Source of the DNA: Leptotrichia sp. oral taxon 223
GTDB taxonomy: Bacteria > Fusobacteriota > Fusobacteriia > Fusobacteriales > Leptotrichiaceae
Direction: 5' to 3'
Assembly (NCBI RefSeq): GCF_013394795.1
Contig: NZ_JABXYU010000001.1
Location: forward strand, 1,426,001-1,490,000
Length of the DNA: 64,000 bases
Numbering within the stretch: the first letter of the stretch is position 1; each line of letters opens with the position of its first letter. The notes beneath the pieces are model-generated. The model saw only the letters and a list, made by a program, of their open reading frames with translations, was not told the DNA's origin and ran no database searches. Shown one piece after another: positions 1 through 64,000 of this stretch. Position numbers and translations under genes: made by a program.

Positions 1-1
1 A

Positions 2-1018
2 TTGATATTTGTATTTCAAGTGGCTTTTAGAAAAATTGTATGTTCAATTTATATGAAAAAGCAAAATGTATTAATATTTGGCTCAAATCATATAAAAAAC
101 AACATTCAGGAAGATATTATAAACACGCTTGACTACAATTACATCGGATATATTTCAAACAATAAAAGCAGGGCGACAAAATATCTAATTGGAAGATACG
201 ATGAAATGGAAACAATCATTGCTAAAAATAATGTTGATATTCTAGTAATTGTAAAAAATATAAAAAGTCCTGATTTCAAAAAATATTTAAAGCGTATTTT
301 TGATTTAAAAATTAACGGGCTAAAAATAATGACTTATGAAGAATTCAACGAAGATATCCAAAAAAAAATTGATATAAATCAAATAAATGAAGAATGGCTT
401 TTGGAATCAAACGGGTTTGATATTCTAAACAATGAAATGCAAAGAAATATAAAACGGGGAATGGACTTGATACTGGCATTAATTTTGATGGTTATTCTTT
501 CTCCTCTGGCACTAATTACTGCAATAATTATTAAATTTGAATCTAAAGGACCGGTTATATTTAAACAGACAAGAATAGGTGAAAATATGAAGCCTTTTAA
601 AGTCTATAAATTTAGAAGTATGAGGCTGCATGATCCTAACAAATATTCGAAATACACTTTAGATAATGACGCAAGAGTTACAAAGTTTGGAAAATTTATG
701 AGAAAAACAAGAATTGACGAATTGCCGCAACTCTGGAATATTTTAAAAGGTACAATGAGTTTTGTTGGCCCACGGCCAGAATGGAATATACTTGCTAAGG
801 AATATGCAGAGCAAATAAATTATTACAACTTAAGACATCTTATAAAGCCTGGAATAACAGGATGGGCTCAAGTAATGTTCCCATATGGCGAAAGTTTAGA
901 TGATGCAAGAAAAAAACTTGAATATGATCTGTATTATTTAAAACATCAGGACTTGATACTGGATGTACTGATTGTTGCAAAAACGGCTAAGGCTGTTTTA
1001 TTTGGAAAAGGGAAATAA
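2..1018 (+). CDS. Polyprenyl glycosylphosphotransferase (initiating sugar transferase), 5' end outside window
   Basis: Membrane enzyme that would transfer a sugar-1-phosphate to undecaprenyl phosphate, the first step of a surface-glycan repeat. The C-terminal ~190 residues are a bacterial sugar transferase domain: a hydrophobic stretch (residues ~150-175), the basic KVYKFRSM motif, the RKTRIDELPQLWN segment, FVGPRPE and GITGWAQV. The ~140 residues before it look like the nucleotide-binding-like middle domain of the WbaP/EpsL-type family, which normally follows four or five N-terminal membrane segments. Those are absent, and the frame is open to base 2, so the gene almost certainly begins upstream of the window. 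It lies 5' of the nucleotide-sugar genes and probably starts the same glycan. The substrate sugar cannot be told from sequence. Confidence 0.9.
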   Translation: MIFVFQVAFRKIVCSIYMKKQNVLIFGSNHIKNNIQEDIINTLDYNYIGYISNNKSRATKYLIGRYDEMETIIAKNNVDILVIVKNIKSPDFKKYLKRIFDLKINGLKIMTYEEFNEDIQKKIDINQINEEWLLESNGFDILNNEMQRNIKRGMDLILALILMVILSPLALITAIIIKFESKGPVIFKQTRIGENMKPFKVYKFRSMRLHDPNKYSKYTLDNDARVTKFGKFMRKTRIDELPQLWNILKGTMSFVGPRPEWNILAKEYAEQINYYNLRHLIKPGITGWAQVMFPYGESLDDARKKLEYDLYYLKHQDLILDVLIVAKTAKAVLFGKGK

Positions 1019-1105
1019 AAAATAACAAATAAAATCGAGTTCTACACTAAAAGTTATTTATAATGTAATAGCGCCTGTATAATTCAAGGAAAAAGATGAT
1101 TATAG

Positions 1106-1334
1106 ATGAATAAGCAAAAAACATTGATTTTTTTTGATAAAATAATGAAAGAAACAGATGAAATGCCAGCAGAAGTAAGAGAAAGACTAAGTAAAGAATT
1201 AAAAGACGAAATTGAAATAAAGGTTGGAAACTAAGTTAGTTATAAGAGAAAATGATGCCAATGTTTATGTTATTCTGAAAATAATAAGTGATAATTTGTT
1301 GTTTTTAGATTTAAGAAAAAAAATAATTAAATGA
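1106..1334 (+). pseudogene. Possible frameshifted small gene between sugar transferase and rfbA
   Basis: The 330-base gap between the sugar transferase and rfbA is not empty. An ATG at 1106 opens 42 codons (MNKQKTLIFFDKIMKETDEM...) ending at 1234. An overlapping frame starting at 1224 continues in similar charged, helical style to a stop at 1332-1334. Joined by a one-base shift near 1224 they would give a protein of about 75 residues. I do not recognise the family. It may be a decayed fragment, an unusual overlapping pair or chance. No strong ribosome site precedes the ATG; an AAGGA lies about 18 bases upstream. Confidence 0.3.
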
Positions 1335-1348
1335 AAGCAGGTATTTAA

Positions 1349-2245
1349 ATGAAAGGAATTGTTTTGGCTGGCGGTTCTGGTACAAGGCTTTTTCCGTTAA
1401 CAAAATCTATTTCCAAACAAATATTGCCAGTTTATGACAAACCTATGATTTATTATCCCATATCTGTTCTTATGCTCGCAAATATAAAGGACATCTTAAT
1501 AATTTCCACTCCAAGGGACATTTTTTTATTTGAGGGGCTTCTTGGAAATGGGAAGCAATTGGGAATAAATATTGAATATAAGATTCAAAATAAACCAAAT
1601 GGGATTGCTGAATGTTTTTTGATTGGAGAAGATTTTATTAATCGTGATAATGTTACGTTGATTTTAGGAGATAATATATTTTATGGAAATGGATTTTCGA
1701 AAACTCTTGAAGATGCGGTTAACTATTTTGAAAATTGTAAAGGAAATGAATTAAATAGCAATGGTGCGATGATATTTGGCTATCCAGTGAAAAATCCCAG
1801 CGATTATGGCGTTGTTGAATTTGATAAACATGGAAATGTTATTTCCCTAGAAGAAAAACCGCAAGCAGCCAAATCAAATTTTGCAATTCCGGGATTGTAT
1901 TTTTATGATAATACAGTTATAAAAAAAGCTAAAGCATTAAAACCGTCAGAACGTAAGGAATTAGAAATAACCTCAATTAATGAATTTTATTTACTTGAAA
2001 AAAGATTGAAAGTAAAAACTCTTGGACGAGGCATGAACTGGTTTGATACGGGAACACCAAAAGGTTTGCTGGAAGCCTCAAATTTTGTAGAGGCTGTGCA
2101 AAATAGACAAGGTTTTTATATTGCCTGTCTTGAAGAAATTGCCTATACAAAAGGATGGATAAATAAAGAAATGCTTATTGAAATAATAAATAAGTTAAAA
2201 ATTTGTGACTATAAAAAGTATTTAGAAAGTTTATTAAAAAAATAA
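1349..2245 (+). CDS. rfbA: Glucose-1-phosphate thymidylyltransferase
   Basis: Condenses glucose-1-phosphate with dTTP to dTDP-glucose, entry point to dTDP-deoxysugars. At 298 residues it has the usual RmlA length. The nucleotide-binding signature GGSGTRLFPLT is at residues 8-18, with KPMIYYP close behind, GDNIFYG near residue 110, VVEFD and EKP near 160-175 and WFDTGT near residue 230. An AGCAGG ribosome site precedes the ATG. The usual partners rmlB, rmlC and rmlD are not in this window, so dTDP-glucose must be processed by genes elsewhere or used directly. It is followed by manC after a short AT-rich spacer. Confidence 0.95.
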   Translation: MKGIVLAGGSGTRLFPLTKSISKQILPVYDKPMIYYPISVLMLANIKDILIISTPRDIFLFEGLLGNGKQLGINIEYKIQNKPNGIAECFLIGEDFINRDNVTLILGDNIFYGNGFSKTLEDAVNYFENCKGNELNSNGAMIFGYPVKNPSDYGVVEFDKHGNVISLEEKPQAAKSNFAIPGLYFYDNTVIKKAKALKPSERKELEITSINEFYLLEKRLKVKTLGRGMNWFDTGTPKGLLEASNFVEAVQNRQGFYIACLEEIAYTKGWINKEMLIEIINKLKICDYKKYLESLLKK

Positions 2246-2318
2246 TTTATATATAGTTGCTGTTTTATTTATTTTAAAACACGCTAATAAAATTTTAAAT
2301 AAAAAAGGAGGAGCTGCA

Positions 2319-3395
2319 TTGACTTCAATAGTAATAATGGCTGGAGGAAAAGGTGAAAGATTCTGGCCTAAAAGCCGAATAAATCTACCAAAGCAATTTT
2401 TATCTTTAACAGATGACGGGAAATCTATGATACAACACACTGTTGAAAGGGCAAAAAGTTTAGTAAACATTGAAAATGTTTACGTGGTAACAAATGAAAT
2501 GTATAAAAATTTGGTTTTAGAACATGTTCCTGATATACCGGACGAGAATATTATCATCGAACCAGTTGCCAAAAATACTGCACCTTGTATCGGACTTGCT
2601 GCAATGCATATTGCCAAAAAGGATATAAATTCAAAAATGATAATTTTACCGTCTGATCATCTAATTAAATTTAATGAAATTTTTATTGACACACTAAAAA
2701 CAGCTTTAGATGTAGTTGAAAAAGGCGATAATCTGGTAACAATAGGAATCACGCCAAATTACCCTGAAACAGGATACGGATATATTAATTTTACAAAAGG
2801 TGAAAGTTTTAAAGACAGTGCAAATGTTTATGAAGTTTTACGTTTTGTAGAAAAGCCAAATTTGGAAAAAGCTAAGGAATACTTGACAAGTGGACAATAT
2901 TTATGGAATAGTGGAATGTTTGTATGGAAGGCATCGACTATTTTAAAAAATTTTAAGGAATATTTGCCAGAAATCTATGAAGGTCTGCAAAAAATTGGAG
3001 AATCAATAGGTACAGAAAAATATGAAGAAGTATTAAAAAAAGAATTTTCAAATCTTCCGTCAGAATCCATAGATTATGGAATAATGGAAAAAGCCAAAAA
3101 TATTTATGTTATTCCAGGAAATTTCGGCTGGGATGATGTAGGAAGCTGGCTGTCACTTGAAAGAATTAATAAAACAAATCAAGATGGAAATGTTATAAAT
3201 GGAAATGTTATAAGCATAAGAACAAGAAATTCAATAATTCAAGGTAATGAAAAACTTATTGCAACTATTGGATTAGAAGATATAGTAATTGTGGATACTG
3301 ACGATGTGACATTGATTTGTCATAAAGACAATACGCAGGAAGTTAAGGAAATTATCAGCAATCTAAAAATTTGTAATAGAAATGAATATTTATAA
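2319..3395 (+). CDS. manC: Mannose-1-phosphate guanylyltransferase
   Basis: Makes GDP-mannose from mannose-1-phosphate and GTP in the cytoplasm. The pyrophosphorylase signature GGKGERFWPKSR is at residues 9-20, followed by PKQFLSL. NTAPCIG near residue 86, LPSDH near 108, VEKP near 175, and NSGMFVW and GWDDVGSW further on are all typical. At 358 residues it lacks the C-terminal phosphomannose isomerase domain of bifunctional enzymes, so mannose-6-phosphate must come from a separate ManA. The start is a TTG placed 5 bases after a strong AAGGAGGAG; no ATG fits as well. It heads a manC-gmd-rmd series, so its product is probably committed to GDP-rhamnose synthesis. Confidence 0.93.
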   Translation: MTSIVIMAGGKGERFWPKSRINLPKQFLSLTDDGKSMIQHTVERAKSLVNIENVYVVTNEMYKNLVLEHVPDIPDENIIIEPVAKNTAPCIGLAAMHIAKKDINSKMIILPSDHLIKFNEIFIDTLKTALDVVEKGDNLVTIGITPNYPETGYGYINFTKGESFKDSANVYEVLRFVEKPNLEKAKEYLTSGQYLWNSGMFVWKASTILKNFKEYLPEIYEGLQKIGESIGTEKYEEVLKKEFSNLPSESIDYGIMEKAKNIYVIPGNFGWDDVGSWLSLERINKTNQDGNVINGNVISIRTRNSIIQGNEKLIATIGLEDIVIVDTDDVTLICHKDNTQEVKEIISNLKICNRNEYL

Positions 3396-3419
3396 AAATA
3401 AAAAGATAGGAGAATATAA

Positions 3420-4451
<1,032 letters not shown>

Positions 4452-4467
4452 ACGAGGGAGATTCTTA

Positions 4468-5397
4468 ATGAAAAAAGTATTGGTAACTGGAATTGATGGT
4501 TTCGTTGCAAGATATTTGTATGATTATCTTTTAAAAAGTGGTTATGATGTTTACGGAACAACAATAAATGAAACATATAAAAATGATAAGATAAAGATAT
4601 TTAAAATGAATCTGTTAAATGCAGAAAATGTTAATAATGTAATAAAAAATATAAAACCAGATATGATTTTTCATTTGGCTGGACAAAGTGCAGTAGGGCT
4701 TTCATGGCAAAAACCGGTTTTAACAATAGATGTCAATGTAAATGGGACTTTAAATTTATTAGAAGCTGTGAAAAATAATAATATAAATCCTAAAATATTA
4801 ATTATTGGCTCAAGTGACCAGTATGGAATTATAAAACCTGAGGATTGCCCAATAAAAGAAACACAAATGCAAATTCCTCAAAGCCCATATGGAATTAGCA
4901 AAAAAACACAAGAAGAACTTGGCAAGTTATATGTAAAAGCCTACAAGATGAATATTATATTTGTAAGAGCCTTTAATCACATTGGTGCTGGACAAGGTGA
5001 AAATTTTGTAGTTCCTGATTTTGCAAGTAAAATTGTAAAAATTGAAAAAGGTGCGATTCCAGTATTAAAAGTTGGGAATTTAGATACTTTGAGAGATTTT
5101 ACTGATGTAAGAGATATTGTCAGAGGGTATGTAATGTTACTTGAGAATGGGAAAATAGGAGAATCATATAATATAGGTTCAGGAAATGTTGTGAGGGTAA
5201 AGGAAATTTTAGAAAAATTAGTGAATTTATCAAATAAAGAAATAAAAATAGAAATAGATAAAGAAAAATTCCGTCCAGTTGATATACCAGTAGTGCAATG
5301 TGACAATACAAAGATTAAAAAAGATACAGGATGGAAGCCAGAAATTTCTATTAATGAAACATTGAAAGATGTTTTAGAATATTGGAGATGGAAATAA
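4468..5397 (+). CDS. rmd: GDP-6-deoxy-D-mannose reductase (GDP-4-keto-6-deoxymannose reductase)
   Basis: Reduces the Gmd product at C4, most likely giving GDP-D-rhamnose. It is an extended short-chain dehydrogenase of 309 residues with a Rossmann GIDGFVARYL motif at residues 8-17, HLAGQSAVGLSW near 70, GSSDQYG near 112 and catalytic SPYGISK near 140. Overall it resembles the Rmd family more than GDP-fucose synthase, which would carry an epimerase-type active site. A GAGGGAG ribosome site lies before the ATG. The next gene begins 4 bases after its stop, so it is co-transcribed with the exporter. The assignment to D-rhamnose rather than 6-deoxy-D-talose is inferred from family resemblance and context. 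Confidence 0.88.
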   Translation: MKKVLVTGIDGFVARYLYDYLLKSGYDVYGTTINETYKNDKIKIFKMNLLNAENVNNVIKNIKPDMIFHLAGQSAVGLSWQKPVLTIDVNVNGTLNLLEAVKNNNINPKILIIGSSDQYGIIKPEDCPIKETQMQIPQSPYGISKKTQEELGKLYVKAYKMNIIFVRAFNHIGAGQGENFVVPDFASKIVKIEKGAIPVLKVGNLDTLRDFTDVRDIVRGYVMLLENGKIGESYNIGSGNVVRVKEILEKLVNLSNKEIKIEIDKEKFRPVDIPVVQCDNTKIKKDTGWKPEISINETLKDVLEYWRWK

Positions 5398-5400
5398 ATT

Positions 5401-6174
5401 ATGAGAATTATAAAAGAATTATATGATTATCGTGAAATGCTTTCAAATTTAGTAAAAAAAGATTTAAAAGTAAGATACAAGGGTTCAGTATTGGGTTTTT
5501 TGTGGACATTTCTGAACCCTCTTTTACAATTGGTCGTTTATACGATAGTCTTTTCTACAATTATGAAAGTAAATATAGATAAATTTTATATTTATTTATT
5601 CATAGGATTAATTCCTTGGCTATTTTTTGCTACTTGCATTCAAGCTGGTTCAACAAGTATTTTGATGAATAAAGATTTGATAAAAAAAATATATTTCCCA
5701 AGAATTATATTACCTATTTCAACAGTAAATTCTGCTTTTATGAATATGTTTTACAGCATGATAGTTGTATTATTAACAATATTAGTCAGTGGCATTGGAT
5801 TTAGTAAATATATATTACTTTTACCGCTCGCTATGATTATGCAATATATTTTAGTATTAGGAATGACTTTTATATTTTCAGCTTTAAATGTATATTTTAG
5901 AGATTTGGAATACATTCTAAACATTATAGTAATGATATGGTTTTATTTAACTCCGATAATTTATGAAATTGAAATGATACCAGAAAAATATCGTTTTTGG
6001 TTTTATTTAAATCCAATGACAGGTATAATAAATTTTTATAGAAATATTTTATATTATAAAAGAATGCCAAGTTTTAATTCATTTGGTGGAATATTAATTT
6101 ATGGAATAATTATGATTGTCATTGGATATTTTGTATTTGAAAAATTACAGAAAAACTTTGCGGAGGAACTATAA
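5401..6174 (+). CDS. wzm: ABC-2 type polysaccharide export permease (Wzm-like)
   Basis: Inner-membrane subunit of an ABC transporter that moves undecaprenyl-linked polysaccharide to the periplasm. The 257 residues contain the family N-terminus (LVKKDLKVRYKGSVLGFLWT) and about six hydrophobic segments, with the characteristic LTPIIYE and LNPMTGIINFYRN stretches near the C-terminus. The reading frame ends TAATG, sharing its last base with the ATG of the ATPase gene, which indicates translational coupling. It is preceded by rmd with only three bases between. Related permeases also export teichoic acids and O-antigens; the rhamnose genes and Gram-negative cell envelope favour O-antigen or a similar rhamnan. 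Confidence 0.92.
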   Translation: MRIIKELYDYREMLSNLVKKDLKVRYKGSVLGFLWTFLNPLLQLVVYTIVFSTIMKVNIDKFYIYLFIGLIPWLFFATCIQAGSTSILMNKDLIKKIYFPRIILPISTVNSAFMNMFYSMIVVLLTILVSGIGFSKYILLLPLAMIMQYILVLGMTFIFSALNVYFRDLEYILNIIVMIWFYLTPIIYEIEMIPEKYRFWFYLNPMTGIINFYRNILYYKRMPSFNSFGGILIYGIIMIVIGYFVFEKLQKNFAEEL

Positions 6175-7457
6175 TGGCGAAAGATGTTGTAATAAGCGTA
6201 AAAAATGTAGAAAAAAGTTTTAAAATATATAGTGATAAAGGGCATACCTTAAAAGAAAGGTTACTTTTTTTTAAACAAAGAAACAGCTATACAAGACATG
6301 AAGTTTTAAAAGGTGTAACTTTGGAAATAGAAAAAGGAGAAGTTGTAGGGTTAGTTGGACATAATGGATGTGGAAAAAGTACATTATTAAAATTAATGAC
6401 AAAGATAATATACTCGGATAAGGGGAAAATAGAGATAAATGGGAAAATTTCAAGTCTTTTGGAACTAGGAGCAGGATTTCATCCCGATATGACTGGAAGG
6501 GAAAATATTTATACAAATGCTTCTATATTTGGGCTTACTAAAAAGGAAATAGATGGCAGGCTAGATGAGATAATAGAATTTTCTGAGTTAGAAGAGTTTA
6601 TAGACAGTCCAGTTAGAACATATTCTTCAGGAATGTATATGAGATTAGCTTTTTCTGTTGCGATAAATGTTGATGCTGATATTTTATTGATTGATGAAAT
6701 TTTGGCGGTTGGTGATGCTAGGTTTCAGGCTAAATGTTTTAATAAAATGCTGGAATTGAAAAAAAGAGGAATTACAATTGTAATAGTGTCACATGATTTA
6801 GGTTCTATAGAAAGATTGTGCAATAGAGCTGTATGGATTGAAAATGGCAAAATAAAAGATGAAGGTATACCGCACGATATTGTTGCAGAATATTTAGATG
6901 ACATTATGAATAAAGATAAGAATGAAAAAATTAAAATAAAAGATCAAAGTAAAGTAAATGATCAGGAAAAGAAGAAAGAGGTATTCGAAGAAAAAAATAT
7001 TGAAAAAGAAGAAAAAAAGAAAAAAGATAAAAATCGAACTGGAAATAAAGATATTGAAATTATCAATATAAAGTTATTGAATGAAAAAAATGAAGTAAGT
7101 GATACTTATAATTCAGAAGACAAATTAAAAATAAAAGTTAAATATAAAAAGAATAATGAAAAACTAAAAGATTCTGTTTTCGGATTTGGAATTTTTAGGA
7201 ATGATGGACTGAATTGTTATGGTACAAATACGTTTATTGATAATTTTGAGAAAATTAAAATTCAGGATGAAGGAATTGTTGAAGTAGACATAGAAAGTAT
7301 TCAATTATTAGAGGGTAAGTATTATTTGGATATTGCTTTTCATGATGAATATGGAAAGCCATATGACTATATAAGAAAAGCAAATTTTTTTACCGTATAT
7401 AGTATTTTAAAAGATACTGGAATATTTAGAATAAATCATAAGTTTAGTCACTTATAG
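6174..7457 (+). CDS. wzt: ABC polysaccharide exporter ATPase with C-terminal glycan-binding domain (Wzt-like)
   Basis: Energises the Wzm permease. Residues ~1-240 are the ATPase: Walker A GHNGCGKST near residue 60, the YSSGMYMRLAFS signature near 143, Walker B ILLIDEILAVGD near 163 and a switch histidine in VSHD. A Lys/Glu-rich linker (about 245-290) leads to a ~135-residue C-terminal domain with FGFGIFRNDG and YGTNT, matching the Wzt carbohydrate-binding fold that in characterised systems reads a modification at the non-reducing end of the chain. Its presence implies export depends on a terminal cap, and the next gene encodes a methyltransferase that could make it. The start codon overlaps the end of wzm by one base. 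Confidence 0.93.
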   Translation: MAKDVVISVKNVEKSFKIYSDKGHTLKERLLFFKQRNSYTRHEVLKGVTLEIEKGEVVGLVGHNGCGKSTLLKLMTKIIYSDKGKIEINGKISSLLELGAGFHPDMTGRENIYTNASIFGLTKKEIDGRLDEIIEFSELEEFIDSPVRTYSSGMYMRLAFSVAINVDADILLIDEILAVGDARFQAKCFNKMLELKKRGITIVIVSHDLGSIERLCNRAVWIENGKIKDEGIPHDIVAEYLDDIMNKDKNEKIKIKDQSKVNDQEKKKEVFEEKNIEKEEKKKKDKNRTGNKDIEIINIKLLNEKNEVSDTYNSEDKLKIKVKYKKNNEKLKDSVFGFGIFRNDGLNCYGTNTFIDNFEKIKIQDEGIVEVDIESIQLLEGKYYLDIAFHDEYGKPYDYIRKANFFTVYSILKDTGIFRINHKFSHL

Positions 7458-7476
7458 AAAGGAATATATTAAAAGT

Positions 7477-8631
7477 ATGGAAATAAAAGAAAATGACTTT
7501 GAAATAAATATAGACAATATTAATGTTGAAGAAATAATGAATAAAATAAGACAAAATATAAAAGATAAAGGATACTTGGAAGAAGAAAAAATAAATAATT
7601 TTGATTTCACTCCTAAAATAAGTGAAGAAGATAATTTTAGATATGATTTAGATATATTAAACCAAGTTTGGAATATTAATTTAGAAAGAGAAGTTTTGTC
7701 TAGGAATAAATTATTTTCATTTTTAAAAAAAGTAATTAGAAAATTGACAAGATGGTATATAGTTCCGATGCTACAGGATCAAATAACATTTAATTCATAT
7801 GCTGTTAGAGCTATAAATAATTTGAATAAGCAATTAGATAAGAAAAATGAAGAAATAATAAAGCTATTAAACGAAAGGGATGAAGGAATAAAAAGATTAT
7901 TAGATGAAAAAGATGAAAGAATAAAAAAATTAGAAAAAATAGAAAAAGAAAATAATTTTGATATGGATTATCTTGCTTTTGAAGATAAATATAGAGGTTC
8001 TGAAGAAAGTATACAAAAATTACAGGAAAAATTTGTAAGGTTATATGTCGGAAAAGATAATATACTGGATATAGGTTGTGGAAGAGGAGAGTTTATGAAA
8101 ACTCTGCTAAATGCTGGAAAACAATATGTTTTTGGTATGGATATTAATCCGCAAATGGTTGAAAAATGTAAAAAAGATGGGTTATCAGTTGAATTAAAAG
8201 ATGGGGTAAATTATTTATATGACAATGATAATCTAAATTTAGGAGGAATATTTTCATCACAAGTTATAGAGCATTTGAAACCATCACAAATAGTAAAATT
8301 AATAAAAGGAGCATATAAAAATCTTCAAGAAGGAAGTCCTCTAATTCTTGAAACAATAAATCCAATGGCATTGGTGACACAAACTATGGCATATACACTG
8401 GATTTGACACATAGACAGTATGTTCATCCGTTTACAATTGAAATGCTGTTAAAGGAACATGGATTTAAAAAAGTAGAATTTATTTACAGTTCTCCTGTTG
8501 ATACAGAAGCTCCTGTACTTAAAGATAATGATATGGATCAAAAAGAATTAAAAAAATATAATGAAAAAATTAGAAGAATGCATGAAATATTATTTGGATA
8601 TCAAGATTATGCGGTAATTGCATGGAAGTGA
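7477..8631 (+). CDS. Coiled-coil class I SAM methyltransferase, possible chain terminator
   Basis: A 384-residue protein in three parts. Residues 1-110 are charged and contain a basic patch (FLKKVIRKLTRWY). Residues ~112-158 form heptad-like repeats (NEEIIKLLNERDEGIKRLL) expected to be a coiled coil. The rest is a Rossmann methyltransferase with SAM motif I LDIGCGRGEF near 197 and the acidic FGMDINP strand. It lies directly after wzt and overlaps no neighbour. In systems where Wzt has a sugar-reading domain, a methyltransferase (WbdD in E. coli O9a) caps the glycan and a coiled coil sets length. The same role is inferred here, though the domain order differs and no kinase domain is present. 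Confidence 0.8.
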   Translation: MEIKENDFEINIDNINVEEIMNKIRQNIKDKGYLEEEKINNFDFTPKISEEDNFRYDLDILNQVWNINLEREVLSRNKLFSFLKKVIRKLTRWYIVPMLQDQITFNSYAVRAINNLNKQLDKKNEEIIKLLNERDEGIKRLLDEKDERIKKLEKIEKENNFDMDYLAFEDKYRGSEESIQKLQEKFVRLYVGKDNILDIGCGRGEFMKTLLNAGKQYVFGMDINPQMVEKCKKDGLSVELKDGVNYLYDNDNLNLGGIFSSQVIEHLKPSQIVKLIKGAYKNLQEGSPLILETINPMALVTQTMAYTLDLTHRQYVHPFTIEMLLKEHGFKKVEFIYSSPVDTEAPVLKDNDMDQKELKKYNEKIRRMHEILFGYQDYAVIAWK

Positions 8632-8636
8632 TTGGT

Positions 8637-9830
8637 ATGAAAAAAATAGCATTTATAGTTCCGTGGTACGGAGATAAAATACCAGGTGGAGCTGAAACTG
8701 AAACGAGAAATATAGTTAAAAATTTGACTAAAAAAGGAATAGAAATAGAAATACTTACAACTTGTGTAGAAAAGTTTTCTTCGGATTGGAATAAAAATTA
8801 TTACAAAGAAGGTAATTATGAAGAAAGTGGAATAAAAATAAAAAGATTTAAAATTAGAAAAAGAGATAATAAGAAATTCGATAATGTGAATGCTTTACTT
8901 ATGCAAGGAAAAAGAATAAATTTTGAAGAAGAACAGATATTTTTTCAAGAAATGATTAGAAGTACAGATTTAGAGAATTATATTGAAAAAAATATAGATA
9001 GTTACTCATTATTTTGTTTTATTCCATATATGTTTGGAACGACATATTGGGGTGTGAAAAAAGTGAAAAATAAATCTGTGTTAATTCCTTGTTTACATGA
9101 TGAAGCCTATGCATATATGGAAAGTTTAAAAGAAATTTTTAAATTATCTTTAGGCTGCATTTTTTTAGCTAAGCCTGAAAAAGAATTAGCAGAAAAATTA
9201 TTTGGGTTAAAAGGGACTAAAAAGAAAGTTATAGGTGGCGGATTAGATATAAATATTTCAGAGGATTTTAGTGGATTTAAAGAAAAGTACAACTTAAAAA
9301 ATCCGTATGTTTTATATGCAGGAAGAAAAGATAAGGGTAAAAATATTGACTTATTAATAGAATATTTTAAAAAATTTAAAGAAAAAAATAGTGACAACTT
9401 AGACTTGGTTTTAATTGGAGGTGGACAACTTGAAATTCCAAAAGAAATAAAAGGTTGTGTTCATGATTTAGGCTTTATTAATATAGAAGATAAATATAAA
9501 GCCTATGCAAATGCAGTAACACTTGTTCAGCCATCAGTAAATGAAAGTTTTTCAATAGTTATAATGGAATCTTGGCTGACAGGAAGACCAGTGATTGTAA
9601 ATAATAATTGTGAAGTAACAAAAAATTTTGCAATGGAATCAAATGGTGGATTATATTTTAATAATTATTTTGAGTTTGAAGAAATTTTAAAATTTTATAT
9701 TAATAATCCAGATATAGTAAATAAGATGGGACAAAATGGTAAAGAATATGTTTTAAAAAATTTCGATAAAGAAATTGTTACAAAAAAATATATAGATTTC
9801 TTTAAAGAGTTAGTAGGTGAGAAAAATTAA
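8637..9830 (+). CDS. GT4-family glycosyltransferase
   Basis: Probable cytoplasmic retaining glycosyltransferase with a GT-B fold. The N-terminal domain has the glycine-rich acceptor loop IPGGAETETRNI. The C-terminal domain has VLYAGRKDKGKN near 220 and QPSVNESFSIVIMESW near residue 300, carrying the E-x7-E pattern of GT4 enzymes. I chose the ATG at 8637 (MKKIAFIVPWYG) because GGAAG sits 7 bases upstream; an in-frame ATG at 8622 would overlap the methyltransferase. It is a paralogue of the enzyme at 10892, sharing the opening fold and a LTTC motif. Its place behind the exporter suggests it builds the rhamnan-like chain. Donor and linkage are not visible. Confidence 0.88.
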   Translation: MKKIAFIVPWYGDKIPGGAETETRNIVKNLTKKGIEIEILTTCVEKFSSDWNKNYYKEGNYEESGIKIKRFKIRKRDNKKFDNVNALLMQGKRINFEEEQIFFQEMIRSTDLENYIEKNIDSYSLFCFIPYMFGTTYWGVKKVKNKSVLIPCLHDEAYAYMESLKEIFKLSLGCIFLAKPEKELAEKLFGLKGTKKKVIGGGLDINISEDFSGFKEKYNLKNPYVLYAGRKDKGKNIDLLIEYFKKFKEKNSDNLDLVLIGGGQLEIPKEIKGCVHDLGFINIEDKYKAYANAVTLVQPSVNESFSIVIMESWLTGRPVIVNNNCEVTKNFAMESNGGLYFNNYFEFEEILKFYINNPDIVNKMGQNGKEYVLKNFDKEIVTKKYIDFFKELVGEKN

Positions 9831-10890
9831 AATAATACAAGTTTTACCAACGATTAGCTATGGAGATGCAGTTAGCAATGATGCAATAAATATTGATAAA
9901 ATTTTAAAAAAAAATGGATATGAAACAGAGCTTTATGCAGAAAATATAGACAAAAAATTAAAAGATAAAGTTTTTAAAATAAGTAAATTAAAAAAAGTAA
10001 ATAAAAATGATATTTTAATTTATCATAAGTCAACTGGAACAGATTTAAGTTTTTGGCTGGAAAAATACAAATGTAAAAAGATAATGAGATACCATAATAT
10101 TACCCCAGGAAAATATTTAGAGAAATATAATAAATATCTGTATAATTTAGTGGAATATGGTAGAAAAGGTTTAGAATATGCAAGCAAATATTTCAATTAT
10201 AGTTTGGCAGTCTCAGATTATAATAAAAATGAACTTGATGAATTAAGATATAAAAATACAATGACATTACCTGTATTAATTCCTTTTGAAGACTACAAGA
10301 AAGAACCTGATAAAAAAGTTATAAAAAAATATTCAGATAGTAAAAAAAATATATTATTTGTAGGAAGAATTACTCCAAATAAGGCACAAGAAGATATAAT
10401 AAAATCTTTTTATTACTACAAAAAGTATGTAAATAAAGATTCAAGGTTAATTTTAGTTGGAAATGACAGCGGATTTGAAAACTATTCAGATTTATTGAAA
10501 AAATTAATTAAAGAATTGGGATTGGAAAGTGATGTTGTGTTTCCTGGACATATAAAATTTGAAGAGATATTGGCTTTCTATAGAGTGGCAGATTTATTTT
10601 TATGTATGAGTGAACATGAAGGATTTTGTGTACCATTGGTAGAAAGCATGTTTTTTGAAGTTCCAATTTTAGCATATAACAGTAGTGCAATAAAAGGTAC
10701 TTTGGGAAATAGTGGAATAATTGTAAATAAAAAAGATTATTTTTTAATATCAGAATTGATGAATCTTATTCTTTCAGATGAAAACATTAAAAAAGAAATT
10801 ATAAAGAATCAAAATAAAAGACTTGAGGATTTTCAGTTGGAAAAAGTAGAAAAAAAATTGTTAGAATTTATCAAGCGAATAGGTGGATAA
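9817..10890 (+). CDS. GT4-family glycosyltransferase
   Basis: Second of three consecutive GT4 enzymes, 357 residues. NILFVGRITPNKAQEDII near 165-185 opens the nucleotide-sugar domain and SEHEGFCVPLVESMF near 265 carries the E-x7-E pair. The N-terminal half contains ISYGDAVSNDA near residue 15, a variant of the acceptor loop seen in mannosyl- and rhamnosyltransferases. Translation starts at GTG 9817, overlapping the previous gene by 14 bases, so expression is probably coupled. The following gene begins one base after its stop. Activity on GDP-rhamnose is inferred from the operon only. Confidence 0.87.
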   Translation: MRKIKIIQVLPTISYGDAVSNDAINIDKILKKNGYETELYAENIDKKLKDKVFKISKLKKVNKNDILIYHKSTGTDLSFWLEKYKCKKIMRYHNITPGKYLEKYNKYLYNLVEYGRKGLEYASKYFNYSLAVSDYNKNELDELRYKNTMTLPVLIPFEDYKKEPDKKVIKKYSDSKKNILFVGRITPNKAQEDIIKSFYYYKKYVNKDSRLILVGNDSGFENYSDLLKKLIKELGLESDVVFPGHIKFEEILAFYRVADLFLCMSEHEGFCVPLVESMFFEVPILAYNSSAIKGTLGNSGIIVNKKDYFLISELMNLILSDENIKKEIIKNQNKRLEDFQLEKVEKKLLEFIKRIGG

Positions 10891-10891
10891 T

Positions 10892-12061
10892 ATGAAAAAA
10901 AAAATTTTATTTGTTGTTCAAAGATATGGTTTGGAAGTTAATGGTGGAGCAGAATTACATTGTAGACAATTAGCTGAAAGGCTTATAGGGGATTATGATG
11001 TATCAGTTTTAACTACTTGTGCAATAGATTATGTTACATGGAAAAATGAATATGAAGCGGGAACAGAGTATATAAATGGTGTAAAAGTTATAAGAAAAAA
11101 AGTTGATTTTGAAAGGAATCAAAATAAATTTAATAAAATATCTGAAAAAATAAATAATGATAAGGAGAATAAAGATTTAGGAATAGAATGGCAAAAAGCT
11201 CAAGGTCCTCATTCATCAGAATTAATAAAATATCTTAAAGATTATAAAAAAAATTATGACGTTATTATTTTTCTTACATACTTGTATTATACAACTTATT
11301 TTGGATTACAAATTGCACCAGAAAAGAGTATATTAATTCCTACAGCTCATGATGAACCACCGATATATTACAGTATTTTTAACGATACTTTTAACTTGCC
11401 GAACACAATATTATATTCAACTACAGCAGAAAGAAACTTTGTAAATAAAAAATTTAAAAATGATTATATAAAAAGTGATATAGTCGGTTTGGGTGTAGAT
11501 ATTGATGAAAATGCAGCAGATATAGATTTAGAAAAAGTATTTGGTATAAAAGATGATTACATTGTTTATATAGGTAGAATTGATGAATCTAAAGGTTGTA
11601 AAGAAATGTTTGAAGATTTTTTAGAATATAAAAAAATATACAATAATAATTTAAAATTGATATTAGCAGGTAAAGGTGTTATGAAAATACCTAAAAATAA
11701 GGATATAATTGCTCTAGGTTTTGTATCTGAAGAAGAAAAAGTTAATTTGATCAGAAAATCTAAATTATTGGTGTTACCTTCAAAATTTGAAAGTTTATCA
11801 TTATCTACTTTAGAAGCAATGTATTTAAAAGTTCCCGTTTTATTAAATGGGAAATGTGAAGTTTTAAAAATGCATGCTATACAAAGTAATGCAGGATTAT
11901 ATTTTGAAAGCAAATATGAATTTATTGAAGCACTGAATTTTATGATTAGTCATTCTAAAATAATGAGAAAAATGGGAGAAAATGGAATAAAATATGTTGG
12001 AAATAATTATAAATGGGATGTTGTAATGAAGAAATTAAAAAATGCTATTGAAGATATATAA
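10892..12061 (+). CDS. GT4-family glycosyltransferase
   Basis: A 389-residue GT-B enzyme starting ILFVVQRYGLEVNGGAELHC, the glycine-rich acceptor loop of GT4. IVYIGRIDESKGC near 225 begins the donor-binding half and LPSKFESLSLSTLEAMY near 298 is its donor-site motif. The ATG at 10892 has AGGTGG five bases upstream; an in-frame GTG at 10883 would overlap the preceding gene. It resembles the enzyme at 8637 along most of its length, so the two probably arose by duplication. With three polymer-building transferases after an exporter, the layout parallels the wbpX-wbpY-wbpZ arrangement of Pseudomonas common antigen, but orthology cannot be claimed. Confidence 0.87.
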   Translation: MKKKILFVVQRYGLEVNGGAELHCRQLAERLIGDYDVSVLTTCAIDYVTWKNEYEAGTEYINGVKVIRKKVDFERNQNKFNKISEKINNDKENKDLGIEWQKAQGPHSSELIKYLKDYKKNYDVIIFLTYLYYTTYFGLQIAPEKSILIPTAHDEPPIYYSIFNDTFNLPNTILYSTTAERNFVNKKFKNDYIKSDIVGLGVDIDENAADIDLEKVFGIKDDYIVYIGRIDESKGCKEMFEDFLEYKKIYNNNLKLILAGKGVMKIPKNKDIIALGFVSEEEKVNLIRKSKLLVLPSKFESLSLSTLEAMYLKVPVLLNGKCEVLKMHAIQSNAGLYFESKYEFIEALNFMISHSKIMRKMGENGIKYVGNNYKWDVVMKKLKNAIEDI

Positions 12062-12083
12062 AAAAATAATATAAGGAGTTAAA

Positions 12084-14249
12084 ATGATAAAAAAAGGTAT
12101 ATGGAAAGAGTTTATTGTAGTAAGTATTGTGACTTTATTACTTACATTTATAATTTTACAGATTTGGGATATGAAGTTTAGTATACCATTGTCTTATCAG
12201 GGAGATGGGCTAGCAACAGCATATTTAGTTGAGACAATAAAGGAATCTGGATGGTGGTTTCAAAATAGTAGAGTAGGAGCTCCATTTGGAGGTACAACAT
12301 ATGATTTTTCAGCTTTTTATTTTGATAGTTTCAATTTTTTTATATTTAAAATAATAGTATTGTTTGTTAAAAACTGGGGAAAAGCAATTAATACTTTCTA
12401 TATATTTTTATTTCCAGTTACAGCGTTAACAAGTCATTACACAATGAGAAAATTAAAAATAAATTTTTATATATCAATGTTATCTTCGATGTATTTTACA
12501 TTTTTACAGTATAGATTTTTAAGAGGAACATCACATTTATTTTTATCAACGTATTATTTGATTCCTCTTATAACATTATTATTTTATTGGTTATATACAG
12601 ATTGTGATATACTAGAGATAAAAAAAGGGTTTTTTAAGAATAAAAAGAACATATTTTCAATTATATTACTAGTTTTATTATCTTTATCAGGTATATATTA
12701 TGCTTTTTTTTCGTGTTTCTTTTTTATGGTTATTTATTTGATAAAAATAAATAAAAATAATATAGTTAAAATTTCTAAAAAATTCGGATTAATATTTATT
12801 ACGATTTTTAATACAGGTTTTTTAGCATATATTCCTGGAATATTATATAAATTAAAAGTAGGAGCGAACATAGAAAGTCCTCAAAGACATGTTTATGAAA
12901 CAGAATTATATGCTTTTAGAATATCAAAATTATTTATTTCTCAGAAAATATTTTATTTAAAGGGAGGTTATTTTGAAAAAATTCAAAAAGGTATAATAAA
13001 TTATTTTAATTTTTTTAAAGACACAGAAGGAATGGAATACTTAGGAATAATAGCAATAATGGGATTCATTTATTTATTATGGATAACTTTAAAAAAAGAA
13101 AAAACAGACAATAATCTAATAAATTTATTAGCATTATTGAATATAACAGGAGTATTATTGGCAGTTGCCTCAGGATTTGGTACTATTTTTGCAATACTTG
13201 TATCAGCTCAAATAAGAGCTTATAACAGAATATCTGTATTTATTGCATATTTTTGTATATTAGCAATAGCTATGAAAATAAATGATTTAATAAAAGGAAA
13301 AAATAAAAGACTTTGGTATCCATTATTGTCAATATTATTTTTATTTTCGATTTGGGAGCAGATTCCATTCTGTTCAGGAATAACTTATTCTAATTCGACG
13401 AAAAAATATAGAAAAAAATTTGATAGTGATAAAATTTTTATTTTACAAATAGAAAAAATATTAGGAAAAAATGGAATGGTTTTTCAACTTCCATATTATA
13501 AATTTCCTGAAATGGGAAATATTAAAAACTTGGGTGATTATGAAATGTTTAAGGGATATTTATTTTCCGAAAACTTAAAATGGAGTTATGGAGGTTATAG
13601 AGGACGTGAGTCAGATTTATGGAATAGATACATAACTTCTTTATCCATTGACGAAATGCTGGAAAAAATTTCAATAGCAGGATTTAATGGAATATATATT
13701 GATCGAAAGGCTTATACTAAGGATGAATATATGAAGTTAGAAAATGAAATAAGTAGTATCATAAAAGAAAAGGCATATATTAGTAATAATAAAGATTTAG
13801 TTTTTTTTAATTTAACAAATTATAGTAATAACTTGAAAAATAAATATTCCAAAGAACAGCTAGAAAAAGAAAAGACCAAAGTATTAAAAGTTTTAATAGC
13901 CTCAGAGGGATTTTATGGAAATGAGCAGTTAAAAAATAGAAAATGGAAATGGATGAAGAATAAAGCTATAATAACATTAGAAAATAATACATCTGCGGAT
14001 GTAAATTATAATTTAAAAGTGGATGTTTTTTCGGAGTATCCTGAAAATTCAAAATTAATAATTGAATTTGATGGAAAAAAAGAAGAGTATATAATCAATA
14101 ATAAAGGAAAAACATTAGATTTATCGTTTAATATGAAAAAAGGGAAAAATACAATAAAATTTTATACTAATACTAAACGTGTAAATTCAGGTCTTGATAC
14201 GAGAGAGCTGTACTTAAGATTTGAAAATATTAAAGAAAATATAGACTAA
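12084..14249 (+). CDS. Large multi-membrane-span protein, YfhO-like / GT-C-fold candidate
   Basis: A 721-residue integral membrane protein. About eleven or twelve hydrophobic segments fill residues 10-445, followed by a ~270-residue extracytoplasmic region. The first loop has YQGDGLATAYLVE near 32-44 and NSRVGAPFGG near 58-67, acidic and aromatic features typical of GT-C glycosyltransferases that use polyprenyl-phosphate sugars. The overall plan recalls YfhO, which works with a GtrB/CsbB-like transferase and a GtrA/GtcA-like flippase; both partners are encoded nearby (16166 and 19895). I infer it attaches a lipid-linked sugar to the glycan outside the cytoplasmic membrane. A precise family assignment needs a profile search. 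Confidence 0.7.
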   Translation: MIKKGIWKEFIVVSIVTLLLTFIILQIWDMKFSIPLSYQGDGLATAYLVETIKESGWWFQNSRVGAPFGGTTYDFSAFYFDSFNFFIFKIIVLFVKNWGKAINTFYIFLFPVTALTSHYTMRKLKINFYISMLSSMYFTFLQYRFLRGTSHLFLSTYYLIPLITLLFYWLYTDCDILEIKKGFFKNKKNIFSIILLVLLSLSGIYYAFFSCFFFMVIYLIKINKNNIVKISKKFGLIFITIFNTGFLAYIPGILYKLKVGANIESPQRHVYETELYAFRISKLFISQKIFYLKGGYFEKIQKGIINYFNFFKDTEGMEYLGIIAIMGFIYLLWITLKKEKTDNNLINLLALLNITGVLLAVASGFGTIFAILVSAQIRAYNRISVFIAYFCILAIAMKINDLIKGKNKRLWYPLLSILFLFSIWEQIPFCSGITYSNSTKKYRKKFDSDKIFILQIEKILGKNGMVFQLPYYKFPEMGNIKNLGDYEMFKGYLFSENLKWSYGGYRGRESDLWNRYITSLSIDEMLEKISIAGFNGIYIDRKAYTKDEYMKLENEISSIIKEKAYISNNKDLVFFNLTNYSNNLKNKYSKEQLEKEKTKVLKVLIASEGFYGNEQLKNRKWKWMKNKAIITLENNTSADVNYNLKVDVFSEYPENSKLIIEFDGKKEEYIINNKGKTLDLSFNMKKGKNTIKFYTNTKRVNSGLDTRELYLRFENIKENID

Positions 14250-14272
14250 TAAGAAGTAGGAGGTTATTTAAA

Positions 14273-15049
14273 ATGAAAGTTGTTTTACTTGCGGGAGGAT
14301 TCGGCACTAGATTAAGTGAAGAAACTTATGCAATTCCTAAACCTATGTTGGAAATAGGAGGTAGGCCTGTATTATGGCACATAATGAAAATATATTCCTA
14401 TTATGGGTTCAATGAATTTATCATTTGTTGTGGATATAAAGGGTATGTAATTAAAGAATATTTTGCCAATTATTTTTTGCATGCCAGCGATGTCACAATA
14501 GATATAAAAAATAATAATATTGAAGTTCATAATACAAAATCTGAACCATGGAAAATAACACTTGTGGATACAGGTTTAGAAACAATGACAGGTGGACGTA
14601 TAAAAAGAATTCAGAAATATGTTGAAAATGAACCTTTTTTATTGACTTACGGTGATGGCGTATCAGATGTAAATATAAAAGATTTAGTAGAATATCATGA
14701 AAAAACTGGTAAATTATTAACTGTGACAGCTTATAAGCCACAAGGAAGATTTGGAGCATTGGATTTAGATGAAAAAGATGACGTTAAAAGTTTTCTTGAA
14801 AAACCTGCAGGAGATAATATGTGGATTAATGCAGGATATTTTGTTTGTCAACCTGAAGTATTTGATTATATAAAAGACGGCGATCAAACTGTTTTTGAAA
14901 AAAGGCCTCTTGAAGAATTAGCCAAAGACGGTAATATGAATGCGTTTAAACATTCAGGATTTTGGAAACCTATGGATATATTAAGAGACAACAAGGAATT
15001 AAATGCTATGTGGGACAAAAATGAAGCTCCATGGAAAGTATGGGAATAA
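14273..15049 (+). CDS. rfbF: Glucose-1-phosphate cytidylyltransferase
   Basis: Makes CDP-glucose from glucose-1-phosphate and CTP. The 258 residues match the RfbF family: the nucleotide-binding LAGGFGTRLSEETYAIPKPM at residues 5-24, VLWHIMK near 35, TLVDTGLETMTGGRIKR near 98, TYGDGVSDV near 125 and WINAGYFV near 185. A strong AGGAGG precedes the ATG. The next gene, rfbG, uses the product directly. The CTP enzyme differs from rfbA at 1349, so the locus makes at least three nucleotide-sugar types: dTDP, GDP and CDP. Confidence 0.95.
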   Translation: MKVVLLAGGFGTRLSEETYAIPKPMLEIGGRPVLWHIMKIYSYYGFNEFIICCGYKGYVIKEYFANYFLHASDVTIDIKNNNIEVHNTKSEPWKITLVDTGLETMTGGRIKRIQKYVENEPFLLTYGDGVSDVNIKDLVEYHEKTGKLLTVTAYKPQGRFGALDLDEKDDVKSFLEKPAGDNMWINAGYFVCQPEVFDYIKDGDQTVFEKRPLEELAKDGNMNAFKHSGFWKPMDILRDNKELNAMWDKNEAPWKVWE

Positions 15050-15063
15050 TTTTAGGAGGAAAT

Positions 15064-16134
15064 ATGGAATATTTTAATGGAGTCTATAAAGGAAAAATGG
15101 TTTTAGTAACAGGACATACTGGTTTTAAGGGTTCTTGGTTATCAATATGGTTAAAGGAATTAGGGGCAAATGTTATTGGGTATGCACTGGATCCGTATAC
15201 TCAAAAAGATAACTTTGTTTTTTCGGGTCTAGAAAATAAAATAGTTGACATTAGAGGAGACATAAGAGATAAAAAACATTTAAAAGAAGTTTTCGATAAA
15301 TACAAGCCGGAATTTGTATTTCATTTAGCTGCACAACCATTAGTAAGGCTATCTTATGACAACCCTGTTGAAACATACGAAACAAATGTTATGGGAACTA
15401 TAAATGTATTGGAATGTATTAGAGAAACACCAGAGGTTAAAATAGGAATAATGATAACAACTGATAAATGTTATGAAAATAAAGAACAGATATGGGGGTA
15501 TAGAGAAACAGATCCTTTAGGTGGATATGATCCGTATTCATCTTCAAAAGGTGCAGCTGAAATAGCAATAGGTTCCTGGAGAAGTTCCTACTTTAATCCA
15601 AAAGATTATGATAAGCATGGAAAGTCTATTGCAAGTGTCAGGGCAGGAAATGTTATTGGTGGTGGAGACTGGTCATTAGATCGTGTAATTCCTGACTGTA
15701 TAAGAGCTCTTGAAAAAGGCGAACCAATAAATATAAGAAACCCAAAAGCTATAAGACCATGGGAGCATGTTTTAGAGCCATTGAATGGTTACCTGTCATT
15801 AGGCCAAAAAATGTATGAAGAACCAAATAAATATTCAGAAGCATGGAATTTTGGTCCAAATATTGAAGGGATTGTTCCAGTGTGGGAAATAGGCAAAAAA
15901 ATAATAGAAAATTATGGGAAAGGTTCGTTGAAAGATGTTTCAAATCTAAATGAAATTCATGAAGCTCAGCTTCTTGCTTTAGATGTTACTAAAGCTAAAT
16001 TCAGATTGAACTGGAAATCTAGATGGAATATAGATAAAACAATAGAGAAAACAGTTGAATGGTATAAAAAATATAATACTGAAGATGTTTATGAGTTATG
16101 TGTGAAACAGATTAGGGAATTTATTGAAAGTTAA
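15064..16134 (+). CDS. rfbG: CDP-glucose 4,6-dehydratase
   Basis: Converts CDP-glucose to CDP-4-keto-6-deoxyglucose, the branch point for CDP-dideoxyhexoses and branched sugars. Rossmann motif GHTGFKGSWLS lies near residues 15-25, AAQPLVRLSYDNP near 85, TDKCYEN near 130 and the catalytic YSSSKG near 158. I start at ATG 15064, six bases after TAGGAGGAA; the upstream in-frame ATG at 15031 lies inside rfbF. The usual follow-on enzymes for 3,6-dideoxyhexoses (RfbH 3-dehydrase and its reductase) are absent from the window. Instead, an aldolase and a TPP enzyme follow, which suggests another fate for the keto sugar. Confidence 0.94.
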   Translation: MEYFNGVYKGKMVLVTGHTGFKGSWLSIWLKELGANVIGYALDPYTQKDNFVFSGLENKIVDIRGDIRDKKHLKEVFDKYKPEFVFHLAAQPLVRLSYDNPVETYETNVMGTINVLECIRETPEVKIGIMITTDKCYENKEQIWGYRETDPLGGYDPYSSSKGAAEIAIGSWRSSYFNPKDYDKHGKSIASVRAGNVIGGGDWSLDRVIPDCIRALEKGEPINIRNPKAIRPWEHVLEPLNGYLSLGQKMYEEPNKYSEAWNFGPNIEGIVPVWEIGKKIIENYGKGSLKDVSNLNEIHEAQLLALDVTKAKFRLNWKSRWNIDKTIEKTVEWYKKYNTEDVYELCVKQIREFIES

Positions 16135-16165
16135 ATAAAAAATTAGGAAAATAGAGGTTATTTAT

Positions 16166-17125
16166 ATGAAAATATCAATAGTTATACCCTGTTATAATGA
16201 AGAAGATAATGTGATACCTATATGTCACGCTTTAAAGGAGATGTTTGCCAAAGATCTCCCAAAATATGAATATGAATTAATATTTATAGACAATAAATCA
16301 AAAGATAACACAAGAGAGAGACTTCGTTTATTGTGTAAAGAAGATTTACGTGTAAAAGCTATTTTTAATATAAAGAATTTTGGACAAAGCAACAGTCCTT
16401 TTTATGCATTATTTCAAAGTTCAGGAGATTGTACAGTATTTTGTTCTGCTGATTTTCAAGATCCTATTGAAATGATACCTGTTATGGTACATGAATGGGA
16501 AAAAGGACATAAAGTTATTACAACAATAAGAACAGGAACTAAAGAAAATAAGTTTATGTATTTTTTGAGAACGGTATATTACAAACTAATTAAAGCAATG
16601 AGTAAAGAAGAAATGATAGAACATTTTACTGGTTTTGGATTATACGATAAAAGCTTTATTAGTATATTAAAAAATTTAAATGAACCTATGCCTCTTTTAA
16701 GAGGATTAGTAGCTGAGTATGCTCCTGATCATAAATCAATAGAATATGAGCACCAACTTAGAAAGAGTGGAAAAAGTTCAAATAATTTTTTCACTCTATT
16801 TGACTTAGCGATGCTTAGTTTTACTAGCTACACCAAAAGTGGTCTTAGAATAGCAACTTTTTTTGGATTTGCAGTATCTTTAATCAGTATTTTAATTTCT
16901 ATAGTATACTTTGTTTTAAAAATTTTGTTCTGGAATAAATTTGTTATAGGAACAGCTCCTATATTGATAGGTGTATTTTTTTTAGGAGGACTTCAATTGT
17001 TTTTTATAGGACTGCTTGGAGAATATATTATGAATATGAATTTGCGAATTATGAATAGACCACTGGTAATCGAGGAAGAAAGAATAAATTTTGACGAAAA
17101 TAAAAAAGATGAACAGGAGAACTAG
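16166..17125 (+). CDS. GT2 polyprenyl-phosphate glycosyltransferase (GtrB/CsbB-like)
   Basis: Would load a sugar from a nucleotide donor onto undecaprenyl phosphate on the cytoplasmic face. Residues 1-225 are a GT2 domain opening VIPCYNEEDNV, with NFGQSNSPFYALF near 72 and the metal/donor motif SADFQDP near 95. Two hydrophobic segments (about 232-255 and 266-290) anchor the C-terminus, as in GtrB, CsbB and DPM1-like enzymes. It is 319 residues, the usual length. It belongs to the rfbF-rfbG-aldolase-TPP series, and the next ATG follows its stop immediately. With the GtrA-like flippase at 19895 it makes a plausible lipid-linked sugar branch. Confidence 0.9.
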   Translation: MKISIVIPCYNEEDNVIPICHALKEMFAKDLPKYEYELIFIDNKSKDNTRERLRLLCKEDLRVKAIFNIKNFGQSNSPFYALFQSSGDCTVFCSADFQDPIEMIPVMVHEWEKGHKVITTIRTGTKENKFMYFLRTVYYKLIKAMSKEEMIEHFTGFGLYDKSFISILKNLNEPMPLLRGLVAEYAPDHKSIEYEHQLRKSGKSSNNFFTLFDLAMLSFTSYTKSGLRIATFFGFAVSLISILISIVYFVLKILFWNKFVIGTAPILIGVFFLGGLQLFFIGLLGEYIMNMNLRIMNRPLVIEEERINFDENKKDEQEN

Positions 17126-18166
17126 ATGAAAAAGATAAAAATTCTTGATTGTACATTAAGAGATGGTGGACTAGGCTTAGAAGATGCTAATAAAACAGGA
17201 ATAAAAACAGAGATTTTTGATAAAAATATAATTAATAAAGTAATCTTATCTTTTAGCCAAACTGATTTAGATATTATAGAATTAGGTTCGATTGAAATAA
17301 CAAATAATGACATGACTAAATATTGCATTTATAAGTCTATAGAAGATATTTCCCAAAAAATACCATTAAACCATTCTAAAAATCAGATGTATGTAGCCTT
17401 ATTTAGAGGACCAGATACGCCTATTGAAAATATACCAGATTGGAATGAAAATTATTGCAGAGGAATTAGAGTTATTATTAGATATTCAGAATTACAAAAA
17501 TCTCTTGATTTCTGCAAAGCGTTGTCTAAAAAAGGTTATAAAGTTTTTGTACAGCCAATGCTTACAATGAGATATACTGAGGAAGAATTGGATTTAATTA
17601 TCAAAGCCTCTAATGAGATGAAGGCCTACGTTTTATATTTTGTAGACAGTTATGGATATATGACTGAACAAGATGTAATTTATTTTTTAAAAAAATATGA
17701 CGGTAGCTTAAATTCAAAAATAAAAATAGGATTTCATAGTCATAATAATTTAAATTTAGCATTTTCAAATGTAAAGGCTTTTATTAATTATGAAACTAAT
17801 AGAGATATTATAATAGATTCCTGCGTATTAGGAATGGGGCAAGGAGCAGGAAATTTACAAACGGAGATTATTGCAGATTATTTAAATAGATATCATGATA
17901 AGAATTATAATTATGAAATGATATTGGAAATTTGTGAATTAATTGAGAAATTTTCTCCAAAACCTTTATGGGGTTATACCGTAACTACTTTATTGCCGGC
18001 TCTTCATAAAGTAGCGTACAAATATTCTATTAATTTAAGAGAACGGTATGGCTTATCTTATATAAAAATAAATTATTTATTAAAAAATATTCCAGAAAAT
18101 TTAAGACACAGGTATACACAGGAAAATTTAGAGAAACTTTTGAATTTATTGAAGAAGGGCGAATAA
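17126..18166 (+). CDS. DRE-TIM metalloaldolase, 4-hydroxy-2-oxovalerate aldolase (DmpG)-like
   Basis: A 346-residue member of the HMGL/DmpG superfamily, whose enzymes make or break C-C bonds at 2-oxo acids using a divalent metal. DCTLRDGG at residues 8-15 supplies the substrate arginine and metal aspartate, FVDSYGYM follows near 172, and GFHSHNN near 202-208 supplies the metal histidines. The C-terminal ~60 residues, with PALHKVAYKY and RERYGLSY, resemble the extra domain of DmpG. DmpG normally channels acetaldehyde to a dehydrogenase (DmpF), which is absent here; the neighbour one base downstream is a TPP enzyme. A role in sugar modification is inferred from location. Confidence 0.8.
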   Translation: MKKIKILDCTLRDGGLGLEDANKTGIKTEIFDKNIINKVILSFSQTDLDIIELGSIEITNNDMTKYCIYKSIEDISQKIPLNHSKNQMYVALFRGPDTPIENIPDWNENYCRGIRVIIRYSELQKSLDFCKALSKKGYKVFVQPMLTMRYTEEELDLIIKASNEMKAYVLYFVDSYGYMTEQDVIYFLKKYDGSLNSKIKIGFHSHNNLNLAFSNVKAFINYETNRDIIIDSCVLGMGQGAGNLQTEIIADYLNRYHDKNYNYEMILEICELIEKFSPKPLWGYTVTTLLPALHKVAYKYSINLRERYGLSYIKINYLLKNIPENLRHRYTQENLEKLLNLLKKGE

Positions 18167-18167
18167 T

Positions 18168-19907
18168 ATGAAAGTTGCCGATTATTTAGTTGGAAGTCTA
18201 ATAAAGATGGGAATTACAGATGTTTTTGGTATACCTGGCGGAGTTGTTCTTGAATTTGTATACGCTTTAAATAAAAGAACAGAAAATATAAAAACGCACC
18301 TTTTACATCATGAACAAAATGCTGGTTTTGCAGCTCTTGGATATGCACAATCTACTCAAAAGATGGGGGTAGCGTTTGGAACAAAAGGTCCTGGAATTTT
18401 AAATTTAACAAGTTCCATAGCAGAAGCTTATTCTGATTCTATTCCTTCGTTGTTTATAACAGCACACTCACTTGATGATACGAGTGATAAGATGAGATTT
18501 ATTGAAGATCAGGAAATAAATATAATTCCTATTTTTGAATCTATTACAAAGTATTGTGTTAGAGTAAATAATGCAGATTCTTTTATTGATGAATTGAAAA
18601 AATCTATCTATTTAGCTAATTCAGGAAGGAAAGGACCAGTTGTAATTGATATATCTTCAAAAATTTGGAGTAGTGAAGTTTTAGAAACAGAATTAGAAAA
18701 AGAAGTTTTAGAAAATGTGAATGATTCCAAAAATACTTTTGAAGATGCTGTTTTATCAATTGAAAAAAATCTTAATGAATCAAAAAGACCATTATTACTT
18801 ATAGGTGATGGAATAAGGCAGGCAGGAATTGAAAAAGAAGTTATTGAATTTTCTGAAAAAAATAAAATTCCAGTTATCTATAGTAGAGGGTGTCAAGATA
18901 TTATGTCAGGTTCAAAGATGGCTTTTGGTTATGTAGGAAGTCATGGCATTAGATATACGAATTATATATTATCAGAAGCAGACTTGTTAATTAGTCTTGG
19001 AAATAGATTATCTTTTCCTATAAAATCAAAAAGCTTTCTAGATATTTTTAATAAATGTAAATTGATTAGATGTGATATAGATGAAAATGAATTCATACGA
19101 GAAATTCCAAATAGTAAAAACTTCCAATGTAATGTAAAAGATGTTTTGAAAGAACTTCTTAATAAAAATATAGAAAATAATAATATATCCGAATGGTTAA
19201 ATACCTGTAATAGAATAAAAGAAATTCTTTGGGATAGTGATACTAATACGCCTGTAAACGAAATAGCGCATTTATTAGATAGTCTTAGAGATACAGGAGC
19301 TATTGTTGGAGATGTTGGAAATAATGAATTTTGGTTATCAAGGGCTTATGAATTTTCTAAAAATAGTAATAAGATATTGTTTTCAAGATCGCTTGGAACA
19401 ATGGGATGTTCAATTGGAAAAGCAATTGGTGCATATTATTCTTTGAAAAAAAATATTGTTTGTTTTATAGGTGATCAGGCACTTCAAATGAATCCGCAAG
19501 AATTACAGTTTATTTCTAATAATAAATTACCTATATGGATTGTAGTTATTAATAATAATTCTTCAGGAATGATTAAATCAAGACAGATTAGAAGATATAA
19601 TTCAGAATTTTTATTAACAACAGAAGAAACAGGTTATAGTGTAGTTAATTTAGAAAAACTTTCTAATGTATATGATTTTAGCTATATTCAAGTAGAATCA
19701 ATAGAAGATATTGATAATAAATTAATAGATTGTGACTATACAAAACCATTATTTATTAATTTTATAGTTGATGAAAACATAGATCTGGAAATATCTTTAC
19801 CTATAGGAAATAGTTGTAAAGATATGGAGCCTAAACTAAGTAAAGAAATTTATGAAAAATTGAATTTAAATATAGATTATAAAAAGGGGAAAAAATGCTC
19901 GAATTAA
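18168..19907 (+). CDS. Acetolactate-synthase-like TPP-dependent enzyme
   Basis: A 579-residue enzyme with the three-domain plan of the ALS/pyruvate decarboxylase family. The pyrimidine domain carries FGIPGG and the cofactor-activating Glu in HHEQNAGFAALGYAQ (Glu49). The middle domain has the GDGIRQAG strand. The TPP/Mg2+ motif runs from GDQALQMN near residue 435 to NNNSSGM. ALS itself would pair with ilv genes, whereas this one lies between an aldolase and a flippase in a glycan operon. YerE of Yersinia, a similar TPP enzyme, adds a two-carbon unit from pyruvate to a CDP-keto-deoxysugar, and rfbF/rfbG supply a related substrate here. That analogy is inference; FAD binding could not be judged. 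Confidence 0.82.
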   Translation: MKVADYLVGSLIKMGITDVFGIPGGVVLEFVYALNKRTENIKTHLLHHEQNAGFAALGYAQSTQKMGVAFGTKGPGILNLTSSIAEAYSDSIPSLFITAHSLDDTSDKMRFIEDQEINIIPIFESITKYCVRVNNADSFIDELKKSIYLANSGRKGPVVIDISSKIWSSEVLETELEKEVLENVNDSKNTFEDAVLSIEKNLNESKRPLLLIGDGIRQAGIEKEVIEFSEKNKIPVIYSRGCQDIMSGSKMAFGYVGSHGIRYTNYILSEADLLISLGNRLSFPIKSKSFLDIFNKCKLIRCDIDENEFIREIPNSKNFQCNVKDVLKELLNKNIENNNISEWLNTCNRIKEILWDSDTNTPVNEIAHLLDSLRDTGAIVGDVGNNEFWLSRAYEFSKNSNKILFSRSLGTMGCSIGKAIGAYYSLKKNIVCFIGDQALQMNPQELQFISNNKLPIWIVVINNNSSGMIKSRQIRRYNSEFLLTTEETGYSVVNLEKLSNVYDFSYIQVESIEDIDNKLIDCDYTKPLFINFIVDENIDLEISLPIGNSCKDMEPKLSKEIYEKLNLNIDYKKGKKCSN

Positions 19908-20299
19908 TCAAAAAAAATATAAAAAGGTATAGTAATTTTTTTAAATTTGCTATAGTCGGATTTGGGAATTTATTTGTTTCTTTATTGACTTACTATATCC
20001 TTGTATATTTTCATGTAAATTATCAAATTGCTAATATAGGAGGTTTTATAACAGGAACTATAAATGGGTATATTTGGAATAAAATATGGGTATTTAAAAA
20101 TTCTTCGAAAAGTTTTTCTTCTATTATAAAATTTTATCTATCTTATTTAACTACTTGGCTTTTAAGTGCTATTTTATTATATATATGGATTGAACTGTTA
20201 GGAATTTCTGATATAATAGCTCCAGTTATAAATGTTTTTATAACAACTCCTATAAATTATTTAATGAATAAATGTTGGGTATTCAAAAATAAACAGTAG
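19895..20299 (+). CDS. GtrA-like flippase
   Basis: A 134-residue membrane protein with four hydrophobic segments (about 18-38, 43-60, 78-98 and 108-125). The family motifs FAIVGFGNL near 20 and NGYIWNKIWVFK near 52-63 are present, and a second NKCWVFK closes the C-terminus. GtrA-family proteins are believed to flip undecaprenyl-phosphate-linked sugars. The start overlaps the end of the TPP gene by 13 bases, behind GGGGAAAAA. With the GtrB-like GT2 (16166) and the YfhO-like protein (12084) it gives the three parts known from O-antigen glucosylation and from CsbB/GtcA/YfhO systems. Confidence 0.88.
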   Translation: MLELIKKNIKRYSNFFKFAIVGFGNLFVSLLTYYILVYFHVNYQIANIGGFITGTINGYIWNKIWVFKNSSKSFSSIIKFYLSYLTTWLLSAILLYIWIELLGISDIIAPVINVFITTPINYLMNKCWVFKNKQ

Positions 20300-20327
20300 T
20301 ATAAATTTAAAAGAAAAGAGTGGTAGA

Positions 20328-22106
20328 ATGTTATTAGAACGAATAAATAATCCTAAGGATTTAAAAAAATTAAAAAAAGAAGAATTAGAAATTTTAGCAA
20401 TAGAAATAAGAAAAGCATTACTAAATAGAATGACAAATTATTCTAAAAAAGGGCATGTGGGTTCTAATATGGGGGTAGTTGAATTAACAATAGCTCTTCA
20501 TTATGTTTTTAATTCTCCTATTGATAAAATTTTATTTGATGTATCTCACCAGTGCTATACACATAAAATACTTACGGGAAGAAAAGATGGTTTTATTTAT
20601 GAAGAAAAATTTAAAACAATAGGTGGATATACTGATCAAGATGAAAGTGAACATGATTTTTTTAAAGTAGGGCATAGTTCAACTTCCATAAGCCTTGCTG
20701 CTGGAATGGCTAGAGCAAGAGATTTAAAAGGAGAAAATGAAAATATAATTGCTCTTATTGGAGATGGAGCTTTAGGTGGAGGACTTGCCTTTGAAGGTTT
20801 AAATAGTGTAGCAGAACAGGGTACAAATTTAATTATAATAGTAAATGATAATAATCAATCTATAGCAGAAAATCATGGTGGGCTTTATAAAAATCTAAAA
20901 GAACTTAGAGAAAATAACGGACAAGCTAAAAATAACTATTTTAAATCTTTAGGATTGGATTATAAATATTTAGATGAAGGACATGATATTAAAAAACTTA
21001 TAGAATTATTTGAAAGTGTTAAAGATATTGATCACCCTATAGTTTTACATATAAAAACTATAAAAGGAAAAGGTCTTCCTTATGCAGAAAAAGATGTTGA
21101 AAATTGGCATGTTTTTGGGAATTTTAATCCAGAAACAGGAAAACCAAAGTCAATTTCACCTATACCAGAAAACTATGCAGCAATTACTCATGATTATTTA
21201 GTTGAAAAAATGAAAAAAGATAAGATGGTTTTTTTTATCACTGCTGGAACACCTTCAACAGCAGGATTTGGGCAATTACAAAGAGAAGAATTGAAAAGTT
21301 TTAATTTACAAAGACAATATATTGATGTAGGAATAGCAGAAGAATGTGCTACTACATTTTCATCAGGAATAGCTAAAAATGGCGGTAAACCAGTATTTTG
21401 TGTAATGAGTACATTTTTACAGAGAACTTATGATCAAATTTTGCATGATTTAGCAATTAATAAGAATCCTGCTGTACTACTTGTTTTTGCTGGTTCATTA
21501 AAAGGAATGGATGCTATAACACATTTAGGATATTTTGATATACCAATGATTTCTAATATTCCAAATGTAGTGTATCTTGCTCCAACTACAAAAGAAGAGT
21601 ATTTAGCGATGTTAGATTGGGGAATAGAACAAAATGATAATCCAGTAGTAATTAAAGTACCAAGTTGGACAGTAAGACATTCTGAAAAAGAACCAGATAA
21701 AGATTATTCAAATTTGAATACTTTTAAAATAGAAGAAAATGGTGGTGAAGTAGCAATAGTAGCATTAGGAGAATTTTTCTATTTAGGAAAAGAAGTAGAA
21801 GAGCTTTTGAAAGAAAAATCAGGAATAAAAGCAACATTAATAAATCCAAGATTTATAACAGGACTTGATGACAAAATGTTAGAAGATTTAAAAGAAAATC
21901 ATAAACTTGTTGTAACATTAGAAAGTGGACAAAAAGAAGGTGGATTTGGACAAAAAATATCTGCATTCTATTCAACTTCTGAGATGAAAGTTTTAAATGT
22001 AGGAGCTAAAAAAGAATTTACAAACGAAGTACCTTATGATGAATTTTTTATAGATAATAGACTTACAAAAGAACAAATCGTAGAAGATATACTTAAGTTT
22101 TTATAG
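20328..22106 (+). CDS. DXS/transketolase-like TPP enzyme in glycan operon
   Basis: A 592-residue single-chain TPP enzyme with the domain order of 1-deoxyxylulose-5-phosphate synthase (DXS). GHVGSNMGVVEL near 44 has the DXS-type active histidine. GDGALGGGLAFEGLN near 144 to NDNNQSI is the TPP motif. WHVFGNFNP near 263 holds another conserved histidine, and the catalytic Glu lies in GIAEECATTF near 337. The loop that reads DRAGLVG in DXS is here FAGSLKG, losing the Asp and Arg used for the phosphate substrate. It is also slightly shorter than DXS (~620). Mevalonate-pathway genes at 36.6 kb remove the need for DXS in isoprenoids. It is the last gene before a terminator, so it probably serves the glycan module. 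Confidence 0.8.
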   Translation: MLLERINNPKDLKKLKKEELEILAIEIRKALLNRMTNYSKKGHVGSNMGVVELTIALHYVFNSPIDKILFDVSHQCYTHKILTGRKDGFIYEEKFKTIGGYTDQDESEHDFFKVGHSSTSISLAAGMARARDLKGENENIIALIGDGALGGGLAFEGLNSVAEQGTNLIIIVNDNNQSIAENHGGLYKNLKELRENNGQAKNNYFKSLGLDYKYLDEGHDIKKLIELFESVKDIDHPIVLHIKTIKGKGLPYAEKDVENWHVFGNFNPETGKPKSISPIPENYAAITHDYLVEKMKKDKMVFFITAGTPSTAGFGQLQREELKSFNLQRQYIDVGIAEECATTFSSGIAKNGGKPVFCVMSTFLQRTYDQILHDLAINKNPAVLLVFAGSLKGMDAITHLGYFDIPMISNIPNVVYLAPTTKEEYLAMLDWGIEQNDNPVVIKVPSWTVRHSEKEPDKDYSNLNTFKIEENGGEVAIVALGEFFYLGKEVEELLKEKSGIKATLINPRFITGLDDKMLEDLKENHKLVVTLESGQKEGGFGQKISAFYSTSEMKVLNVGAKKEFTNEVPYDEFFIDNRLTKEQIVEDILKFL

Positions 22107-22116
22107 AAAAATTCAA

Positions 22117-22160
22117 AAAAATGCGATAAAAAATTATATTATCGCATTTTTACATTTTTT
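22117..22160 (+). terminator. Rho-independent terminator of polysaccharide operon
   Basis: A perfect 13-base-pair stem (22117-22129 with 22139-22151, core ATGCGATAA/TTATCGCAT) with a 9-base loop, followed by a T-rich run. It lies 11 bases after the stop of the DXS-like gene and closes the ~20 kb operon. Confidence 0.9.
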
Positions 22161-22216
22161 ATTGAATATGTATTGAAAATAATGTATAATGCAAATAAAA
22201 AATAGGAATATAAAAT

Positions 22217-23646
22217 ATGAAATTAAAGTCTATAGAATTAAAGAATTTCAAAAATATAAGTGATTTAAAAATAGAATTTAAAAGTAATAATTTATCAGGA
22301 ATATACGGACTTAATAGAACTGGAAAAATTTCTATTGTTGAATCTTTACAAATACTTCAAAGATATTTTAGAATAGAAAAAGAGCCTTTAGAAGAAAAAG
22401 AATTAATAAGGCAAATAAAAAAAGTAATGAAAATAGGAGAGGATGTACTATCAATTCAGATTGAACTGGAAGGAGAAAAATATAGATATCAATTTTCAGT
22501 TTCTTTTGAAAGAGATGTATTCGATAAATTCGTATTGTAGAAAGAATTTAAGGAAAAGGAAATAGATAATAATAGAAAAAAATACAGAAGTTTAATTTTA
22601 TTCGATAATTCTCAAGAATCTGAATTACCACAATTAATTTTTAAGGGAAAAAATTCTGAATGCAATAAAATAATCAATGAAATTTTAGCAGCTCAGAATA
22701 TAAAAAAGCAAACATTGTACACTGAAAATACAGAATGAATAGCTATCTGAATTTAATGTTGAATCAAGTTCAAAAATTAGAAATGAGAAAAAATAAAGTT
22801 CTTGAGTATTTTACAAAAATATTCAAAAAGATAAATTTATTAAGAAATTATATTTGCGAGATATTTTTGATTACCTTTCAGAATCAGATAATGTTTAATA
22901 TAGGAAGTTTAATAAAAATGAATATCCATGCGGATAAGGTGGTATATAAAGAAGAAAATGCACATGGAGAATTACCAATGTTTTTAAATTCTGAAACAAA
23001 TTACTATCCTGAAGAAATTGCAGATATAATTATAAATACAATAGAACAGGTAAACGGTATTTTTGAAACAGTAGTATCTGATTCAAAACTTTATTGTAAA
23101 GAAGAAGGAGAAAAAATAAGGGAAAACGGAGTAAAAGAAAAAGCATTAAATCTGTATATAAAAAAATAGATGATAAAGAAATATATATTGAAAATGAATC
23201 ATCAGGAATAAAAAAGATAATTTCAATTTTATCGGTACTAGTTTATTATGTTAAAGAAGAAGCCTTAGTTGTAATAGATGAACTAAATACACATATATTT
23301 GAATATTTACTGGCAATTATTTTAAAAAATATATCAGAAATTGCAAAAGGGCAATTAATCTTTACTGCACATAATTTATCACCTCTGGAAAGATTAGAAA
23401 AGGAAAACATAGTAAATAACTTCAATCGAAAAGGATAAAGTAAACTATAGTTATTTAAAAAATGTAAGTAAAACAACAAATTTGCGGCAAAAATATATCA
23501 GATCACAGGCTATCAGCGAAGATAATATTACACCATTAAATTTAAATGAGTCAGCATTGGAAATGTATTTGAAAAAGTTGGTGAAATAAATTGAAGGTGA
23601 AAATATAACTGCATTGATAGAAGAAATAGAAAATAATTTTAAATAA
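22217..23646 (+). pseudogene. Decayed AAA ATPase (SMC/OLD-type)
   Basis: A complete ATPase ORF no longer exists, but its parts lie in order. Residues 1-107 (22217-22540) read LKSIELKNFKNISDLKIEF, then a Walker A-like GLNRTGKIS in which the usual NGxGKS is altered, then an in-frame TAG. The same frame resumes to 22738. Later frames carry a stretch with IADIIINTIEQVN (to 23169), the signature-like ESSGIKKIISIL, Walker B LVVIDELNTH (about 23270) and LIFTAHNLSPLERL. The tail crosses two more stops and ends near 23646. At least four disruptions are needed, so it is non-functional. Such ATPases are often defence or plasmid-linked; no partner nuclease is visible. Confidence 0.85.
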
Positions 23647-23667
23647 TAAAAAGTGAGAATAAAAAAC

Positions 23668-24789
23668 ATGGACAAAAAAAAAATAATAATATCTGCTATC
23701 AATTTTAATGAAGGCGGTCCCTTAACAATCTATAAAGAATGCCTTAAATACCTTGAAGAAAACTTTCTGGAAGAATATAGAATAGTGGCACTGGTTCACG
23801 ATAGAAATTTATTTTCCGAGTATGAAGCAAAAATAGAATTTATTGAATTTAAGGATTCTAAAAAAAGTTACTTAAAAAGAATGTATTATGAATATTTTTA
23901 TTTTAAGAAGCTGTCGAAAGAATTGAAACCATATTTATGGCTTTCGTTGCATGATATGACACCTAATGTAGTTGCAGCTAAAAGAGCGGTTTATTGCCAT
24001 AATCCCATTATTTTTTATGATGTGAATAAAAAGGATATAGTTAATGAATTTAAAATGTTTATATTTTCTAAGTTTTATAAATATATTTATAGAATTAATA
24101 TTCAAAAAAATGATTTTGTTGTGGTGCAACAGGATTGGCTTCGGAAAAGATTTAAACAGATTTTTAAAATTAAGAATGTAATTGTAGCTCATCCTAATGT
24201 TGCTATTGATGATTTGGATTTAGAAAAGAATAGACAAAATAATATAAAAATAGTAAGGAATAGTTTTTTATATCCAGCATTTCCTAGAATTTTTAAAAAT
24301 TTTGAGGTTATTTGTGAGGCTGTGAAAATATTGGAAGAAAAGAATGTTACAGATTTTACAGTTTATCTAACAGTTGATGGCAGTGAGAATCTATATTCAA
24401 AAAAATTATTTAAAAAGTATAAAGATTTAAGGAATATAAAGTTTTTAGGTTTGCTAAAAAGAAATGAGCTTATGAAATATTATGGAATTTCAGAAAATAT
24501 TATTTTCCCATCTAAACTTGAAACTTGGGGATTGCCAATCTCAGAAGCGAAAGCATTTGGTAAAAATATACTTTTAGTAAATTTGGAATATGCTCATGAA
24601 ACGTTAGGGAATTATGAAAATGTAATATTTTTTGAACCTGATGATGCTAAAGAATTAGCTAAGAAAATGGAAATTTTAATAAATGGGAAAAATGTAAAAT
24701 TTGATGGAAATATAGAGAAAACTATTGAAAAACCATTTTGTAGGAATTGGAAAGAATTATTCGATATTTTGCTTTCAGATAATAAATAG
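23668..24789 (+). CDS. GT4-family glycosyltransferase
   Basis: A 373-residue probable glycosyltransferase. The opening MDKKKIIISAINFNEGGPL contains an acceptor-side loop, YCHNP near 110 is common in GT4 enzymes, and FPSKLETWGLPISEAKAFG near 285 has the E-x7-E donor motif. I use ATG 23668; a GTG at 23653 is possible and neither has a clear ribosome site. It lies after the ATPase remnant and starts a second group of transferases. The group's separation by a terminator and a pseudogene suggests a different transcription unit from the main operon. Substrate unknown. Confidence 0.83.
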   Translation: MDKKKIIISAINFNEGGPLTIYKECLKYLEENFLEEYRIVALVHDRNLFSEYEAKIEFIEFKDSKKSYLKRMYYEYFYFKKLSKELKPYLWLSLHDMTPNVVAAKRAVYCHNPIIFYDVNKKDIVNEFKMFIFSKFYKYIYRINIQKNDFVVVQQDWLRKRFKQIFKIKNVIVAHPNVAIDDLDLEKNRQNNIKIVRNSFLYPAFPRIFKNFEVICEAVKILEEKNVTDFTVYLTVDGSENLYSKKLFKKYKDLRNIKFLGLLKRNELMKYYGISENIIFPSKLETWGLPISEAKAFGKNILLVNLEYAHETLGNYENVIFFEPDDAKELAKKMEILINGKNVKFDGNIEKTIEKPFCRNWKELFDILLSDNK

Positions 24790-24851
24790 TACATTTAAAT
24801 TATCAAAAAGTTATTTTGAAATATAAAAATAGAAAGAAGTTTAAAAAAAAT

Positions 24852-25919
24852 ATGGGAAAAGATAAAATTGTTATATATTTTGGGTTTAATAATCCGATTA
24901 TATATAAACGTGGAGTAGAAAATGTTATATTATCTCAGTCTGGGGCATTGCCACAGAATATAAAAAAATATTATGTATTTTTTGGAGAAAAAGATGAGGA
25001 TTTTTTTTGGAATGACATAAAATGTATATCAATAAGACATAATTTATTTCGTTTTGTTAAATTAAATAAACTTATAAATAAATTATATAAAAATGCTGAA
25101 TGTGTTATTCATTCTCATAATTATCTAATGAGTTTTTTTCTTTTGAGAAAAACAGATGTATTTACTGTTCATGACGGACTTTTTTATTTATCATCCCAAA
25201 CCAGTCATAAGTTTAAAAATGTTTTTAAATTTATTGAAAAAGCTGTTTATAGAAAAAGTAAATTAGTACATTTTATATCAAATTTTTCAAAAAAAGAATC
25301 ACTTTATGATGAAAATAATTTTATTATTGTTAATAACACTACTCCACTTGAACAAATAAAACTTAAATTTGAAAAAGAATTTTGGAGTTCAAAAAAAGTA
25401 AAAATATTTACAGTAAGAAGCATTGAGGAGCGGGTAAATATAGAATTACTTATTGAACTTGCCCAAAAGAATAGTAATCTTGAAATAAAAATTTCTGGAA
25501 AAGGGCCTTTACTTGAAAAGTATAGAAAAGAAATAAAAGAAAAGAAATTGGATAATATTGAATTAATGGGATTTCTTGAAGATGAGAAAATAAGGCAGTA
25601 TTATAATAGCTGTGATATTGTAACAGTTCTGGCTAAATATGGTGAAGGATTTGGACTTCCTATTATTGAAGGATATTTGCATAACAAGCCCGTTTTTGCT
25701 TCAAATGTTTCAGCAATTCCTGAGATTATTATTGATAAAAAGTTTTTGGTAAATAATACTGTTAAGGATTTAGAAAATAAAATTCAGAATTATTTGAAGA
25801 GGGGGATGAGCTGTAATTTTGAGAAATATTATTATGATAATTTTGGAAATGATGTAATAAGACAAAAGTATATTGAATTGTATAATCAGTTTTTTAAATT
25901 GAACTTGTCTGGCAGCTGA
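24852..25919 (+). CDS. GT4-family glycosyltransferase
   Basis: A 355-residue GT-B enzyme. VFTVHDGLFYLS near 105-116 and FISNFSKKES near 140 belong to the acceptor half. IFTVRSIEERVNIE begins the donor half near 185, and AKYGEGFGLPIIEGYLHNKPVFAS near 260 has the conserved E-x7-E. ATG 24852 follows AGAAAGAAG by about 10 bases; an in-frame TTG lies at 24816. A 170-base spacer separates it from the next transferase, with a weak AAGGG/CCCTT hairpin near 25940 that might reduce read-through. Donor and acceptor are unknown. Confidence 0.82.
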   Translation: MGKDKIVIYFGFNNPIIYKRGVENVILSQSGALPQNIKKYYVFFGEKDEDFFWNDIKCISIRHNLFRFVKLNKLINKLYKNAECVIHSHNYLMSFFLLRKTDVFTVHDGLFYLSSQTSHKFKNVFKFIEKAVYRKSKLVHFISNFSKKESLYDENNFIIVNNTTPLEQIKLKFEKEFWSSKKVKIFTVRSIEERVNIELLIELAQKNSNLEIKISGKGPLLEKYRKEIKEKKLDNIELMGFLEDEKIRQYYNSCDIVTVLAKYGEGFGLPIIEGYLHNKPVFASNVSAIPEIIIDKKFLVNNTVKDLENKIQNYLKRGMSCNFEKYYYDNFGNDVIRQKYIELYNQFFKLNLSGS

Positions 25920-26086
25920 ATATTCTTTATCTTTAACAAAGGGTTTTACCCCCTTACGAGTAATACTTATTTTCATTATATTTTCAAAGTTATACAGTTA
26001 TCGAATAGGTTTATTGAAAATCAAAGTATAACAGAATTATGCTTGAAAATTATTAGAATATAATTAAAAAAGGAGTTATATGGAAT

Positions 26087-27208
26087 ATGAAAAGAAAAAA
26101 AATTTCTCTTGAAATTCAGTGGGCCGTAGGACCAAAAACAGGAGTAGGATGGTATATTTTTAATATTGTAAAAGGGTTAGTTCAAAATAATAAAAATGAC
26201 TATACTGCTGAATTTATAAATTTTATGAATAGACATAACGTGAAGGAACAAATCAACTATGATATAAAAATAAAGCAAAACAAATTTATTCCATATAAAG
26301 TCTATAATATTTTAACTCAAAAATTAAAAATAAGTCATAACTTTTTGATGGGTACAAAATCGGATATTTATCATTTTTTCAATTTTACAATTCCTAAAAA
26401 TATTAAGGGGAAAGTAATAATTACAATTTATGATACTGTATTTTTTTCAGCTCCAGAAACCATGGGTGATATGAAAGCTATTAGTGAATATAAATATGCA
26501 GCTGAGAGATCAGATTTGATTATAACTATTTCAGAAAGTGCAAAATCAGATATTATTAAACATTTTAATGTAGATGAGAAAAAAATACAGATTGTAACAC
26601 CAGGGATTGACTTACAGAAATATTCATATAATTATACTGATATAGAACTTGAAAATATTAGAAAAAAATACGATTTGCCAAAAAGCTATATTTTATACTT
26701 AGGGACAATTGAACCCCGAAAAAATATTGAAAGAATTGTTAAAGCTTTTAAAAACTATAAAAAAGAAGTTAATGATGATTTAAAACTTGTAATTGTGGGG
26801 AAAAAAGGCTGGAAATATGACGATATTATGAAATTAATAGAATCAATGGGGACAGATATTATAATTACAGGATATATCGATGAAGAGGATAAAATCCCTA
26901 TTTATAAACTTGCACAGATATTTGTATTTCCTTCTTTGTATGAAGGATTTGGAATGCCAGTTTTGGAAGCTATGGCATCGGGAACTCCAGTAGTTACATC
27001 AAATATTTCGTCAATGCCAGAAGTTGCAGGAGATGCTGGAATATTGGTAGATCCTTTTAATGAAAATGAAATTTTTGAAGCATATAAACAAATTTTGTCA
27101 GATAAAAAATTACAAAAAGAGATGATAGAAAAAGGTTTAGAACAAGCAAAAAATTTCCAATGGAAAAAATCTGTAGAAGTTCTTGAAAAAGTTTATGAAA
27201 AAATGTAA
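26087..27208 (+). CDS. GT4-family glycosyltransferase (mannosyltransferase-like)
   Basis: A 373-residue enzyme with the clearest GT4 signature in the window. It opens ISLEIQWAVGPKTGVGWYIF, has YDTVFF near 118 and TISESAKSDI near 148, LGTIEPRKNIERIVKAF near 205, and EGFGMPVLEAMASGTPVVTS near 288, then the MPEVAGDAGILVDP tail. This combination is usual in WbaZ/WbpZ-type mannosyl- or rhamnosyltransferases. AAAAGGAG stands 12 bases before the ATG. The next gene is a sugar O-acetyltransferase candidate 24 bases on, so the pair probably adds and decorates one residue. Confidence 0.88.
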   Translation: MKRKKISLEIQWAVGPKTGVGWYIFNIVKGLVQNNKNDYTAEFINFMNRHNVKEQINYDIKIKQNKFIPYKVYNILTQKLKISHNFLMGTKSDIYHFFNFTIPKNIKGKVIITIYDTVFFSAPETMGDMKAISEYKYAAERSDLIITISESAKSDIIKHFNVDEKKIQIVTPGIDLQKYSYNYTDIELENIRKKYDLPKSYILYLGTIEPRKNIERIVKAFKNYKKEVNDDLKLVIVGKKGWKYDDIMKLIESMGTDIIITGYIDEEDKIPIYKLAQIFVFPSLYEGFGMPVLEAMASGTPVVTSNISSMPEVAGDAGILVDPFNENEIFEAYKQILSDKKLQKEMIEKGLEQAKNFQWKKSVEVLEKVYEKM

Positions 27209-27232
27209 CAAATAGATATAGAAAGGTAAAGT

Positions 27233-27838
27233 ATGGAAAAGTCATTTTATGAATTGTGGAAATTGGGAATTAATTTGATTAAAACAAAGATATTTTTTCC
27301 AAAAGCCAGATTAATTCGTTTTCCGTTTGATATAAGAGGGAAAAAATATATAAAATATGGAAGAAATTTTACTACGGGTGCCGGATGCCGAATAGAGGCT
27401 TATAATTTTAATAATGGGATTTCAAGTGGGAAAAATCCTCAATTAATTATTGGAAATAATGTTCAAATTAATGACTACGTTCATTTATCCTGTGCAGAGT
27501 CAGTTATTATTGAAGATAATGTATTGATTGCCAGTAAGGTTTATATTTCGGATTTAAATCATGGAAATTATTCGTCTTTAAAGGATTTAGGACATTCATA
27601 TCCAAATGAGATTGTGAAAGAGAGAAAGATTTTTACAAAACCAGTGAAAATTTGTAGGAATGTCTGGCTGGGAGAAAATGTTGCAGTTTTGCCAGGTACA
27701 GTTATTGGAAAAAATTCTATAATTGGCGCAAATGCTGTTGTTTCTAAAGATGTGCCAGAAAACAGCATTGCCGTTGGAAATCCTGCAAAAGTAATAAAAA
27801 AATATAATTTTGAAACAAAAGAATGGGAAAGAGTATAA
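27233..27838 (+). CDS. Left-handed beta-helix acyltransferase
   Basis: A 201-residue hexapeptide-repeat enzyme, probably an O-acetyltransferase acting on a sugar. The hexapeptide pattern begins around residue 80 (LIIGNNVQIND) and resumes at VWLGENVAVLPGTVIGKNSIIGANAVVSKDVP near 145-175. SDLNHGNYSS near 103 holds the family catalytic histidine, and the AVGNPAKVIKKY ending is diagnostic of this family. An AAAGGTAAAG ribosome site precedes the ATG. It closes the glycan locus and the stem of a terminator overlaps its last codons. CoA-dependent acetylation of the polysaccharide is inferred from context. Confidence 0.9.
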   Translation: MEKSFYELWKLGINLIKTKIFFPKARLIRFPFDIRGKKYIKYGRNFTTGAGCRIEAYNFNNGISSGKNPQLIIGNNVQINDYVHLSCAESVIIEDNVLIASKVYISDLNHGNYSSLKDLGHSYPNEIVKERKIFTKPVKICRNVWLGENVAVLPGTVIGKNSIIGANAVVSKDVPENSIAVGNPAKVIKKYNFETKEWERV

Positions 27839-27864
27839 AATATGCTTTAATTCCCATTTTTTTA
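27822..27864 (+). terminator. Rho-independent terminator overlapping acyltransferase stop
   Basis: An 8-bp stem AATGGGAA (27822-27829) with TTCCCATT (27851-27858) is followed by six T residues. The left arm lies inside the final codons of the acyltransferase gene. Confidence 0.75.
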
Positions 27865-27928
27865 TTGATACAGCAAATAATTACTGTATTAAAAAGTTAT
27901 GACTTTATTTATAAATTTCATATTCAAA

Positions 27929-27957
27929 TTGTTATTTCATCCAAAATTTGATATACT
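27929..27957 (+). promoter_or_regulatory. Promoter of M3 peptidase gene
   Basis: TTGTTA (27929-27934), 17-base spacer, TATACT (27952-27957). The sequence ATATACTAAAA recurs 18 bases later (27969-27979), which duplicates the -10 box; whether both are used is unknown. Confidence 0.6.
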
Positions 27958-28054
27958 AAAATCAAAAAATATACTAAAACTTTAGTAAAATTGAATTGAT
28001 AAGTTTTGTCAAATTAGTTTTGAGTGTATTATGAAAAAATGGAAGGAGAAAATT

Positions 28055-29749
28055 ATGAATTTTAATGATTACAAATATGAACATTTGGACTTGGAAAAAA
28101 TAAAAGGAGAATTTTCAGAGCTGATAGATAGTTTTGAAAAGGCAGAGAATGTGGAGGGGCAGATTGAGGCGTTTGATAAGATTATAAAGCTGAGAAATCA
28201 TATTGAAACTATGCAGACGCTTGTTTCGATTCGACATAGCATTGATACGAATGATGAGTTTTATGATAAGGAAAATGAGTATATGGATGAAATTAGTCCG
28301 ATTTTGTTTGGATTTACTAATGATTTTTACAAAGCGCTTATCAATTCAAAATTTAAAAATGAACTTATTAAGAAATACGGGAAATTGCTGTTTGACCTAG
28401 CGGAAAATACATTGAAAGTTTTCTCGAACGAGATTATTCCAGATGCACAGGAGGAAAATAGATTATCAAGCAAGTATTCAAAACTGATTGCCAGTGCAAA
28501 AATTGATTTTGACGGAAAAGAGCTTAATTTATCGCAAATGGTTCCTTATACTCAATCTAAGGATAGAAATGTGAGAATTGAAGCGGCAAGGAAAGTAGCT
28601 CAATTTTTTGCTGAAAATCAGGAAGAATTTGATAATATTTATGATTCACTTGTAAAAGTGAGAACTAAAATGGCACAGAAAATGGGATATAAAAATTATG
28701 TTGAATTTGGATATAAACAGCTTTCAAGACTTGAATATGATGCCAAAATGGTAGAAAGTTACAGAAAGCAGGTACTTGAAAACATTGTGCCACTGCATAC
28801 TGAACTTCGTAAAAGACAGGAAAAAAGGCTCAGTGTTGAAAAACTTAGATTTTATGACGAGGCTATAAAGTTTAATTCTGGGAATGCTGATCCGCACGGT
28901 TCGTCTGAGTGGATTTTAAATCATGGGAAAACAATGTATAAGGAATTGTCGAAGGAAACTGATGAATTTTTTACATTTATGACTGAAAATAATTTGCTTG
29001 ACTTACTTTCTAAAAAAGGGAAAGTGAGCGGAGGATACTGCACTTATATTCCAGAATACAAGGCACCGTTTATTTTTGCTAATTTTAATGGGACATCACA
29101 TGATATTGATGTCTTGACACACGAAGCCGGGCATGCTTTTCAAGTTTACCAAAGCCGAGGTTTTGATGTGCCTGAATATCTGTGGCCAACTTATGAGGCC
29201 TGCGAGATTCATTCAATGAGCATGGAATTTTTGACTTGGCCGTGGATGAAATTATTCTTTGAAAATGATACTGATAAGTACAAATTTATTCATTTGTCAG
29301 AAGCTCTTTTATTCATTCCTTATGGAGTAACTGTCGATGAATTTCAGCACTGGGTGTATGAAAATCCAGAAGTTACACCACAAGAACGTCGTGAAAAATG
29401 GCTTGAAATTGAAAAAAAATATTTGCCAACTAGAGATTATGGAGAAATTGAAGAATTGAAAAATGGAATTTTCTGGTTTAGACAGGGGCATATTTTCAGC
29501 TCGCCATTTTACTACATTGATTACACTTTAGCTCAGGTGTGTGCTTTCCAATTTTGGATAAAATCAAGGGAAGACAGGGAAAAGGCATGGCAGGATTATT
29601 TGAATCTGTGTAAACTTGGAGGAAGCAAATCGTTCTTTGAGCTTATGAAGTCTGCTAATCTCAAGAATCCATTTGAGGAAGGGACATTGGCGGCTGTAAT
29701 TCCAAAAATTAAGGAATATTTGGATAGTGTTGACGATATGAATTTATAA
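28055..29749 (+). CDS. pepF: M3-family oligoendopeptidase
   Basis: Zinc metallopeptidase that hydrolyses oligopeptides in the cytoplasm, 564 residues. The zinc site HEAGHAF is at residues 356-362, with the third ligand in CEIHSMSMEF about 28 residues later, and GTSHDIDVLTH leads into it. The N-terminal half is helical, as in the M3B (PepF) group. I start at 28055 because GGAAGGAG lies 7 bases upstream; an in-frame ATG at 28031 precedes the ribosome site. It stands alone between a terminator and the cysK promoter and has its own promoter. Probable role in peptide nutrition. Confidence 0.92.
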   Translation: MNFNDYKYEHLDLEKIKGEFSELIDSFEKAENVEGQIEAFDKIIKLRNHIETMQTLVSIRHSIDTNDEFYDKENEYMDEISPILFGFTNDFYKALINSKFKNELIKKYGKLLFDLAENTLKVFSNEIIPDAQEENRLSSKYSKLIASAKIDFDGKELNLSQMVPYTQSKDRNVRIEAARKVAQFFAENQEEFDNIYDSLVKVRTKMAQKMGYKNYVEFGYKQLSRLEYDAKMVESYRKQVLENIVPLHTELRKRQEKRLSVEKLRFYDEAIKFNSGNADPHGSSEWILNHGKTMYKELSKETDEFFTFMTENNLLDLLSKKGKVSGGYCTYIPEYKAPFIFANFNGTSHDIDVLTHEAGHAFQVYQSRGFDVPEYLWPTYEACEIHSMSMEFLTWPWMKLFFENDTDKYKFIHLSEALLFIPYGVTVDEFQHWVYENPEVTPQERREKWLEIEKKYLPTRDYGEIEELKNGIFWFRQGHIFSSPFYYIDYTLAQVCAFQFWIKSREDREKAWQDYLNLCKLGGSKSFFELMKSANLKNPFEEGTLAAVIPKIKEYLDSVDDMNL

Positions 29750-29797
29750 TTTAAGTCAGGGTAAAAATAAAAATTTGAAAATATTTATGTTTTTCTA

Positions 29798-29826
29798 TTG
29801 ATTTTGAAAAAAATTAGTGATATAAT
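29798..29826 (+). promoter_or_regulatory. Promoter of cysK region
   Basis: TTGATT (29798-29803), 17-base spacer, TATAAT (29821-29826), about 55 bases before the cysK ATG. The leader is too short for a T-box or large riboswitch. Confidence 0.75.
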
Positions 29827-29881
29827 AATTGTAGATACAAATTTAGAAAAAACAATACACTAAATATGGAGGTAATTTATA

Positions 29882-30798
29882 ATGATTTATGAAAATATCT
29901 TAGACTTAATTGGAAATACACCTGTGGTAAAACTAAAATTTTTAAATGAAGAAAATATTGCTGATATTTATGTAAAACTGGAAAAATATAATATTGGTGG
30001 AAGTGTAAAGGATAGAGCGGCACTTGGAATGATAGAGGCGGCTGAAAAGAAGGGAAATTAAAACCGGGAGGGACAATTGTTGAGCCTACTTCGGGAAATA
30101 CTGGAATTGCGTTGGCATTAATTGGGAAAGCAAAAGGATATAAAGTGGTAATTGTTATGCCTGATTCGATGAGTGTGGAAAGAAGAAGCATTTTGGCAGC
30201 ATATGGAGCTGAATTAATTTTAACTGAAGGGGCAAAGGGAATGAAAGGTGCAATTGCCGAAGCTGAAAAACTGGCGGCTGAAAACGGATACTTCTTGCCT
30301 CAGCAATTTGAAAACCCTGCAAATCCTGCAAAACATTATGAAACTACTGCAAAAGAAATTTTGGATGATTTTCCACAAATTGATGCCTTTGTTTCAGGAG
30401 TTGGAACTGCGGGAACTTTATCAGGAATTGGGAAAAGATTAAAGGAGGAACGTCCTGGAGTACAAGTGTTTGCGATAGAGCCTGCAACATCTGCCGTGCT
30501 ATCTGGAGAGCAGCCTGGAAAACATTCACAGCAGGGGCTTGGTGCCGGATTTATTCCTGGAAATTATGATCCTGAAATTGTAGATGGAATTATAAAAATA
30601 GAAAATGATGAGGCTATTGAGTTTGCGGCAAGAGCCTCAAAGGAAAATGGACTGTTTGTTGGAATTTCTTCTGGAACTGCAATTGCGGCAGCTTACAAAG
30701 TGGCTAAAAAGTTAGGAAAAGGGAAAAAAGTTTTAGCAATTTTACCTGATGGCGGTGAAAAATACTTATCAGTTGAAGCATTTAGAAATAGTTTATAA
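29882..30798 (+). pseudogene. cysK: Cysteine synthase A gene with a -1 frame interruption
   Basis: PLP-dependent O-acetylserine sulfhydrylase, which makes cysteine from O-acetylserine and sulfide. Residues 1-59 read normally ([14 protein letters not shown], then GGSVKDRA with the PLP lysine). TAA at 30059-30061 then ends the frame. The frame one base back continues at once as [20 protein letters not shown] and runs to the usual end (GSGTA-like [22 protein letters not shown]). The protein is otherwise complete (~305 residues). The break is at GGGAAAT followed by TAA, a heptamer of -1 slippage form, so recoding is possible. A lost A in the AAA run, real or a sequencing error, is the simpler reading. 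cysE lies next. Confidence 0.88.
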
Positions 30799-30898
30799 AA
30801 AATATATGGCAAGAATTCTTTGATATTAAATATATTTAAGATGAATTGCCTTTTTATAATCCTTAAAAAATTTCCTTACATTAATGTGTATAAAAAAG

Positions 30899-30927
30899 TT
30901 GTTTTTGAAATGGTTTTAGTATATAAT
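30899..30927 (+). promoter_or_regulatory. Promoter of cysE
   Basis: TTGTTT (30899-30904), 17-base spacer, TATAAT (30922-30927), with TAGTA just upstream of the -10 box. It lies 100 bases after the cysK stop and 20 bases before the cysE ribosome site. Confidence 0.7.
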
Positions 30928-30948
30928 AAGATATAATTTTTAAGGAGT

Positions 30949-31497
30949 GTGATTATTATTTTTAAATGGTTACGAAATGAAATAAATAATATCGCAGAAA
31001 AAGATCCGGCAGTGAGGTATAAAATGGAAGTTTTCCTTTATCCCTCATTACATGCGGTTATTAATCATAAAATTGCACATTTTTTTCAGAATCATAAATT
31101 ATATTTTTTTGCAAGATTAATTTCACAGATTTCCCGTTTTTTTACTGGAATAGAAATTCATCCAGGAGCAAAATTAGGAAATAAAATATTTTTTGATCAT
31201 GGAATGGGAATTGTAATTGGAGAAACAGCGGAAATAGGGGATAACTGTGTCATCTACCACGGCGTAACCCTTGGAGGGGTAAGCGCCTCAAAAACTAAAA
31301 GACACCCCACTTTAAAGGAAAATGTAACAGTTGGAACTGGAGCAAAACTTTTGGGAAACATAGTAATTGGAAAAAATGTGAGAGTTGGAGCAAATTCGGT
31401 TGTTTTACGAGACGTGCCTGATGGAGCGGTTGCGGTGGGCATTCCTGCCAGAATTATTCCAAAAACGGAAGAAGATTATTACATGTGGTATATTTAG
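30949..31497 (+). CDS. cysE: Serine O-acetyltransferase
   Basis: Makes O-acetylserine, the substrate of CysK. The helical N-terminus has [18 protein letters not shown], and the left-handed beta-helix has [28 protein letters not shown] and the catalytic YHGVTLGG. At 182 residues it is the short form. It ends Trp-Tyr-Ile; in characterised CysE proteins the C-terminal isoleucine inserts into the CysK active site, so the pair may form the cysteine synthase complex. The start is uncertain: GTG 30949 is one base after AAGGAG, too close, whereas in-frame ATT codons at 30955 or 30958 are at normal distance. There is no ATG. Confidence 0.93.
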
Positions 31498-31567
31498 CAA
31501 AAATATATGGCTGTGCTTCAAGAATTTTTTGGAAAAATAGCCGCATAGACTCAAAAATCAAAAAAAT

Positions 31568-31596
31568 TTGACAATCAAAGTAAAATATGGTATATT
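31568..31596 (+). promoter_or_regulatory. Promoter of flavodoxin gene
   Basis: Consensus TTGACA (31568-31573), 17-base spacer, TATATT (31591-31596), giving a start roughly 65 bases before the flavodoxin ATG. Confidence 0.85.
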
Positions 31597-31665
31597 CTCT
31601 GTATAAAAATTTAATAAAAAGAGAATCTATTGTATTAAATAATTAAATAAATGTGGAGGTTTAAT

Positions 31666-32160
31666 ATGGCAAAAGTAGGAATTTTTTTCGGATCAACAAC
31701 AGGTGTAACAGAAGATATAGCTCATAAAATTGGAGAAAAGATTGAAGGGGCGGAAGTTTTTAATATTGATGGGAATGAAGATAAGCTGGAAGATTTTGAT
31801 GTATTGCTTTTGGGAACTTCTACATGGGGATTTGGAGATTTGCAGGATGACTGGGCGGCAGTTGTTGACGACTTGGCAGGCAAAGACTTCAGCGGTAAGA
31901 AAGTAGGATATTTTGGAAGTGGGGATCAGGGAACATTCTCTGATACATTTATGGATGGAATTGCCATCATTGATGAAGAAATCCAAAAAACTGGTGCGAC
32001 AATCATTGGAAAAACTTCAACAGAAGGATACGAATTTAACGAATCAAGAGCAGCAAAAAATGGTGAATTTTTAGGACTTGCCTTAGATGAAGTTAATCAG
32101 TCTGAATTGACAGATGAAAGAATTGACGCATGGGTTGAGCAAATAAAAAAAGAATTTTAA
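31666..32160 (+). CDS. Flavodoxin (long-chain)
   Basis: Small FMN electron carrier. The phosphate loop FGSTTGVTEDIA at residues 8-19, the STWGFGDLQDDW 60s loop near 56 and GSGDQGTFSDTFMDGI near 88 mark the flavin site. At 164 residues with an inserted C-terminal loop it belongs to the long-chain group (FldA/NifF style). The ATG at 31666 follows GGAGG by 8 bases; an in-frame ATG at 31651 includes the ribosome site and is rejected. Its consensus promoter suggests strong expression, and it probably serves pyruvate oxidation or related anaerobic redox reactions. No partner gene is adjacent. Confidence 0.95.
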   Translation: MAKVGIFFGSTTGVTEDIAHKIGEKIEGAEVFNIDGNEDKLEDFDVLLLGTSTWGFGDLQDDWAAVVDDLAGKDFSGKKVGYFGSGDQGTFSDTFMDGIAIIDEEIQKTGATIIGKTSTEGYEFNESRAAKNGEFLGLALDEVNQSELTDERIDAWVEQIKKEF

Positions 32161-32294
32161 TAAAAAGCTATGTCTGTGAACAAATTTATTAATAAAAAAT
32201 TTTCACAAAAGACAAATTAAATATGATTTTAGCTATATTTTAAATATAACTAAGATAAATCAATTTTCACAAGTTGATTTTCTCTCCAAAAATT

Positions 32295-32325
32295 AAAAAG
32301 ACGTTCATTAGGGCGTCTTTTTTTC
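32295..32325 (+). terminator. Rho-independent terminator after flavodoxin
   Basis: Stem AAAAAGACG (32295-32303) with CGTCTTTTT (32314-32322), followed by more T residues. It lies about 135 bases after the flavodoxin stop; the bases between are AT-rich and hold only weak inverted repeats. Confidence 0.8.
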
Positions 32326-32483
32326 TTTCCTTAATTTTTTTATAAAAAATATATAATTTTCTTTTTTTTATAATAAAATTGATATAAAAAATGATTATAT
32401 TAGAAAGATTTTTCTCATTTGTTATGATAAAATTATCAATGCAGGAAACAAAGCATACTCAAACTCTCTCAAAATCGAATAAT

Positions 32484-32590
32484 AAATATTAAAAGTGTTT
32501 TGACTTTGAGAATGCAGTTTTAATATTTAGTTCGGTTTTTAACACGCCCGAACCCTTGATTAACTTAATAAGAAAATCTTAGGGTTTGGG
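32484..32590 (+). other. Three consecutive stem-loops upstream of autotransporter
   Basis: The stretch before the autotransporter gene folds into three hairpins in a row. AAATATTAAAA (32484-32494) pairs with 32518-32528, GTTCGG (32530-32535) with CCGAAC (32548-32553), and AACCCT (32551-32556) with AGGGTT (32581-32586). The second and third overlap at 32551-32553, so they exclude each other. A TTGACT box lies inside the first loop, so the promoter could be within or upstream of this structure. It may be a leader controlling the protease, but this is unproven. Confidence 0.4.
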
Positions 32591-32641
32591 AAAATTAATT
32601 ATGGGGCTTTAAATTTGATAATAAAGGAGAAAGATGAAAGA

Positions 32642-35600
32642 ATGAAAAAAGGAATAATATTAATAAGTTTAATAGCGATTTTGTCAAGCTGTGGCGGAGG
32701 TGGAGGCGGTGGCAGTTCTGTTACTCAGACAGCAGGAACGGCACCAACACCAACAGTACCTTCATTACCGGGAAATACAGCTGAAACTGGTGGAACTGGA
32801 AAAAAGGAAAATAATAGTGGGACAACCAATATAATTGGAGAAAATAACCAAAATTTACCAAAACCAATATTGCCAACAGAAGAAAACAAAACAAATAATC
32901 CTTCTATTCCAGAAATAAAACCACAGGTATCAGAAAAAGACACTAGATTTCCGAAACCTACAGATAGACGGAATATAACTGGAGCGGGTGTTAAAGTTGG
33001 AGTTTTGGATAGTGATTTTTTAAGTAACAATGCTTATACAGATAGCTTTTATCGAGGTGGACTTCTCAACTCGGGAACAGAATTTGGTAAGGTATTAACT
33101 GAAGAATTTGGAGATAGATTTACTGCTATTCAAAAGACTTTAGACACTTACAGTACATTGAGTGAAGATGATCATGGGTTGATGGTTGCTACCATTTTAG
33201 CTGGAAAAAGTGGTAAAGGGGCAAAGGGAGCTTCTGTGTATGGGGTTAGTTTTGGGGAAAGAGGAGGCCATTTAATAACAGATAAGGAAAAATATGAAGA
33301 TTTGTATAATCGTGGAGTAAGGATATTTAACCAATCTTTTGGTACAGCTTTGGAATTTTCTGATTATAACTTTTCAAATTATAAACCACATTTATACCCC
33401 TCTGTTATGAGAGAAAGTCAGGTTAATGATAGCAGAATTCTTGATAGAAGGATAGATGAGTTAAATAATTTTTATAAAAAAGCAGTAAATAATGGCTCTT
33501 TATTTGTATGGGCTGCAGGAAATACAACAACAGATAGAAATGGTAGAACAAAAACATATAATGCACCAACAATTCAAGCTGGAATGCCTCATTACATACC
33601 TGAGCTTTATAGAGGGTGGATTGCGGTAGTTGGAGTACAACCTGATGGAAGGGAATATCCAGTGCATCTTGCAAGAGCAGGAAAGGCAAAATGGTGGACA
33701 ATTTCTGCAAGTGGAGATTGTGAATTACCTAGATGTTCGGCTTATGGTTCTTCCTTTGCAGCACCGAGAGTAACAGCAACGGCAGTTAAAGTAAAGGAAA
33801 AATTCCCTTGGATGACAGGACATGAATTAAAACAGACAATACTTACAACAGCAAAGGATTTAGGACAACCAGGAGTAGACAGTATATTTGGATGGGGACT
33901 TCTGGATGAAGCAAAGGCATTAAAAGGGCCTGCTAAATTTAGCAGTGAATTGCTTGTGGGTGAAAGAGCTGCATTAGGTGGATTAAGAGGACAATTTAAT
34001 GCAAATGTTACGGATGGGACTTCTATATTTGAAAATGATATTGATGGTGAAGGCGGATTAAAGAAATCTGGAAACGGAACTTTAGTTTTGACAGGAAATA
34101 ATACTTATCATGGAAGTACTGATATAATTGGTGGAACTTTGGAAATATATGGAGAAAATGGCTCAAATATTGATATAAGCCAAAACGGTACATTGATAAC
34201 TTATCCAACAACAATGATTGGTTTAAGAAATGGCAATGGAACCATTTCAAAAGTAAATGTACAAAATGATGGTGGAACTTTTGAAAATAGAGGTTCGGGT
34301 GCTGTCATAACAGGAGATTATATCGCAGGAAATGGAGCAGTAACAAAGGCAGAAATAGGAACAAAACTTAAAGTTAATGGAACTGTGAATTTGAATGGAA
34401 ATAACACTTTGCAAACATTAAGTAATAGATATGTTACAGCAAAACCAGTATCATCTACTGTAATTGAAGCTGAAAAGGGAATTAATGGAAGTTTTAATAA
34501 AGTGGAAACTCCTGAATTGATAAACGGGAATGTGGAAACTGCTGAGAATAAGGTAAATGTAAAACTAAGCAGAAAAAATATGGTGGATTATGTGGAAAAA
34601 ATAGCGGAATCTGACGAAATGCAAAAAACTACTGCCGAAAACTTGGAAACTGCATTCCAAAAATTAGATCAAAACATTGAAGATGGAACTGCTGGAAATG
34701 TAGCCCAATTTGAAAGAAAAGCCGCAAAACTTCAAGCACTTACTTCTTCAAACAGGGCAGCAGTTTTGGACAGTCTATCTGGACAAATTTACGCTTCTGC
34801 ACAGGCACTTACATTCCAGCACTCACATACTGTAAACAAGGACTTGTCAAACAGACTAGTTATGCTGGGAACACTTGACAACGTTGGAGATAATTTTGGA
34901 CTGTGGATTTCTGGATTTGGCGCTAATGGTAAGTTAAAACAGGATGGATACGGTAAAGGAGATACTAAAGTTGCTGGTGGACAAGTTGGAGTTGATAAGC
35001 AGTTTGGTGAAAACTTGATTTTAGGTACTGCGTTATCTTATTCAAAAGCTGACGTTAAATTTGACAGATATGGTGGAAAATCTGATGCAAACAACTTCGG
35101 AGTTTCACTATATGGAAGATTAGGAAACAAAAATGTTCCGTTCTACTTGCAAGGACGTTTTGGAATAGGATTTGTTGACAGTGATGTTGAAAGAGATATT
35201 ATTTTAAGTAACAATGACTTTACAAGAGCAAAGATTAATCATAATGACAAAGTATATTCTGGATATTTGGAAACAGGATATGATATTAAGAATGGTAATG
35301 GCGACTTTGTTGTAACACCATTTGTGGGATTAACTCACGATACAGTTGTAAGAGGTTCATTCTCGGAAGAAAAGAGCCAGTTTGGACTGACTGCTGATAA
35401 GAAGAACTACAATCAGACAGCGGCATTACTTGGGCTTAGAGTTGGAAAAGCTGTAAACTGGAACGGTGGAAGCAAGACTACATTCCAAGGTTACGTAACA
35501 CATCAGAGAGCCTTCAATGATCAGGACCTAAGCTTTGACGCAAGATATACTGGACTGCCAGGAGCAACATTCAAGGTTAAAGGTATAGGACTTTCTAAAA

Positions 35601-35743
35601 ATAAAACTTGGGTAGGAGTTGGAGCATTGACGGAAGTAAATTCTGGATTTGGATGGTACGTAAACTATGACGGCTCTATTGACAGTGGAAAAGGTAAAGG
35701 GAATAACAATGTGTTTACGACTGGAGTTAGATTTAATTTTTAA
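32642..35743 (+). CDS. Lipoprotein-type subtilisin (S8) autotransporter
   Basis: Type V secreted serine protease of 1033 residues. A short signal ends in lipobox LSSC (Cys17), followed by seven glycines and a Pro/Thr-rich spacer to about residue 110. The S8 domain carries Asp123 (GVLDSDF), His178 (DDHGLM), oxyanion Asn294 (AAGN) and Ser371 (GSSFAAP). A passenger beta-strand repeat (SGNGTLVLTGNNTYHG) lies near 475. The last ~270 residues are the outer-membrane beta-barrel, ending in phenylalanine. A lipidated S8 autotransporter recalls Neisseria NalP; fusobacterial S8 autotransporters (fusolisin) are also known. I start at ATG 32642, after AAAGGAGAAAG. Probable role: surface proteolysis or processing of other exported proteins. 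Confidence 0.93.
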   Translation: MKKGIILISLIAILSSCGGGGGGGSSVTQTAGTAPTPTVPSLPGNTAETGGTGKKENNSGTTNIIGENNQNLPKPILPTEENKTNNPSIPEIKPQVSEKDTRFPKPTDRRNITGAGVKVGVLDSDFLSNNAYTDSFYRGGLLNSGTEFGKVLTEEFGDRFTAIQKTLDTYSTLSEDDHGLMVATILAGKSGKGAKGASVYGVSFGERGGHLITDKEKYEDLYNRGVRIFNQSFGTALEFSDYNFSNYKPHLYPSVMRESQVNDSRILDRRIDELNNFYKKAVNNGSLFVWAAGNTTTDRNGRTKTYNAPTIQAGMPHYIPELYRGWIAVVGVQPDGREYPVHLARAGKAKWWTISASGDCELPRCSAYGSSFAAPRVTATAVKVKEKFPWMTGHELKQTILTTAKDLGQPGVDSIFGWGLLDEAKALKGPAKFSSELLVGERAALGGLRGQFNANVTDGTSIFENDIDGEGGLKKSGNGTLVLTGNNTYHGSTDIIGGTLEIYGENGSNIDISQNGTLITYPTTMIGLRNGNGTISKVNVQNDGGTFENRGSGAVITGDYIAGNGAVTKAEIGTKLKVNGTVNLNGNNTLQTLSNRYVTAKPVSSTVIEAEKGINGSFNKVETPELINGNVETAENKVNVKLSRKNMVDYVEKIAESDEMQKTTAENLETAFQKLDQNIEDGTAGNVAQFERKAAKLQALTSSNRAAVLDSLSGQIYASAQALTFQHSHTVNKDLSNRLVMLGTLDNVGDNFGLWISGFGANGKLKQDGYGKGDTKVAGGQVGVDKQFGENLILGTALSYSKADVKFDRYGGKSDANNFGVSLYGRLGNKNVPFYLQGRFGIGFVDSDVERDIILSNNDFTRAKINHNDKVYSGYLETGYDIKNGNGDFVVTPFVGLTHDTVVRGSFSEEKSQFGLTADKKNYNQTAALLGLRVGKAVNWNGGSKTTFQGYVTHQRAFNDQDLSFDARYTGLPGATFKVKGIGLSKNKTWVGVGALTEVNSGFGWYVNYDGSIDSGKGKGNNNVFTTGVRFNF

Positions 35744-35750
35744 AATTTTT

Positions 35751-35783
35751 AGGCAGAGGGAAATTCTTACTTCTGTCTTTTTT
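35751..35783 (+). terminator. Rho-independent terminator after autotransporter
   Basis: Nine-pair stem AGGCAGAGG (35751-35759) with CTTCTGTCT (35770-35778), including two G-U pairs, then a run of T. It begins 7 bases after the stop codon. Confidence 0.8.
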
Positions 35784-35814
35784 AAGCACACATAATATAT
35801 TCAAATTTTTTAAA

Positions 35815-35848
35815 TAATACTATTTCCCATTTAAATAGTAGAAATCGG
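35815..35848 (+). repeat. 34-bp dispersed repeat, copy 1 (contains ACTATTT/AAATAGT hairpin)
   Basis: This stretch matches the reverse complement of 50701-50734 at 31 of 34 positions. Each copy contains a short palindrome with arms ACTATTT or ACTACTT and AAATAGT. Both copies are near transcript ends in AT-rich non-coding DNA. The remaining gap to 35992 is AT-rich with nothing else I can name. Confidence 0.6.
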
Positions 35849-35992
35849 ATAAAACCATTTTTTACAGAATATAGTGTAAATATTATAAAATCTAATTTCT
35901 ATTTTTAAATGAAGTTTAGTATGGATATAAAATGATTTTATATAATTTTACTGTAAATTTTAAAACTTTTGAATAAAAAGCAAAAATAATAC

Positions 35993-36020
35993 TTGATTTT
36001 TTTAAATTATATGGTATACT
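35993..36020 (+). promoter_or_regulatory. Promoter of small secreted protein gene
   Basis: TTGATT (35993-35998), 16-base spacer, TATACT (36015-36020), with a GGGAGC ribosome site 30 bases later before the ATG at 36067. Confidence 0.65.
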
Positions 36021-36066
36021 ATGATTGAAAACGGTATTATATAAATAAAAAAGGGAGCTGATCAGC

Positions 36067-36342
36067 ATGAAAAAGTTAATTTTAGTAGGATTTTTAGCAT
36101 TTGGAGCATTAGGATTTTCAAGATTTGTAAATGAATGCCAAGTTATCAGTAAGTCAAAAGGAAGAGCAACTTGTGAAAGTTTGGAATCTGGAAAAACATT
36201 CCAATTTACAAGTGGTAAACTATCTTCAATTTCAAAAGGATCTATTTACAAAATTTATTTTGAAGGAAACGGATACAGAGGGTTACGTTTAACTAAAGCT
36301 ATTCTTATTGCTTCTGAAGATGATCCTGATGAGGCATATTAA
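36067..36342 (+). CDS. Small secreted protein of unknown function
   Basis: A 91-residue protein I do not recognise. It begins with a typical signal peptide (MKKLILVGFLAFGALGFSR, cleavage probably near residue 18-20). The mature ~70 residues hold two cysteines (NECQV and ATCES), which could form a disulfide. The basic, beta-rich stretch TFQFTSGKLSSISKGSIYKI suggests a small beta-barrel. An acidic tail (EDDPDE) ends it. It has its own promoter and is followed by a terminator, so it is a monocistronic envelope protein. It follows the autotransporter but no functional link can be shown. Confidence 0.85.
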   Translation: MKKLILVGFLAFGALGFSRFVNECQVISKSKGRATCESLESGKTFQFTSGKLSSISKGSIYKIYFEGNGYRGLRLTKAILIASEDDPDEAY

Positions 36343-36385
36343 GGAGATTATTAAAAATTCATCATCTTTTTAACAAGTGTGTAAG

Positions 36386-36425
36386 AAAAACTCTAAGTTT
36401 TTTAGAAACCTAGAGTTTTTTTGTT
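36386..36425 (+). terminator. Rho-independent terminator
   Basis: Ten-pair stem AAAAACTCTA (36386-36395) with TAGAGTTTTT (36411-36420) and a T run. The same stem recurs after lysS at 44122-44156 with a different loop. The A-rich left arm would also serve as a terminator on the opposite strand. Confidence 0.85.
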
Positions 36426-36514
36426 TTTAGAAAAACAAGTCAAAAAATTATACTATTTTATATAAATATGATGTTTTATTAATTTTTTGGGTTTTGAAAA
36501 TATATAAAAAATTA

Positions 36515-36543
36515 TTGGATTATTTTAACTTTTCTAGTATAAT
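36515..36543 (+). promoter_or_regulatory. Promoter of mevalonate genes
   Basis: TTGGAT (36515-36520), 17-base spacer, TATAAT (36538-36543), 38 bases before the mevalonate kinase ATG. Confidence 0.75.
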
Positions 36544-36581
36544 AAATTTATATAATTCTAGTATAAAAAAGGAAAAATTCA

Positions 36582-37472
36582 ATGAAAAAAGGTATCGGAA
36601 AATCACATAGTAAAATCATATTAATTGGAGAACATTCTGTCGTTTATGGCTATCCTGCCATTGCTATTCCTCTAAAAAAGATTGAAATTGAATGTCTAGT
36701 AGAAGAAGCCAAAACTAGTTTTTTTCATAACAAGACGGACACTCTCTCGGTTGCAGTTTTTACTGCATTAAAGCATTTAAAAAAAGAAAACGCAAGAATA
36801 AAATATAAAGTAACCTCTCAAATTCCGCCAAAACGTGGAATGGGTTCTTCAGCGGCTGTGAGCATTGCGGCAATTCGTGCTGTATTTGATTACTTTGGAA
36901 AAAGTTTGGAAGATGAATTGCTGGAAAAACTGGTTCACACGGCAGAAATTGTAGCTCACAACACACCAAGCGGGCTAGACGCCAAAACGTGCCTTAGCGA
37001 TAAAGCCATAAAATTTATAAAAAATAAGGGATTTTCCTACATTGACTTAAATCTTGACGCGTATCTTGTAATTGCAGATACAGGTATTTATGGAAATACT
37101 GGCGAAGCGATTCAGAATGTAAAAAGTTTAGGAAGCAAAGCTGATATTTTTTTAAAAAAATTAGGCGAATTGACAGATGAAACGGCTAAAATTTTAACTG
37201 AAACTGCTGAATCCAAAGAAGAAAAAGTCGATAAAATAGGAAAAATTATGACAAAGGCAAACACAGAACTCGAAAACTTGCATATAACCATTGAAAAAAC
37301 AGATTTATTTGTAAAAACAGCGATTGAAAAAGGAGCAAGCGGTGCAAAAATTTCTGGTGGCGGATTAGGAGGCTGTGTAATTGCACTTGCAAAAAATTTG
37401 GATATTGTAGAAAAGATAAAAAAAGGACTGATAAAATGTGGAGCAGAGAATATTTGGGTGGAGAAAATTTAA
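36582..37472 (+). CDS. mvk: Mevalonate kinase
   Basis: GHMP-family kinase that phosphorylates mevalonate, an early step of the mevalonate route to isoprenoids. KIILIGEHSVVYGYPAIAIP at residues 10-29 is the family N-terminal motif, PPKRGMGSSAAVSIAAIRA near 85 the ATP loop, and KISGGGLGGCVIAL near 255 motif 3. At 296 residues it is compact. An AAAAAGGAA ribosome site precedes the start. The diphosphomevalonate decarboxylase gene follows after 21 bases. Phosphomevalonate kinase and IPP isomerase, often in the same operon, are not in this window. Confidence 0.93.
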   Translation: MKKGIGKSHSKIILIGEHSVVYGYPAIAIPLKKIEIECLVEEAKTSFFHNKTDTLSVAVFTALKHLKKENARIKYKVTSQIPPKRGMGSSAAVSIAAIRAVFDYFGKSLEDELLEKLVHTAEIVAHNTPSGLDAKTCLSDKAIKFIKNKGFSYIDLNLDAYLVIADTGIYGNTGEAIQNVKSLGSKADIFLKKLGELTDETAKILTETAESKEEKVDKIGKIMTKANTELENLHITIEKTDLFVKTAIEKGASGAKISGGGLGGCVIALAKNLDIVEKIKKGLIKCGAENIWVEKI

Positions 37473-37493
37473 TAAAAAAATGAAGGAGAAAAA

Positions 37494-38480
37494 ATGGTAA
37501 AAGTCAAATCTTATGCTAATATTGCGATTGTAAAATACTGGGGGAAAAAAGATGCGGAAAAAATGATACCTGCCACAAGCAGTATTTCCCTTACTCTTAA
37601 CGATATGTTTACGGAAACAGAGATGGAATTCATAAATGATGAGGATATTAAAATTGCAGTTGAAAAAGAGATAAAAAAAAATAGAAATTGTGAAGATAAA
37701 TTTTTGGGTATGACAGACTTGTTTTATTTGAATGGAGAATTGCAGGATAGTGTGCATACGGAAAAGATTAGCAAAGTTGTGGATTTGTTCAGGGAAAATA
37801 GGAATCAGAAAGTAAAGATTTCTACAACAAATAATATGCCAACAGCTGCGGGACTTTCTTCCAGTTCGAGCGGTTTATCGGCTGTAATAAAGGCTTGCAA
37901 TGAACTTTTTGAAAAAAACTATACACAATCTGAACTTGCACAGATTTCAAAATTTGGTTCTGGTTCATCTTCGAGAAGTTTTTTTGGACCAATTGCGGCT
38001 TGGGATAAGGATACTGGAGAGATTTATGAGGTAAAGACAAATTTGAAACTGGCGATGATTGTGCTTGTGCTGAATGAAAATAAAAAGAAAATTTCAAGTC
38101 GAAATGGAATGGAGCTTTGTGCCAAAACTTCAACATATTTTGATGAGTGGGTAAAACAATCTGAAATTGACTTTATAAATATGAAAAAATATCTTGCTGA
38201 AAATGATTTTGAAAAAGTAGGAACTTTGACAGAAGAGAATGCTCTTAGAATGCACAAGACAACTGAAACTGCAAATCCCCCGTTTTCATATTTTAATGAA
38301 AAAACTTATGAAACAATGGATTTTATAAAAAATTTGAGAAATAATGGGGAAAAATGCTATTTTACGATGGATGCGGGGCCTAATGTGAAGGTACTTTGTT
38401 TGGAAGAGGACTTGGAGAAATTAGCAGGGATTTTTGGAGAAAAGTATAAGATTATTGTGAGTAAAACTGTGAAATTGTAA
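37494..38480 (+). CDS. mvaD: Diphosphomevalonate decarboxylase
   Basis: ATP-dependent decarboxylation of mevalonate 5-diphosphate to isopentenyl diphosphate. The GHMP-family member is recognised by SYANIAIVKYWGKKDAEKM at residues 5-23, the ATP loop NNMPTAAGLSSSSSGLSAV near 107-125, the catalytic region FGSGSSSRSFFGP near 152 and FTMDAGPNVKVL near 300. Length (328) is normal. It shares an operon with mvk behind AAGGAGAAAA. Its presence shows that the organism makes isoprenoids by the mevalonate route, which matters for interpreting the DXS-like gene at 20328. Confidence 0.95.
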   Translation: MVKVKSYANIAIVKYWGKKDAEKMIPATSSISLTLNDMFTETEMEFINDEDIKIAVEKEIKKNRNCEDKFLGMTDLFYLNGELQDSVHTEKISKVVDLFRENRNQKVKISTTNNMPTAAGLSSSSSGLSAVIKACNELFEKNYTQSELAQISKFGSGSSSRSFFGPIAAWDKDTGEIYEVKTNLKLAMIVLVLNENKKKISSRNGMELCAKTSTYFDEWVKQSEIDFINMKKYLAENDFEKVGTLTEENALRMHKTTETANPPFSYFNEKTYETMDFIKNLRNNGEKCYFTMDAGPNVKVLCLEEDLEKLAGIFGEKYKIIVSKTVKL

Positions 38481-38596
38481 TTGTGAAAATTAATTTGAAA
38501 TTGAAAATAAAAAATTATGATAATTCCGAAAATTGTTTGATTTTATCAGTTTAATATTGAAAGAGTTAAGATATATTTTGGAAAGGATTTTGAATA

Positions 38597-39154
38597 ATGG
38601 ATAAATTAAGAAAATTTGACATAGTTATAGGCATATTATTTGGAATTACGACAATAATTTTAATTTATTTATTTTTTAGTAATAACATATTTTTTATGTG
38701 GGCATTTCAGCGACACCGTAATATACTAAGCTGGTATATTAGACCACTATTTATTATTCCAATAATTTGGAGTGCATACAAAAAGATGTTTTCAGGAATT
38801 TCAATTTCTATTTTTGGTCTATTTACGAGTATGTTCTGGTTTCCGAAGCCAAATGCAACTAATCCTGAAATTGTAAAATTTTTAAATTTTGAAGCAAATT
38901 ATTTGAAAAGTGGATGGACAATAGATAAAATTGTCCTGCTTTTTACTGTTATAATTTTTTTTGTTTTTATAATAGTTTCAACTTGGACAAAAAACTGGAA
39001 ATTACTTTTATTAATTTTAATAGCAACTGCAATTCTTAAAATATTTAACAGCTACCTTTTAACTGGCAAGAGTGCATTGTCAATGTTAAAGCCTGCAGTT
39101 ACTGGATTAATTATTTGTGTGATAGTTGTATTTTGTTTAAAAAAGAAAAACTGA
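38597..39154 (+). CDS. Membrane protein of unknown function
   Basis: A 185-residue protein with about five hydrophobic segments (roughly 10-30, 45-60, 65-82, 110-128, 134-152, and a last one near 160-180). I do not recognise a family. Aromatic residues cluster in FFMWAFQRHRN near 33 and SMFWFPKPNATNP near 78. It ends in a basic KKKN, consistent with a cytoplasmic C-terminus. An AAAGGA ribosome site lies 9 bases before the ATG. It lies between mvaD and mutL and may be transcribed with mutL, whose GTG start follows 20 bases after its stop. Confidence 0.75.
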   Translation: MDKLRKFDIVIGILFGITTIILIYLFFSNNIFFMWAFQRHRNILSWYIRPLFIIPIIWSAYKKMFSGISISIFGLFTSMFWFPKPNATNPEIVKFLNFEANYLKSGWTIDKIVLLFTVIIFFVFIIVSTWTKNWKLLLLILIATAILKIFNSYLLTGKSALSMLKPAVTGLIICVIVVFCLKKKN

Positions 39155-39173
39155 TGAAAAAGGAGGATAAATT

Positions 39174-41249
39174 GTGGGATATATAAAAATACTAGATGAA
39201 AAAGTGTCAAATATTATTGCTGCTGGGGAAGTCGTTGAAAATCCTGCTTCAATGATTAAGGAAATGATTGAGAACTCGCTGGATGCAAAGGCTACGATGA
39301 TAAAAATTGAGGTTTTTAAAGCTGGAACGGATGTTAAAGTAAGTGATAATGGAATTGGGATGGATAAGGACGATACGCTTTTGTCAGTGGAGCGGCATGC
39401 TACTTCTAAAATTAAGGAAAAGGAAGATGTTTTTAATTTAAACACTTATGGCTTTCGTGGAGAGGCTTTATCATCTATTGCGGCGGTGTCTAAGCTTACG
39501 ATTACTACACGTTCTGAAAATAGCCTTGTGGGATATAAAATTGGCTGTTATGGCGGAGTTGTGAGAAAATTTGAGGAAGTTTCGAGAAATGTTGGGACAG
39601 AAATGGAAGTCAGGGATTTATTTTACAATACGCCTGCCAGACGGAAATTTTTGCGAAAAATGTCAACAGAATATGGTAAAATCAGGGATATTGTACTAAA
39701 GGAAGCACTTTCAAACAGTAATGTGGCATTTTCACTGGAACTGGATGGGAAAAGCACGATAAAAACAAGTGGAAAAGGTATTGAAAACACAATTCTTGAA
39801 TTGTTTGGAAAGTCAGTTTTGAAAAATTTGAAAAAATTTGAATACGGATATTTAGGAAATGTGGAAATTTTGCGAAGTTCAAAGGACTTTATGTTTACTT
39901 TTGTAAATAACCGATATGTCAAGTCAGCAACTATTGAACGTGCTGTTATAGACGGCTATTATACTAAATTAATGAAGGGGAAATACCCGTTTGCCATTAT
40001 TTTTTACAATACTGATCCAAAGGAAATTGATGTAAATGTTCATCCATCCAAAAAAATAATAAAATTCTCAAATGATAGAATTGTTTATAATGAAATAAAA
40101 TCAGCAATTGATGACTTTTTTTATTATAACGACAGGGAAAACTGGCAGCCAAATATTGACTTAATAAAGAAAAATATTAACATTAATGAGAATGTCGCTG
40201 TGGAAAACGATGACTTGTTTTCTGACGATATTTTAAAAGGGGAAAACCAAAAAGTTGTAAGTTTGGAAACTTTTGATGGAAAGATTTTAGAAAATACTAA
40301 AAATTCAAATGAGAAAGATAATTTTTTAGCAGATGATTTTAATAAAAATGATAGAAATTCTGAGTTTTTTGATAATTCTGAAAATATTACATATAATAAT
40401 TTTTCAAATGATGAAAATTTTGTAAATAGTAAAAACGAAAACAACTCAAAACTTGATGAAATTTGGAATAAAATGAATAAAAATTCAAATAAAATTGTGG
40501 AAAATAATATGGAAAATTTTGAAACTGAAGATAAATTTCAGACAAAAAAATGGGAACATAATAGCAATTTTGAAAATTACAAAAATTCTGGTGAACACAG
40601 AAATTTTGATATTATAAATGAAAATACTACAGATGAATCCCATTATAAAGTCGGAACGTTTGAAAAGCATGTTGGAAAGCAGTTTTATTATGATATTCTA
40701 GGGCAGATTTTTGACACATATATTCTCGTTCGTAGAGATGACGAACTGGAAATTTATGATCAGCATATTATTCACGAGAGAATTTTGTATGAAGAGCTAA
40801 AGGATAAATTCTATAATAAGAAAATTGAATCGCAGCATTTATTATTGCCTCTAAAAATGGAAGTTACACAAATTGAAAAAAATATTATTTTTGAGAATAT
40901 CGAAATTTTTAGAGATTTTGGATTTGATATTGATGAGTTTTCAGAAGATGAAATTGTAATTCGTGCTGTGCCTGCATTTGACTTTCGGGATAGCATTGAA
41001 AATGTGTTTTTACAGTTGCTCATGGATTTGAAAAATGAAGTGGAAATAAAGGATTTACGGGAAAATATTATTATTTCGATGTCATGTAAGGGGGCTGTAA
41101 AGGCTGGACAAAGGCTTGATATGTTTGAAATGCAGAATATGGTGCGAAGGATTCATGAAGTGGGGAAATATACGTGTCCGCACGGGCGTCCAATTATTGT
41201 GAAATTGAGTAAAAATGACTTGGACAAAATGTTTGGCAGAAAAAAATAG
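39174..41249 (+). CDS. mutL: DNA mismatch repair protein MutL
   Basis: Links MutS recognition to strand incision. The GHKL ATPase (residues 1-330) has ENSLDAKA, DNGIGM, GFRGEAL and GTEMEVRDLFYNTPAR. A ~170-residue linker (330-500) is very rich in Asn, Glu, Asp and Lys. The C-terminal domain carries the endonuclease motif DQHIIHERILYEE near 529 together with SCKGAVKAGQ and CPHGRP, so it is a nicking MutL, as expected in a bacterium without MutH. At 691 residues it is long because of the linker. The start is GTG after AAGGAGGATAAATT. MutS, often adjacent, is not in the window. Confidence 0.96.
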   Translation: MGYIKILDEKVSNIIAAGEVVENPASMIKEMIENSLDAKATMIKIEVFKAGTDVKVSDNGIGMDKDDTLLSVERHATSKIKEKEDVFNLNTYGFRGEALSSIAAVSKLTITTRSENSLVGYKIGCYGGVVRKFEEVSRNVGTEMEVRDLFYNTPARRKFLRKMSTEYGKIRDIVLKEALSNSNVAFSLELDGKSTIKTSGKGIENTILELFGKSVLKNLKKFEYGYLGNVEILRSSKDFMFTFVNNRYVKSATIERAVIDGYYTKLMKGKYPFAIIFYNTDPKEIDVNVHPSKKIIKFSNDRIVYNEIKSAIDDFFYYNDRENWQPNIDLIKKNININENVAVENDDLFSDDILKGENQKVVSLETFDGKILENTKNSNEKDNFLADDFNKNDRNSEFFDNSENITYNNFSNDENFVNSKNENNSKLDEIWNKMNKNSNKIVENNMENFETEDKFQTKKWEHNSNFENYKNSGEHRNFDIINENTTDESHYKVGTFEKHVGKQFYYDILGQIFDTYILVRRDDELEIYDQHIIHERILYEELKDKFYNKKIESQHLLLPLKMEVTQIEKNIIFENIEIFRDFGFDIDEFSEDEIVIRAVPAFDFRDSIENVFLQLLMDLKNEVEIKDLRENIIISMSCKGAVKAGQRLDMFEMQNMVRRIHEVGKYTCPHGRPIIVKLSKNDLDKMFGRKK

Positions 41250-41298
41250 GGGGAAAAACAGGAAAAATCAAAAAAACTTTTGACAATAAGGAAAAAAT

Positions 41299-41769
41299 AT
41301 GATAAGAATTAATGTAGTATGTATTGGAAAAATTAAAGACAGATACATAAAAGAGGGAATAGCAGAGTTTTCAAAGAGGTTGTCAAAATACGTAAAATTG
41401 GATATAGTTGAACTGGCTGAAGAAGATGATAACAAGGGAATTGAAAATGCAATAAATTCCGAAACTGAGAGAATAATAAATGCTATTTCAAAAAGAAATT
41501 ATTCATACAATATTTTGCTTGACTTAAATGGAAAAATGCTAACTTCTGAAGAAATGGCAGAAAAAATCGAAAAAATTTCCATGACAAGCAGTGAAATTAG
41601 TTTCATAATTGGCGGATCCAATGGTGTAAATGATAACTTGCGAAAAATCGTAGACTTTAGGCTATGCTTTTCACCAATGACATTTCCGCATCAGCTTATG
41701 CGGTTAATTTTGACAGAGCAAATATACAGATGGATTTCAATTAATAATAATATAAAATATCATAAATAA
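41299..41769 (+). CDS. rlmH: 23S rRNA (pseudouridine-1915) N3-methyltransferase
   Basis: SPOUT-class enzyme that methylates pseudouridine 1915 in helix 69 of 23S rRNA. The 156 residues start INVVCIGKIKDRYIKEGIAE and contain the cofactor knot LLDLNGKMLTSEEMA near 75, FIIGGSNGV near 102 and SPMTFPHQLMRLILTEQIYRW near 125-145, all diagnostic. It ends NNNIKYHK, as in most RlmH. It lies 49 bases after mutL and 12 before the acidic protein gene, so it is probably part of one unit. Confidence 0.97.
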   Translation: MIRINVVCIGKIKDRYIKEGIAEFSKRLSKYVKLDIVELAEEDDNKGIENAINSETERIINAISKRNYSYNILLDLNGKMLTSEEMAEKIEKISMTSSEISFIIGGSNGVNDNLRKIVDFRLCFSPMTFPHQLMRLILTEQIYRWISINNNIKYHK

Positions 41770-41781
41770 TGGAGGAAAAAT

Positions 41782-42207
41782 ATGTATTCTGCTGGGGAAG
41801 AATTTGAAAGAATTAATAACGAAGGAGATGTAGAAGGATATACTTGCCTTTCCAATGTTACGGTAGGAGATAAGGAATATTTGGTTTGTGATGATGAAAC
41901 TGGAGAAAAGAAAGTATTTTATTATGACAGTATTGAAGAGGAACTGTATGATTTAGATGAAGATGAGGAAGATCAGGTGCTGGAAATATGGAATGACGAA
42001 TATTACGGTGCTGACAAAGACTATATGTACTGGAATGAGGATTTTGGGGAATACGATAAAGATGAAAATTCGGATGGAGAGTATGACGAAGGCAACTTTG
42101 ACGCATTGGATGACGATGACAATACTGATTTTTTTGATGATGAGGACGAAGATGACGAGGATTTATCAGAATTTCTAGATGATTTCTTTGATGATGAAGA
42201 TGAATAA
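41782..42207 (+). CDS. Extremely acidic protein of unknown function
   Basis: A 141-residue protein with a pI certain to be very low. The first ~50 residues look folded (GYTCLSNVTVGDKEYLVCDDE, then GEKKVFYYDS) and could be a small beta-domain that recalls DUF1292-type proteins, though I cannot confirm this. From about residue 52 onward Asp and Glu dominate, with tyrosines and tryptophans between, and the final ~35 residues are almost entirely acidic. It has a GGAGGAAAA ribosome site, so it is translated. It sits between rlmH and an unknown gene before lysS; an RNA- or ribosome-related partner is possible but speculative. Confidence 0.8.
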   Translation: MYSAGEEFERINNEGDVEGYTCLSNVTVGDKEYLVCDDETGEKKVFYYDSIEEELYDLDEDEEDQVLEIWNDEYYGADKDYMYWNEDFGEYDKDENSDGEYDEGNFDALDDDDNTDFFDDEDEDDEDLSEFLDDFFDDEDE

Positions 42208-42227
42208 ATAAAAAATAAAGGAATAAA

Positions 42228-42599
42228 ATGAAAATAAAAATAAAGAGTTTAGATAACTTTAAACAAAATTATGAAAAATTATTTAATCTGGAAAAAATAA
42301 TAAATCTTGAAGAAAAAAAAGAATATCATTATAAAGATGAATACGGAAACTGCAAAATTATTGATAAAAATGATTCTATAGAGATTTATCGCTATGGACA
42401 AATCAATTCCAAGCAAATATTCAAGAACAATAAAAATACTTTATTTACCTATATTACAAAGCAGTTTCATGGAAAATATGAGATTTTTACAAAAAAATTT
42501 GAAAAAGAAAATGGAAAAATAATGCTGGAATATGATATAATACATCGTAATGAAATAATAAACAGCATAAATTTAGAAATACAATTTATAGATATTTAA
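42228..42599 (+). CDS. Hypothetical protein
   Basis: A 123-residue protein I do not recognise. It has no signal peptide or membrane segment and is rich in Lys, Asn, Glu and Ile. The alternating pattern KIIDKNDSIEIYRYGQINSK, then YITKQFHGKYEIFTKKFE, suggests a beta-sheet of short strands, as in small antiparallel barrels. It follows the acidic protein by 20 bases with AAAGGAATAAA as a ribosome site, and precedes lysS by 21, so it is likely co-transcribed. No function is proposed. Confidence 0.7.
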   Translation: MKIKIKSLDNFKQNYEKLFNLEKIINLEEKKEYHYKDEYGNCKIIDKNDSIEIYRYGQINSKQIFKNNKNTLFTYITKQFHGKYEIFTKKFEKENGKIMLEYDIIHRNEIINSINLEIQFIDI

Positions 42600-42620
42600 A
42601 AAAGCAGAAAGGAAAAGTGA

Positions 42621-44105
42621 ATGAGTAATCAAAACCGCAATGACAATGGTATTATAAAAGAAAAATTAAAAAAAGTAGAAGAACTAAAAGAAATAGGCAT
42701 TGAGCCATATGGACGAAAATATGAAAAATTAAATGATATTGCAGAAATAAATCAATATGATGAAACTTGTGACAAAGTATTCAAAACAGCGGGAAGAATC
42801 GTTGCCTTCAGAAGAATGGGGAAAAATGGATTTGGGCAAATTCAGGATCCAACTGGAAAAATTCAATACTATGTAAAAAAAGATGAAGTTGGAGAAGAAC
42901 AGTATGAAATTTATAAAAAAATGGGACTTGGAGATTTTATCGGGATTGAAGGGAAACTTTTTAGAACTAATACTGGAGAATTGACTCTAAGAGTTATTTC
43001 GTTTAAAGTCCTGTCAAAAAATATTCGTCCGCTTCCAGAAAAGTTCCATGGACTGACTAATATAGAAACCCGTTACAGACAAAGATACGTGGATCTTGTA
43101 ATGAACAGGGAAGTTATGGAAACTATGAAAAAAAGATTCCAGATTATAAGATTTTTTAGAAACTATCTTGAAAAGCACGGATTTACAGAAGTGGAAACTC
43201 CAATGATGCACCCAGTTGCTGGAGGAGCTACAGCAAGACCATTTGTAACACATCATAATGCGCTTGATATGGATCTGTTCTTAAGAATAGCGCCTGAATT
43301 GTATTTAAAAAGGCTGCTTGTAGGTGGATTTGAAAAAGTGTTTGAAATAAACAGAAGTTTTAGGAATGAAGGAATTTCAATAAAGCACAATCCAGAATTT
43401 ACAATGATGGAGCTGTATCAGGCTTATGCTGATTTTAACGATATGATGGACTTGACAGAAGATTTAATTTCGAGTTTGACATTTGAATTACACGGTAAAT
43501 ATGAAATTGAATACGAAGATAGGGACATTAACATGGCAAAACCTTGGCGACGTGTTACAATGAAAGATATTGTAAAAGAGACAACTGGATTTGATTTTGA
43601 CACAGTTAGCAGTGATGAAGATGCAATAAGTAAAGCTAAAGAAATGAATATTCCACTAGAAAAGGACAGAACTTATACAAAATATGGAATCTTAAACTTG
43701 ATATTTGAGGAAAAAGTAGAGGAAACTTTATTAAATCCAACATTTATTACTGAATATCCAAAAGAAATTTCTCCGCTTTCAAAAAATCAGAAAGGTGAAA
43801 CTGAATGGGTAGACAGATTTGAGTTATTCATTTCAGGAAGAGAATTTGCCAATGCCTATTCAGAATTAAATGATCCAAGAGATCAGAAGGAAAGATTTGA
43901 AGAACAGGTGAAATTAAAAGAAGCTGGAGATGATGAAGCCCAAGGGATGGACTTAGACTATATCCGTGCCTTAGAATACGGAATGCCACCAGCAGGAGGG
44001 CTTGGAATAGGAATTGACAGATTAGTTATGTTGCAGACAAATTCTGCTTCAATAAGGGACGTTATTTTATTCCCAACTTTAAGAAAAGAAGATATTGAAT
44101 TATAA
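42621..44105 (+). CDS. lysS: Lysyl-tRNA synthetase, class II
   Basis: Charges tRNA-Lys. The N-terminal OB-fold anticodon domain includes [21 protein letters not shown] near 55-75. Class II motif 1 lies near [18 protein letters not shown], motif 2 is [20 protein letters not shown] near 250, and motif 3 is [13 protein letters not shown] near 460. At 494 residues it has the usual length. An AGAAAGGAAAAG ribosome site precedes the ATG and a terminator follows. No T-box leader was seen upstream; the gene appears to be read through from rlmH or a nearby unseen promoter. Confidence 0.97.
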
Positions 44106-44121
44106 TTTTTAAGATAAATAA

Positions 44122-44158
44122 AAAAACTCTAGATTCGTATAAAACTTAGAGTTTTTAT
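44122..44158 (+). terminator. Rho-independent terminator after lysS
   Basis: Stem AAAAACTCTA (44122-44131) with TAGAGTTTTT (44147-44156). The arms are the same as those of the terminator at 36386, while the loops differ. Confidence 0.85.
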
Positions 44159-44196
44159 TATATATTTTAGTGCTGCACTTGATTATACAATACACC

Positions 44197-44250
44197 TAGG
44201 AAATTTTTTTGAAAAAAGTAGTTGACAAAGAAATCCAATTATGATAATAT
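44197..44250 (+). promoter_or_regulatory. rRNA operon promoter with A/T-tract upstream element
   Basis: TTGACA (44222-44227), 17-base spacer, TAATAT (44245-44250). Upstream are T7 and A6 tracts resembling an UP element. Bases 44197-44225 are identical to 59728-59756 in front of the tRNA cluster, a shared block of 29 bases that ends inside the -35 box. The gap from lysS to 16S contains this promoter and the processing leader. Confidence 0.85.
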
Positions 44251-44287
44251 ATATCTTGTCGATACAAAACTGTGTCGAAGGACAATT

Positions 44288-44361
44288 GAGATAAGAATAG
44301 AAGAAGCAACAATGTGTAAAAGATAGATAAAAGTCAAGAATGCTTATGCAAATAAGATTCT
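44288..44361 (+). other. 16S leader: processing-stem arm and leader hairpin
   Basis: Bases 44288-44311 (GAGATAAGAATAGAAGAAGC and flanks) can pair, with a small bulge, with 45932-45953 beyond the 3' end of 16S (CTGCTTCTTCTTATGTCTC). This is the expected RNase III-type stem enclosing pre-16S. A separate hairpin AGAAT-CTTAT with ATAAG-ATTCT occupies 44337-44361. Confidence 0.6.
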
Positions 44362-44400
44362 CGTCAAGACAAAGGTGAAATTAAATATATGAAGATATAT

Positions 44401-45912
<1,512 letters not shown>

Positions 45913-45958
45913 CTAAGGAGCCAGTTCACTAGCTGCTTCTTCTTATGTCTCTGTTCAG

Positions 45959-45989
45959 GACAATGGGAAATGAATAGTAGGTAAAAGAT
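45959..45989 (+). other. Pre-23S processing stem, 5' arm (3' arm 48928-48960)
   Basis: About 30 bases of the 16S-23S spacer (45959-45989) are complementary, with few mismatches, to 48928-48960 just after 23S. The arms share CAATGGGAAAT against ATTTCTCATTG and AAAAGAT against ATCTTTT. This encloses pre-23S for RNase III cleavage. The whole spacer is ~108 bases and carries no tRNA gene, unlike many bacterial rRNA operons. Confidence 0.8.
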
Positions 45990-46020
45990 TACAATGAACT
46001 GGAGTAAAAGTTATTCTGGA

Positions 46021-48923
<2,903 letters not shown>

Positions 48924-48980
48924 GTTGATCTTTTACTGCTACTATTTATTTCTCATTGTCTTAACTTGACAATTTAATTA

Positions 48981-49096
48981 AGTTTGGTGATGCTAGCAGC
49001 AGGGATACACCCGGTCACATTTCGAACCCGGCAGTTAAGTCTGCTTACGCCTACGATACTTGGATTCGTCCCGGGAAAATAGGCAGTTGCCAAACT
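48981..49096 (+). rRNA. rrf: 5S ribosomal RNA
   Basis: About 116 bases, delimited by complementary ends AGTTTGG (48981-48987) and CCAAACT (49090-49096). The conserved CCGGTCACATTTCGAACCCG loop and the following stem are present. It lies 58 bases after 23S. Confidence 0.95.
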
Positions 49097-49111
49097 TTTT
49101 TTCTTTTGTGT

Positions 49112-49188
49112 GTCTCCGTAGCTCAGCCGGTTAGAGCATCTGACTGTTAATCAGAGGGTCGTTGGTTCGAGTCCAACCGGGGACGCCA
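49112..49188 (+). tRNA. tRNA-Asn (GTT)
   Basis: Cloverleaf with acceptor GTCTCCG pairing CGGGGAC, D-arm AGCTCAGCCGGTTAGAGC, anticodon loop CTGTTAA with anticodon GTT, and T-arm GTTGG-TTCGAGT-CCAAC. CCA is encoded. It follows 5S by 15 bases and is the last gene of the rRNA operon. Confidence 0.97.
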
Positions 49189-49316
49189 CTTTTTTTTGTG
49201 AAAATTCCATGAGGATTTAAAGAAAAAAGACATAAAGTATTGTACAGTAGTATATTAATGAATAGAACTGTTGTAAATATCAAGATAGTAAATTACTGCA
49301 AGAATATTGTTAACTA

Positions 49317-49358
49317 GACAAGAAAACTTTGTTTAAAAAGGTTTTTTGTCTTTTTTTG
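49317..49358 (+). terminator. Terminator of rRNA operon
   Basis: Stem of about 9 pairs, GACAAGAAA (49317-49325) with TTTTTTGTC (49342-49350), followed by seven T. From here to 49648 the DNA is AT-rich without a gene. It has a CTATTT...AAATAG palindrome near 49440-49455 and a TATACT box (49597-49602) that probably begins the next transcript. Confidence 0.75.
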
Positions 49359-49648
49359 TTTTCAGGAAAGTAAATTTATGCTTTTTATTTGCAGGTTTGT
49401 GTATAGTATATAATAATTTAAAATTTATTAAACATTTTCTATTTAAAAGGCGGAAATAGTACTAGTAGTTGTAAAATAAATTTGTTTATTTTTATATATG
49501 GGTTTTAGAGAGTATTTGATGCCTGTGATGTGATAATTTTTATTATAAAAATGGATAAATAGTATTTGTTTTCTTTATTTTGTATTTTATTTTTGGTATA
49601 CTGTAGTAAATGTGTTTAGAGATGTTTAAAATTATGGGTGGAAATAGT

Positions 49649-50080
49649 ATGGATAGGATTATGGGTATTTATGAAATGATGAGAAATGTTAGAAGGATTT
49701 CTTTTAAGGCGGAGAGTTTGGAAGGGTCTTCGACAGGTTGGAATTATGTTGGTAAGGGGAATGTTGTGGTTAGAGAAGAAGGAGATAGGTTGTATTTTAT
49801 TGAAGAAATTATTCTTGATAGTGATATTCGGTATAATGATAGAAAATTATGGGAATTTAAGGAAAATTATATTGGATTTTATAGGCTTAGAAATGGTGAT
49901 TATGAGAAGATATTTGAGTTTCTATTTTGTGATGGGGAATTTATGATGAAGAAAGAGTATTTGTGTAGTCCTGATTTATATTATGGAGAAATGAAGATTT
50001 GGGATAATAGAATTTGTCTGCTGATAAAAGTAAAGGGGGAAAAGAAGAATGAAGTTTTAGAATACACGTACTTAGCATAG
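49649..50080 (+). CDS. DUF6314-like protein
   Basis: About 143 residues from ATG 49649, chosen for GGTGGA seven bases upstream; in-frame ATGs at 49622 and 49634 are alternatives. The pattern matches what I recall of DUF6314. GKGNVVVREEGDRLYFIEE in the first half is the G-x-G-x-hydrophobic entry strand. The LWEFKENYIGFYRL strand pair is next, and the CSPDLYYGEMKIWDN motif near the end matches the family's LCxxDLYxxxYxF. A trailing VKGEKKNEVLEYTY is also typical. Function of the family is unknown; a small lipocalin-like barrel is plausible. It stands alone between the rRNA operon and a repeat-rich gap. Confidence 0.7.
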   Translation: MDRIMGIYEMMRNVRRISFKAESLEGSSTGWNYVGKGNVVVREEGDRLYFIEEIILDSDIRYNDRKLWEFKENYIGFYRLRNGDYEKIFEFLFCDGEFMMKKEYLCSPDLYYGEMKIWDNRICLLIKVKGEKKNEVLEYTYLA

Positions 50081-50129
50081 AAATTTAGTATGAATTCAGG
50101 ACTTTTGGAAAGTGTTGAAACAGAGTGTA

Positions 50130-50443
50130 TTTAGTATACTTGTTACTAAACTTTATTGAAATAATTAATTTATTAAAAACATTTTTAACAAGAAATTAAA
50201 ATGTAGTTTTTGGTTATTAAACTGATTATAGGATTAAAATTTAGAATTTAGATTCGAGCATGTCTGAAAACTCGTAAAATGATGAATTTTTAACAAATTT
50301 TCTAAGATTAAAAATAATAAATACTGATTTTATCGTGCTTTGTACAATTTCTAAAATCAAAAAAATATTAAAAATAATATAGATTTTAAGTTTTCAAACA
50401 CAGTCTATTTTTTAAATATTGAAATAAAGTAACTTATACTAAA
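50130..50443. repeat. Nested inverted repeats, MITE-like element
   Basis: Two nested inverted repeats occupy the gene-free stretch after the DUF6314-like gene. The outer arms are 50130-50157 and 50422-50443: TTTAGTATA, GTTACT and TTTATT recur in order in the opposite orientation with short insertions. The inner arms are 50261-50280 and 50383-50402, both starting at TGT and sharing TGAAAACT and TAAAAT. Inside there is no reading frame of note. The structure resembles a miniature inverted-repeat element or its remnant, but no target duplication was found. The rest of the gap (50444-50738) is AT-rich with an 8-pair hairpin at 50650-50670. Confidence 0.45.
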
Positions 50444-50700
50444 CCCTATTTAAAAAATAGTAATAAAATTTTATAATGATTAGTTTGATAGCCTTGTAAA
50501 AAAAATCAAATCTAATTTTTAAGTATTTGTATAGGGGATTTTTATTCAGATTTTGAAAAACTGCTTATTATTAATAAATAAAATTACAAAAGTCTTTAAG
50601 ACGAATACTTAATGATTAAATTTAATTATAGGATATTTTATAAGTACATAGATTGTAAATAGTACAATCTTGTACAAAAGGCTTTAATTCGATGAATTTT

Positions 50701-50734
50701 CTGATTTCTACTATTTAAATGAGAAGTAGTATTA
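50701..50734 (-). repeat. 34-bp dispersed repeat, copy 2
   Basis: Reverse complement matches 35815-35848 at 31 of 34 positions. It lies just beyond the terminator of the - strand ankyrin gene. Confidence 0.6.
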
Positions 50735-50738
50735 ATTC

Positions 50739-50774
50739 TAAAAAATAACCGCTGTCTTTCGCAACAACGGTTAT
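50739..50774 (-). terminator. Terminator of ankyrin gene (- strand)
   Basis: Read on the - strand, ATAACCG (50774-50768) pairs with CGGTTAT (50751-50745), followed by TTTTTT. The stem overlaps the stop codon of the ankyrin-repeat gene. Confidence 0.85.
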
Positions 50775-51337
50775 CTAAAAATTCTAATTTTCTTCTTGCA
50801 AATTATATTTTTTTTTACATAATCTTCCATCATTTTCACTGCTATTGGTCTATTAAACCTTCTCGCAAATTCAATTACTGTTAGTCCCCATTTATCTTTT
50901 ACTAAAAGAGGAAGTCCTGGTTGAGAAAATATCAGTTGATATAGTGGTAACATTTCTATTTCAGGAGTGCCGATATTAAATAATCCTTTGAATGAAACCG
51001 TTTTCTCTTTCTTATATATTGTTGTTATATCTGCGCCTTTTTCCAATAATGTTTTACACAATATTGTCATTTTTATTATATCTCGTCGTCCATGATAAAA
51101 TAATGGAAAGAACAAACTCATCCCGTCTTCTCTTACTATTTTAACATCTGCCCCTTTATTTATTAAAAAATTAGCAATTTCATAACGTGCAGTACTATCA
51201 TTATTTGATAATGCATCAAATAATATACTATCTCCTGATGCATCTCCAATTTTTTCATCTCCTTTTTTGAATATTTCTATAACATCCTTTAATGTTCCAA
51301 ATCTTACTGCTTCCCATATTGTTGTATATTCTGACAT
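50771..51337 (-). CDS. Ankyrin-repeat protein
   Basis: A 188-residue protein of ankyrin-type helix-loop-helix repeats, with no signal peptide. It opens TIWEAVRFGTLKDVIEIFKKG. The repeats read SILFDALSNNDSTARYEIANFLINKGADVKI, SLFFPLFYHGRRDIIKMTILCKTLLEKGADITT and, less regularly, WGLTVIEFARRFNRPIAVKMMEDYVKK. The paired GAD turns are diagnostic. The second ATG (51337) is the likelier start because the upstream one follows AAAAGGAG directly. It probably binds a partner protein, and is the first of three consecutive - strand genes. A defence, immunity or envelope role is possible, but none is shown. Confidence 0.85.
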   Translation of the reverse strand: MSEYTTIWEAVRFGTLKDVIEIFKKGDEKIGDASGDSILFDALSNNDSTARYEIANFLINKGADVKIVREDGMSLFFPLFYHGRRDIIKMTILCKTLLEKGADITTIYKKEKTVSFKGLFNIGTPEIEMLPLYQLIFSQPGLPLLVKDKWGLTVIEFARRFNRPIAVKMMEDYVKKNIICKKKIRIFR

Positions 51338-51426
51338 TTTCATCTCCTTTTTTTATTTTAATGCTTCATTTTTGTTTTTAAAAATATTTAAAATGCAAAG
51401 TTGTTTTTATTTTTATTCTAGTATTC

Positions 51427-51903
51427 TTAATAATTGCCTTTCAGCACTTCTATTAGCACACATCTATTCTCTATATTCTTTTCAGGATACTTGTCTATAT
51501 TTTTTAATATATTTTTCTTTTCTTTTTCTGGTACTGAAATATATTTTATTTTTGCTTCCTTATCAATTCCAAATGCTATTCCAAATAACTTTCTTTTTGT
51601 ACAGAACCATTTTTTTCCAACTATTTCATAAGTATAATCTGTAGCTTCTCTTAATGAAGCAAAAAATTCATCTTGATTAGCAATTTCTCGCATTTTTCCA
51701 TTTTTATCATCTATATAAAATTTTATTTGCCTTTCTTTAAAAATCTTATAATTTTTTTCATAATATTCTTTTCTATTTGCCATATAGCGATTATTTAGAC
51801 AATCCGATACATTTATTTTTGCTTTTTTTAAATGATTTTTATAAAATAGACCAATAGCAATTATAAAAGTAAATAACAATAATAATTTAAAAAATTTATT
51901 CAT
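51427..51903 (-). CDS. Membrane-anchored or secreted protein of unknown function
   Basis: A 158-residue protein beginning with one hydrophobic segment (FFKLLLLFTFIIAIGLFY, residues 4-21). The next residues are basic, so this may be an uncleaved anchor with the rest outside. The remaining ~135 residues are Lys-rich with three cysteines (SDCLNN, WFCTKR, NRCVLI) and end VLIEVLKGNY. I do not recognise the family. It is the second gene of the - strand block, about 90 bases upstream of the ankyrin gene and possibly its partner. Confidence 0.65.
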   Translation of the reverse strand: MNKFFKLLLLFTFIIAIGLFYKNHLKKAKINVSDCLNNRYMANRKEYYEKNYKIFKERQIKFYIDDKNGKMREIANQDEFFASLREATDYTYEIVGKKWFCTKRKLFGIAFGIDKEAKIKYISVPEKEKKNILKNIDKYPEKNIENRCVLIEVLKGNY

Positions 51904-52006
51904 AGTTGATCTCTTTTCTTTATTTTATTCGTATTTTCAAATTATATTTTGTATATTATTTATACAATCGGGTTTAGATTTTAATATAGCAAAATTTTTA
52001 GTAAAA

Positions 52007-53479
52007 TTACTTTTTTTTGGAAGTTCTGTTTATAAAAGAGTTTAGATAGCTGTTATTTTTTCTGCTATTATAAATCATTGTTCGAGAATAATTTCTTTTT
52101 TTCTTTACGTAAGAAAATCTGTCTATTTTATTTAATATTATGTAGCGTTTAATTAATTTTAGAATATTAAATAATTCTGTGAGTATCGGGAGCAGGAGTA
52201 TTATAAAAATTAGCAAGTAGGATTTTGAAAAATAGGATACGAGGACGTTTATTATGTCGTAACCTTTTTTTAGATTTTTGTCAAAAAATAGACTAAAGAT
52301 AAAATCTCTTATTAGTAGCGTTTGAATTAAAGCTATTGGGAACATTAGCAGTTTTATTGTTCTGAGGATTGAAAAAACAGATTTTTTTATTGTTAGAGTA
52401 TTTTTTTCATTTAGCATTAATTTGGATACTATTTTTTCTTTTTCTTCAAATGGGAAATTGTAGTATTCGTATTCTATCAAAATAAAAATTATTAAAAATG
52501 TAAACAAAAAATTATTTATAATTTTTTTGATATTTAAACTAGTTCCCATCACACCAAAGTCGCTAATTTTTTTACTTTCATCCCGTAATTCAAAATTATT
52601 GTTTAATATTAAAGTTTCACCTGTTTCCAGCTTAATTATTTTTCCATATACTTCTCCTTCAATAATTTTTTTATTTTTTAGTTTTATTTTTACGGTATCC
52701 CAGTTGAAATAAATTATCTTTCCTTTTAGCCATATTGTTTCATTTTTTTCATTTATAAAAGATAAATTTACATTGTTATTGTCGTCAATTACTGTGTCTG
52801 TGATGTTTATATTTCCCTTTTGAGAGTTTTCATAAGTAAGAATTTTTAAATTTTTATCTACTTTCCATTTTGTTTTTCCATCTTTGTTTACAATTTCGAG
52901 AGTGCTGTTTTTTAACTCGTCTATTGAATTTATTTCTGCGTTTTTTATTAGAATGGATTTTTTATTTAATATTTCAAGTTCGTTTTTGTAAGAATTAAGG
53001 AAGTAGCCTACTCCAAAGAAAATTACAGCCATTAGAAAAATTTTTTTAATATTATAGTCGTAAAAATAGGCAGTAAAAATTTTCTTTTTTATAATAAAAG
53101 TTATAAGCATTGACAAAAATGACAGTATTATTATAATAACAGCTGAAGCGTATATAAAGTAGTTGTAGCCTTTTAGATTTAAGGCAAGATTTAAAAATGA
53201 AATATAAAATAGGACTATTAGTAGAAACCTTAAAACATATCTGTTTACATTTATAATTTGTATTTTGCCATTTTTTATATTTTGAATTTTTTCCAATTGT
53301 TTATTTATTTTAGTTTTATTTGTATTTTTTAATTTTAGCTGATTGTTTAGCAAGATTGATTTTTTATTTAGTTCATTTAATAATTTTGGTTCATTTTCCA
53401 GTTCTTTTTTTCTTTTTTGTATAAAAAATTTTTTGAAAAATTCGATAATTTCTATTTTGCTTTTAAATAGTTCTTTCAT
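52007..53479 (-). CDS. Large membrane protein of unknown function
   Basis: A 490-residue protein in clear blocks. Residues 1-75 are highly charged and probably a coiled coil (KELENEPKLLNELNKKSILL). About four hydrophobic segments occupy 80-165. A ~165-residue soluble beta-rich region follows (NITDTVIDDNNNVNLSFINE, then LKNKKIIEGEVYGKI), and further hydrophobic segments lie near 325-345, 380-400 and 420-440, before a basic Asn/Ser/Lys-rich tail. No family recognised. GGGAGG lies 13 bases before the ATG. It is divergent from the TPR gene at 53688, the two sharing a ~210-base AT-rich promoter region. Confidence 0.65.
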   Translation of the reverse strand: MKELFKSKIEIIEFFKKFFIQKRKKELENEPKLLNELNKKSILLNNQLKLKNTNKTKINKQLEKIQNIKNGKIQIINVNRYVLRFLLIVLFYISFLNLALNLKGYNYFIYASAVIIIILSFLSMLITFIIKKKIFTAYFYDYNIKKIFLMAVIFFGVGYFLNSYKNELEILNKKSILIKNAEINSIDELKNSTLEIVNKDGKTKWKVDKNLKILTYENSQKGNINITDTVIDDNNNVNLSFINEKNETIWLKGKIIYFNWDTVKIKLKNKKIIEGEVYGKIIKLETGETLILNNNFELRDESKKISDFGVMGTSLNIKKIINNFLFTFLIIFILIEYEYYNFPFEEKEKIVSKLMLNEKNTLTIKKSVFSILRTIKLLMFPIALIQTLLIRDFIFSLFFDKNLKKGYDIINVLVSYFSKSYLLIFIILLLPILTELFNILKLIKRYIILNKIDRFSYVKKKRNYSRTMIYNSRKNNSYLNSFINRTSKKK

Positions 53480-53687
53480 AAAATATGTTGCCTCCCTTGC
53501 TGGTAAATTTTGTTTTGTTATTATAGCATTATTGTATTATTTTTTCTATATATTAATTATAGAATAGAGGAATGATGGAATTTTGACTGATTTTTTTTGA
53601 AAAAAATTAGATTTATTGAGGAATTTGTGGTATTATAAATAAATAATAGGTTAAAAAATAAAATTTTTTAAAAGAGGAAATTTGTAA

Positions 53688-54581
53688 ATGACTGGGAGAG
53701 AGAAGGAAGTAAAAGAGAAGAGAATACGAGAATTACTTGTAAAAAGGGAAGAATATGTGAATAATGGTGAAATTGAGAAGGAAATAGGGGTTTTGCGAGA
53801 ACTAAAGGTGCTGTTTAGAAGGCTGTATGGAGGGGAAAGTGACGAAAGTGTAAAAGTGCTGACTGAATTGGGGAATGCCTTGAAATATGTTGGAAAATTT
53901 GAGGAGTCGATAAGGCTTTTAACCAAAGCGGAAAAAATTGTGTTAAAGAATTATGGAGAAAATACGATGGCTTTTGTGACTTGCAATGCAAATTTAGCGG
54001 AAGTTTACAGAATTATGAAAAAATATGAAAAAGTTGAGGAGAAATATTTTAAGGCGATAAAAACTTACAAAAAAAATAATTTTAGGGACGGATATATATT
54101 TGCGGGAATATGTAATAATCTGGGACTTTTTTTTGAAGAAACTGGGAGATATAAGGATTCAGTAAAGTGGCAGAAAAAAAGCCTGAAAATATTGGAAGAT
54201 TTGGAAAATAGCAAAGTACAAGGAGCAATCATTCGAAGCAATATGGTAAATTCGTATTTAAAAATTGATGAAAAAAAATTGGCGGAAAAATCTATGAATA
54301 TGGCACTTGAAGCGTTGCAAAACGAAGTGGGGGAAAATAGTAATCTATATTTTAACATTTTACATAATTTGGCAAATGTCTATTTTGAAAACAAAAGCTA
54401 CAAAAAATCGGCTGTTTTGCTGGAAAAATGCGAAAAACTGTGTGAAGCCGCTTTTGGAATTGAAAGTGAAATTTATCAAAGTATTTTGGAAAAAATTTTA
54501 ATTGCAAAACAGAGAATCGCTAAAAATAGAATGGAGCAGTATGTGTGGAAAAATCAGGTTGTGAAAAAATTGAAAAATTAA
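53688..54581 (+). CDS. Tetratricopeptide-repeat protein
   Basis: A 297-residue all-helical protein with no signal peptide. The N-terminal ~35 residues are charged (EKEVKEKRIRELLVKREEY). TPR repeats follow: ESVKVLTELGNALKYVGKFEESIRLL near 66, MAFVTCNANLAEVYRIMKKYEKVEEKYF near 105, IFAGICNNLGLFFEETGRYKDSVKWQKK near 143, and two more later. The spacing of ~42 residues is that of TPR_10/TPR_12 repeats, common in kinesin-light-chain-like scaffolds. It diverges from the - strand block, AAAGAGGAAA is its ribosome site and YlxM follows. Probably a protein-interaction scaffold; partner unknown. Confidence 0.82.
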   Translation: MTGREKEVKEKRIRELLVKREEYVNNGEIEKEIGVLRELKVLFRRLYGGESDESVKVLTELGNALKYVGKFEESIRLLTKAEKIVLKNYGENTMAFVTCNANLAEVYRIMKKYEKVEEKYFKAIKTYKKNNFRDGYIFAGICNNLGLFFEETGRYKDSVKWQKKSLKILEDLENSKVQGAIIRSNMVNSYLKIDEKKLAEKSMNMALEALQNEVGENSNLYFNILHNLANVYFENKSYKKSAVLLEKCEKLCEAAFGIESEIYQSILEKILIAKQRIAKNRMEQYVWKNQVVKKLKN

Positions 54582-54741
54582 AAAATATACAAATTTTTAT
54601 TTAATATGTACTCAAATTTCTTTCAGAATTTAACTTATAAAAAACTAGGATTTGAGTAGAATAGTCATAATTTTTGAATTTTGTATACAATTTGATTTGA
54701 GAAGCAAGGTTAAAAGTAAAAATAAAAAGGAAGTTAGATTT

Positions 54742-55065
54742 ATGGATAAACTAGAGGATTTTTTGAAATATTCGGTGCTGTTTTCATATTATGGCGAACT
54801 TTTTCCCAAAAAGAAAAGGCAATATTTGGAACTTTATCTGGAAGAAAATAGCTCTCTTTCAGAAATTGCGGAACAATGTGGAGTTACAAGACAGGCAGTT
54901 TTTGACAATATAAAAAAAGGTGTCCAGAAGCTGGATGAATATGAGAGTAAACTTGGAATATTTGAAAAAGAAAAGGAATTGAAGGGGAAACTTGAATATT
55001 TGAGAAAAAATTTCACTATGGAGAATCTGGAAAAAATAATAGAAGATTTTGATTATACAGAATAA
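54742..55065 (+). CDS. ylxM: YlxM-family DNA-binding protein (UPF0122)
   Basis: A 107-residue helix-turn-helix protein of the YlxM/p13 family, which in many low-GC bacteria accompanies ffh and modulates the signal recognition particle. FLKYSVLFSYYGELFPKKKRQYLELYLEEN leads to the helix-turn-helix SLSEIAEQCGVTRQAVFDNIKKG (about 40-62). I start at 54742 after AAAAAGGAAG; the frame is open back to 54652 without a ribosome site. ffh does not follow here; the next gene is a glucosidase. Its role in this genome is therefore uncertain. Confidence 0.85.
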   Translation: MDKLEDFLKYSVLFSYYGELFPKKKRQYLELYLEENSSLSEIAEQCGVTRQAVFDNIKKGVQKLDEYESKLGIFEKEKELKGKLEYLRKNFTMENLEKIIEDFDYTE

Positions 55066-55106
55066 TTTTACGATTCAAAAAAATAAAAATAAAAAATAAG
55101 TTGCTA

Positions 55107-55134
55107 TTGACAAATAAGAAAGTTAGGGTATAAT
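55107..55134 (+). promoter_or_regulatory. Promoter of short unit upstream of GH1 gene
   Basis: Consensus TTGACA (55107-55112), 16-base spacer, perfect TATAAT (55129-55134). It is one of the best promoters in the window. A transcript from ~55141 meets a strong terminator at 55189-55260 before any gene. Confidence 0.75.
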
Positions 55135-55140
55135 GGTTAT

Positions 55141-55260
55141 GTAAAGAATATATGAAGTTTATAAATTTAAGTTATTACTATTTGGATTAGACAAAACTGA
55201 AATGGCGGGAAATGCTTCTGATAAATGTTTTCCCACCTTTGGTTTTGCCTTTTTTATTTT
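55141..55260 (+). ncRNA. Candidate short RNA or attenuated leader
   Basis: A predicted transcript of ~120 bases between a consensus promoter and a strong hairpin with a T run. The first ~48 bases are AT-rich and contain no convincing reading frame or ribosome site. The gap to the GH1 gene (55261-55483) is AT-rich with no second promoter I can defend. So this is either a small RNA or a leader whose terminator must be relieved for glucosidase expression. No known riboswitch was recognised. Confidence 0.4.
55189..55260 (+). terminator. Long hairpin terminator or attenuator
   Basis: AGACAAAACTGAA followed by GGCGGGA (55189-55210) pairs with TCCCACC followed by TTTGGTTTTGCCT (55231-55250). The stem is ~20 pairs with two mismatches and a two-base bulge, a ~20-base loop and a long T run. 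It is stronger than the other terminators in this window. Confidence 0.8.
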
Positions 55261-55471
55261 CAGATTGTTAAAATTTTGCTAAAGAAAAAACATTGTTTAA
55301 TAAAAAAATAAAGGATGTATATTGGTAAACTTGAAAGGGAAGAAAATTTTACGAATAATGGGAAGGGTAAAATTAAAAAATTGAGAAATGTTCTTGTTTT
55401 TATAAGATTTTAGTGTTATATTTTTAATGTAAAGGAAATTATAAAAAATATTAAATACGAAAATTTTTTAG

Positions 55472-56905
<1,434 letters not shown>

Positions 56906-56943
56906 CATTTGAAATTATTTATTGAAAAAATTAGTAAAAAAAT

Positions 56944-56982
56944 AAGGGGATTTTTAAAATAGCGAATTCCCTTTACTTTTGT
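56944..56982 (+). terminator. Terminator after GH1 gene
   Basis: Nine-pair stem AAGGGGATT (56944-56952) with AATTCCCTT (56965-56973), including one G-U pair, then a T-rich stretch. Confidence 0.7.
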
Positions 56983-57067
56983 ATGAAACTTTTTAAAATG
57001 AAACTGAGAAACTTAAATAAAATCAGAATTTTAGAAAAAATAAAAATATAAAGGGAGAATTGTTATT

Positions 57068-57235
57068 ATGAGCACAACTTATAGGCATAATAACTTGAAC
57101 AAGATAAGAGTATTTTCAGGAGCACAATTAAAATATATCGCTTTTTTATCAATGTTAATTGATCACGTGAATAAGGTTTTGATGTATCCTTTGTTAACAG
57201 AAAATGGATTTTTAAGATATGTGAGCGATATTTGA
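57068..57235 (+). pseudogene. TraX-family remnant (N-terminal fragment)
   Basis: Fifty-five codons opening MSTTYRHNNLNKIRVFSG. SGAQLKYIAFLSMLIDHVNK resembles the start of TraX-family membrane acyltransferase-like proteins (LKYIA, then MLIDH). A TGA ends it at 57233-57235, where the protein should continue for ~200 residues with several membrane spans. Past the stop the same frame gives only a short tail. A good GGGAGA ribosome site is retained. It is most likely a truncated relic; expression as a short peptide is possible but without known meaning. Confidence 0.7.
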
Positions 57236-57298
57236 TATTTTGGGGTTGTTGAGGATGTATTTTAAAATAAGAATTTAGAATGGAGAAATGGAGAGAAA

Positions 57299-57982
57299 AT
57301 GAATAGAATGATAAGAGCGTATGGATTGCTTGTATTACTTACAATATTGGCAGGGATGGAATTAGCACTTTTGGTAAAGATGAACGTAGGAGTTGCGCCT
57401 TGGGATGCGATGGCATTATCTTTTTCGTTTTTGACAGGAATAAAAATGGGAACAGTAGCGATAATATGTAATTTTTTATGTGTATTGGGGCAAATTATTT
57501 TACTAAAAAAAGAATTTAAAAAGATAAATTTTTTACAAATACCTATTTCTATGTTGCTGGGATATTCAATTAATTTTTTTGTATATGTAGTTTTTAAAAA
57601 TATGACATTTAGTAACTATATTTTCAGAATAACAACTAATGTTATAGTACTTGTATCAGTTGCTTTTACAATGGGAGCGATAGTAGTTTTGGGATTGCCG
57701 ACATTTGCTTTGGAAGGTTTTTGCAGTGCGATTCATGTAAAAACTGGGATTCCGTTTGCAAAATTTAGGCAATGGATAGATTTTTTCTGCGTTGGGCTTG
57801 TTATTGTTCTGACACTTGTATTTCCTATAGAATGGAGTTTGCGTGAAGGAACAATAATTAGCATGGTTCTATTTGGACCTTTACTTGGAATGTTTATGCC
57901 AAGAATTGAAAAACTTTATGAAAAATGGAATTTAGTTGATGGAAAAAGTCAAATTGAGAAGGAAATGGAAGGCTTGGAATAA
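57299..57982 (+). CDS. YczE-like integral membrane protein
   Basis: A 227-residue protein with about five or six hydrophobic segments (near 8-28, 45-65, 75-95, 105-130, 155-178, 185-203). NVGVAPWDAMALSFSFLTGIKMG near 29-51 is the signature of the YczE/YyaS family, and GLPTFALEGFCSAIHVKTGIPFAKFRQW near 130-157 matches its second half. YczE affects surfactin production in Bacillus, but no transport substrate is established. A TGGAGAAATGGAGAGAA ribosome region precedes the ATG. The VOC remnant starts immediately downstream. Confidence 0.85.
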   Translation: MNRMIRAYGLLVLLTILAGMELALLVKMNVGVAPWDAMALSFSFLTGIKMGTVAIICNFLCVLGQIILLKKEFKKINFLQIPISMLLGYSINFFVYVVFKNMTFSNYIFRITTNVIVLVSVAFTMGAIVVLGLPTFALEGFCSAIHVKTGIPFAKFRQWIDFFCVGLVIVLTLVFPIEWSLREGTIISMVLFGPLLGMFMPRIEKLYEKWNLVDGKSQIEKEMEGLE

Positions 57983-58203
57983 CGGCACGTCTTGAACTTT
58001 CAGAAAGAAACGATAAAATAATGAATGAAGGCTTTATTCATTTTGCTTTTAGCACTGGAAACAAAGAGAATGCTGATAAATTGACAAAAAGACTTGTAAA
58101 TGACGGATTTAGATGTTTAAGCGGGCTTAGAACGACTGGAGATGGATATTATGAAAGCGTTGTGGAGGATTGTGAGGGGAATTTGATAGAAATAACGGAA
58201 TAG
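57983..58203 (+). pseudogene. VOC/glyoxalase-family remnant (C-terminal half)
   Basis: The frame up to 58203 encodes a typical end of a vicinal-oxygen-chelate protein. ARLELSERND precedes the ATG at 58021, followed by GFIHFAFSTGNKENADKLTKRL and ending YYESVVEDCEGNLIEITE. The HFAFS histidine and the terminal Glu in NLIEI are the expected metal ligands. A normal VOC domain needs ~60 further residues at the N-terminus, and the upstream bases are occupied by the YczE-like gene. So this is an N-terminally truncated relic, possibly still translated from 58021 as 60 residues. Confidence 0.75.
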
Positions 58204-58458
58204 AGTTAATTTATTTAGGAATATACTTTAACGGAGGGTAGATTGAGATTAAATTTTAATTTTCAGGAGATTTAGGAAGTAAAATTTGCTGTTCCAGTTT
58301 GTTTTTCTTAATATTGTTATTTTTTTCATTTTGTGATAAACTATACTCAGTTCAAATTTTTTAAAATCAGAGAAGAGAAATTAAATAATTGTGGGGTTTG
58401 ATTTTTACGAGATTTTATTAGGTTGCATAAATTTTAAGAAAACATTTTTTGGGGGAAA

Positions 58459-59181
58459 ATGATGGGGGATAATAGAGAAATATTGGCTTTTAAGCAAAAG
58501 TTGGCTGAGGAGCAGGAAAAAGGGCATCGGGAAAGACTAAGGCAGAGATTTTTGTCTGTGGGGGTAAAAGGCTTTCTGGATTATGAACTTTTAGAGCTTT
58601 TGCTGACATATACGATTATTAGGAAAAATTGCAGGGGAATTGCTAAAAATTTGTTAAAGAAATATGGTGATTTGTACACGATTTTACAGCAGCCTGAGGA
58701 AGAATTGCAGAAAAATAAGTATGTGACGGAAAGAACAGTTGTTTTTTTTAAACTTCTGTTTGAAATTATAGAAAAGGGACTTTATAAAAAAATACATAAT
58801 AAAAAAATTAATATATCAAGCAATGTCAAGTTATTGAATTATTTGGAATATTCCCTTTTGAAAAGGGATGTGGAAGTGTTTAAAGTGCTATTTTTAAATA
58901 CGCAGAATGAGCTTCTCAAGGAAGAGGAACTGTTTTATGGAACGATTGATAAAAGTACAGTTTATATTCGGGAATTAATAAAAAAAATATTGGAATATAA
59001 TGCAAAGGGCGTAATTCTGGTGCATAATCATCCAGCAGGTTCGTTAAAACCGTCAGAATCTGATATTACATTGACAAAAAAAGTGAAGGAAGTATTTGAA
59101 AATATGGAAATACGCCTGATTGATCATTTAATAATAAGTGAAAAGGGATATTTTAGTTTTTTAGAAGGTGGGATTTTATGA
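58459..59181 (+). CDS. radC: RadC-family JAB-domain protein
   Basis: A 240-residue RadC-like protein of uncertain biochemical role. The N-terminal helix-hairpin-helix part (RERLRQRFLSVGVKGFLDYELLELLLTY) resembles DNA-binding HhH regions. The C-terminal JAB/MPN domain has the metal motif HNHPAGSLKPSESD near 195, with the upstream GTIDKSTVYIREL. GGGGGA precedes two adjacent ATGs (58459, 58462). The stop overlaps the start of the PSP1 gene (ATGA), so they are coupled. Upstream (58204-58458) is AT-rich with no other gene. RadC was once linked to repair, but this is doubtful. Confidence 0.93.
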   Translation: MMGDNREILAFKQKLAEEQEKGHRERLRQRFLSVGVKGFLDYELLELLLTYTIIRKNCRGIAKNLLKKYGDLYTILQQPEEELQKNKYVTERTVVFFKLLFEIIEKGLYKKIHNKKINISSNVKLLNYLEYSLLKRDVEVFKVLFLNTQNELLKEEELFYGTIDKSTVYIRELIKKILEYNAKGVILVHNHPAGSLKPSESDITLTKKVKEVFENMEIRLIDHLIISEKGYFSFLEGGIL

Positions 59182-59684
59182 AAATAATAAATATTAAATT
59201 TAGAAAGACAAAAAAAGTTTATCCATTTATGATAAACGACACGGAAGATTATAAAAAGGGAGATCACGTGCTTGTGGACACAATTCGTGGTGAACAGATT
59301 GGAATAGTTCTGGGGCTTGCCTTAAATAAGGAGCAAGGCGAGCAGGATGACTTGAAAATCAGGGAAGTGAAAAGAAAACTGTCAAATAAGGAAATTGAAA
59401 AGTTGAAGGAACTGGACAAAAAGGCAGACGAAGCCTATTTCAAGTGTAAAAAAATAGTAAAATATCTGTTGCCGGAAATGAACCTTGTTATCGGAGAATA
59501 CACATTTGACGAAAGCAAACTTATATTTTATTTTACAGCGAACAACAGGCTTGACTTTAGGGAGCTTGTGAAGGAAGTAAACAGAACATTCAAGAAAAGA
59601 GTGGAATTTTATCAGATTAAAACAAACGATGAAGGACGGATATTGTCAGCATTTGGGAAATATGGACGGGAAATTTACTGGTAA
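59178..59684 (+). CDS. PSP1/RicT-like protein lacking the Cys-rich tail
   Basis: A 168-residue PSP1-domain protein. It has GDHVLVDTIRGEQIGIVLGLA near 28-48 and FTANNRLDFRELVKEVNRTF near 118, both typical of RicT (YaaT), which in Bacillus is ~275 residues and helps RNase Y maturation. In RicT the next segment is GxGPCGRxxCC, the start of its iron-sulfur site; here it reads AFGKYGREIYW and the protein stops. Both cysteine positions have changed and the C-terminal ~100 residues are absent. No frameshift is visible downstream. Coupled to radC by ATGA overlap. It may be a divergent, Fe-S-free form. Confidence 0.85.
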   Translation: MKIINIKFRKTKKVYPFMINDTEDYKKGDHVLVDTIRGEQIGIVLGLALNKEQGEQDDLKIREVKRKLSNKEIEKLKELDKKADEAYFKCKKIVKYLLPEMNLVIGEYTFDESKLIFYFTANNRLDFRELVKEVNRTFKKRVEFYQIKTNDEGRILSAFGKYGREIYW

Positions 59685-59727
59685 ACTTGAAATAATAAAG
59701 AGATATTTTAAATTAAAATTCATAGCT

Positions 59728-59781
59728 TAGGAAATTTTTTTGAAAAAAGTAGTTGAAATATTGAATAAAATGTGCTATACT
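59728..59781 (+). promoter_or_regulatory. tRNA cluster promoter, sharing 29 bp with the rRNA promoter
   Basis: TTGAAA (59753-59758), 17-base spacer, TATACT (59776-59781). Bases 59728-59756, including the A/T tracts and the first bases of the -35 box, are identical to 44197-44225 before 16S. TATACT ends 24 bases before tRNA-Val. Confidence 0.85.
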
Positions 59782-59804
59782 TATTGAGTAATAAAAAATT
59801 TCGT

Positions 59805-59880
59805 GGTCGCATAGCTCAGTTGGGAGAGCACCTGCCTTACAAGCAGGGGGTCATTGGTTCGAGCCCAATTGTGACCACCA
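59805..59880 (+). tRNA. tRNA-Val (TAC)
   Basis: Acceptor GGTCGCA pairs TGTGACC, D-arm AGCTCAGTTGGGAGAGC, anticodon loop CTTACAA with anticodon TAC, T-arm with TTCGAGC; CCA encoded. First of three tRNAs in a row. Confidence 0.97.
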
Positions 59881-59887
59881 TTTTTAT

Positions 59888-59964
59888 GGAGGTGTAGCTC
59901 AGCTGGTTAGAGTGCTTGCCTGTCACGCAAGATGTCGCGAGTTCAAGTCTCGTCACTTCCGCCA
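59888..59964 (+). tRNA. tRNA-Asp (GTC)
   Basis: Acceptor GGAGGTG pairs CACTTCC, D-arm AGCTCAGCTGGTTAGAGT, anticodon loop CTGTCAC with anticodon GTC, T-loop TTCAAGT; CCA encoded. Seven bases after tRNA-Val. Confidence 0.97.
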
Positions 59965-59967
59965 TTT

Positions 59968-60043
59968 GCCCAGATAGCTCAGTCGGTAGAGCAAGGGACT
60001 GAAAATCCCTGTGTCCGTGGTTCGATTCCGCGTCTGGGCACCA
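59968..60043 (+). tRNA. tRNA-Phe (GAA)
   Basis: Acceptor GCCCAGA pairs TCTGGGC, D-arm AGCTCAGTCGGTAGAGC, anticodon loop CTGAAAA with anticodon GAA, T-loop TTCGATT; CCA encoded. Three bases after tRNA-Asp. Confidence 0.97.
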
Positions 60044-60078
60044 TAATTGGCTTTAAATATGCTTTTCATAATATATAG

Positions 60079-60115
60079 ATGCAATCTGTTAGAAATAATG
60101 GGTTGTATTTTTTTT
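60079..60115 (+). terminator. Terminator of tRNA cluster
   Basis: Eight-pair stem ATGCAATC (60079-60086) with GGTTGTAT (60101-60108), including two G-U pairs, then eight T. Confidence 0.7.
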
Positions 60116-60125
60116 AAATATAAAA

Positions 60126-60153
60126 TTGACAAAACACTATTTCAAGGTATAAT
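60126..60153 (+). promoter_or_regulatory. Promoter of acid phosphatase gene
   Basis: TTGACA (60126-60131), 16-base spacer, TATAAT (60148-60153), about 100 bases before the ATG. Confidence 0.75.
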
Positions 60154-60251
60154 AAATAATGAAATTAAGCAAATATTAAAATTAAAGATAATAAAAAATG
60201 TTGTAAATATTTATAATTAATTAAGAAAATTTTTTATAGGGAGATGGTATT

Positions 60252-61472
60252 ATGTCAAAAATAAGAAAAATTGTGATATTTTTGATGTTTGTTTTTTGTA
60301 GTTTGATGATGTTTTCCAGTGAAAATTTGCAGCTGGAAAAGGTTGTGATTTTTAGCAGACATGGTCTGCGTTCACCTTTAACGTCGCCAGGGAGCAGATT
60401 GTCGAAGGTAACTCCGTATGAATGGGAGAACTGGGATGTGCCTGCAAGTCATTTGACAAAAAAAGGCGCTATTCTGGAAACTTATTTTGGACAGTATATA
60501 AATGACTGGTTAATACAAAATGAAGTTATAAAAAGAGGAGAATGCCTGAGTCCTGATAATGCTCAAATTTATACAAATAGCCTGCAAAGAACAATCGCAA
60601 CTGGGCAATCACTTACAACTGGGATATTTCCAGGATGTGATATTAAAACAGAGCATAAAATGGAAATAGGGAAAATGGATCCTGTGTTTAATCCAGTAAT
60701 TACAACTGATAATGCCAGATTTAAGGAAGAAGCGTTAAAAGGGATGAATTTGAAGAAACAGAATCAGGAATTAAAAGGTTCATATTCCTTGTTAAGTGAT
60801 GTAATTAACTATACGAAATCTGAAGAATGCTTAAAGGAAGGAAAATGTAAATTTTTTAATGAGGAAGGGACATTGAAAATTGAAAAAGATAAGGAACCAG
60901 GAGTAGATGGACCGTTAAAATTGGGAACACAGCTTGGAGATGCCCTGTTATTGCAATATTATGAAGGATATCCGCTGGATAAAATTGTTGGAAATAATAT
61001 AAATACAAGGGAAAAATGGCAAAAAATAACAGATATAAAAAATGGATATGAAGATTTGTTATTTGCAACAGATAAAGTAGCCAAAAACGTGGCTGCACCG
61101 TTGATAAAATACATTTATAACGATATAAATTCGTCAAATCACAAAGTAACAGTGCTGGTGGGGCATGATTCTAATATAGTTGCCATGCTTGCCGCTTTAG
61201 GTTTTAAAGATTATAAATTGGAAGAGCAAGTTGAAAAAACTCCAATTGGTGGAAAAGTATTCTTTGAAATTTGGAAAGATAAAAAAACAGGAGAAAAAAA
61301 AGTAAAAGTTGAATATTTGTATCAGACATTGAGCCAAATAAGGGAAACACAAAAATTGACAAGGGAAAATCCACCTAAACATACAGTTTTAGAAATGAAA
61401 AATTGTAAAATTGATAAAGAAGGATATTGTCCGTATTCTAAATTTATGACAGAATTACGAAAATTTAATTAA
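60252..61472 (+). CDS. Periplasmic histidine acid phosphatase (glucose-1-phosphatase/phytase-like)
   Basis: A 406-residue exported phosphatase. The signal peptide (IRKIVIFLMFVFCSLMMFSS, to ~23) precedes the catalytic FSRHGLRSPL near 34-43, in which His receives the phosphate. The NSLQRTIATGQSL helix contains the second arginine, and VLVGHDSNIVAMLAAL near 302 supplies the proton-donor HD pair. Cysteine pairs (RGECLSP, GCDIK, ECLKEGKC, MKNCK...YC) suggest disulfides in the periplasm. The family (Agp, AppA) removes phosphate from sugar phosphates or phytate. GGGAGATGGTATT precedes the ATG. Monocistronic between promoter and terminator. Confidence 0.93.
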   Translation: MSKIRKIVIFLMFVFCSLMMFSSENLQLEKVVIFSRHGLRSPLTSPGSRLSKVTPYEWENWDVPASHLTKKGAILETYFGQYINDWLIQNEVIKRGECLSPDNAQIYTNSLQRTIATGQSLTTGIFPGCDIKTEHKMEIGKMDPVFNPVITTDNARFKEEALKGMNLKKQNQELKGSYSLLSDVINYTKSEECLKEGKCKFFNEEGTLKIEKDKEPGVDGPLKLGTQLGDALLLQYYEGYPLDKIVGNNINTREKWQKITDIKNGYEDLLFATDKVAKNVAAPLIKYIYNDINSSNHKVTVLVGHDSNIVAMLAALGFKDYKLEEQVEKTPIGGKVFFEIWKDKKTGEKKVKVEYLYQTLSQIRETQKLTRENPPKHTVLEMKNCKIDKEGYCPYSKFMTELRKFN

Positions 61473-61490
61473 AATTTGGAAATTATAAAA

Positions 61491-61528
61491 AAAGGGTTAT
61501 TTCAGTTCAGGATAGCTCTTTTTATTTT
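61491..61528 (+). terminator. Terminator after acid phosphatase
   Basis: Eleven-pair stem AAAAGGGTTAT (61491-61501) with ATAGCTCTTTT (61513-61523), including two G-U pairs, then more T. Confidence 0.75.
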
Positions 61529-61550
61529 TGTTAAAAATAGAAATTTTAGG

Positions 61551-61637
61551 TAAAAGCAAGTAAAATTCTAAGCGAATTAGAAGAATTGGATAAGTTGTTT
61601 GAAATGCTTAAAAATAGGGGAATGTGGACAGAATAAA
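61551..61637 (+). other. Start-less 28-codon coding-like fragment
   Basis: After the terminator, a frame between two stops reads ASKILSELEELDKLFEMLKN and ends GMWTE. It is amphipathic and looks like the C-terminus of a protein, but it has no start codon and nothing before it. Possibly a gene relic. The rest of this ~460-base gap is AT-rich apart from the ftsK promoter and leader. Confidence 0.3.
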
Positions 61638-61703
61638 CCTGAAAATTGAGTCAAATAGTTAGAATTTATAAGTTTTATTTTGAATGATATTGCTACAAAA
61701 AAA

Positions 61704-61732
61704 ATGACAAAATTGAAAAAATATAGTATAAT
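61704..61732 (+). promoter_or_regulatory. Promoter of ftsK
   Basis: ATGACA (61704-61709), 17-base spacer, TATAAT (61727-61732), leaving a leader of ~190 bases. Confidence 0.6.
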
Positions 61733-61836
61733 GTATGATATTGTGTAAAAGGTTTGGTAAAATTTATAGATATACTTGAACTTTCTTTAAATAAAACTAA
61801 AAATTGAATAGGTTTGGAGTTTGATCATAGCTTTTG

Positions 61837-61879
61837 AAGTTCGGCTTTTGATGGAAATTTATTATAAAAGCTGCAACTT
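61837..61879 (+). other. Stem-loop in ftsK leader
   Basis: AAGTT (61837-61841) pairs with AACTT (61875-61879) and GCTTTT (61844-61849) with AAAAGC (61866-61871), around a 2x3 internal loop and 16-base terminal loop. There is no T run, so it is not a terminator. Role unknown. Confidence 0.4.
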
Positions 61880-61932
61880 AAGTTTGTTGGCTGTATAATA
61901 GGGAACTAAAAATTTGTAGAAAGGATGACGAA

Positions 61933-64000
61933 ATGGATAAAAGAAAAATCGAGGGCATAATTTGGTTTATTGTGGGATTTATACTGGTTTTGCTGTTGGC
62001 AAATAAATCCAGCATGTTAAATGATAATGCTGGGGAAAATATTTTTTCGCTTATATTGAGTGGAATTACGCTGTTTTTTGGGAAAATGACGTGGTTTATA
62101 GCGATAGCTTCAATGCTGTACGGAATAATAATATTTTTTTATGAAAAAATTGGAATTCATGTTACACAAGGAAAAATAGCCGCACTCATCGGATTATTTT
62201 TAAGCTGGTCAGTGATTTTGATAAGAGGTTCCGTTGTTAAGGGAACTCCACTGGCAAACACTTTTACTGAAGCGGGGAGAAAACTGCTGGAAATAGGATT
62301 TAACCGTGAAAGTGGCGGAATACCTGGAGCGCTGCTGTCAATGCCGTTTTACAGCGTTTTGCATTTGCAGGCTATGCTGATAGGATTAACAGTTTTAGTA
62401 ATAGTTTTCTTAGGCCTGCTAGTCAAGGATGTGATTGAGCTGGGATATGAACTTTTAAAGGAAGTTATAAAATATTATAAGAGCGATGAATATAAAGAGA
62501 AAAAGAGAAAACTGGCAGCCAAAAAATATGCAGAAAACTTAAAAAAAACAGATTATAAGCGTTATCAGCGGGAAATGTTAAAGGCAAAAATCATACAGTC
62601 AAGAAATGAAAAATTAAGTTTTGAAATTGCTAAAAAACCGAAGGACAATTTTTTGCAAAAAACGGAAGTTTATTCAAAGGAAGAGCTTGCTGAAAAGGAA
62701 AAGGAATGGATTGAACTTTTTGAAGAAAAGGAAAGGGAAAAACAGAAAAATTTACAAAATTCAAATCCTAAAAAAAATTCAGATGAACAGAAAGATGATG
62801 CAAAAGAACTAGAAATTAAATCGGAAAATATAAAAAATCCTGAAAATTCAGAAAATCAAAAGGTAAAATCATCAGATTCTGAAAAAGCTGAAGATGAAAA
62901 AGCAAGAACAGAAGAAGTGGACAAAGAAAATAAAGAAGGCAAGAGGGAACCTAAATTGGAAATCGTGACACCGTTAAGACGGGAAGCGACCGCTAATTCT
63001 GCACATATGGATCCGAACTTTCAGGAGTTTCCAAAACTTGAGGCATTTGAGAATACGGAGGCTGTAGAAAAGGGATTTGAGGAAGAGCTGAAAAAAGTGA
63101 ATGCTATGTTTGACAATAATCAAGGATATGATGATGTTGTGAAAAAATCAATTTCTGAAATTTTTAAATCAAAACCGATGGATTTGAAAAAGAAGGAGCA
63201 GATTGAAAAAAGTATAAGGGAAAATGTGAGTCATCTGGAAAATGTGCTAAAGGAATTTGGAGTGGAAGCGAAGGTTGTGAATTATGAATACGGGCCTACC
63301 ATTACGAGATATGAAATTATTATTCCAAAAGGTGTGAAGGTAAGTAAAGTTACTGGACTTTCAGATGACATAGCAATGAATCTGGCGGCGGAAAGCATTC
63401 GTATAGAAGCACCGATTCCAGGGAAAAATACTATTGGGATTGAAACTCCAAATAAAATAAAGGAGCCTGTTCATTTTTCAAATATTATAAAGAATAAGGA
63501 ACTGGACAGCGGAGAATTAAAGGTAATATTAGGAAAAGATATTGTTGGACGGGATAAATTTATAGATATTGCGAAAATGCCGCATTTACTGATTGCAGGA
63601 CAGACAGGTTCGGGGAAGTCGGTTGCTGTAAATACACTGATTTCAACATTGATTTCTAAAAAGTCTGAAAATGAAGTAAAATTTATAATGGTGGATCCGA
63701 AAATGGTGGAACTTATGCCATATAACGACATTCCACATTTGCTTGTACCTGTAATTATAGATCCTCATCAAGCTGCAATAGCATTGAAATGGGCAGTGAA
63801 TGAGATGGAAAACAGATACAAGAAACTTATGGAAAATGGCGTGAGAAATATAAAAGGTTACAATAATCTGAGTTATGTAGAAAAAATGCCATATATTGTC
63901 ATAATAATTGATGAATTGGCAGATCTTATGATGGTTGCGTCTGGAAGCGTGGAAGAATCCATAGCGAGAATTGCGCAAAAGGCAAGAGCCGTTGGAATAC
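61933..64000 (+). CDS. ftsK: FtsK/SpoIIIE-type DNA translocase, 3' end outside window
   Basis: Membrane-anchored DNA pump for chromosome segregation at the septum. At least 689 residues are present. The N-terminus has four hydrophobic segments (about 7-25, 35-65, 80-98, 130-160). Residues ~170-350 are a charged Lys/Glu/Asp/Asn linker. The motor has NVLKEFGVEAKVVNYEYGPT near 435, IPGKNTIGIETPN, Walker A AGQTGSGKS near 556 and Walker B IVIIIDELADLM near 655. ATG 61933 follows AAAGGATGACGAA. The missing C-terminus should hold the rest of the RecA-like core and the gamma DNA-recognition domain. The gene runs off the end in an open frame. Confidence 0.95.
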   Translation, partial: MDKRKIEGIIWFIVGFILVLLLANKSSMLNDNAGENIFSLILSGITLFFGKMTWFIAIASMLYGIIIFFYEKIGIHVTQGKIAALIGLFLSWSVILIRGSVVKGTPLANTFTEAGRKLLEIGFNRESGGIPGALLSMPFYSVLHLQAMLIGLTVLVIVFLGLLVKDVIELGYELLKEVIKYYKSDEYKEKKRKLAAKKYAENLKKTDYKRYQREMLKAKIIQSRNEKLSFEIAKKPKDNFLQKTEVYSKEELAEKEKEWIELFEEKEREKQKNLQNSNPKKNSDEQKDDAKELEIKSENIKNPENSENQKVKSSDSEKAEDEKARTEEVDKENKEGKREPKLEIVTPLRREATANSAHMDPNFQEFPKLEAFENTEAVEKGFEEELKKVNAMFDNNQGYDDVVKKSISEIFKSKPMDLKKKEQIEKSIRENVSHLENVLKEFGVEAKVVNYEYGPTITRYEIIIPKGVKVSKVTGLSDDIAMNLAAESIRIEAPIPGKNTIGIETPNKIKEPVHFSNIIKNKELDSGELKVILGKDIVGRDKFIDIAKMPHLLIAGQTGSGKSVAVNTLISTLISKKSENEVKFIMVDPKMVELMPYNDIPHLLVPVIIDPHQAAIALKWAVNEMENRYKKLMENGVRNIKGYNNLSYVEKMPYIVIIIDELADLMMVASGSVEESIARIAQKARAVGI

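Follow-up and report, generated by a model that had tools for sequence, protein, structure and literature searches.

The gene at positions 20328–22106 (+) of the analysed window, i.e. the whole 64,000-nucleotide stretch of the Leptotrichia sp. oral taxon 223 genome, is dxs-like in sequence, but its product is probably a pyruvate-dependent ThDP carboligase that helps to build a branched CDP-sugar and does not supply DXP for isoprenoids or vitamins. This assignment is based on sequence and gene context. The protein belongs to the DXPS-like subfamily, which is already known as a class of sequence and structure; what is new is that members of this subfamily can be linked to a cassette for branched sugars, into which they were recruited twice.

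Family placement and acceptor pocket

The reading frame is intact (ATG start, 592 aa) and the encoded protein contains the Pfam domains DXP_synthase_N, Transket_pyr and Transketolase_C, arranged in the DXS order. The best NCBIfam model was NF008968/PRK12315 (854 bits, cut-off 510). The protein also passes the model of true dxs, TIGR00204 (479.5 versus a cut-off of 465.95), and an automatic dxs label is therefore to be expected. Its predicted structure (mean pLDDT 86.5) was most similar to 9KPQ (TM-score 0.94, 58% identity over the full length), a 2025 entry whose title refers to a ThDP-dependent enzyme of the DXPS-like subfamily, and the next-best matches were DXS structures, with TM-scores of approximately 0.8–0.87. 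Phylogenetic analysis placed the protein outside canonical DXS and within the NF008968/PRK12315 subfamily (support 100/100). In the papers searched we found neither a function for the DXPS-like subfamily nor any text on 9KPQ. The Lactococcus dxsA gene, whose product shows 34% identity to DXS, may belong to the same subfamily. Its deletion was without a bacteriocin phenotype (PMC7864038).

Alignment with E. coli DXS revealed that H49, H80, H122, D152, N181, H299, E370, R398 and H431 are kept. Together with the Pfam result, this bears out the original prediction, made from the window sequence, that the DXS fold motifs, the active histidine and the catalytic Glu are retained. The protein thus resembles the DXS enzymes of E. 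coli and D. radiodurans in fold, domain order and ThDP/pyruvate catalytic residues, but differs from them in lacking R420, R478 and part of the 183–240 loop. In the window protein (its residues numbered by way of the E. coli DXS alignment), R420, the Arg of the DRAG motif, is replaced by A388, R478 by S446, and Y392 by M360. R420, R478 and Y392 form the glyceraldehyde-3-phosphate pocket of E. coli DXS, in which the R478A substitution gives a Km for glyceraldehyde-3-phosphate of 1400 uM (PMC11019550).

The substrate-binding loop of the window protein reads VFAGSLKGMDAITH, and 9KPQ has the same altered loop, where it reads FWGTLSGMNDVTH. The original prediction had singled out this loop (as FAGSLKG) and its lost Asp and Arg. 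The motif is real and meaningful, but it is not particular to this copy: only 2 of the 116 subfamily rows (window included) have Arg at position 420, and only 3 have it at position 478. The altered loop was therefore dropped as a peculiarity of the window copy. Judging from this alignment, the loss of both glyceraldehyde-3-phosphate arginines appears to mark the whole subfamily, from which they are almost always gone. An arginine at E. coli position 99 was considered as extra evidence and discarded because of the uncertain local alignment in this region.

The window also carries genes for mevalonate kinase (36582–37472, +; TIGR00549) and diphosphomevalonate decarboxylase (37494–38480, +; TIGR01240), both above the model cut-offs, as had been predicted. 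Our search of the genome (99.3% complete) for DXP users covered dxr, ispG, pdxJ and thiG. There was no match for dxr, ispG or pdxJ, and thiG was matched only below the cut-off; thus, no use for DXP was found, and the lack of a detected DXP-using pathway in this genome is a further difference from E. coli and D. radiodurans. Two further claims of the original prediction agree with these results: that the protein is not an isoprenoid DXS (no dxr or ispG, no DXP-using vitamin gene found, and no glyceraldehyde-3-phosphate arginines), and that annotation as dxs is misleading, since TIGR00204 is passed and yet both the acceptor arginines and a DXP-using pathway are missing. In contrast, mevalonate use by the host was abandoned as an explanation of the gene: dxr is present in 13 of the 16 tested hosts carrying the subfamily, whose members occur in both MEP and mevalonate hosts.

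One further gene of the NF008968 subfamily, and thus a second dxs-like copy, was detected elsewhere in the genome (G000:C1, about 279665–281411; loci L002 and L059). It is split by one extra T, as judged from a relative with an intact gene; this may be a real frameshift or a sequencing error. The neighbours of this locus are common to genomes of the same genus.

The glycan operon and known branched-sugar systems

The DXS-like gene is the last in a tight operon, which distinguishes it from 9KPQ and NF008968 as such. The operon starts with rfbF, encoding a glucose-1-phosphate cytidylyltransferase (14273–15049, +; TIGR02623, 421 bits, cut-off 300), overlapped by rfbG, encoding a CDP-glucose 4,6-dehydratase (15031–16134, +; TIGR02622, 500 bits, cut-off 278). 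They are followed by genes for (i) a GT2 glycosyltransferase resembling polyprenyl-phosphate transferases of the PgfS/ArnC type (16166–17125, +; PF00535; best NCBIfam model PgfS, 157 bits, below the cut-off), (ii) an HMGL-like aldolase of the 4-hydroxy-2-oxovalerate aldolase kind (17126–18166, +; PF00682; TIGR03217, 69 bits, below the equivalog cut-off), (iii) a YerE/ErwE-like ThDP enzyme of the acetolactate-synthase (decarboxylase) superfamily (18168–19907, +; three TPP_enzyme domains; TIGR00118, 300 bits, below the cut-off of 538), (iv) a GtrA/DPMS-type membrane protein (19895–20299, +; PF04138) and (v) the DXS-like enzyme. Neighbouring reading frames between rfbF and the DXS-like gene either overlap or have gaps of 0–31 bases, and directly 3' of the DXS-like gene lies an intrinsic-terminator-like hairpin of 13 pairs with a T-rich tail (22117–22151, +; fold −14.1 kcal/mol, z −4.28).

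RfbF and RfbG account for the synthesis of CDP-4-keto-6-deoxyglucose. YerE transfers two carbons derived from pyruvate to a CDP-4-keto sugar, and the preferred donors of ErwE in the corresponding reaction are 4-hydroxy-2-oxo acids (review PMC12247030). The presence of a 4-hydroxy-2-oxovalerate-type aldolase beside a YerE-like enzyme, both assigned by family and context, fits the ErwE case. The operon shares with the yersiniose and erwiniose pathways CDP-glucose, CDP-4-keto-6-deoxyglucose and a ThDP enzyme of the decarboxylase superfamily, here a putative carboligase, and its aldolase may, by family, be able to make 4-hydroxy-2-oxo acids. However, reading of the translated ORFs of the operon revealed no obvious E1-type 3-dehydratase or YerF-type reductase, and a DXS-like carboligase is present in addition; on this reading of the ORFs, the operon is no copy of either pathway. 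Transketolases have also been proposed as sugar-branching enzymes in miharamycin and amipurimycin synthesis (PMC12247030). There, too, a ThDP enzyme of the transketolase superfamily adjoins sugar-nucleotide genes, but the transketolases of these antibiotic clusters are split, whereas the window enzyme is of the DXS type.

Upstream of the operon (1349–9830), the translations included GDP-mannose 4,6-dehydratase-type sugar-nucleotide enzymes, an ABC exporter pair and several glycosyltransferases. This gene content makes export of the polymer through an ABC transporter probable. Directly past the terminator (22217–23169) are remnants of an AAA/SMC-like ATPase gene (an N-terminal AAA_15 part, then a second fragment), which looks broken.

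Recurrence of the cassette

A genome scan with the subfamily alignment identified relatives in bacteria from the gut, the rumen and the mouth, spread over many phyla. Most of the sampled members have no neighbours in common with the window and seem solitary; thus, what the subfamily originally catalysed cannot be deduced from this locus alone. Even the closest relatives of the window protein (73–74% identical) have none of the operon's genes nearby. Two loci found in this way, from Lachnospiraceae (L099) and Gemmiger (L137), do have rfbF, rfbG, the aldolase and the YerE-like gene adjoining a DXS-like gene. When the aldolase alone was used to search samples of Fusobacteriota, Clostridia and Lachnospiraceae, one further close aldolase was obtained, in genome G763 (L197), and its cassette also has a DXS-like gene at its end. 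Four cassettes with the set rfbF, rfbG, aldolase, ThDP carboligase and DXS-like gene are therefore known. The DXS-like gene is present in 4/4 of them, although this count is biased, as L099 and L137 were found via the DXS-like protein; the G763 case is free of this bias. Samples of Oscillospirales and Bacteroidia contained no further close aldolase, viral contigs contained no aldolase relatives, and plasmids only a single distant match (30% identity).

The window aldolase is 55–59% identical to those of L099, L197 and L137, with values of 55–58% for L099 and L137, and the YerE/ErwE-like protein shows 39–46% identity to its counterparts in these three Clostridia loci. The Gemmiger locus additionally carries a GT2 gene adjoining the DXS-like gene, whose product is 62% identical to the window GT2, and a GtrA gene.

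In the tree of the DXS-like proteins the window copy and Leptotrichiaceae-type relatives form a clade with 100/100 support; in the sampled contexts of these relatives no gene of the operon occurs. The three Clostridia cassette copies group together in another part of the subfamily. The idea that the cassette arose once and took the DXS-like gene along with it was rejected (log-likelihood loss 213, AU p 5.5e-58). Rejection of the grouping of the four genes by the AU test implies that the DXS-like gene was recruited to the cassette at least two times, a pattern for which hitchhiking is a poor explanation. Placement of the window organism in Fusobacteriales is in line with genome G005, from this order, in which one gene is almost the same as a gene of Cetobacterium somerae.

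Among the loci around more distant aldolases, one (L199/L215) has a DXS-like gene nearby, and L210 and L211 carry split transketolase genes. In the latter two (about 8400–19500 in each) the aldolase, a 599-aa ThDP enzyme, an SDR and the split transketolase genes lie together, which may represent a parallel solution, with a transketolase replacing the DXS-like enzyme. A second glycan context was found for Clostridia-group members of the subfamily: in L151 (7129–12797) and L199/L215 (10339–14322 in L215) the DXS-like gene is accompanied by genes for an RpiB-like isomerase, an IspD-like cytidylyltransferase and an NAD-dependent epimerase (57%, 38% and 46% identity, respectively, between L151 and L215). 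Considered beside the cassette loci, these sets indicate that the Clostridia branch of the subfamily occurs in two kinds of cytidylyl-sugar loci.

Proposed function and its significance

We propose that the DXS-like enzyme most likely uses ThDP to decarboxylate pyruvate or a closely related 2-oxo acid and joins the resulting two carbons to an aldehyde that is not glyceraldehyde-3-phosphate and is not gripped by a phosphate-binding arginine pair, to give an acyloin. This product would supply or extend a side chain, to be attached to the keto sugar by the aldolase and the YerE-like enzyme. The three enzymes would thus assemble the branch carbons of a CDP-linked 4-keto-6-deoxy sugar, presumably destined for a surface glycan. 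The SDR encoded beside the L197 cassette, which resembles acetoin/butanediol dehydrogenases (below the cut-off), gives a hint of an acyloin product. The acceptor may be a sugar intermediate of the locus, as originally predicted, and this draws support from the context (the conserved CDP-sugar/aldolase/YerE-like cassette and two recruitments).

Pocket residues common to the window and Clostridia cassette copies were sought and not found: the window protein has A388, D395 and S446, versus N, N and R/K in the Clostridia copies. This difference means that use of the same acceptor is unsupported by common residues and that identical chemistry is not established. A wider proposal is put forward with somewhat less than even confidence: on at least two occasions an enzyme of the DXS superfamily became a dedicated carboligase for branched sugars linked to nucleotides, and a single side chain is then the joint work of an aldolase and two ThDP enzymes from different superfamilies.

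The enzyme may instead keep a general role of the solitary subfamily members (e.g. conversion of pyruvate to an acyloin or acetaldehyde in central metabolism) and merely happen to end a glycan operon. We regard this as unlikely, although the lack of shared neighbours in the closest relatives and in most scanned members is in its favour, and the window copy could replace the frameshifted native-type copy. It is at odds with the presence of a DXS-like gene in four of four aldolase/YerE-like cassettes, with two independent recruitments, and with the pocket itself: at positions 392, 420, 427 and 478 the window protein differs from all seven sister sequences, whereas this is true of only 17% of columns overall (small numbers in this comparison).

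Much less probable is the formation of DXP or another 1-deoxyketose phosphate as a sugar building block, activated later by a cytidylyltransferase. This would parallel L151 and L215, where genes for an IspD-like cytidylyltransferase and an RpiB-like isomerase accompany a subfamily member, but the window cytidylyltransferase is by family specific for glucose-1-phosphate, and none of the operon's genes was noticed to be IspD-like. The least probable reading, by a small step, is a true DXP synthase serving thiamine or pyridoxal synthesis: the TIGR00204 score and the fold shared with DXS structures are outweighed by the loss of both phosphate-holding arginines, the results for pdxJ, dxr, ispG and thiG in this nearly complete genome, and the location in a glycan operon.

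In many bacteria of the gut, rumen and mouth, members of this subfamily carry the label dxs; some of these hosts use mevalonate, and for them the label implies a pathway that they lack. A dxs match alone is insufficient evidence for MEP pathway genes or for targets of MEP drugs. The lost glyceraldehyde-3-phosphate site and the tie of some members to branched-sugar operons offer a concrete way into an enzyme subfamily that has been an orphan and that is likely to yield new catalysts of carbon-carbon bond formation. If the twice-recruited branched-sugar carboligase is confirmed, host-associated bacteria would possess, in the DXPS-like subfamily, a pool of pyruvate carboligases that differ in their acceptors.
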